From positions 1 through 33,600 of IMG/VR virus record IMGVR_UViG_3300004369_000070: a DNA stretch of 33,600 nucleotides. One strand, given 5' to 3'. The translations under genes were made by a program, and so were the position numbers. The notes below the pieces were generated by a model. The model searched no databases. It was not told the DNA's origin and worked only from the letters and a program-made list of their open reading frames with translations. Of this stretch, positions 1-33,600 are shown one piece after another; within the stretch, counting starts at the first letter, position 1; every line of letters starts with the position of its first letter. This stretch comes from a virus.

Positions 1-1579
1 AGTTAGTTCCTTCAGTTACCTGAATTTGATAGTTTACTGATCTATAAGTTGTTGCACTTATGGACATTACAACTGCTGGACTTGTACTATTTGTTGTGAG
101 AATACCGGATTGAATATCTCCTGCAATCAGTTCCAGATTAGTTGCAGATACTGGTGCAAAAGTAAACTTACTAATACTTGCATCATATCTTAAGAATCTA
201 CCATCACCCAAATTTGAAATATCTACATCATCCAAATCATCTAAACGAACAGCACCACCGCCACCAATGGATCCGAGTTGATACTGTACTCTCTCTACGA
301 ATCTTTTATAGTGTTGCTGTAACTGATCAAGAGTTACAAAGTTCTGATCAATAGGAGTAAGAGGATCTGGATTATCAGTATCTGGTGGATCTGCACCAAG
401 AGGAACATTAGTCTCTGCTAAAAGTTTCTGCTCCTCCTGCAGTTTCTTTTGAGAAGACTTAATATCCTTAATGATCTTATAAAGACCTTTGATATCAGAC
501 TTTACATAATCAATATCTTTATCATAATACTTGACTTCAGGAAGACTAGAAATCTCTTCCTTCAATTCATTAAAATACTTAAGAAGTAACTCATCAGTTT
601 TTACACTGGTATAGTTAATCTCCTTTAGTTCTTTATTGATATTTTTCTTTAGAGTGTTGTACTCTCCAAGAATCTGTTTCTTAAGTTTACGATCATCATC
701 TTTAAACTCTTTGTGGTACTCCCACATTTTAAGAGATGAAGATCTCATCTCCTTCCAGATTTTTTCTTTCTCTTCGTCAATACGAACGTTTACTTTACTA
801 TCAAGATCATTGATATCAGAATCAATCTTGACTGCATTGTTAAAGTACTTTGTCTCTAAATCTTCAGATAGTTGCTCAAGGTCATATTCAACTTTCCCTC
901 GCAATCCTTCAATTTTATCGGAGACTTTTATGAAGTCATCTTCAATAACACTAAAGGTTTTGCCAATCCAAGAGAAGTCTGGAACTTCATTTATTTCATT
1001 GATCCATTTAGGAAACTTAGGAATCGATGCTTTAACTTGATCAATTGCTTCACAGATCGCTTCAATCTCAGCATCGTAATACTTAACCTCAGGAAGGTTT
1101 GCTACATCAGTTTGAAGACTATCAATTCTGTCTTCAATAGCATCCACCTGCTCATCATAATACTTGACCTCTGGAAGATCTTTAATCTGAGATCTAACTA
1201 AGTCAATCTGATCACAGATTGCTTCTACTTCTCTATCGTAATACTTTACTTCAGGAAGTTGCGAGATTTGCTCTGCAAGTTCCTCAAGTTCTTTATCGTA
1301 ATACTTAATCTCTGGAATATCAGGAATCTCTTCCCTGACATCATTAATCAGACGGATTAATTCTGGAAATGGTGGAATAATATCTTTTACTTCTGCGAAA
1401 GTATTTCCGTCAGCGTCTTCTATAGTTACCGTTTCTTCGTTTATTACTTCTTTTTCTTCTTCAATAAAATCTTCTACAGAAGGGAGATCCTCTGCGTTCT
1501 CTTCTGTAATATAATCTTCTATTGACGGTAGACTTTCATCTCCATCGAAATCCTCATATGAGGGCAAATCCTTAGACAT
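1..1579 (-). CDS. Coiled-coil/fibre-like virion structural protein (C-terminus beyond window)
   Basis: An uninterrupted reading frame starts at ATG 1579 and is still open at base 1 (526 codons seen). The N-terminus is very acidic and holds three copies of an LPSxED(F/Y) motif (residues about 5, 17 and 32). It is followed by tandem heptad-like repeats, each carrying (L/I)PE(V/I)KYYD near residues 88, 108, 135, 162 and 346. Long charged helices (about 210-390) look coiled-coil. A proline-rich break (about 392-410) leads to a Gly-rich hinge and a LDDLDDVDISNL segment typical of phage fibre proteins, then a beta-rich part cut by the edge. An AGAGGAAGGGAGAG purine tract lies 28-41 bases upstream of the ATG, too far to be a normal ribosome binding site. 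It follows gp16, where T4 has gp17. I infer an extended virion fibre or whisker-like protein; the exact position in the particle is unknown. Confidence 0.75.
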   Translation of the reverse strand, partial: MSKDLPSYEDFDGDESLPSIEDYITEENAEDLPSVEDFIEEEKEVINEETVTIEDADGNTFAEVKDIIPPFPELIRLINDVREEIPDIPEIKYYDKELEELAEQISQLPEVKYYDREVEAICDQIDLVRSQIKDLPEVKYYDEQVDAIEDRIDSLQTDVANLPEVKYYDAEIEAICEAIDQVKASIPKFPKWINEINEVPDFSWIGKTFSVIEDDFIKVSDKIEGLRGKVEYDLEQLSEDLETKYFNNAVKIDSDINDLDSKVNVRIDEEKEKIWKEMRSSSLKMWEYHKEFKDDDRKLKKQILGEYNTLKKNINKELKEINYTSVKTDELLLKYFNELKEEISSLPEVKYYDKDIDYVKSDIKGLYKIIKDIKSSQKKLQEEQKLLAETNVPLGADPPDTDNPDPLTPIDQNFVTLDQLQQHYKRFVERVQYQLGSIGGGGAVRLDDLDDVDISNLGDGRFLRYDASISKFTFAPVSATNLELIAGDIQSGILTTNSTSPAVVMSISATTYRSVNYQIQVTEGTN

Positions 1580-1621
1580 TTTATTAGTACTTAATACTTC
1601 GGGATTTCTCTCCCTTCCTCT

Positions 1622-2044
1622 TTATTTAGGATCCTTCTTAAGTCCATCCTTCAGCATCTTTGCTAAATCTGCTGTTGATCCAACAAACAATGCATTGTTA
1701 ACAGTAGATGGTCCTTTGACCTTTTCCTCTGCCTCTACGTCCTTTAATTTCTTTTGAAGGTCAAGTAATTTATCAGTCGCGTCTGCAACGTTTTTAATCA
1801 ACTGACCTGCAACTTCATATGCTCTTGGCATCTCACTTTCTTGAGCGAGTTCAAGAACACCGTTCAATGCTTCCTGTCCTTTTTCGATGATGGAATAAAG
1901 ATTACCTCTAGTGTATTCGTAATCTTTTTTAATGTCATCAAGTTGTGCTTTTGGCACCACAGTTTCTTTTTTAACTACTTCCGCATTTACAACATCATCT
2001 GACACATTGAAAGTTTCGTTAAGATCGTCAAAGTTTTTAGTCAT
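1622..2044 (-). CDS. 16: gp16 small terminase subunit
   Basis: This 140-aa protein matches what I know of cyanophage gp16, the small terminase that recognises DNA and regulates the gp17 packaging motor at the portal. T4 gp16 is about 164 aa, so the length fits. The central part (about residues 36-105) is helical with coiled-coil character (DDIKKDYEYTRGNLYSIIEK, then VADATDKLLDLQKKLKDVEA), as expected for the oligomerising core. The C-terminal NNALFVGSTADLAKML block is conserved in cyanophage versions. Its ATG overlaps the gp15 stop as TAATG, so the two are probably translationally coupled. gp17 does not follow directly; a fibre-like gene does. Confidence 0.9.
   Translation of the reverse strand: MTKNFDDLNETFNVSDDVVNAEVVKKETVVPKAQLDDIKKDYEYTRGNLYSIIEKGQEALNGVLELAQESEMPRAYEVAGQLIKNVADATDKLLDLQKKLKDVEAEEKVKGPSTVNNALFVGSTADLAKMLKDGLKKDPK
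1623..1630 (-). promoter_or_regulatory. Possible late promoter box before the fibre-like gene
   Basis: Minus strand CCTAAATA, identical to the box before gp15. It overlaps the gp16 stop and lies 44 bases before ATG 1579. It could serve the one gene here that has an intergenic leader of about 40 bases. Confidence 0.3.
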
Positions 2045-3060
2045 TAGATAAATCCACCATCAAAACCAAAGTTATCACCATCTTCAATAAGAGCACTATC
2101 TGCACCAAGAGTTCCAATACTTGTAGTTGTGGTGGTATAGTCAATACCTTTGACCTCAGAACCACCAACATGTTTAGTAGCAGCAGTATTGTCTCTTCCT
2201 CTATCTACAGTTAGTTTATTTCCAGTCTTTGACCTTACATATAATTCTTCATCTCCAATGAAGATATATTTGTCTGCCAAGATACCAGTGGCATCAGCAA
2301 CTTCAATAGTTTTTGCTGTTGCTGTGATGTCTGATGCCAATGTAGTAACAACGTTGTCTGTGTAAGACTTAAGTGCTCTTGCAGTAGCAGAATAAGTAAC
2401 TTCTCTTCTTGTATTTGTAGTATCTGTTCCAACAAGATAACTGACAGTAGATCTCTTGATGATATCCTTGGATGCAGACTTGGTTGGTCCAAAGAGGTAT
2501 GTTTTGGCGGTAAATCTTAAAGTATAATATAAAACCCTTCTAGTAGTAAAATCGCCTTCATAATCATCCTGCATTGTGATATTTTCTAACACAATAGGAA
2601 TATCTCTTTTCTCCCTAATTTCATCAACCAGTTCAATGGAAAGATTATATGCGGGTTGAAAATAAGGTAAAATCTGCTCTACAATTTGAAGAGCATCGTC
2701 ATTTAGTTTAGTATAAACACTCAATTCAAATTGCATATTATATGGAACTGGCATATAAGTTTTGCGAGTTTCAGTTCCATCATTTTTGTCTTTTGCGACA
2801 AATGTTTGAGTTGTAGTTACTTTTCTACTAGCATCATAAGTAAGTCCAGTAAATTCAAAAGACATCCTTGGCAAAGTAATTGCCATTGGTTTATTAAGAT
2901 CTGGTGATTGCTCAATTCTAGCTAAAAACTTCTGAGTTGGTCCATATGCTAAAGGTACTCTTACAACAGAACCTTCCTGTTGGATCTCCATTGAATTAAA
3001 CAGAGTTCCAAAACCAATAATGGTTTTTCTCAAAATTTCGTTGTAAAAGTATTCAAACAT
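2044..3060 (-). CDS. 15: gp15 tail terminator / tail sheath stabiliser, with C-terminal extension
   Basis: The N-terminus (MFEYFYNEILRKTIIGFGTLFN) matches the T4 gp15 family, the hexameric ring that caps the tail tube and sheath and binds the neck. T4 gp15 is about 272 aa; this one is 338. The extra length is a module at about residues 236-305 with the pattern GDEELYVRSKTGN-LTVDRG, which recurs in the giant gp7-like protein and in the DUF4815 protein. The last residues end in DGDNFGFDGGFI. It sits between gp14 and gp16 as in T4. A CCTAAATA box overlapping the gp14 stop could be a late promoter. The ribosome binding site is weak. Confidence 0.92.
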   Translation of the reverse strand: MFEYFYNEILRKTIIGFGTLFNSMEIQQEGSVVRVPLAYGPTQKFLARIEQSPDLNKPMAITLPRMSFEFTGLTYDASRKVTTTQTFVAKDKNDGTETRKTYMPVPYNMQFELSVYTKLNDDALQIVEQILPYFQPAYNLSIELVDEIREKRDIPIVLENITMQDDYEGDFTTRRVLYYTLRFTAKTYLFGPTKSASKDIIKRSTVSYLVGTDTTNTRREVTYSATARALKSYTDNVVTTLASDITATAKTIEVADATGILADKYIFIGDEELYVRSKTGNKLTVDRGRDNTAATKHVGGSEVKGIDYTTTTTSIGTLGADSALIEDGDNFGFDGGFI

Positions 3061-3093
3061 GATTAAACTTTAAACCATTACCTGCAGTAGAAC

Positions 3094-3101
3094 TATTTAG
3101 G
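3094..3101 (-). promoter_or_regulatory. Possible late promoter box before gp15
   Basis: Minus strand CCTAAATA, six of eight matches to TATAAATA. It includes the gp14 stop and lies 34 bases before the gp15 ATG, further than the other boxes. Confidence 0.3.
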
Positions 3102-4548
3102 GTATTCCAAATGGATTCTGCTCACTAAAGTCTAATATTGCATCTGCAGCAGTTTCAATATCAAAGTTATCTGCATATGGATCATTATCAATGGTTTTAT
3201 CTATGACTTTCAGAACTCTAGTAGCGCCTGAAGTTGATCCTGTTAAAGTTTCTCCTGCAGAAAAACTTCCAGAAATATTTGCAACTTCGAGAACATTTGT
3301 ATCTGCATCCCAAGATCTAACTCTTGCGGTTGTGTTACTAGTAGATCCTGTTACAATTTCATTAAATATAAAGTTTCCAATGTTTGTACCTGTTATTGGT
3401 GCTCCGATAGAAATAGTTGGTGCAACTGAATATCCAAGACCAGCATTTGTCAAGTAAATATTTGTTATCGTTCCTGCAGCAGAAACTACAGCAGTTGCAG
3501 CTGCTGAAACAGTCGTTACGCCAGATTTAAATATTTCATTGGTAAATGAAATATTTGGATTTGTGATATATCCTCCGCCAGCGTTTGTAATTGTGACTAC
3601 ACCAACAATATCGTCTCCAATAACGGTTGTTGCTGCAGCGCCACTACCAGTTCCATCAGTGGTTCTAAAAGTTACTGTAGGTGCCACTGTGTATCCAGAA
3701 CCTGGATTTGCAACATCAACCCTCTGAACTGATTGGAATTTTGGATTTACATTAAGATTACAAACATTGATACCACCAATCATTGAGGCAATACCTACGG
3801 CATTTACTCCACCTGAAGGTGCTGCAGTTACCTCAACAGTTGGAACCATTCCATATCCACCACCTCTATTGGTTATTGTAAACGATCTCACACCACCATC
3901 AACAAGTCCTGTAATAGCAGTAGCGGTGACTGCTGTTCCAACCATTGTGAGAGTTTGAGTTATTCCCCGAATGGTACTAATACCATCATCAGTCAATCCA
4001 TCAACTTCATTTCCCAATAACTCATTATCAATTTCATCAATTCCAGTTGCAATAACTTCATCTTGATACTGAAAGAGTTCGCAAGATAACTCATAGACAT
4101 AAAGATCTTGCAATTGATAATATGGTTTCGCATATTCTACATCTTTAATTTCATATATGCGATCATCTAGAGGAAACCAAATTAAATCTCCACCTTTTGG
4201 TCTAGTGGATAATTTAATATTTGATTGTCCCTGAATCAAAGGAGTGATGTAGTTTTCATATCTCTCTCTAGAAATAATAAGCTTCACTTCATCTTTCGAT
4301 TCAATACCAAATTTTGATAATACGTCTCCAGCACCACCATAAGCATCAAAGTTATCTACATACGCCTCAATTGGTAAAGCATTATCAAACTTAGATTGAA
4401 CAACCTCTCTTATGACAGTTTTTTCTGTGAGGTACTTTCTTGGAATATAATATATGTCAACACCATACATCCTCAACTGTTCGTTGATCAAATCCTGAAC
4501 TAAGTTCTGCTCAGATTTAGTACCTTGAGTAAAAAATGGATTTAACAT
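3097..4548 (-). CDS. 14: gp14 neck protein with a large beta-repeat insertion
   Basis: Residues 1-190 (MLNPFFTQGTKSEQNLVQDL, MYGVDIYYIPRKYL, DLIWFPLDDRIYEIKDVEY) match the T4-type gp14 neck protein that, with gp13, joins the finished head to the tail. The C-terminal tail (about 450-483, DPYADNFDIETAADAILDFSEQNPFG) is also family-like. T4 gp14 is about 256 aa; this one is 483. Between the conserved ends sit four G-x-G-Y/P-x-V beta repeats (residues about 220-380, nt about 3400-3890), then a TSGAT-type module (about 400-450). A 29-base stretch at 3470-3498 is identical to part of the giant gene. The ATG overlaps the gp13 stop (TAATG), with AGGT just upstream. Confidence 0.92.
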   Translation of the reverse strand: MLNPFFTQGTKSEQNLVQDLINEQLRMYGVDIYYIPRKYLTEKTVIREVVQSKFDNALPIEAYVDNFDAYGGAGDVLSKFGIESKDEVKLIISRERYENYITPLIQGQSNIKLSTRPKGGDLIWFPLDDRIYEIKDVEYAKPYYQLQDLYVYELSCELFQYQDEVIATGIDEIDNELLGNEVDGLTDDGISTIRGITQTLTMVGTAVTATAITGLVDGGVRSFTITNRGGGYGMVPTVEVTAAPSGGVNAVGIASMIGGINVCNLNVNPKFQSVQRVDVANPGSGYTVAPTVTFRTTDGTGSGAAATTVIGDDIVGVVTITNAGGGYITNPNISFTNEIFKSGVTTVSAAATAVVSAAGTITNIYLTNAGLGYSVAPTISIGAPITGTNIGNFIFNEIVTGSTSNTTARVRSWDADTNVLEVANISGSFSAGETLTGSTSGATRVLKVIDKTIDNDPYADNFDIETAADAILDFSEQNPFGIP

Positions 4549-5393
4549 TAACCTATCATATCAAGGGGTGGAAGTTCATAAGTATTTGACATGACTTCTT
4601 TAATATTATCTAACTCTTTTTCTGCATCATCATATATTTGTCTTCCATTCAATTCTATTCCTCCAGGAAGTTTTACTCCTTGGAACTTGATGAGATTTTG
4701 TCCCCACTGTCTTTTAATAAGAGCAGTCAAATATCTTTTTACAAAAGAATCATTATAAACTCTTACATAATCATTAGGATCTAAAAGTCTATAGCAATCA
4801 ATAATGATATAATCATCAACAGCAATACTTGACCAATCTATATCGAGATATAATCTATCTTGTCTTTGATTGAATCTGATTTGTTTTTGTGTTGTTAATG
4901 CAAAATCGATATCTTCGAGATATCTTTTGGTCATTGCATATGTTAAAATTTCTGTAGAACCCCAATAGTAAATATCATTCAAAAATAACTGATATTTAAC
5001 ACTGAACATATTATTTGTTACAGTGTTAGAACCGTCAAAATGGAAAATTTTTGAAATACCTATAACATGCGGAGGAATCTGAAGATAGTTACTATTCTCT
5101 TCATATGAAAAAGTAGTTGCAGCTCCTGCAATCGTTGTATCTGCAGTAGTGGTTACAATACCAATAGGATTACTTCCACCTCTACCTCGTCCCCTATCAA
5201 TATCTGCTTGAGTAACTTTGTATTTTAAAAATGTTTGAGTTACTCCATCAAAATGTCTTTCGTGGAAATACTGAAGGGCATCATCAACCAGATCATCAAT
5301 CTGCTCATCAGCAACATTAATCTCCAATACAGGAGCACCTAGCTGCCTCTTACAGTACGCAATTAATTCTGATCTACTTGCTGGTTGAGCCAT
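4548..5393 (-). CDS. 13: gp13 neck protein
   Basis: This 281-aa protein is the T4-like gp13 head-completion/neck protein, forming the ring between portal and gp14 (T4 gp13 is about 309 aa). The N-terminal block SELIAYCKRQLGAPVLEINV-DEQIDDLVDDALQYFHERH is strongly conserved in cyanophage gp13. The middle carries a short Gly/Arg-rich loop (DRGRGRGGSNP). The ATG has AGGAAA 11-16 bases upstream. A late-promoter-like CATAAATA box lies 23 bases upstream and contains the stop codon of the preceding 128-aa gene. It is coupled to gp14 by a one-base TAATG overlap. Confidence 0.92.
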   Translation of the reverse strand: MAQPASRSELIAYCKRQLGAPVLEINVADEQIDDLVDDALQYFHERHFDGVTQTFLKYKVTQADIDRGRGRGGSNPIGIVTTTADTTIAGAATTFSYEENSNYLQIPPHVIGISKIFHFDGSNTVTNNMFSVKYQLFLNDIYYWGSTEILTYAMTKRYLEDIDFALTTQKQIRFNQRQDRLYLDIDWSSIAVDDYIIIDCYRLLDPNDYVRVYNDSFVKRYLTALIKRQWGQNLIKFQGVKLPGGIELNGRQIYDDAEKELDNIKEVMSNTYELPPLDMIG

Positions 5394-5415
5394 TTATTCA
5401 CTAGTTTCCTATGTG

Positions 5416-5423
5416 TATTTATG
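5416..5423 (-). promoter_or_regulatory. T4-type late promoter box before gp13
   Basis: Read on the minus strand this is CATAAATA, matching NATAAATA, the form of the T4 late -10 element (TATAAATA) I recall for cyanophage S-PM2. It lies 23 bases from the gp13 ATG and includes the TAA stop of the upstream 128-aa gene. The predicted transcript would start just before the AGGAAA ribosome binding site, giving a leader of about 17 bases. Start-site mapping is not available here. Confidence 0.55.
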
Positions 5424-5805
5424 GTGCTGCTGATACTGCAGGAACCACCATTACATTGCCATTCGCAATGGTATATAAAGTCGATCCACTACTAACTATC
5501 ACATCATACATGTATCTTCCTTGGTCAAGACTTCTAGTCGAAGTAGAACCTAAAGAAATTTTTAGTTTGCCTTCTAGAGCACTAGTGATTCCAACCGAAA
5601 ACGAGGTTGTTACACCAAGTGTTGCTCCTACAGCGACACTTTTAGATATTGCTGCAGAACCAGAGTAACCAGTCAAATCAAATGCAGTGTTAGCATTATT
5701 AGTTACATTGAATGTAGTTTCAAAATCTGATCCACCATAGATTGTCAGATTGACACCATAAGGAACCCCTGAGTCTGGATCAAAAGTGATATTTTTAGAT
5801 GGCAT
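5419..5805 (-). CDS. Small virion structural protein, beta-sandwich type
   Basis: A 128-aa protein rich in Thr, Ser, Gly and Val with alternating beta pattern (SDFETTFNVTNNANTAFDLTGYSGSAAI, then DQGRYMYDVIVSSGSTLYTIANGNVMVVP). The layout resembles phage proteins of the baseplate-upper-protein N-domain type, with a polar-field beta sandwich and a TGY/TGA turn, but I cannot assign a family firmly. It lies between the large DUF4815 protein and gp13, where cyanophages commonly carry small virion proteins. AGGAT lies about 10 bases before the ATG, and only four bases separate it from the previous stop. A tail or neck-fibre accessory role is inference. Confidence 0.75.
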   Translation of the reverse strand: MPSKNITFDPDSGVPYGVNLTIYGGSDFETTFNVTNNANTAFDLTGYSGSAAISKSVAVGATLGVTTSFSVGITSALEGKLKISLGSTSTRSLDQGRYMYDVIVSSGSTLYTIANGNVMVVPAVSAAP

Positions 5806-5809
5806 CTGA

Positions 5810-5977
5810 CTATCCTATAATTGCGATTGTTTCTTGCTGCTTATAATATAATTTTGCAAAAGACTTTGCAATATTCTTTAGCATATCACGGTCATCACAA
5901 CTATCTATCTCAAATGCAATCTTCTGATATGCAAAAGACTTTTCTAAACTTTTTAATTCAATGCTATCTGGATTCAT
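5810..5977 (-). CDS. 55-aa conserved micro-protein of unknown function
   Basis: A 55-aa frame beginning MNPDSIELKSLEKSFAYQKI and ending KLYYKQQETIAIIG. It has a good ribosome binding site (GGAG, about 7 bases before the ATG), overlaps the preceding 75-aa gene by 14 bases, and ends four bases before the next gene, so it is packed like a real late-operon gene. It is predicted mostly helical and polar, without membrane segments or Cys clusters. I recall similar small proteins at this position in other cyanophages but know no function. A virion or assembly role is only suggested by its neighbours. Confidence 0.7.
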   Translation of the reverse strand: MNPDSIELKSLEKSFAYQKIAFEIDSCDDRDMLKNIAKSFAKLYYKQQETIAIIG

Positions 5978-6191
5978 TAATCAACTCCTTTAGTAATGAC
6001 TTGATATCATTGATATCATCTTTAATACTAGCAACCTCATCTTCAATTGTTTGTATTTTTTGATTCTTTTCAGATTTAATCTTACGACTAGAAACATACT
6101 GATCATAAGATGCTTTATTTACATTAATTATATTGTTTGTTAGAGGATCTCTTGCGAGATCCTTATGACCCTTTTCAGTATAAATTTCCAT
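5964..6191 (-). CDS. 75-aa coiled-coil small protein
   Basis: From ATG 6191 the frame gives MEIYTEKGHKDLARDPLTNN and continues through a lysine-rich middle to a heptad-rich C-terminus (IEDEVASIKDDINDIKSLLKELI, about residues 48-72) that should form a coiled coil. An upstream TTG at 6206 would add five residues and overlap the DUF4815 gene; I prefer the ATG, which begins one base after that gene's stop. Neither start has a clear Shine-Dalgarno, so translation may depend on coupling. The N-terminal KDLARDPLTNNIINVNK pattern resembles small cyanophage structural proteins. Function unknown; oligomerisation or chaperone-like roles are possible. Confidence 0.72.
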   Translation of the reverse strand: MEIYTEKGHKDLARDPLTNNIINVNKASYDQYVSSRKIKSEKNQKIQTIEDEVASIKDDINDIKSLLKELINESR

Positions 6192-6192
6192 A

Positions 6193-9100
6193 TTATGCAA
6201 GAGCAATAACTCTGAGATTTTTCATTTGAGGAACTAGTTCCTGACTTGTAGATGTCATTACGATTTTAATTCTATAAGATCTAAAGTTTGGAAGATCGTC
6301 AACGGTAAATGTACGTTCAATAAAATCGGTATCGTATGCACTATATCCTTTCTTAATTGAATTTCCTATAAAAATGTCAGGTCTTCCGTCACTATCTTCT
6401 TCATTAATCACCTGTCCGTTAACGTTCAGATTCAAATATCCTGGAAATGGTTCAAAGATAGGTTCAAAACCAGGTTCAGAGTTAACTGAGTAAAAAGCTC
6501 TGATATCACAATCAGTTGGAATATGTGCATCTACAAATATTTTAATCGATGATGCAGGATTTTCAAGAGTTACTTCTTTAGAAATATACTGACATGCACT
6601 AGGATCATCGATGATAGTATTCACTCTAGAATCGGTAGCATAATTGGTAATTTCAGAATTAACTCTGTTTGATACTGCATAAACACTACATCTATCCAGA
6701 TCAATTTGAGGAGTTAATTTAGTGTTAGTTGTTCCGAGGAAAAGTCTCATTTGCATGGACTTATTGCCCTCAATAGAATCAAGTTTACGATCTTCATTTA
6801 CTTTAGAGAAAATCGCTCTTGGTGAATCAAAATAATTATTTGCATTAAGAACAACATCTTCAAATCCTGCATTTACATAAGGAATCTCATCACCACTAAT
6901 ACTTTGAGTAGTGACAGTTCTTATTTGACCAGATACGGAGGTTCCTTCTACCGCGATATTGTGTATAGATGGTTTAATAATCTCAAAAGGAATGTTTTTA
7001 GTAGCTCTGACATTATCTCCACCAGCAGATTTTGATGCATTGAGGAATAGTTTGGGGAATCCTACTCCAGTAGATCTATCAGCGTTATCATTAATTCCAA
7101 TAGTTCCAAACTTCTCAGACATGTCAAGTTTGATATGATAAGAATCTAAAGTTATTGGATTTGCAATTGTTACATTGCTTAGATCATGAGTTTTATTAAT
7201 TCTAGCAAGACTTACTCCTGCGAGTTCATACTTGTAGACTGGAGTATCTATAGGATATGATTTTGGAATTGCTCCTCTAGAAATAGATCCACCAATTGTT
7301 GATGATGTTGTAGAAGTATATTCAATTATTTCTTCACCAATCAAAAGTAATCCAGTGTTAGTTAATCCAACCCCAACACCTTCGAAAGTGGCGAAGTTAC
7401 TTCCGGTTCCAGCAGTTACCTGAAGTGGATCTGTGGACGATTTATCATATGCTGCTGACAATTTAGTGGGTTTACCATCAGGAAGAACTTTAAAGATTCT
7501 TACAAAGTTATCATCGAAGTTCATTCCATGATTAACATGATTTACCTTGATATGCAATCCATCTGTAACAGTTGTTATTACATCTGGGATAACATCTCCA
7601 CCATGATCACTATTCAGTTCTCTCTCTACATCATTAGTATCAAAGAAGCGTATAGTTCCAGCAGCTCCAGTAATAAACTCACCTTGAACATTACCAAGTA
7701 TTAATTGAGATGTTTGACCGATACTAGTTACTGTAAATCTTGCATTTCGTCCGATACTCAATCCAGCAGAATCTGATGAAGATGGAAGTGGTGCAGTAGC
7801 ATTAATAGTAACAACATCGCCAACTTGATATCCAGTCCCACCTGCATTACTGATAGTAGCTGCTATAGCAACTCCATCCTCTATAGTAATATCTGCAGTA
7901 GACCCTGTTCCATTTCCAGAAACAGCAACTAAATTTGCTCCAGTAAAAGTAAGGGATCCATCTGCTGGTGTATATCCAACTCCTGGATTAGTAACTGTTA
8001 ATGTTCCTATGGCACTAGCACCAACTCCGATTAAATCTCCCTGTGCAATTCTGTTTGTAGAAGTTCCTTGGAAGAAAGTATTTCCAAGAACATAACGATC
8101 ATCAGCAACTGTTGTTCCCAACCCAACACGAATTTCATTAGAAGCAATATTTAATGGATTCTCCATCAATGTTGGAATTAACTTATTACCTTCAGAAAGT
8201 TCTGGACTATAAAGATCTACAGATCCAAACTCAACAAAGTCCGCTCTATACAGAGTAAACTTAAGATCTTCCCACTGACTTGCTTCCCATGTAGAAGCAT
8301 TTTGCGACTTGAATAGTGATCCAAGTGTTGGTTGATTGGAAATATATGCGTCGGTTAAAATATCATTTTCACCAACTCTAGAAACATAAACACTATACTT
8401 AGTTGAGTTTGAAATTAAGCAGATGGCATATTCCTTACCCCCTTCCAGATAAACTGGAGCAGCAAATTCAAACGTAGTTGCCACAGATCCGTCAGTTGAA
8501 GTATTAACACTATCAGGATAAAGTATTACTTCAGATAAATCAAAATATTTTGGAGTTGGGAAACCATTATCCATGGTTCTGATTTGGAATCTAACGGGAG
8601 TATCTCCATCATCTTTAGTACGGAAGAATACATCACACTTCGTTATGAATACGCCTTCTGGATCTGTTTGTTCATCGACAAGGAAAGATTGTGCAAGGGG
8701 ATCATACCAACCAACAATAGATTCACTTGTAGTTGCTCGCCCAATGTTTCTAGTAGCAGTAACCTCAGTATCAATAGTTCTATTAACAAGTTCCTCTTCA
8801 AAGAGTTTCTTTTGTTCAATTTTTGCATTTCTAATAGAAATAATTTGTTCCTGAACGGTTTCTAAAGTTCCAGCAGTTGTGTATGCTTCTTCACCGACAG
8901 TAGTAGCAGAATCTTGATCATTTTCTGGGTCATTTGTTAATGTGAAAACATTATTTCCTGTATCAAACGATGGATTGTCTTTGTTACTTGGATCTGGAAT
9001 GAAGAAACTTCCTAATAAAGCTGAAGATTTATCTGTTATAAGTCTAACATTTGTTACTTCTGCTTCTGCTCCACTTGTTTGTCCAATCAGTTTCATGCCT

Positions 9101-12100
9101 GTCTGAATATATCCAAAGAAATCACCTTGTGGTTGCTTTGCAAGAGAGTATGTATCTACATTCAACGTGGTTGAAGTAGACGAATAAACTTCGGGAATAG
9201 TTCCGCCATTAACGTAAGGATTGTCTGGATAAATCTCTGTTGGAGAGTTGTAATCACCTCTTCTATGGTTGGATTGAGCAACTCTAAAGTTAATACTAGG
9301 ATTGGTATCCTTCCCTTCTTCACCAAGACCAGTAGTAATAACCCTTCCTTGAACTGTTTCACCAATCTGGAATACACCAGAACTCATTGAAATTTCAATT
9401 AGTTTAGGAACACAGTATTTTGTAACATCTTTACCATCGAAGAAGGCATAGATTTGAGTGCTTGGCTTCAAGTTTGCTGCATAAAATTCAATATTTCTTG
9501 ATCTTACTGTAGTAACAATTTCAGTGCTGATTACTTTATCACCAGTAGAAATTTCTTCAAAAGTTTCAGTAACATGATATTGTGTACCAGTTCTTGACTT
9601 AACACCACTCTCAATTGTATCAGTTACATCCTGCTCAATTGGTTGAGTAGTAGTCTGTCTAACCCATTCTGCAGGTCCACCAGATCCACCATTAATCCAT
9701 CCACCTCGTCCAAATGTGTGACTGCTAGTAGTGGTAGACTCTCTAGTGTCAGTTGTAGTGGTTGTAGTGCCAGACCAATTTGTTTCCCAAGAATTCCACA
9801 ACTCAGAAGCAAATCCAGTTTCTGGATCAACACCATATTTTTCTTCTGCCTCAGACATAATCTGAGAGTAGTTGCCAATGGTATTGATTGTTTTTGCTTT
9901 TAATCTCGTTTGGTCAACCCAGTTATCAGAAGTAGGTGTTAAAACAATAGTACCCTGCCAGAAACTAATGAGAAAAGGAGTTACACTTTCAGTTCTAGTT
10001 GCAAAAGTTTGCTTTATCCATTCAACATCAGAATAATCAAGACTGATAATGCCATTTTCCTTTCTGACATTTGTTCCATCTATAGTAGAGTTTCTTTCGT
10101 CAACAGTGGCATCGGCATCAACAACAGGACCTGTTTGTAAAGTAAAAGAATTCGTACTATGTTTTGGTCTAAGAATCTTATTAGATTGATCAATACTATT
10201 ATTTCTACCAAATCTTATATCTTGAGTAGAGAATGATGTAAAGTTGTCTACAAAGAATCCAGACTTAAATCTATTGAAACCATTCGCATCAGGAATAAAC
10301 TGATTAGCAGTAGTTATTTCTAATGCAGAAAGAGTTGTGTAATACTCTAAGTTTCTAATTCTATCTTCAAGTTTTTTGATATCTTTCATCTGATATCTCT
10401 TGTACTTCAAGAATTGAATAGATGCTTGTTGTACGTTGTGAAGATATGGTGGGTATTCTATTGTAGCAAGTTCAATTGCATTAGATGGAGGTTCTGGTTG
10501 TGCTCTCTTTGGATCATCCGAAGGAGTTCCAAACTTCATTTGAAGTTTTCCGTCTTTATGTAAATAAAGTCTATCAATTCTTCCTTGATAGTATGTATAA
10601 TCTAAGAAAATAGTTTCATTAGAAGCAAGAATATTTGGAACAGAATTTCCTGTTGCATTAAAAGATCTCCCAAGGAACTCTAAAGGTGATCTAGATCCCT
10701 CAGATACTGCGTAATCACTAACTCTTGGTCTTAAGTCAATAATATCCGTATTCAATATACCATTTACTGCTTTAACTTCTGTGGAGTAGTTAAAATCATT
10801 ATATGATTCAACAGTAATAATATCACCATTATCGGAAGAATCAAAAGATGCACTCTTATAATATACTTTAATTTTATTACTTGGAGAATCTGAATCAGTT
10901 TTTCTAGTTAAAAAACCATGGTTATAGATAGTACCTCTTTGACCAGATCCAAAGTTATAGTTTGAAGAAATATTAAAAGAAGTTGTATTTAAACTACTTA
11001 TTGCACCAGAAATAGAAGATTCTTGGAATACAACAGTTTCACCTTCTACAAACTTAAAGTTATTCTTAGGAAGATATCTAATGATAGATGAATCTTTTAT
11101 TTCTGCAAAAACTGCAACTGCACCACTTGTTTGACCAACTATTAATTCTCCGATAGTCATGTCTTCGGTTGAGGCAGTTGGTCCATTCAACTGAGTAAGA
11201 GTTATTTCTGGCGCACCAAAATTATTATCACTCAATGTAGGATCAGATGTTTCATATATTGCATGAATCTCGATTACATCTGGAACATTTAGTGATATTA
11301 TATTATCTTGAACTCTAGTTCCAAATGGATAATTTCCATAAGTCAATCCATCATTTAAAGTGGTTGAACCGATTCCAGAGGATGATTTGATTGACTTATC
11401 AACAACTAAAGTTTTAACTCTATTTTTAATTTTTTTCTTTGCTTTTACATTAATCTTTTTAACTGTAGTAACAAGTTGAGCACCAGTATTATTTTCACCT
11501 AAACCTCTAATCTGAAGTTCTCTGAGATCTGCAGAGAATGAGAAATTATTAGATCTAAGTGGTTCAGTAGTTCCATCAGATCTAATGAGAGAATATCTTT
11601 CGTCATTATATGAAAGATAAGTTTCCCCTTCAGGAAGTGTGACTGTAGTTAAACTAGTAGAACTTAATTGATTATTTTCAATATCCACCGTAAATGCTTT
11701 TCTAATTATTAATTCTGCATCTGTGAGATCAACAACAGCAATGTTTTCATTTGGCAATTCTGTGTAAAAAGTTGTATCAGATGAAGAATCTAATTCAGTA
11801 GTTACTACTTTAAGATCTGAAGCAGTAAAGTTTGATGTAGGAAGACCGCCATCAACTACACCAGAAACTGTTGTTACTCCTGAAACAGATACCTCATTCG
11901 TTGTGACACCTACAACTCTTACTAAAATCGGATCATTAGATGTAGAAGGATCAGAATACTCAAGTAAGTTGTTTAATTTTATTTTACCAGGAAATAATTC
12001 ATCCGAACTAGTAATAGTACTAATGTTTCCACTATAAGCAGTAATAGAAGCAACTCCTATCTCAAATGATGAAGTCTGTATAACATTAGCACTAAAAGTG

Positions 12101-13854
12101 TTAATTCCTGCAATATTGTTTCCGTTTGTTCCTGCAGATATTCCTGTATTTGAGTAAACAGATTTTATATCCGAAATACCATAAGAAGTAATTGCAGTGG
12201 CAACTCGATTTTCTACAGTTTGTTCGGTAGAAATTCCACTTCTAAAGATAAGAACTTCGTCTTTAATGAATTTACCTTTTTGATCATATACAGTTAGTGC
12301 AGTTCCAGCACTAACAGGATTTCTTAAAAATCCTGTTGCTCCACTACTGTTTCCCTCAACATATGCGGGAACAGATAGATCAATTGAGTTATTGACAGTA
12401 ATTTCTGTAAAAGGTTGAATGTCATACATTGACATTCCCCATTCATTTGTCTGCGGAGATGTTGAATTATATGATCCTGATTCTAGTCTGAAATCAAATA
12501 CTCTGGCAAGTCCTATTTCTTTTCCTGAAGCTGCTTCTGAGTTTAATCCAACTCTTTGATCTCTCAAACTAAGAATAAATGTATTACCAACACCAATTGT
12601 TGGAGATCTAAACACACTATTCAGTTTAAGTGTGGGACCTGTATTATATGGAAAGAACTGATTTTCAATAGTTTTTGTTGTTCTTGGTTTAGGTACATCA
12701 ATAAAAGATGGACTTATTGTTTCAATTTCATATCCAGATACATAAGCTTTACCTGGAGATACTCTACAAATTGCTAAATCTGGACTGGGAGTTGATCCAC
12801 CAGCAGTAAATTGTCCTTCTTCATATAATCCCTGATTACCTAGATTATTATCAAGAGAATTTAAAATAGAAACGTTAAATGGTTTGACAACATAATGTCC
12901 ACTTTCATCGTATGTCCTTCTTGCTAAGATGTCTGTAAGATCATCGTAGAATACTGTACCACCGCCTTTAGCACTACCTCTTCTGCTAGGTGTTTGAAGA
13001 ACTCCATTAACCACCGTTGCTAATAAAATAAAATTGTCATCATCAAAATCATCAAGAGATTTTTTAAATAAACTTGTAGATATTTTAAGTCTATCTGCAC
13101 CCGGAGATCCATAGTTATTAAATCCTTGAGAATTATCATTCAAAGATTCATCGGCGTTTGAATTTACAATTTCTTCAGAAATGAAAAGACCAATTCTATA
13201 ACTAGGAGTGTTTGTATATTGATCTAAAACTAAAGACTCTCTGTTTACATTTACAAAATGTCCGCGAATGAAGTATACTCCACTTTCAATTTGAAATACT
13301 GATCCTGTAGCAGTTGAATTTGCTGTTATAGTATTTGCAAATGGGCTTCCAGATGAAATGATAGAATTGCCCAATAATCCAGAACTCAAAGGTTGGTTAC
13401 ACGTTAAAGATTCCCCATCAATAAATGTTTGTGTAGTATTATCAGTTCTAGCAGAACCTTGATATGCAATATATAATGTTAAATTGCCTCTTTCCGAATC
13501 TGCAGACGAAAGAATGCTATCAACAACTGCAGTAACACCGGACGTTTGTCCAGTAATAGTTGTTCCAATTAATTGATCTGCGTATGCTTCAACAGGAACT
13601 CCCCGAAAAGTATTTGCCAGTTGTACAGAATAATACAACTGTGAATATCCAGTGTTACCGGGAATTACCTTTGCACCTTCTTTAAAAAAGTGTTGACCAA
13701 ATTTTTCTACTTGATTCTGAAGAATCGATTGCAGAGTTGTTAATTCTCTTGCCTGAACTGGATATCCAGGTTTAAAAAGTATCTTGTGGTAATCGCTCGC
13801 CGCATCAAAATCGTCAAAATATGGTGCTACGTTAAGGTTCGTTTGCTGTGGCAT
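6193..13854 (-). CDS. Giant DUF4815-type tail/baseplate protein (probable gp10-like fibre connector)
   Basis: A 2553-aa virion protein. The first 75 residues (PYFDDFDAASDYHKILFKPG, QARELTTLQSILQNQVEKFG, FKEGAKVIPGN) are the signature I associate with the DUF4815 family of phage tail proteins. A helical segment lies near residues 1125-1185 (KDIKKLEDRIRNLEYYTTLS). A second family hallmark is GWYDPLAQSFLVDE, with VFITKCDVFFRTKD, near residue 1720. Between and after these come modules shared with other proteins here: at least three QTSGA repeats, two G-x-GY repeats (about 1950-2020) and one IGEEIIEYTS module (about 2160). The position after gp8 suggests it replaces T4 gp10 and perhaps gp9, gp11 and gp12, linking wedges to tail fibres. 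It starts seven bases after the gp8 stop with only a weak AAAGA ribosome binding site. Confidence 0.85.
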   Translation of the reverse strand: MPQQTNLNVAPYFDDFDAASDYHKILFKPGYPVQARELTTLQSILQNQVEKFGQHFFKEGAKVIPGNTGYSQLYYSVQLANTFRGVPVEAYADQLIGTTITGQTSGVTAVVDSILSSADSERGNLTLYIAYQGSARTDNTTQTFIDGESLTCNQPLSSGLLGNSIISSGSPFANTITANSTATGSVFQIESGVYFIRGHFVNVNRESLVLDQYTNTPSYRIGLFISEEIVNSNADESLNDNSQGFNNYGSPGADRLKISTSLFKKSLDDFDDDNFILLATVVNGVLQTPSRRGSAKGGGTVFYDDLTDILARRTYDESGHYVVKPFNVSILNSLDNNLGNQGLYEEGQFTAGGSTPSPDLAICRVSPGKAYVSGYEIETISPSFIDVPKPRTTKTIENQFFPYNTGPTLKLNSVFRSPTIGVGNTFILSLRDQRVGLNSEAASGKEIGLARVFDFRLESGSYNSTSPQTNEWGMSMYDIQPFTEITVNNSIDLSVPAYVEGNSSGATGFLRNPVSAGTALTVYDQKGKFIKDEVLIFRSGISTEQTVENRVATAITSYGISDIKSVYSNTGISAGTNGNNIAGINTFSANVIQTSSFEIGVASITAYSGNISTITSSDELFPGKIKLNNLLEYSDPSTSNDPILVRVVGVTTNEVSVSGVTTVSGVVDGGLPTSNFTASDLKVVTTELDSSSDTTFYTELPNENIAVVDLTDAELIIRKAFTVDIENNQLSSTSLTTVTLPEGETYLSYNDERYSLIRSDGTTEPLRSNNFSFSADLRELQIRGLGENNTGAQLVTTVKKINVKAKKKIKNRVKTLVVDKSIKSSSGIGSTTLNDGLTYGNYPFGTRVQDNIISLNVPDVIEIHAIYETSDPTLSDNNFGAPEITLTQLNGPTASTEDMTIGELIVGQTSGAVAVFAEIKDSSIIRYLPKNNFKFVEGETVVFQESSISGAISSLNTTSFNISSNYNFGSGQRGTIYNHGFLTRKTDSDSPSNKIKVYYKSASFDSSDNGDIITVESYNDFNYSTEVKAVNGILNTDIIDLRPRVSDYAVSEGSRSPLEFLGRSFNATGNSVPNILASNETIFLDYTYYQGRIDRLYLHKDGKLQMKFGTPSDDPKRAQPEPPSNAIELATIEYPPYLHNVQQASIQFLKYKRYQMKDIKKLEDRIRNLEYYTTLSALEITTANQFIPDANGFNRFKSGFFVDNFTSFSTQDIRFGRNNSIDQSNKILRPKHSTNSFTLQTGPVVDADATVDERNSTIDGTNVRKENGIISLDYSDVEWIKQTFATRTESVTPFLISFWQGTIVLTPTSDNWVDQTRLKAKTINTIGNYSQIMSEAEEKYGVDPETGFASELWNSWETNWSGTTTTTTDTRESTTTSSHTFGRGGWINGGSGGPAEWVRQTTTQPIEQDVTDTIESGVKSRTGTQYHVTETFEEISTGDKVISTEIVTTVRSRNIEFYAANLKPSTQIYAFFDGKDVTKYCVPKLIEISMSSGVFQIGETVQGRVITTGLGEEGKDTNPSINFRVAQSNHRRGDYNSPTEIYPDNPYVNGGTIPEVYSSTSTTLNVDTYSLAKQPQGDFFGYIQTGMKLIGQTSGAEAEVTNVRLITDKSSALLGSFFIPDPSNKDNPSFDTGNNVFTLTNDPENDQDSATTVGEEAYTTAGTLETVQEQIISIRNAKIEQKKLFEEELVNRTIDTEVTATRNIGRATTSESIVGWYDPLAQSFLVDEQTDPEGVFITKCDVFFRTKDDGDTPVRFQIRTMDNGFPTPKYFDLSEVILYPDSVNTSTDGSVATTFEFAAPVYLEGGKEYAICLISNSTKYSVYVSRVGENDILTDAYISNQPTLGSLFKSQNASTWEASQWEDLKFTLYRADFVEFGSVDLYSPELSEGNKLIPTLMENPLNIASNEIRVGLGTTVADDRYVLGNTFFQGTSTNRIAQGDLIGVGASAIGTLTVTNPGVGYTPADGSLTFTGANLVAVSGNGTGSTADITIEDGVAIAATISNAGGTGYQVGDVVTINATAPLPSSSDSAGLSIGRNARFTVTSIGQTSQLILGNVQGEFITGAAGTIRFFDTNDVERELNSDHGGDVIPDVITTVTDGLHIKVNHVNHGMNFDDNFVRIFKVLPDGKPTKLSAAYDKSSTDPLQVTAGTGSNFATFEGVGVGLTNTGLLLIGEEIIEYTSTTSSTIGGSISRGAIPKSYPIDTPVYKYELAGVSLARINKTHDLSNVTIANPITLDSYHIKLDMSEKFGTIGINDNADRSTGVGFPKLFLNASKSAGGDNVRATKNIPFEIIKPSIHNIAVEGTSVSGQIRTVTTQSISGDEIPYVNAGFEDVVLNANNYFDSPRAIFSKVNEDRKLDSIEGNKSMQMRLFLGTTNTKLTPQIDLDRCSVYAVSNRVNSEITNYATDSRVNTIIDDPSACQYISKEVTLENPASSIKIFVDAHIPTDCDIRAFYSVNSEPGFEPIFEPFPGYLNLNVNGQVINEEDSDGRPDIFIGNSIKKGYSAYDTDFIERTFTVDDLPNFRSYRIKIVMTSTSQELVPQMKNLRVIALA

Positions 13855-13860
13855 AATTCT

Positions 13861-15414
13861 TTAGAACTGCAAGATAACTTTTATGTCTTCTTTTTGATTC
13901 GACGATCTTGTAATCGAAGGTCTATTATCTACGTATATAATATTACCAGAATGCTGTTTTACCTCTGGGGATGCAACACCTGTAGAGAAATCCATTCCAA
14001 GATAATATGTACGATTATTTATCGTGGTTTTATTATCACTAAATGTACTATCAATACTTAAAGGTAACCCAGTAGATGGAGTGATCGCTAATGATCCAGT
14101 TCCAGTTGGACTTCCAGTAAAATCTCTTAAGAGATAACCATAAGTTGGATTAGTAACTCCTATTCCTGCAGTAGTGAATCCTGCAAGTGTTCTATCTTGC
14201 CAAAGTTTCAGAACTCCAGTATTCTGATCATAATTCACAACCCTACCTGCTGCAGTAACTCCAGTTCCAACTGTTTGTGTAACAAAAGAATCTGGGGTAA
14301 ATGTTGCTTCACTATACCCAACTCCTGTTAATTTTAAAGCAGTAACAGCACTAGCTTTATCTAGTGTTAAAACTGATCCTCCAGTTGGAGAAAGTGGATT
14401 TTCTATAATACCAATTCTAGCAAATTGATTTCCTGTGATAAAATCTGGATTTTCATTGTCATTCTCAATTCTAGAGTATAATAGTACGTTATACGCACCG
14501 AGTTCTCTATAAATATCTGCTCCATGACCGCCTTGTGGCGTTATAATGACATCAAAAGTTGGTCTTGTTGTTCCTGCTGGTATTCCTGCAAATTCGAAGT
14601 CAAGAGTTCCAAAAGTATACCCAGACCCTTGAGAAGATACTGTAACTTCATTTATTTTTGAGTCTCCATCAATAGTGATAGTGCATTCTGCTCCTGTTCC
14701 ATCACCTCTAATCGGAACTCCAGTATATGTCTGATTTGCCGTTCCTAATCCGGCACCACGATTAGTCACTGTTACGATTTTAATAGAACCATCTACAGCA
14801 TTATCTCTAACTAGAGCAGTTTCATTGCTAGTGCTCCAGTCTAGAGGAACTGGAATGAAATCTGTAGCATCAAACTTAACAATATCTGATGGTTTAATAG
14901 TATAAAGATATTTCCAAATATATCCATCTCCACTAGTTCCAGCTGCTTTTGGTTCTAAATCAGTGAAGGTTGGCTCATCTAGAGAAGGTCTACCGGCAGT
15001 ATTTTCTGGATTTGTTCCATTTTGCAAACAAATATAAACCCTATAATCGCTATTGATTACATAAAAACTCGACTTATAAAGATTAGTTTGCCCAGTAACT
15101 GGTGTAGTATTTGCTCTACTATAATCATGACGATACATTTCATAAGTAGTTCCAGATGACCAAAATCTCTTAGGAATAACCTGCCTTACATCGGTAGAGT
15201 TTATCCTTTTCATAGCAATCATTGTATTCCAATAATCATTCTCCTCATTAAAATTATCTTTTGGTGAAGGAGGATTATCGTTCCATGTGGAAGAATAATC
15301 TGTCGGATTTGGAAGTCCGACGAAAGAATAATAAGAGTTACTAGCATTAGCAACTCCCGCAACAAAGTTCTTCGCGTTTAATATTCTTATCTGATCAGTT
15401 ATAATAGCAGCCAT
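13861..15414 (-). CDS. 8: gp8 baseplate wedge protein (enlarged)
   Basis: The N-terminal 180 residues (QIRILNAKNFVAGVANASNS, YYSFVGLPNPTDYSSTWND, RFWSSGTTYEMYRHDYS, GDGYIWKYLYTIKPSDIVKF) are characteristic of T4-like gp8, the dimeric wedge subunit that binds gp10, gp7 and gp6. T4 gp8 is 334 aa; this one is 517. The extra length is beta-rich, with two G-x-G repeats (NRGAGLGTANQTYTGVPI and SQGSGYTFGTLDFEFAGI, near residues 217-275) and a TGVTAAGRVVNYDQNTGVLKL segment resembling the TSGAT module. It follows the gp7-like gene in T4 order. A NATAAATA box lies 21 bases before the ATG; the ribosome binding site is poor (AAAAAGT). Confidence 0.92.
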   Translation of the reverse strand: MAAIITDQIRILNAKNFVAGVANASNSYYSFVGLPNPTDYSSTWNDNPPSPKDNFNEENDYWNTMIAMKRINSTDVRQVIPKRFWSSGTTYEMYRHDYSRANTTPVTGQTNLYKSSFYVINSDYRVYICLQNGTNPENTAGRPSLDEPTFTDLEPKAAGTSGDGYIWKYLYTIKPSDIVKFDATDFIPVPLDWSTSNETALVRDNAVDGSIKIVTVTNRGAGLGTANQTYTGVPIRGDGTGAECTITIDGDSKINEVTVSSQGSGYTFGTLDFEFAGIPAGTTRPTFDVIITPQGGHGADIYRELGAYNVLLYSRIENDNENPDFITGNQFARIGIIENPLSPTGGSVLTLDKASAVTALKLTGVGYSEATFTPDSFVTQTVGTGVTAAGRVVNYDQNTGVLKLWQDRTLAGFTTAGIGVTNPTYGYLLRDFTGSPTGTGSLAITPSTGLPLSIDSTFSDNKTTINNRTYYLGMDFSTGVASPEVKQHSGNIIYVDNRPSITRSSNQKEDIKVILQF

Positions 15415-15434
15415 TTGTGACGGACTTTTTTACT

Positions 15435-15442
15435 TATTTATT
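15435..15442 (-). promoter_or_regulatory. T4-type late promoter box before gp8
   Basis: Read on the minus strand this is AATAAATA, seven of eight bases of the T4 late -10 element. It lies two bases after the stop codon of the giant gp7-like gene and 21 bases before the gp8 ATG, the same spacing as the boxes before gp25 and gp13. Confidence 0.5.
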
Positions 15443-15443
15443 A

Positions 15444-18400
15444 TCAAAAATTATGAGTAAAATTTTTGTATCTAATATATCTTGTTCTGTAAACTTTTGA
15501 AGAAGTAGATATACCTGTCAATCCATTTGTTCCTATTCCAGTCAACGTATGAGCTGGATATGAAATTTCTTTAGTTCTACCCGCCAGAACAATCTTACCC
15601 CAAGAGTAATCTCCAAGGAATGCTCCAGTTGAGAACCCAGAAACACCATCAGGTTCAATATCAGTATTTACGGTTACTTTAACTACACTAGTACTAACTC
15701 CAGCAACAGTTTGAGTCACTACTCCAACAGTGTTGGCAACATATACATTATCAATAAATTCTGACCCAATTCCAACCACTGTAGAATTGTCAGTTCCGAA
15801 AGCAGTTATACTTGTTGATGCTGTTCCTAGATTGGAATTTCTTACTATAAAGTAATCTCCAGTTGATATTCCACTTATAGTTACAGCAGTTCCAACCAAA
15901 TCAGTATTTCTCATATCGGAATCAAAGGGAATGTGTAGATGGAATACCATTCCAGTTGCACCAACACCAATGGAGGTTGTTCCAAGTCCAACAATTATTC
16001 CAGAATCTCCAAAATATTCAGAATTTAAAACATCACAAGTCTCTGTTTGTTTTGCAGGTGGACCAATCAAAACTAATGGTGGATTTGTTTGAGTGTATCC
16101 AGATCCAGGATTCGTAACAGTAATAGCAGTAACAGATCCATTAGTAATTGTTGCAGTTGCAGTTGCAGTTGTAGATCCTATACCAACACTTACATCTGGT
16201 GCTGTAGAATATCCAACTCCTCCTTCGTTAATAGTAATCGAGTTTATAGTTCCTGCAGCAGAAACTACAGCAGTTGCTGCAGATCCAATTGTAACTATTG
16301 AATTTACCAATGTTACTGATTTTCTAAAGGATTCTCTAGATGCAGAATTTGAATTTTCATTATTAAGATCAAACAATGGTCTTAATCGGTCAACATAGAT
16401 TATGGTAGATCCAATACCAACTGCACTGATAATATTTGCAGTTGGGCTAATAATAGGTTCGTAAATTTCTCTATCTTTATTAACTTCTTGTCCGTTAATA
16501 ATCTTATCTTCAGTTTGTCTGCACCATGTTATTGGTCTTTCAAGAGTAGTATCAACCGTATTTCCTGGTCCAAAATATGGAAGAGTTTCACACTTATCAA
16601 CATTTGTTATAGAACTGATTGTTCTATTATTTTCCTGAAGATAAGACTTTTGACCCCTGTCTGGGTCATAATTTAAAGTTACTTCGTCTCCATATTTTAT
16701 TGTTTCAATGACTTCTCTCTCAATAACATCCAGTTCATCTCCACTACCTTTATAGAAACAGATTTTAAGAGTATCTCCAATCTTCAATGCTTCCGAGAAA
16801 GTTATCTGAGATCCTCCATTAAATGTATAAGAGACTCCTGGACTCTGAAGTATTCCGTTTACAAATACCAAAAGTAACTGATCCAGTTCGATCTTTGATC
16901 CTTTTGTTTTGTTAATGGATATTGGAATACCTGCCTTGATTAATGGAAAGTCAACTCTGGATCCATCAATATAACTATTCAAATCATCAAATGTTTCGAG
17001 GACCCCCAAAGACCATCCAGTAAACTCGTCACGAATAACTCTTTCAATTTGTATTTCAAATTGATTTGATGGTGAGAAACCAGGAGTAGTGGCAATACCA
17101 ACATTTCCTCCAACAGAAACTGTTAATTTCTGACCATTGTCATATCCATATCCGGTATTATTAATTTCAAAATCAATAACACTAGAACCTTGACCCACAA
17201 CAATATCAATTGTAGCAGCTGTTCCCAATCCAGTTGTTCCTGAAACATATTCTAAAGGTAAATTGGTATATGAAAGTGGCGCATCAAATACAACAAAAGG
17301 CAAGTTTGTAGTCGTATATCCAATTCCAGGATTAGTAATAGCAACACCAGTGATATGTCCACCAACAATAGAGGCAGTTCCAATAGCAACGAAATTACCT
17401 GTGCCAACACTTGAAGTTCCAACACTAACATTTACTGTTTGAATTCCAGATCTATAACCAGATCCACTATTTCCAATTGAAATCGCTGAAATAGTTCCAG
17501 CAGCAGATACAGTTGCAGTTCCGCCTGCAGCAACTAGAGGTTGATAACCAAATCCCGCTGAAGATCCAACGGAAATAATCATTCCTCCTCTTGGAAAAGT
17601 AGAAACTCCAACATCATTTGACATTGATTCTACGAAATCAGACTCAGTTGTTCTACCTGCACCAACAAAAGTAATCGAAGTTATTCCAGTGTTTTCTGAT
17701 AAAGTATAATTATTTAAATTCCCAAAAACTTGGAATATATCATTGACTAATATCACTGCACCTTCATTAGAAATATCATCAATATCACTTCCGTTAGATT
17801 TTAAAGTAAACTCTCTCTCGATTCCATTGAATTGTTCTGAAATATCATCAAAAACATAATTTTTATGGTACGTTTCGTTGGTAGTATTTTTTTGAGCTGT
17901 TCTCATAAAAGTTCTTCCTTGGAAACTGGAGCTATTTGTTATTCCAAGGTAATCTCTTTCATCTGGAGGATTTGTTGTAGACCCAATTGGAGTATTTCCA
18001 TATGGTGCATCAATAAAGTTTATAGTGTTGGCAACAATATTATAATTACCAACAACTTTAGTTACTAAATCGCCTGTAGAAAGTCCTGTTTGGATTCTTG
18101 TTCCCATCCATCCTCTACGAACCGAAAGAGCATTTGTACTTCCAATACCAACACCTTCAACTTTTACGATTTCGTCACCAACTTTAAGCAAATCTCCACC
18201 AAAAATGGAATTTATATCATTTATAGTAATAGTATTATCAGTTGTTAACACTTCATCATATAATGATGTTGTAACTGCAGTAGAAACGATTGGAGATTGA
18301 ATAATATTGTCAATAGCAACTAATACTTTTGGATTTTGATTTGTTGCAGTGAATGTGTGGGCAGCTCCAACACCACCAGTACCAACAGAAGTTAAATCAA

Positions 18401-21400
18401 GAGTCTTTGGAGAGAAACTTAAAGCATCTTCTGCATTTCTAGAAAGTTTGATAGTATTATCATTAATTTTAACTACAAAGATTCCTTCCGAAGGAAGTAA
18501 ATCTGTTGTGAGTCCAGTGCTAGTAAAAGTAGTTTCTGCAATACCAATGGATTCTGTGTTGGCAATACCTGGACATGTATATTCAATTTTTTCACCAGTT
18601 ACATAAAAGTGATTTGGAATTGTAATAGTATTTGAAGATGTATTAATTCCACTCTCGACAAATGTTCTTTCGAAAATATTATCACCTTTATGAGTCAAAT
18701 TAAATGTTCTCTTGATATCTCTATCAGTTCCTGTGTATTCACCAGATCCAGTTTCTAAAGTTCCATTACTAAAACTAATGATAGATTTAGTATCATCTTC
18801 GATTCTAAGGGCATTAGCATAAACATGAACAGTTGCATCAATCCCAGATAAAGGTGTAAAAAGAATTTGAGTAGTTGCGGCAAGTCCAACAGAGTCTACA
18901 ATTACTTTAGATCCAAAAGTACCAAGTCCAGAATGAGTTTGAATATTTCCATATTCAGTAGCAAATGTTTCACCAGAGGATGCTCCTTCAATATGATCAT
19001 CAATAACAATATACTCTAAAAATTCATAACGATTATTTGTAGTATCATGAACCTGAATCATAAAGTACCCAGCATCGTATCTGTCCTCACTAAGAGAAAC
19101 ATGAGTTGGATATTCTGCAATAACATTTTCTGTTGGAGAACCAGAAGATGTTATATTTGTAGTTGTTGATTGTAGTCTAGCATGTTTTAGATCTAAAGTA
19201 GAAATACCGGATGATATAGAAGATAAACCTACGACTATTGTATTAACTACAGCAGTTGTCCCTATATCTGCAGATGGATTAAAATCAACTTTAATATTTG
19301 ATCCATCAAGATATGCAGTATATGTTCCAAATCCAGATTCAGATGGTACTGATGAAGAAGTAATCAGTTTACCATATTCAAGAATAGAAACATCTGATTC
19401 ATCATGGACAATACTTAATTCTTGAACTTCAAATTCTGTTGAATTGAATGTAGAAGTACTGCCATAAGATGGATTACTAACATCTGGAGAAATTTCAACA
19501 AGAACCTTCAAAGAGTGATAGGTATTGCCTACACTCACAATAGTTGTAGATATTCCAGAATTAACTATCACACTCTCAGAGTCAATCAACACTCCTCCGA
19601 TAGAAGTCGATCCTGTACTGAGATAGTTGTCATTTAAATTATAAGAAAGTGATGCTATATGATAATCGTTTACTAATGATTTGGTTGGATAGAATAATAA
19701 TTGACCCTCTGTACCAAATAATGAGACATCAAAAGATCCTTGATCATATGCAGTTTCTACTCTTGCGTATTGATTAATATATGCAAAAGATCCATCATGA
19801 ATAAGATCAACCACTAATGCTTGTCTCTCTTGAGTAAATCTCTTGTCAACTACGTAAGTAAAATACTTTCTAAATCTAAACTCTCCAAGTTGGAATCTAT
19901 TAACTACACTAAAAGGATTTGCCCTACTATTACTATTAAACTCCGAGCTCAGATCATCAATAGAAAGAACTCTATTTCCAAATGATTCTGTAAAGTCAGT
20001 TAAAATAGTATTATTAAGGGCAATTTCATTAGATAAAACTCTACCATCCGAAAGACTTAAATTATTTTCTGTAGCAATATCAAAATCGAATACACAATTC
20101 GTATCTACAGATCCATGTAAGTTGTTCGCAACAGTAACATCAGTTAACTCTGTAGAAAGACCAACTTGTAACGATTGATTTGAACCAGTTCCAGTTGTTG
20201 TACTATTTGTTGATTCGACTTGAAGATCGCCAAACTTTTTATATCCAAGAGTGTGGTTTACAGAAGATATAGTATCATTCCAAGTATCAAATGGAATGGT
20301 GCTTTTTAATGAATATGAGAATTTTTGATAATAAAAATTGTCTTGCAATCTTTGCAAATTATTATTAAAATATCCCGAATTTACTTGATTTCCACTGAAT
20401 ATTTCAGAAGAAGCATCAGTCTCAAAATAAGATTCGTATGATGTTACTTTTGAAGCAACTCCAGAAAGTTCTGAAGTAAGTCCTTTTATAACTTCTCCTT
20501 CTACGAAATCATCAGAAGAAAGAACTCTGAGAGTTTTTGTTGTATTATCCCAGCTTTGAATAATACCTTCTTTTTCACCAGTGATGACTTTTTCTCCCCT
20601 AAGATAATCAGACGTAAATAATTGTACATCAAAAGTTGGGAAATCTTTCTGGGCAATTATCCTTCCAGATGAATTGATTATATCAAACTCTCCAGGAATT
20701 TCTCCTTCATTTAAATAATCAGATAAGTTATAAGAAACTGTACCAATTCCACCAATATTAGGAGTTACTGCATTGAGAGTGAATAGTTGATATCCATAAT
20801 TACTTGAGTTATAACCTTTAATAGTAGTACCAACACCAACAGTGTTGATATTTTCAATCAGTACTAAATCGCCAACTTCAAATGGGAATGATGTACTAAA
20901 TCCAACCGACATTTTTACAGTCACATCTTTGGTGGCCGTATTAAATTCAACTGTACTAATTCCAACCCCATTAGTATTTTCTACTGGTATAACTGTTGGA
21001 GTTGAATTATTGATTCCTCTAGTATTACTTAAGATGGTTACATTTGAATCACCCAAGGAATACTTAGTTGAAATATCAGTAATCTGATTTCCAGTTTTTC
21101 CATCAAAGAAAAGTAACTCTGGTGCCGAAGAATATCCTCTTCCAGTAGAAGTTATTTCAATACTTTCTATTTTGGCAAATGTATCCACATTAATAACTTG
21201 TGGAAGAGAAGCACTTGGTTTTAAAGTCTTATCACTTGGAAAATCGTAACCAATATCATTGATTTTTACCTTTTCAATAACTCCAATATCCTGAGTGACA
21301 GATACTAAATCTCCTCTTACTCCTTCGATCGAATTAATGGAGTTAATCGAAGGTAGGATGTCATAATTTTTTCCAGAACTAGTAACATCTACTGAAGATA

Positions 21401-24400
21401 TTGGTCCTTTTGTATGAACACAATCAGTTGTGTAAGATATACTAGACGAAGTAGATACATATGAATCTACTTCAGGAATTTCTGGCAATTCGAATGTGAA
21501 AAAGTTAGTTCCTGCAATAGAGATTCTTCTATTTCCATTATAAACACTATTTTGTGTTACTATAGAATTGTGACTTAAAATCTCAGAATCTTTTATTACT
21601 TCTGATTTTTCTACAGGAAGACTTGTAGCAGAAACTGGATCTAATGAATAATAAAGTCTCTCTGGTGTAGTTTTTCCAATAGAAACTGTTACTTTTGCCG
21701 AAGAAAATCCAGAAGAACCTGTTCTAGAAACACTAAAAGTCGAAGATGATTGATCAGTTTCCCAACGTTTAGTATATGCATCATCTAGATAAAAATTAAG
21801 TTTAAATGCAGAATATTGAGTAGATTGTTTAGTAAATCTTAAAGAAGAATCTGAAATATCAAAATCTAATATTGAATCTCTATATGCTTTAATGAAAGGA
21901 TTAACAAGACCGAATTCTCCAAATGATGTACTCGAAATATTTACAGTGCTTGGTGTCAATCTAGTTGATTGATAATATGTATTAGATAATTTAATATTAT
22001 CATCATCAACTTTTACGACATAGTAAATCTTATCATTTTCCAATCCATCACATGGGGAAGTTGAAGAGTGAATTACTTTATCCCCACTTTCATATCCATG
22101 ATTCGATATAGTAATAGTGTTAGTCGTGCTATTAACACCTACAGCACTAAAAGTTTCTATACCAACTAGTACTCGTCTATTCTTATCATTATACTTTACA
22201 ACATATGTTGTTGCTATTGATGGGTTAACATCAATATCTACAAAGTGACCACTATGAAGACCATGATTTATATTAGTGGTTACTGTTACGGTTCTTTTTG
22301 TAACATCTCCTGTGATATTAGAATAGCTTGTTGCAAAACTATGATTATTGCCAGAACCAATTCCAGTGAAGAATAAGGTTTTAGAAGTGTTACCTACACC
22401 AACAAAACCACCAGTAGATCCAAGTCCAACTCTTTGAGTTGCAATACCAATTAAATCATTTGAAATCTTAGCAACAAAAACTTCTTGTCCATCAGTTAAT
22501 GTTTTAGCAACTCCAATATCATGATGTTCGTTATAAACAATACCTTCTCCCCCATTTGAAGAATATGTTAATATATCACCTGTCTCTAATCTATGATTTT
22601 TTATATAAAGGGATTTAATAGGAACTGCAAGAGTACTAGAACCAAAAGTTGTTCCGAGTCCAACTGTGTTTAATCCAAAAGAACTAAATTGCAGTATCGA
22701 TCCGATTCCAACAGCAGTAGTACCAAGACCTACAGTTTCTGATGGTTCAAAATATATTTCTTCGTTTTTCTTAAAATTATATCTTGTGTTAAATCCAGAA
22801 TCTATTGTAAATCTTCTTGATTCTTCAATTAAAATGGATCCAATAGTATGAATCGCACCAACGGTATTATTTACTGCTCGTAAAACTCTAAATCTAGAAT
22901 TTGTTCTATCTACATTTAAAACTTTTACTTTTTCTGTTCCAATACCCAAAATATCATTTGGTATAATATTCGATTCAATCAAGTTTGATGATACATTGAA
23001 GAAAGTTACTAATCCTGTAATATTTGTATTGCCAACAGCAACTCCTGTAGTTCCCAATCCAACTATTCTAAATCTCTCACTTGAGACACCAATCGAATAT
23101 GAACCTTCAATCTTTGACGATGTTGTAGAAATACCACCAATAGTAACAATATCTAGTGCCTGTAGACTGTGGGGAGATGCTGATTGTACAATATATGTTC
23201 CTTTTTTAATTGAAGGAATTAAACTAACATCAGATATTTTAGTTATAGTAGTATTAAGACTATTAACAGATCTGCCTTGCAATCTAGAGATTCTTCCAGC
23301 TGCTCCAAATCCAGTCGTATCACCATCAGAAAAGTTTAATGTATCTCCAACTTTATAATTATCTCCAGCATTTTTTACTTCTACCCTAGAAACTTTTCCT
23401 CTATTTGTAGATACGATTTCTCCACTCTGAGATAAATTATTTGGAGAATATATGTAAGGATAATCAACTCCACTTTCTCTTAAATTATATGAGATCGTGT
23501 TTCTACACCAGTTGTTTATTTCAATATCATATTCATCTTGATTTGATGTTGCTTTAAAGTTAAAATCATTTGGAGTAGAGTAATATGCATCCCCCAAAAG
23601 ATATGGAAAGACTGGACGTTTATAATTTTCAAATAATCCAGAAGATTCTATACTATCTGGATCAACTGTAGCAAAATAAGCATAAGTTCCATTTGGATAC
23701 TCAGGTGTTACACAAAATCTTCCATTCTTCTTATCAAGATATCTATCGTCACTATTTTCATAAAAAGTAAAATCTTCTACAAAAAATCCTAATGGAAAAG
23801 TCGATACAGATGGTCCGTTGGGACGAGATGTATTAAGTCTATAACCAGACTTCATTAATGTGACCACTCCTCCATCATTATTTGTGTATCCATATGGACC
23901 ATAAATTGGATTTCCATCATAAGCCCAACCAATAATAGGAGAATGATCAGTAAATATTGTTTCTTGAGAGTTTACTAATTTTAAATCAGGTTTTCCATAT
24001 AAAATATTTCCCCCATCATTAACAGAGAAAATCATTTCTCTTAATGGTCTAGATGCATACAATGAATAACATTGTAAACCATATTTGTCATTTAAAGATT
24101 TTTGTAAAACAATATCATCAGATCCTATTAAATTATTATTATATAATTTTTCAAATAAGTTTATTCTCCATTGCTGTATCTGAGGAATGAAAGAAAAATC
24201 ACCCTCTGCAACAGTTACTTCAATAGTAACATCTCCAGAAATATATCCTGATCCTGGTTCTATAACTTTTACTTCACGAAGAAATCCATTTTCGATAATT
24301 GGAGTTAAAACACAACCTATTCCAGAAGAAGATATTAACTCCAAATTTGGGATAGAAGTATATCCAGATCCCCTGTTGTCTATAATAACTTCTATAATTC

Positions 24401-27400
24401 TTCCATCACTAGAAACAATAGGTTTAACCTGAGCATTAGTACCAGATATTACAGATATTTGTGGCAATTTAGTAAAATTAATAATATCAGATCCGTATCC
24501 AGATCCCTTATCAGATAAATGAACCGATGTTAGTTCTCCTCTGAAAACTGGTTGTATTTGTGCTTTATATGCGCTTGCTTCAATTCCTGTTACCGTTTCT
24601 ATTCCAACAGGACCTTCTACAGCAACAGATATTGGGGGATAATTGAAGACTTGAGTTCCAGTACCGGTACTGGTTAAATCAATATATTGTTTTGTTCTAT
24701 AGAATAAAATTTTATCATTAGTTGAACCAATTTCAGATAGTTTAAAACTATTGTTATCAATTGCTGTAACGTAGTAATCTGTTCCGTCAGTTAATCCGCC
24801 AATAAAACTTGTTCCAGCAGAATATCTTAATATTTCTCCAGATTTATAATCATGATTTTCTATAGTAATGATGTCTGAGGAAGTATTGATCCCTGCAGAA
24901 ATCACTGTTCTTTTTTTATTTTCATAACCAGTTCCATTGTCAACGATGTTTATTGAGTCAATTACAGATTTTTGTAATACACATTCTAAAGTATGTTTCC
25001 CAATACCATAAGAAGATAATGTAACCGTATTAATACCGGCAATTGCTTGTTCTAGATTATTATGTAATTTGATTGTAGTGGCATCAATAACGTTTGCATA
25101 ATATGTTGCATCAGTTGATAAACCGCCGACTATTTGCTGTGAGTTTGGTCTATACACCAACTCTTCACCATTTCTAAGTTTATGGTAAGTTGAAAATCCA
25201 ATAGTAGAATTAGTAGCACCTATAGAAACTTTATTGGATTGAGAATCTGAGAAAAACTCTACTGAATGAGAAATTAGTTTTGTATTTACTAATGCTCTAG
25301 CATTATTTCCATTTCCGCCTGTTATAGAAACAATAGGAGTTTCTGTAAAATCAAACCCTCTGTCAATAATCTGTATTTCTCTTAAAGATCCTCTAACTGC
25401 AAGGAATCCAGTTGCACCAGTTCCAACAGAACTTGATATGTTTAATACTGGTGGATTAACTACATCAAATCCATTTCCAGGAGAATCTATTTGAATTTTT
25501 TCTAGCCTCCCAAATTTAATTGTATCTTTTGATTTATAATTTAAAACTTCAACACCATTTACTAAAATTCCAGTAGATCCTGGTTTTGTCTCAACTTCAG
25601 TATTAGTGTTAACTGGATCAGCAATTTCTCTATAAAGTTTTTGGGCACCTATATCTTTACCTTTTGTTTCTAGTAATTCTATAGTATTTAAAGTAACTGT
25701 AGTACCTGATTCTACAGTCATAAAATTTGATGTGTGTAAATTAGCTGGAGATTTTGCTAATTTTATATTATTATGGTCTACTCTGAAGACATAGTATACT
25801 CCCTCTCCACCAGTTTCTCCACCAAACAAAGAAGATGTGATGGAAGTTGAGGTTTGAATATCTCCATCAATGTCAGATGATGTTGTAGTTATTTGGGGAG
25901 TATAGTATACAGATTCTCCACTATAGAAGCCGTGATCATTTATGTTTAAGGTTTCTCCAGAAAATGTACCACTAAAAGTTTTTACAATCTTTGATGCAAC
26001 AATTGGTTTATCTTTAAACGATGGTAAAGAATTTGATGCAACTAAAGCAGAATTTCCGTATTGTTTTTTGTAAATGTTTTGAATATTTGCATGAAATTTG
26101 TTGATTTGAGAAGTACTTAATGAGTTTACTTTTCTTAAATTTTTGAGTAAAGAGTACTCTCCTGTAGTATTAAGAGTTTCTGGTATTTTAATCGTTACTA
26201 CTTTTTCAGAAATGATGTCAAGAACTTCTGCATCAAAAGATTCGTTTCCAGTTGATTTAATAATTTTTACCGAATCTCCAAGAGATAAGTAATTCCTTTT
26301 ATTTAAGGTTAACTTATAAGTTTTTGGTGAAACATTACTAATCAATTCTATCTTACTAATAAGATATTTGGATGGATTATTATATAACCAGTTTGCAAAT
26401 TTAAATGAACTATCTTCAATACCAAGAGTCTTTACATTAAATCTATCTCCTACTTTATAATCAAATACTTCATTTTGCTTTGAAAATCCAGATAAGACAG
26501 GTGTAATACGAACACTAATAGATGATTCGCCTTCATCTGGTTTAATTGAAGCAAAATCTTCTAAACTTAAGTTGTCACCATCAATCAAAGTATCTGTAAT
26601 ATTACTACAACCTAAAAACTGAGTTATCGTTTTAGATGTATAAGAAACAATACCAACTGTATTTGTAATTGCATTTGGATATTTTACATAGATTTCTCCA
26701 GAATTAGGAAATCCTATTGTTGAATCTACATCAATAAAAGTAGATCCAGCAGAAACATTTCCAATTATGTGAGTTTTAGGTGCGATTTTAAAAGCGCCGA
26801 TAGTCGATCCTAAAGACCTTGAATCTCTATTATATCCACCATCATAAGAAAGTTTATAATAAGTTTTTCCAATTCCTTCGGTTACTCTTTCTATACCATA
26901 TATGGAAGTATAAGCTTCATCATTATCACCTTGAAATATGGTTCTACTTTCCAATTCAGATGGATTACCCTCAATTGATTCTACTAAAAAATTAGAAGTT
27001 ACTAAATTTTTAGCATTTGAAGGTGTGAATAAATAATCTCTTGGTTTTATTATTTCAACATTTGCGCCATAGAGAGTCTTAAATAAAATTTTGTAAGACT
27101 CATCTGCTCCTTTACTCATGTAAAAGTCTTTTGCCTGCTTTATAAAAATATTTTGATTCAAATTTGAATCAAGAGGTCTATCAGATAATCCTGGTAAAAG
27201 TTGAAGTTTAGTTTTATTTAAAAATTCTTTTAAGAAAAGGCAACTTAAATTTTCAATAGTTGCACCATCTTTATGTTCAGCAGAAGAAGTTGAATTAAAA
27301 ACAAGATCTCCTGGATTAGTATCTGCCTTATATGAAGTTACTCCGACAAATCCTCTAATACATCCAGTAAAAGAAGATGATGTTTTTCCAGTGTAAGTTA

Positions 27401-27722
27401 TTACTTCATCACCTATTTTCAAAAGTCCATAAGAATCTGGAAAATGATTAGTTCCATCTGGAGACTCTGAAAGATTTACATTTATTGTCGTTGCAAATTC
27501 ATCAATATCACCATTCAAAACTATGAAATGATTTAAAGTAGTTTGCTCATCAACCTTTGTATATTGGTCGATATTTTGAATTAAATCAACAGGTCCGCTT
27601 TTGTATTCTTGACCAATATAATATTGCTTTAAAAATTCAGAGATAAGAGGAAACTCATTCTCAACATAAGTTGGGAGCTGGTTCTTGACAATGCTGCTAA
27701 ACTTGATTCTTGTTTCTGCCAT
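15444..27722 (-). CDS. 7: 4092-aa giant baseplate protein, gp7-like wedge initiator
   Basis: The longest gene here, in the T4 gene 7 position between gp6 and gp8; T4 gp7 is about 1032 aa. The first 290 residues (RIKFSSIVKNQLPTYVENEF, EFLKQYYIGQEYKSGPVDLI, KDFYMSKGADESYKILFKTL) look like the conserved wedge-binding head; the gp7 name rests mainly on position. The rest is mosaic: GDE(V/I) modules near 105, 350 and 3190; about eleven GxGY repeats; five (Y/F)xxxxDxxxxKLS repeats near 642, 873, 980, 1896 and 3078; and a YHYH-like segment near 1258-1345 (IIGWAYDGNPIYGPYGY, then GTYAYF). The C-terminus is EISYPAHTLTG and YRTRYIRYKNF. ATG 27722 lies 19 bases after the gp6 stop with a weak GAGATATAG upstream. 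No frameshift is visible. Confidence 0.85.
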   Translation of the reverse strand: MAETRIKFSSIVKNQLPTYVENEFPLISEFLKQYYIGQEYKSGPVDLIQNIDQYTKVDEQTTLNHFIVLNGDIDEFATTINVNLSESPDGTNHFPDSYGLLKIGDEVITYTGKTSSSFTGCIRGFVGVTSYKADTNPGDLVFNSTSSAEHKDGATIENLSCLFLKEFLNKTKLQLLPGLSDRPLDSNLNQNIFIKQAKDFYMSKGADESYKILFKTLYGANVEIIKPRDYLFTPSNAKNLVTSNFLVESIEGNPSELESRTIFQGDNDEAYTSIYGIERVTEGIGKTYYKLSYDGGYNRDSRSLGSTIGAFKIAPKTHIIGNVSAGSTFIDVDSTIGFPNSGEIYVKYPNAITNTVGIVSYTSKTITQFLGCSNITDTLIDGDNLSLEDFASIKPDEGESSISVRITPVLSGFSKQNEVFDYKVGDRFNVKTLGIEDSSFKFANWLYNNPSKYLISKIELISNVSPKTYKLTLNKRNYLSLGDSVKIIKSTGNESFDAEVLDIISEKVVTIKIPETLNTTGEYSLLKNLRKVNSLSTSQINKFHANIQNIYKKQYGNSALVASNSLPSFKDKPIVASKIVKTFSGTFSGETLNINDHGFYSGESVYYTPQITTTSSDIDGDIQTSTSITSSLFGGETGGEGVYYVFRVDHNNIKLAKSPANLHTSNFMTVESGTTVTLNTIELLETKGKDIGAQKLYREIADPVNTNTEVETKPGSTGILVNGVEVLNYKSKDTIKFGRLEKIQIDSPGNGFDVVNPPVLNISSSVGTGATGFLAVRGSLREIQIIDRGFDFTETPIVSITGGNGNNARALVNTKLISHSVEFFSDSQSNKVSIGATNSTIGFSTYHKLRNGEELVYRPNSQQIVGGLSTDATYYANVIDATTIKLHNNLEQAIAGINTVTLSSYGIGKHTLECVLQKSVIDSINIVDNGTGYENKKRTVISAGINTSSDIITIENHDYKSGEILRYSAGTSFIGGLTDGTDYYVTAIDNNSFKLSEIGSTNDKILFYRTKQYIDLTSTGTGTQVFNYPPISVAVEGPVGIETVTGIEASAYKAQIQPVFRGELTSVHLSDKGSGYGSDIINFTKLPQISVISGTNAQVKPIVSSDGRIIEVIIDNRGSGYTSIPNLELISSSGIGCVLTPIIENGFLREVKVIEPGSGYISGDVTIEVTVAEGDFSFIPQIQQWRINLFEKLYNNNLIGSDDIVLQKSLNDKYGLQCYSLYASRPLREMIFSVNDGGNILYGKPDLKLVNSQETIFTDHSPIIGWAYDGNPIYGPYGYTNNDGGVVTLMKSGYRLNTSRPNGPSVSTFPLGFFVEDFTFYENSDDRYLDKKNGRFCVTPEYPNGTYAYFATVDPDSIESSGLFENYKRPVFPYLLGDAYYSTPNDFNFKATSNQDEYDIEINNWCRNTISYNLRESGVDYPYIYSPNNLSQSGEIVSTNRGKVSRVEVKNAGDNYKVGDTLNFSDGDTTGFGAAGRISRLQGRSVNSLNTTITKISDVSLIPSIKKGTYIVQSASPHSLQALDIVTIGGISTTSSKIEGSYSIGVSSERFRIVGLGTTGVAVGNTNITGLVTFFNVSSNLIESNIIPNDILGIGTEKVKVLNVDRTNSRFRVLRAVNNTVGAIHTIGSILIEESRRFTIDSGFNTRYNFKKNEEIYFEPSETVGLGTTAVGIGSILQFSSFGLNTVGLGTTFGSSTLAVPIKSLYIKNHRLETGDILTYSSNGGEGIVYNEHHDIGVAKTLTDGQEVFVAKISNDLIGIATQRVGLGSTGGFVGVGNTSKTLFFTGIGSGNNHSFATSYSNITGDVTKRTVTVTTNINHGLHSGHFVDIDVNPSIATTYVVKYNDKNRRVLVGIETFSAVGVNSTTNTITISNHGYESGDKVIHSSTSPCDGLENDKIYYVVKVDDDNIKLSNTYYQSTRLTPSTVNISSTSFGEFGLVNPFIKAYRDSILDFDISDSSLRFTKQSTQYSAFKLNFYLDDAYTKRWETDQSSSTFSVSRTGSSGFSSAKVTVSIGKTTPERLYYSLDPVSATSLPVEKSEVIKDSEILSHNSIVTQNSVYNGNRRISIAGTNFFTFELPEIPEVDSYVSTSSSISYTTDCVHTKGPISSVDVTSSGKNYDILPSINSINSIEGVRGDLVSVTQDIGVIEKVKINDIGYDFPSDKTLKPSASLPQVINVDTFAKIESIEITSTGRGYSSAPELLFFDGKTGNQITDISTKYSLGDSNVTILSNTRGINNSTPTVIPVENTNGVGISTVEFNTATKDVTVKMSVGFSTSFPFEVGDLVLIENINTVGVGTTIKGYNSSNYGYQLFTLNAVTPNIGGIGTVSYNLSDYLNEGEIPGEFDIINSSGRIIAQKDFPTFDVQLFTSDYLRGEKVITGEKEGIIQSWDNTTKTLRVLSSDDFVEGEVIKGLTSELSGVASKVTSYESYFETDASSEIFSGNQVNSGYFNNNLQRLQDNFYYQKFSYSLKSTIPFDTWNDTISSVNHTLGYKKFGDLQVESTNSTTTGTGSNQSLQVGLSTELTDVTVANNLHGSVDTNCVFDFDIATENNLSLSDGRVLSNEIALNNTILTDFTESFGNRVLSIDDLSSEFNSNSRANPFSVVNRFQLGEFRFRKYFTYVVDKRFTQERQALVVDLIHDGSFAYINQYARVETAYDQGSFDVSLFGTEGQLLFYPTKSLVNDYHIASLSYNLNDNYLSTGSTSIGGVLIDSESVIVNSGISTTIVSVGNTYHSLKVLVEISPDVSNPSYGSTSTFNSTEFEVQELSIVHDESDVSILEYGKLITSSSVPSESGFGTYTAYLDGSNIKVDFNPSADIGTTAVVNTIVVGLSSISSGISTLDLKHARLQSTTTNITSSGSPTENVIAEYPTHVSLSEDRYDAGYFMIQVHDTTNNRYEFLEYIVIDDHIEGASSGETFATEYGNIQTHSGLGTFGSKVIVDSVGLAATTQILFTPLSGIDATVHVYANALRIEDDTKSIISFSNGTLETGSGEYTGTDRDIKRTFNLTHKGDNIFERTFVESGINTSSNTITIPNHFYVTGEKIEYTCPGIANTESIGIAETTFTSTGLTTDLLPSEGIFVVKINDNTIKLSRNAEDALSFSPKTLDLTSVGTGGVGAAHTFTATNQNPKVLVAIDNIIQSPIVSTAVTTSLYDEVLTTDNTITINDINSIFGGDLLKVGDEIVKVEGVGIGSTNALSVRRGWMGTRIQTGLSTGDLVTKVVGNYNIVANTINFIDAPYGNTPIGSTTNPPDERDYLGITNSSSFQGRTFMRTAQKNTTNETYHKNYVFDDISEQFNGIEREFTLKSNGSDIDDISNEGAVILVNDIFQVFGNLNNYTLSENTGITSITFVGAGRTTESDFVESMSNDVGVSTFPRGGMIISVGSSAGFGYQPLVAAGGTATVSAAGTISAISIGNSGSGYRSGIQTVNVSVGTSSVGTGNFVAIGTASIVGGHITGVAITNPGIGYTTTNLPFVVFDAPLSYTNLPLEYVSGTTGLGTAATIDIVVGQGSSVIDFEINNTGYGYDNGQKLTVSVGGNVGIATTPGFSPSNQFEIQIERVIRDEFTGWSLGVLETFDDLNSYIDGSRVDFPLIKAGIPISINKTKGSKIELDQLLLVFVNGILQSPGVSYTFNGGSQITFSEALKIGDTLKICFYKGSGDELDVIEREVIETIKYGDEVTLNYDPDRGQKSYLQENNRTISSITNVDKCETLPYFGPGNTVDTTLERPITWCRQTEDKIINGQEVNKDREIYEPIISPTANIISAVGIGSTIIYVDRLRPLFDLNNENSNSASRESFRKSVTLVNSIVTIGSAATAVVSAAGTINSITINEGGVGYSTAPDVSVGIGSTTATATATITNGSVTAITVTNPGSGYTQTNPPLVLIGPPAKQTETCDVLNSEYFGDSGIIVGLGTTSIGVGATGMVFHLHIPFDSDMRNTDLVGTAVTISGISTGDYFIVRNSNLGTASTSITAFGTDNSTVVGIGSEFIDNVYVANTVGVVTQTVAGVSTSVVKVTVNTDIEPDGVSGFSTGAFLGDYSWGKIVLAGRTKEISYPAHTLTGIGTNGLTGISTSSKVYRTRYIRYKNFTHNF

Positions 27723-27741
27723 TTTTTTCTATATCTCTAAA

Positions 27742-29823
27742 TTAGTAACCGCTACCTGAACCTGAAGGTGCTGATGAACCTCCAGATGCACCGCTAGTGG
27801 TAGTGGCAGTGGTGGTCGCACCAGCAAAAGAACTATTAGTAGAAGTAGTTGCATTCACTGCGTTGTTTGCCGCCGTAGTCATAATATTTGCAGGACCACC
27901 AGCACGAACTAAATTACCTTCTGCATAAGAAGAAGATACAATGTAAGTAGATGCTGATGGATCAATTCCTGATGCGATTTGGTCTGATACCATTTCAAAC
28001 GTACTGTTACTAATATCTAGTTGCAAATAAAGATCCTGTAATCCGACAACATCATTCGATAAAGGTGTTGCTTGAACTTCTATGACTTGTTGCCCATCTT
28101 TTTCCAGTGCTGCAACAATGTTGACTGCATTAATAGTTATGATTCCATTTACATAATCAACAGTCCCTACATTGTTTCGTATTATTGTTGGATTTTGAGA
28201 TCCAATATTGGGAACAGTAAAGAAGAATAAAGTTCCAGTTTGTCTGTTTGTATTTGGAACATCACCAAGATAAACATTTTCAGTAATTCCAGAAACTCTA
28301 AATGAACTAGATTTTATGTTATAACCGTTTATACTGAAAATATGGAATTGATTACCAAATCCAATTTGATACTCTGCGATGGTATTAGGTGCAACTCTTA
28401 AATCCCTTCTCATCTTTACAACAGTAATGTTTGATGTTACTGCCTCATGACTATCATCGATTGTTTTCAAAAACTTACTATACTTAAATCGAGCACCATA
28501 CTTATTTAATTCAGTAGAATCAGCATACTTAGCAGCATTATTAGAAACCACTGTTGAAACTTCAGCAGATGATGGTGCTAGATTTGTATTATAATAAACT
28601 TTTGAACTTACTTCAAGGAAGAGATATTTGAGATCTAAAATTTCAGGAACGATTCCTGCTACTGCATATTTTTTTAGTTTTAGTTTAATATTATCTTTGA
28701 TCAAATTCGGAAGAAAGTCCCCAAATCTAGGCTTTATACTAATGAAAACCTTTCCATATTGAGGAGGAATCAGTTCTTCTCCGCCAAATACAGAAATAGA
28801 CTCTGTATCTGGATATATTTTTGATGGAATTAAAGTCTCATAATCATCTGCTGTTACTGCACGATTTTGAGTTGAATAAATCTTTGGTGCATATTTCCTA
28901 ACGGATTCGACCTGCTCAATTGCAGAACCACCTCTAGAAGAATATTCAGGTGTTAACAGTGATATACCCTCTGCAACTGTATATTCATTTCCATCTCTTA
29001 CATAAGTCAACCTACCACTAAAAGCAAATTGGGAGAATCCATTTCCAGAATCTCCGTTAGTTACCAAATAAGTAACTGTAATATAATTTTGATCATCAAG
29101 TTTTTTACCAAAAATCCCATCTCCAAAAAATAGTTCATATCTTTCATCAGATACTTCTTGCAAATAGAAGATTTTTGAATCAGAACCAACATAGAACAAG
29201 TTATCCTGCAAAGAATACTTTACAGTTGCTGTAGAGGATGCATTATTCTTGACGCCAACTCTGATTAAATCTGTATCAATTCCAGGATTTGGTAAAATAA
29301 ACTTTTGTTGGGGGTTTCTTGCACTATAAGTAAAGTTTTTCTCTACAACCGTCCCCTCATAGATTGGTATTTCATTAAAAGCAGCAATCCCATTGATCAC
29401 AGGAACGGTTATATCATCTAAAATACAGAAGGAACCACTAGAACCACCAAAGACTCCTTTAGACGCTGCTACAGTGCCTTTACGGAGGGTTATAGACGCA
29501 GGTTTGGGTGTTATGTTAGTTGCATCAACAATAAAGGATATTGCAGATGTTGCTGCTTTTCTTGATCTGGGTGTATATCCAATATTCCTTGCTAATGCAA
29601 CTACATTTTCTCTTAAAGTTGCAGTATCAATAAAAACTTCGTTTGCTACCATATTAGCATTATACGAAGTAATATACGTATTATATGCTAATACATCTAA
29701 AATAGTTGATAGGTTAGAACCTTCGAAGTCATAATCCGTAAAATTGGAATTTGACTTTAAATATTCTTTGAGAGTAGTTTTAACGTCCTCAAAGTCTAAA
29801 TTTGTAAAATTTACTAGTGGCAT
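27742..29823 (-). CDS. 6: gp6 baseplate wedge protein
   Basis: A 693-aa protein, close to T4 gp6 (660 aa), the wedge component that forms the inner baseplate ring and rearranges on sheath contraction. The N-terminus (VNFTNLDFEDVKTTLKEYL, NLSTILDVLAYNTYITSYNA, VANEVFIDTATLRENVVALA, RNIGYTPRSRKAATS) is the conserved gp6/baseplate-J-like core. The middle contains FFGDGIFGKKLDDQNYITV and KYAPKIYSTQNRAVTADDYE, also typical. The last 55 residues are unusual: a Ser/Thr/Gly/Ala low-complexity tail (ATTTATTTSGASGGSSAPSG). ATG 29823 follows the gp25 stop by one base, with AGGT just upstream, so it is likely coupled to gp25. Confidence 0.95.
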   Translation of the reverse strand: MPLVNFTNLDFEDVKTTLKEYLKSNSNFTDYDFEGSNLSTILDVLAYNTYITSYNANMVANEVFIDTATLRENVVALARNIGYTPRSRKAATSAISFIVDATNITPKPASITLRKGTVAASKGVFGGSSGSFCILDDITVPVINGIAAFNEIPIYEGTVVEKNFTYSARNPQQKFILPNPGIDTDLIRVGVKNNASSTATVKYSLQDNLFYVGSDSKIFYLQEVSDERYELFFGDGIFGKKLDDQNYITVTYLVTNGDSGNGFSQFAFSGRLTYVRDGNEYTVAEGISLLTPEYSSRGGSAIEQVESVRKYAPKIYSTQNRAVTADDYETLIPSKIYPDTESISVFGGEELIPPQYGKVFISIKPRFGDFLPNLIKDNIKLKLKKYAVAGIVPEILDLKYLFLEVSSKVYYNTNLAPSSAEVSTVVSNNAAKYADSTELNKYGARFKYSKFLKTIDDSHEAVTSNITVVKMRRDLRVAPNTIAEYQIGFGNQFHIFSINGYNIKSSSFRVSGITENVYLGDVPNTNRQTGTLFFFTVPNIGSQNPTIIRNNVGTVDYVNGIITINAVNIVAALEKDGQQVIEVQATPLSNDVVGLQDLYLQLDISNSTFEMVSDQIASGIDPSASTYIVSSSYAEGNLVRAGGPANIMTTAANNAVNATTSTNSSFAGATTTATTTSGASGGSSAPSGSGSGY

Positions 29824-29824
29824 T

Positions 29825-30226
29825 TTACCTGGTTGGTTGCAATATGAATTCTAATTGTTGTAATGGAAGGTCAGCTCCTATAATGTCATATCTAATAACA
29901 ACTTCAAATGCATTGCCATCAATATTAGCAAATGCTCTTACAGACTTTAAATTAACTCTAGGTTCATAGATTCTAATTGATTCATCAATTTGCTTTTGAA
30001 TTTCAATCGCAGTTAAATCATCTGCATTTTCAAAAAGAGATTCAGTAATGCGAGATCCAAATCTTGGATTGAAAAATTTCTCTCCAGGATTTGTAAAAAC
30101 AATATTTTTTACTGATCTTGCGATTGCATTCTCATTTTTCATTGCAATCAGATCTTTAGTCAGAGGATTAGTCTGAAAAGACATGCTAATATCTTTAAAT
30201 CCTTGACTTATCCTCTCTAAAGGCAC
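29825..30226 (-). CDS. 25: gp25 baseplate wedge protein
   Basis: A 133-aa member of the GPW/gp25 family, the small wedge subunit joining gp6 and gp53 to the inner baseplate and sheath initiation. Diagnostic segments are NPLTKDLIAMKNENAIARSV, NPGEKFFNPRFGSRITESLF and YEPRVNLKSVRAF; T4 gp25 is 132 aa. It begins with GTG at 30226 (product MPLERISQGFKD), chosen because the eight residues after it match cyanophage gp25 openings; the next in-frame ATG (Met15) would remove conserved sequence. No clear Shine-Dalgarno is present. A GATAAATA late box lies 22 bases upstream and shares bases with the preceding stop codon. Confidence 0.96.
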   Translation of the reverse strand: MPLERISQGFKDISMSFQTNPLTKDLIAMKNENAIARSVKNIVFTNPGEKFFNPRFGSRITESLFENADDLTAIEIQKQIDESIRIYEPRVNLKSVRAFANIDGNAFEVVIRYDIIGADLPLQQLEFILQPTR

Positions 30227-30247
30227 AACAATACGGCAATTATGTAT

Positions 30248-30255
30248 TATTTATC
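30248..30255 (-). promoter_or_regulatory. T4-type late promoter box before gp25
   Basis: Read on the minus strand this is GATAAATA, fitting NATAAATA. It overlaps the TGA of the 53-aa gene and lies 22 bases before the gp25 GTG. It would start the baseplate-wedge transcript. Confidence 0.55.
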
Positions 30256-30415
30256 AACCAAAAAGTGGCTTTGGATCGCTCTCAGGATCGAAAAGTTCAC
30301 TTTCTTTGATTTTATCGGTCTTTTTGGGAGTGATTTTGTCGTTAGAGATTTCTCTTAGCATTTTTTGATGCTGATCAGCACCCAAATTGTCTAAAAAATC
30401 GTTATTTGGAGTCAT
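30254..30415 (-). CDS. 53-aa small acidic/basic protein of unknown function
   Basis: From ATG 30415 the frame gives MTPNNDFLDNLGADQHQKML, a lysine-rich middle and the C-terminus PESDPKPLFG. A longer reading from a TTG at 30511 would lie wholly inside the 227-aa gene and is unlikely. The chosen start overlaps the end of the 227-aa gene by 14 bases, with a purine tract (AAAAAGAGAAAA) upstream. There are no Cys, no membrane segment and no motif I recognise. Its place directly before gp25 suggests co-expression with the wedge genes. Confidence 0.65.
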   Translation of the reverse strand: MTPNNDFLDNLGADQHQKMLREISNDKITPKKTDKIKESELFDPESDPKPLFG

Positions 30416-31085
30416 TTTTCTCTTTTTCGGGTGAATTTTTACGTTCTTTTGCAGTTTTCCAGAAATATTCGTCCTCATGTCCCATACTAAGACGTTCAAA
30501 ACCGTTTTCAACTTGATAATATTGTGTTGATACCTTAAAATCAGGCATTTTTGGTTCGACAGGAGTCAAACTATTGTCGTAGATACGCATTCTATTGTTT
30601 GGATAGAGCGCATATTGCCCATTTTCAAGTTCAATTAAGTTATGAGACTTGTGTTCAGCTGGATTTTCACTTGTTGCATAGTCAACTACATCAGGATCCT
30701 GATGATAATTGTCTAAAGTACAGATATATGTTCCTTTCTGAATCCCAAAGTCTCTTGTATATAGTTCATAGTCCATAGAACCAATGAATTGTTTCGTTAC
30801 AGAGACCACTCCATAGTCCATACAGTTCCAAAATTGTAGGTTAGGTAGGTTCATATCAGGATCTGGTGTCTCTGGTGCCGAGACAAACGCGCTGATGGGT
30901 AACTTGTCATACATTGCGGCATACTCTGGTAAGTATGTCTCAAAATAAAAAGTGCGCCCAGGTATCGACTTTGCCGATACCCAGACGCCTTTGACAAATT
31001 CACCATGACCGCTTTGATGATCCGTAAGATACTCTTTACGTACCCAGACCTCTACCGAGGGGAGGTTACAAATAAGTGCTGCCAT
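30402..31085 (-). CDS. Conserved 227-aa cyanophage protein of unknown function
   Basis: A 227-aa soluble protein starting MAALICNLPSVEVWVRKEYL. It is rich in aromatic residues and Asp (FWNCMDYGVVSVTKQFIGSM, DYELYTRDFG, TLDNYHQDPDVVDY, QYALYPNNRMRIYDNSL) and ends in a highly charged tail (KERKNSPEKEKNDSK). I recall close relatives upstream of gp25 in marine T4-like phages, without a known activity. There is no signal peptide or transmembrane segment. A GGTAAATA box overlapping the stop of the upstream 43-aa gene lies 23 bases before the ATG and may be a weak late promoter. Structural, assembly or host-takeover roles are all possible. Confidence 0.85.
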   Translation of the reverse strand: MAALICNLPSVEVWVRKEYLTDHQSGHGEFVKGVWVSAKSIPGRTFYFETYLPEYAAMYDKLPISAFVSAPETPDPDMNLPNLQFWNCMDYGVVSVTKQFIGSMDYELYTRDFGIQKGTYICTLDNYHQDPDVVDYATSENPAEHKSHNLIELENGQYALYPNNRMRIYDNSLTPVEPKMPDFKVSTQYYQVENGFERLSMGHEDEYFWKTAKERKNSPEKEKNDSK

Positions 31086-31106
31086 GATAAGTTAACATTG
31101 TTTTAC

Positions 31107-31238
31107 CTATTTACCTTGTCCACGATACTTCTTTTTTGCTTTATTACGAGAAGTCGCGGAACATAGAGTATATTGCGAGTTTCCTTGACGAGTATTTTTC
31201 GGTGTGCTCTTTACATAAGAGCCGCCTTTCATTAACAT
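31107..31238 (-). CDS. 43-aa basic micro-protein
   Basis: The frame from ATG 31238 encodes MLMKGGSYVKSTPKNTRQGN and ends SRNKAKKKYRGQGK. It is strongly basic (10 Lys/Arg in the C-terminal half), which suggests nucleic-acid or ribosome contact, but no function is known to me. A GAGGT ribosome binding site overlaps the stop codon of the glycosyltransferase gene just upstream, so the two are probably coupled. A second in-frame ATG (31232) is possible. The KGGSYVK opening is, from memory, recurrent in small cyanophage proteins. Confidence 0.72.
   Translation of the reverse strand: MLMKGGSYVKSTPKNTRQGNSQYTLCSATSRNKAKKKYRGQGK
31108..31115 (-). promoter_or_regulatory. Possible weak late promoter box before the 227-aa gene
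   Basis: Read on the minus strand this is GGTAAATA, six of eight matches to TATAAATA. It overlaps the stop of the 43-aa gene and lies 23 bases before the next ATG. Spacing matches the better boxes, but the sequence alone is weak. Confidence 0.25.
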
Positions 31239-31249
31239 AATTCAGTACC

Positions 31250-32020
31250 TCAAATAATGCGAATTTTTTCGTGACCAACTCTGATACGAGGATCGCACCA
31301 GATCTCAAGTCCTTGCTCTTTTGCATCAAGACAGAATGAAACATCTTCACCACACATGTCCTGAACACTTCCACTCTCAAAGACTTGCATCTTAGGAGCA
31401 AACCAAGGATATTCAAGATTCTCAAAAACACCCTTCTTAATGAGCACCCATCCAAAACCTGTGTAGTCTACAGTGAATGGCTTACGTCTTTTACTGATTG
31501 ATTCAATTGTTTCGTGGTTCATTAATCCACCATTCTTACGGAAGTCTTCTTCTTCTAACCAATGTGCGACAGAAGTTGTGTGTCCATCTTCAGTAGCATA
31601 CCATCCACTAACAATCTCTTTCTCTGTTTCATCTTCTGCAATTGCCATATCACACAATTGCCAAAATTTATCAGTGTTGAATACAATATCACTATCAATC
31701 CACAACTGATAATCATATTGTAACTTACCATCCCAAGGAATTTGCTTAGGCCCACGAAGTACATTTGCACCTAGACACTTACAACGTGCAAAGTTAACCA
31801 TTGAACTGTAGTCCTGTGAGATCTGAATACTCATCTGGTTCTGTACCAGATCGAAACACAGTTGTACAAAGTTCTTCAAGAATGTAAATGAACATCCACG
31901 TCCAGGAAGACAAAATACAATCGTTTTTCCTCTCATCCTTTCTTTGATTGCTTGATAGTCCCACTCAGGTTCTTGAGTCTTCTTGGACTTATTTGCTTTT
32001 ACTGTAAATCCTTTTGCCAT
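31250..32020 (-). CDS. GT-A-fold glycosyltransferase-like protein
   Basis: A 256-aa protein that looks like a family-2-type, GT-A-fold glycosyltransferase. KTIVFCLPGRGCSFTFLKNF (about 32-51) resembles the nucleotide-binding start. WIDSDIVF (108-114) gives the DxD metal/sugar-nucleotide motif. YTGFGWVLIKKGVFE (186-200) and CGEDVSFCLDAKEQG (223-237) supply the acceptor-side glycine-rich and catalytic ED segments, and a late His lies in VGHEKI (near 250). No membrane anchor is seen, so action is cytoplasmic, on host polymers, virion protein or DNA; the substrate cannot be told. It has its own strong sigma70-type promoter, unlike the downstream virion genes. The ribosome binding site is weak (CTGAAGC). 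Confidence 0.75.
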   Translation of the reverse strand: MAKGFTVKANKSKKTQEPEWDYQAIKERMRGKTIVFCLPGRGCSFTFLKNFVQLCFDLVQNQMSIQISQDYSSMVNFARCKCLGANVLRGPKQIPWDGKLQYDYQLWIDSDIVFNTDKFWQLCDMAIAEDETEKEIVSGWYATEDGHTTSVAHWLEEEDFRKNGGLMNHETIESISKRRKPFTVDYTGFGWVLIKKGVFENLEYPWFAPKMQVFESGSVQDMCGEDVSFCLDAKEQGLEIWCDPRIRVGHEKIRII

Positions 32021-32043
32021 GTTTTTGAAATTGCTTCAGTTCA

Positions 32044-32072
32044 AGTATAACGTGTATTATGTAGAATGTCAA
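32044..32072 (-). promoter_or_regulatory. Strong sigma70-type promoter for the glycosyltransferase gene
   Basis: Minus strand: -35 TTGACA (32072-32067), a 17-base spacer and -10 TATACT (32049-32044). This is one base off full consensus. The leader to ATG 32020 would be about 18 bases. A perfect inverted repeat abuts the -35 box on its upstream side. Confidence 0.8.
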
Positions 32073-32095
32073 TCTCGATAATTATTATCGAGATT
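32071..32095. repeat. Perfect 11-bp inverted repeat, terminator-like hairpin or operator
   Basis: AATCTCGATAA and TTATCGAGATT flank a three-base loop. It lies 10 bases after the 66-aa stop codon but is not followed by a T-tract on the minus strand, so it is not a classical terminator. It overlaps the -35 element of the next promoter by two bases. It could protect the upstream mRNA end or be the site of a dimeric regulator. Confidence 0.7.
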
Positions 32096-32105
32096 ACCTC
32101 ACCTT

Positions 32106-32306
32106 TCAATAACTATTGTGACCTGTTGGTTTAGATTCTTCAAAGGCGCGAGTACATACCTCATAAGACAAATCCTCAAGGTCATAATCAGTCTTCATTA
32201 GACCAACCATTCCCTTGAGGGTTTTCCATGTATCATTAAATTGTTCCTCAGTTAAATTGTTATATAAACACTCTTGCTTTGCGTAAATGTGATAAACCTT
32301 TTCCAT
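32106..32306 (-). CDS. 66-aa conserved cyanophage micro-protein
   Basis: From ATG 32306 the frame gives MEKVYHIYAKQECLYNNLTE, then FNDTWKTLKGMVGLMKTDYD and LEDLSYEVCTRAFEE. I recognise this pattern (YHIYAK, W-x-L-x-x-MVGLMKT-Y, DLSYE) as a recurrent small protein of marine cyanophages, function unknown. A TTG further upstream would add ten residues but breaks the conserved opening. No Shine-Dalgarno is visible; the leader before the ATG is very A/T-rich. The consensus promoter at 32479-32507 implies a leader of about 165 bases. Confidence 0.8.
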   Translation of the reverse strand: MEKVYHIYAKQECLYNNLTEEQFNDTWKTLKGMVGLMKTDYDLEDLSYEVCTRAFEESKPTGHNSY

Positions 32307-32478
32307 AAAAATTTTTTGCGCGGAATTTTTTTTCAATTATGAAATTAACTTTCGCATTGTATATCGAGGTCGAATTGTCACCTCTGTAGGTTAAAGGGAC
32401 CCATCGATTTTATATCACGCCCGCCGACGATAACAACGAACGCCCCATAATAACTGTCAAAAACTGATACTCTCCTCT
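32307..32478 (-). other. Long untranslated leader of the 66-aa gene
   Basis: No coding frame longer than a dozen codons was found on the minus strand. The stretch has a GC-rich patch (about 32415-32455), a second TTGACA (32455-32460) without a well-spaced -10, a TATAAA at 32409-32414, and a short inverted repeat GAGGT/ACCTC (32366-32384). It may be a structured 5' leader or carry further promoters. Confidence 0.45.
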
Positions 32479-32507
32479 ATTATATCACGGAAGCAAACTG
32501 ATGTCAA
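32479..32507 (-). promoter_or_regulatory. Full-consensus sigma70 promoter for the 66-aa gene
   Basis: Minus strand: -35 TTGACA (32507-32502), a 17-base spacer and -10 TATAAT (32484-32479), matching the bacterial consensus at all twelve positions. Expected to be recognised by the unmodified host vegetative RNA polymerase, hence early expression. Confidence 0.88.
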
Positions 32508-32568
32508 CTGCTGTTCGCGTTAACTAACACTCACCCCCGTGTTATTAAGTATCAATGAGACTGCTAAT

Positions 32569-32745
32569 CTACCAACGGACAGGTACACTCAGGTCCTCTA
32601 CATAACTGTCAATAACCCTCTCAGATCCTTCCAGTTCAAATAGATCCTCCCAATGAATCTGATGCGGGTCAAAGTCTTCCATCACCTCAATATCCAGCGT
32701 AATTCTATAACGTTGCTTCTGTGCCTGACTGATAGCGACTGACAT
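32569..32745 (-). CDS. 58-aa conserved cyanophage micro-protein
   Basis: The frame from ATG 32745 encodes MSVAISQAQKQRYRITLDIE and continues VMEDFDPHQIHWEDLFELEG to VEDLSVPVRW. The YRITLD-x-x-VMEDF-P-QI-W core matches a small protein family I recall from cyanophage genomes, function unknown. It is acidic, without membrane segments. A GGAG lies about 12 bases before the ATG. Its own strong promoter (32775-32803) gives a leader of only about 25 bases. Confidence 0.78.
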   Translation of the reverse strand: MSVAISQAQKQRYRITLDIEVMEDFDPHQIHWEDLFELEGSERVIDSYVEDLSVPVRW

Positions 32746-32774
32746 GAGACTGACTCCGTTGGTGATACTTAACT

Positions 32775-32803
32775 AGTATAGAATGTCTGAGAGATATTGT
32801 CAA
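32775..32803 (-). promoter_or_regulatory. Strong sigma70-type promoter for the 58-aa gene
   Basis: Minus strand: -35 TTGACA (32803-32798), a 17-base spacer and -10 TATACT (32780-32775). The boxes and spacing are identical to those of the glycosyltransferase promoter. Confidence 0.85.
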
Positions 32804-32815
32804 TCGTCCAATCAG

Positions 32816-32823
32816 TATTTATA
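32816..32823 (-). promoter_or_regulatory. Perfect T4 late promoter box
   Basis: Minus strand TATAAATA, matching the T4 late -10 element at all eight bases. It lies about 13 bases upstream of the -35 box for the 58-aa gene, so this gene cluster could be transcribed both early (host sigma) and late. Confidence 0.6.
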
Positions 32824-33132
32824 AGGAAGACTGATATTTTTGTGTTGTCAATCCCTCAGAAAACTTATGAGCGCCCGGTTGACATTTCTGAGAGTTCGTG
32901 ATAGACTGCTCGCTTAGATCACTACTCCTAGAGACATTTAGAGAGAGCATAATCATCACCCCGAGAACATTTAATTGAGAATAAAAAGACCCTCTGAGTA
33001 ACTCTCAAGACCCTTCAGATACCCTGCTGAGTATACTTAAACTGATCATTCTCAAGAACAGTATAAACAACTCATATACATTTATAAAACCTTTTTTAAT
33101 AGAAAAAAAGCATAATCTTTATACATTTGAGT
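32824..33132. other. Gene-poor stretch with promoter-like and inverted motifs
   Basis: No convincing gene is present. It contains a TTGACA on the minus strand (32846-32851), a plus-strand TTGACA with 17-base spacer and TAGACT (32879-32907), and an 8-bp inverted repeat CTCAGAAA/TTTCTGAG flanking about 22 bases. Variants of CTCAGAG/CTCTCA recur through it. Confidence 0.5.
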
Positions 33133-33159
33133 AAAAAAGGGGGACCAAATGACCCCCTT
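33133..33159 (-). terminator. Rho-independent terminator
   Basis: Minus strand: AAGGGGG, a nine-base loop, CCCCC, then TTTTTT. It lies nine bases after the stop of the 56-aa gene and separates the small-gene operon at the window's right edge from the following cluster. Confidence 0.9.
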
Positions 33160-33167
33160 ACTTACTA

Positions 33168-33338
33168 TCAGAAGTTCACAGGTTGACCACTGAAACTAAC
33201 TGCATCAGTGGTAATGTTGTCTCCTTCGTTCTCAACAAGGGAGTCAAGAATAGTAAGCAGATCATTACCATTGTTGGCAACTTTCAGCATACCGATCATC
33301 ACTTCTTTGGACATGATGTTGTCGTTAGTTTCAGTCAT
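33168..33338 (-). CDS. 56-aa small cyanophage protein
   Basis: The frame from ATG 33338 encodes MTETNDNIMSKEVMIGMLKV, then ANNGNDLLTILDSLVENEGD and ends VSFSGQPVNF. The VMIGMLK-x-x-N-G-N-x-L-x-ILD core resembles a recurrent small cyanophage protein, function unknown. It follows the 45-aa gene by five bases and is followed by the terminator, so it is the last gene of a short operon. The ribosome binding site is weak (CTGATGA). Confidence 0.75.
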   Translation of the reverse strand: MTETNDNIMSKEVMIGMLKVANNGNDLLTILDSLVENEGDNITTDAVSFSGQPVNF

Positions 33339-33343
33339 CGTCA

Positions 33344-33481
33344 TCAGAAAGAAGTGGTGGGGTTAGTGTCAATGACCTCAACAATTTGTCCGTCGTCAGT
33401 TAATACCTGATAGACAACTTTATCAGGTCCGATGTCTACTTTACCGACGATGATTGCGGTAGCAAGGATAAACTCAAGCAT
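33344..33481 (-). CDS. 45-aa small protein with hydrophobic N-terminus
   Basis: The frame from ATG 33481 encodes MLEFILATAIIVGKVDIGPD, then KVVYQVLTDDGQIVEVIDTN to PTTSF. The first 13 residues are hydrophobic but short for a membrane anchor. The rest looks like one small beta unit. The MLEF-LAT opening is one I recall from small cyanophage proteins. The ATG overlaps the end of a 19-bp tandem repeat, and no Shine-Dalgarno is seen. Function unknown. Confidence 0.65.
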   Translation of the reverse strand: MLEFILATAIIVGKVDIGPDKVVYQVLTDDGQIVEVIDTNPTTSF

Positions 33482-33517
33482 TTAGTTAAGTAGGTTAAAT
33501 TTAGTTAAGTAGGTTAA
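33480..33517. repeat. Perfect 19-bp tandem duplication
   Basis: Two exact, adjacent copies of ATTTAGTTAAGTAGGTTAA (33480-33498 and 33499-33517) fill the whole space between the partial gene and the 45-aa gene. The start codon of the latter begins in one copy. Confidence 0.95.
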
Positions 33518-33600
33518 TCAGAGACCGTTGATGTAGTCAGCAAGTGCCTCATCATACTCTTCTTTGGTGTTAAAAACTCGACCGTGAATCTCACGGGGAT
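33518..33600 (-). CDS. C-terminus of a small gene (start beyond window)
   Basis: Twenty-six codons before TGA 33518-33520 read PREIHGRVFNTKEEYDEALA and DYINGL. The pattern HG-x-x-F-x-T-x-EEY-EA-ADY-NG is one I recall from the ends of small cyanophage proteins. The rest of the gene is not visible. Function unknown. Confidence 0.65.
   Translation of the reverse strand, partial: PREIHGRVFNTKEEYDEALADYINGL

Follow-up and report, generated by a model that had tools for sequence, protein, structure and literature searches.

A predicted beta-strand repeat in neck and baseplate proteins of a T4-like cyanophage fragment, and a 29-base identity between its gp14 and giant genes

T4-like neck, or head-closure, proteins (PF11649, PHROG 460) include the gp14 of phage T4 itself, which has 256 aa. 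Cyanophages and pelagimyophages also encode a VrlC/DUF4815 protein, and VrlC has been described as a baseplate component (PMC7029224). The Synechococcus phages Bellamy (gene 111) and S-SM2 (gp7) carry giant proteins of PHROG 2885, which lie between gp6 and gp8 and are annotated as gp7, baseplate wedge initiator. Because these phages are stated to lack T4 Gp7 itself (PMC7029224), the name 'gp7' of the cyanophage giants may be a positional one. Recombination of cyanophage genomes within and between populations has been documented in a study that compared counterpart regions of the genomes and did not concern exchange among different genes (PMC5112629).

We analyzed a 33.6-kb fragment of an uncultivated virus (the window, the whole stretch of 33,600 nucleotides), which carries T4-like cyanophage structural genes, all on the minus strand: gp16, gp15, gp14, gp13, a DUF4815/VrlC protein, gp8, a 4,092-aa giant, gp6 and others. 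Its closest named relatives are Bellamy and S-SM2, with identical gene order, including the gp13-gp14-gp15-gp16 arrangement around gp14. The neighbours of gp14 include gp15 (PF16724, E 2e-83), the terminase small subunit (PF11053) and a head-tail adaptor (Ad2). For comparison we used 33 IMG/VR contigs and 11 named phages, together 44 related genomes or fragments that carry these genes. The repeat comparison covered 45 genomes, whose pairs are related and non-independent, with only a partial giant in several contigs.

Repeat-bearing structural proteins

The gp14 gene (3097-4548, minus strand, like all genes and repeat units below) encodes a 483-aa protein with a T4 gp14-like N-terminal part (residues 1-176) and a C-terminal repeat region (about residues 195-455). 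The N-terminus matches PF11649 (E 5e-28, score 98.6 against a cut-off of 25), the protein matches phrog_460 (head closure Hc2), and T4 gp14 in the PDB matches residues 2-168 (E 2e-22). Unlike T4 gp14, it has about 290 further residues with four repeats. Using an iterated repeat profile, scored in bits, we located these units at aa 217-242 (3823-3900, 33.4 bits), 271-298 (3655-3738, 34.7 bits), 310-338 (3535-3621, 27.2 bits) and 356-386 (3391-3483, 36.3 bits).

The DUF4815 protein (6193-13854, 2553 aa; PF16075, E 4e-58; phrog_358), whose counterpart in S-SM2 is annotated VrlC, resembles the VrlC/DUF4815 proteins of cyano- and pelagimyophages in both families. It differs from them in having two repeat units only, a weak, partial match at 7969-8001 (7.6 bits) and a second unit at 7792-7884 (25.4 bits). 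The baseplate wedge protein gp8 (13861-15414, 517 aa) contains the PF09215 domain (E 1.5e-16) and is covered over its full length by phrog_438. Its two units lie at 14749-14793 (a partial match, 9.5 bits) and 14608-14664 (16.0 bits).

The giant (15444-27722, 4092 aa) matches phrog_2885, a baseplate wedge subunit family, among other families; Bellamy and S-SM2 have a giant with this annotation at the corresponding place. It is 49% identical to the Bellamy giant, agrees with the giants of both phages in position and repeat slots and is similar to them in length, with no essential difference. Two of its units (aa 3821-3851 and 3859-3890, 26.2 and 30.3 bits) lie at 16053-16262, adjoining the 29-base identity described below. 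Four more (aa 3376-3404, 3406-3436, 3452-3482 and 3511-3540, 19.6-27.5 bits) occupy 17103-17597, and single units are found at 21093-21179 (aa 2182-2210, 28.4 bits), 23316-23402 (aa 1441-1469, 30.3 bits) and 24885-24974 (aa 917-946, 25.5 bits). The remaining three (aa 1060-1096, 1104-1130 and 1143-1171, 22.4-27.0 bits) lie at 24210-24545. The giant also contains a YHYH domain (PF14240, E 9e-26) at residues 1259-1358 (23649-23948 of the window); such domains have been discussed as candidates for host recognition (PMC7029224). In Synechococcus phage B23 (L229) the giant is split over two adjacent genes at 7909-19688, each annotated gp7.

By the profile, gp14 thus has 4 units, gp8 and the DUF4815 protein 2 each and the giant 12, in agreement with a preliminary description of this DNA that had counted four, about two, about two and about eleven. 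The pattern proposed there is less uniform than described: its strict form (G.GY...P) is present in all four gp14 units and in three giant units, and none of the gp8 and DUF4815 units has it. Over the 45 genomes, real proteins gave 736 profile matches above 5 bits and shuffled proteins one.

AlphaFold predicts beta strands for gp14 residues 195-455 (pLDDT mostly 80-94) and gives no confident prediction for residues 1-194 (pLDDT under 50); the C-terminal part of the giant is likewise predicted as strands. Structure searches of the PDB returned no significant match to the repeat region among solved structures: the best Foldseek hit had E 0.07, and the best VIA-align hit (T4 baseplate, 5hx2 chain A; 80 residues, 6.0 A) reached Z 7.0, where Z 8 is the level that counts. 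Viral models in BFVD match the region with E values down to 4.5e-21, and these include cyanophage neck and structural proteins, tail-fibre-like cyanophage proteins and, at 1e-4, the Bellamy giant. CBM77, the sole PDB sequence match of the giant (E 0.063), was not meaningful and was set aside. A literature search, judged by titles, recognised no paper on the gp14/giant repeat.

As far as sequence comparison and predicted strands go, the repeats prove to be an old building block of about 30-45 residues that marine T4-like phages have used over and over in their neck and baseplate proteins. To judge from the predicted strands and the T4 homologies, they most likely act as beta-sheet scaffold or spacer segments that lengthen gp14, gp8, VrlC and the gp7-type giant.

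Inheritance of the repeat slots

Gene-by-gene alignments place the repeats in fixed columns: gp14 has four main slots, gp8 and the DUF4815 protein have two each, and the giant has about a dozen. The nearest neighbour of a unit in another genome belongs to the same slot in 515 of 542 cases and to another gene in 11. A tree of the two slots bearing the motif that contains the 29-base identity requires 4 gene-label changes, compared with 26 in shuffles; in this tree the window gp14 unit groups with the gp14s of two other genomes (G005 and G006), and the unit of the window giant with its counterpart from G001. The fixed columns, the same-slot neighbours and the tree show that every repeat copy has its set place in its gene and is inherited by position.

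The 29-base identity between gp14 and the giant

Positions 3470-3498 in gp14 and 16249-16277 in the giant are identical over 29 bases (GTTCCTGCAGCAGAAACTACAGCAGTTGC on the plus strand), exactly as reported in the preliminary description. Read on the minus strand, both copies encode ATAVVSAAGT, directly before gp14 repeat 4 and a C-terminal giant repeat. The 29-mer occurs in the window record at these two sites only; with two mismatches allowed, the match extends to 37 nt (3465-3501 and 16244-16280). Among the 2.9 million viral contigs of IMG/VR, a set in which records very close to the window may be missing, the exact 29-mer is found in one other contig, that of the closest relative (G001), at the same place in its giant. 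The gp14 of this relative is 91% identical to that of the window, yet reads GCAACTTCTGTCGTCAGTGCGGCAGGAAC (GTC AGT GCG).

Because the giants of six relatives (G001, G004, G006, G007, G009 and G013) already have GCAACTGCTGTAGTTTCT, the giant copy is ancestral and it was the gp14 side that changed. Among 43 gp14s aligned by codon, 36 use AGY for this serine and six have Asn or Gly codons instead; the window alone has TCT. Close relatives have GTG or GTC, AGT, and GCA or GCG at this place. Inside the 29-mer, the locally nearest gp14s (L016 and L017) differ from the window only in reading GTG AGT GCA for GTT TCT GCT, that is, in four changes within a 7-nt block (3478-3484), all of which match the giant. 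This private block sits within a repeat that is otherwise of gp14 type. The flanking codons are GCT and ACG in gp14 and GCA and ACT in the giant, so that any transferred tract would be at most about 31 nt. Switches between AGY and TCN are rare (11 of 634 serine codons in common with G006).

The length of the identity is unusual. In 400 synonymous-codon shuffles of gp14 and the giant the longest match never exceeded 25 nt; other genomes reach at most 19 nt against their own giant, and between-genome pairs without the window reach at most 22 nt. As the 29-mer exceeds every shuffle and every such pair, plain chance is strained. A tail fitted to the between-genome pairs, which are non-independent, gives about 7e-5 per pair, or about 0.3% over 38 genomes, and we put the chance at roughly 1e-3 to 1e-2 before counting the places looked at, the 29-mer having been picked from many possible coincidences. 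Elsewhere in gp14, it is not unusual for four or more changes to fall within 7 nt. Among the matches listed, about 0.6% of pairs of ATAVVSAAGT copies with a TCN serine agree in all 29 bases.

We consider it probable that the 29-mer is a one-off that arose in gp14 of the window lineage, against a background of repeats otherwise inherited vertically by slot. About four bases in a 7-base block of gp14 would have come to match codons already present in the giant. The most likely cause, which we favour with limited confidence, is a single very short templated change, by gene conversion or template switching, with a tract of at most about 31 nt. The source could be the giant of the same phage or another copy of the motif; any copy with GTTTCTGCT may have served as donor, including gp14 alleles of other lineages. 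That the codons were copied from the giant into gp14 of the same phage, with the common repeat as landing site, is possible but doubtful; if true, it would show directly that sequence can pass from one virion gene to another that is not its orthologue. What is observed is a 29-nt tract with a private four-base block and gp14-type flanks, and its short length also fits convergence. Since the peptide is common, its codons are biased, clusters of changes occur elsewhere and the 29-mer was selected, a templated event and codon convergence are both tenable.

Codon convergence, a serious contender that falls somewhat short of even chances, would derive the block from ordinary substitutions under strong codon bias on a peptide conserved in both genes, with no template. 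In marine phages, both genes indeed often carry ATAVVSAAGT. Among the 111 TCN instances listed, the serine codon is TCT in 85% and the following alanine codon GCT in 81%, and GTT is used in 55%. GTT-TCT-GCT consists of the codons used most often for VSA in this family, which weakens the earlier argument from identical codons to exchange. At least 24 gp14s of more distant lineages use TCN, with up to 27 of 29 bases identical among the matches listed, and gp14-giant pairs from different genomes reach 22-23 nt. Convergence nevertheless requires a switch from AGT to TCT, two adjacent changes that are unique among the 43 gp14s, together with two synonymous changes next to them, every one to the state of the giant, and the extrapolated chance over the 38 genomes is low.

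Allelic recombination could also supply a template, if the block came from a TCN-writing gp14 of another phage lineage and not from the giant. The TCN-spelled gp14s among the matches listed provide candidate sources, gp14 modules move between lineages (see below), and recombination is documented in cyanophages (PMC5112629). A search of IMG/VR found no gp14 with the exact 29-mer, however, and the flanking codons remain of the AGY-clade type, which would make the tract just as tiny. We regard this origin as unlikely.

The preliminary description went further and took the identity as a sign of recent exchange between non-homologous structural genes. Ongoing gene conversion between virion genes through their common repeats would homogenise the copies within a genome; in its favour, the 29 identical bases include synonymous sites and are an outlier among 1,444 gp14-giant comparisons. 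Against it, the slots are conserved, and the best gp14-giant unit DNA identity shows no within-genome excess (0.517 within genomes, 0.518 permuted, p = 0.58). Over 182 slot pairs, DNA identity within minus between genomes averages 0.0004, and in 38 genomes the longest exact gp14-giant match averages 14.7 nt when both genes come from one genome and 14.5 nt when they come from two. The best paralogue of a unit lies in its own genome in 1.1% of cases, compared with 2.4% expected. Other gene pairs likewise lack a within-genome excess, except for the adjoining gp8 and DUF4815 frames; a 37-nt match between these two genes in S-SCSM1 was discarded, as it probably arises where the reading frames, taken from stop to stop, physically overlap.

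We therefore reject general concerted evolution over gp14, gp8, the DUF4815 protein and the giant, for which no within-genome homogenisation is seen, and hold ongoing conversion to be very improbable. Units cluster by gene position and the gp14 copy of the 29-mer is missing from close relatives, so that exchange as a regular process fails and one possible event in the window lineage survives. A repeat common to several virion genes thus gives no measurable homogenisation in these phages, and the repeats can therefore be used as orthologous slots in phylogenies. An assembly or read-correction artefact, in which giant k-mers were copied onto gp14 reads, is hardly credible: the window is an uncultivated fragment assembled from a metagenome and its private block lies exactly where the two loci share sequence, but gene order is normal around both copies and usual k-mer correction would not make as many as four changes within 7 nt.

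Probable exchange of gp14 modules between phages

Some relatives have long gp14 forms of about 850-950 aa (856-949), compared with 483 aa in the window and 256 aa in T4; about 370 extra repeat-rich residues follow repeat 3, at about residue 335. These forms are L200 and L201 (G026), L202 (G027), L203 and L204 (G029), L205 and L206 (G032), L209 (G034), L213 (G036), L215 (G038) and L217 (G039). Exchange is visible here in allelic form, with the repeat-rich gp14 insert common to two phage lineages. Between representatives of these lineages (G026 and G036), the inserts are 69-76% identical, whereas the gp14 N-termini are 67%, gp8 70% and the DUF4815 proteins 57% identical. The gp14s of G026 and G012 are 98% identical in their N-termini, and only G026 has the insert.

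Because the insert is more similar than the gene parts that flank it, and because G026 and G012 differ by the insert, these comparisons point to transfer of a gp14 repeat module from one phage to another at the corresponding locus. The insert fits the exchange within and between populations described for cyanophage genomes (PMC5112629), and exchange would thereby be located in whole gp14 repeat modules moving between phage lineages. The gp14 module region adjoins a cluster described as host-recognition in related pelagimyophages (PMC7029224).

A further repeat lies at the start of the window, where a 526-aa open frame (2-1579, minus strand) contains a 34-nt repeat five times, at 510, 1062, 1143, 1224 and 1284 (510-1317 overall). 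The frame has weak Pfam matches, and the Bellamy gene in this place is annotated as a putative tail fibre.
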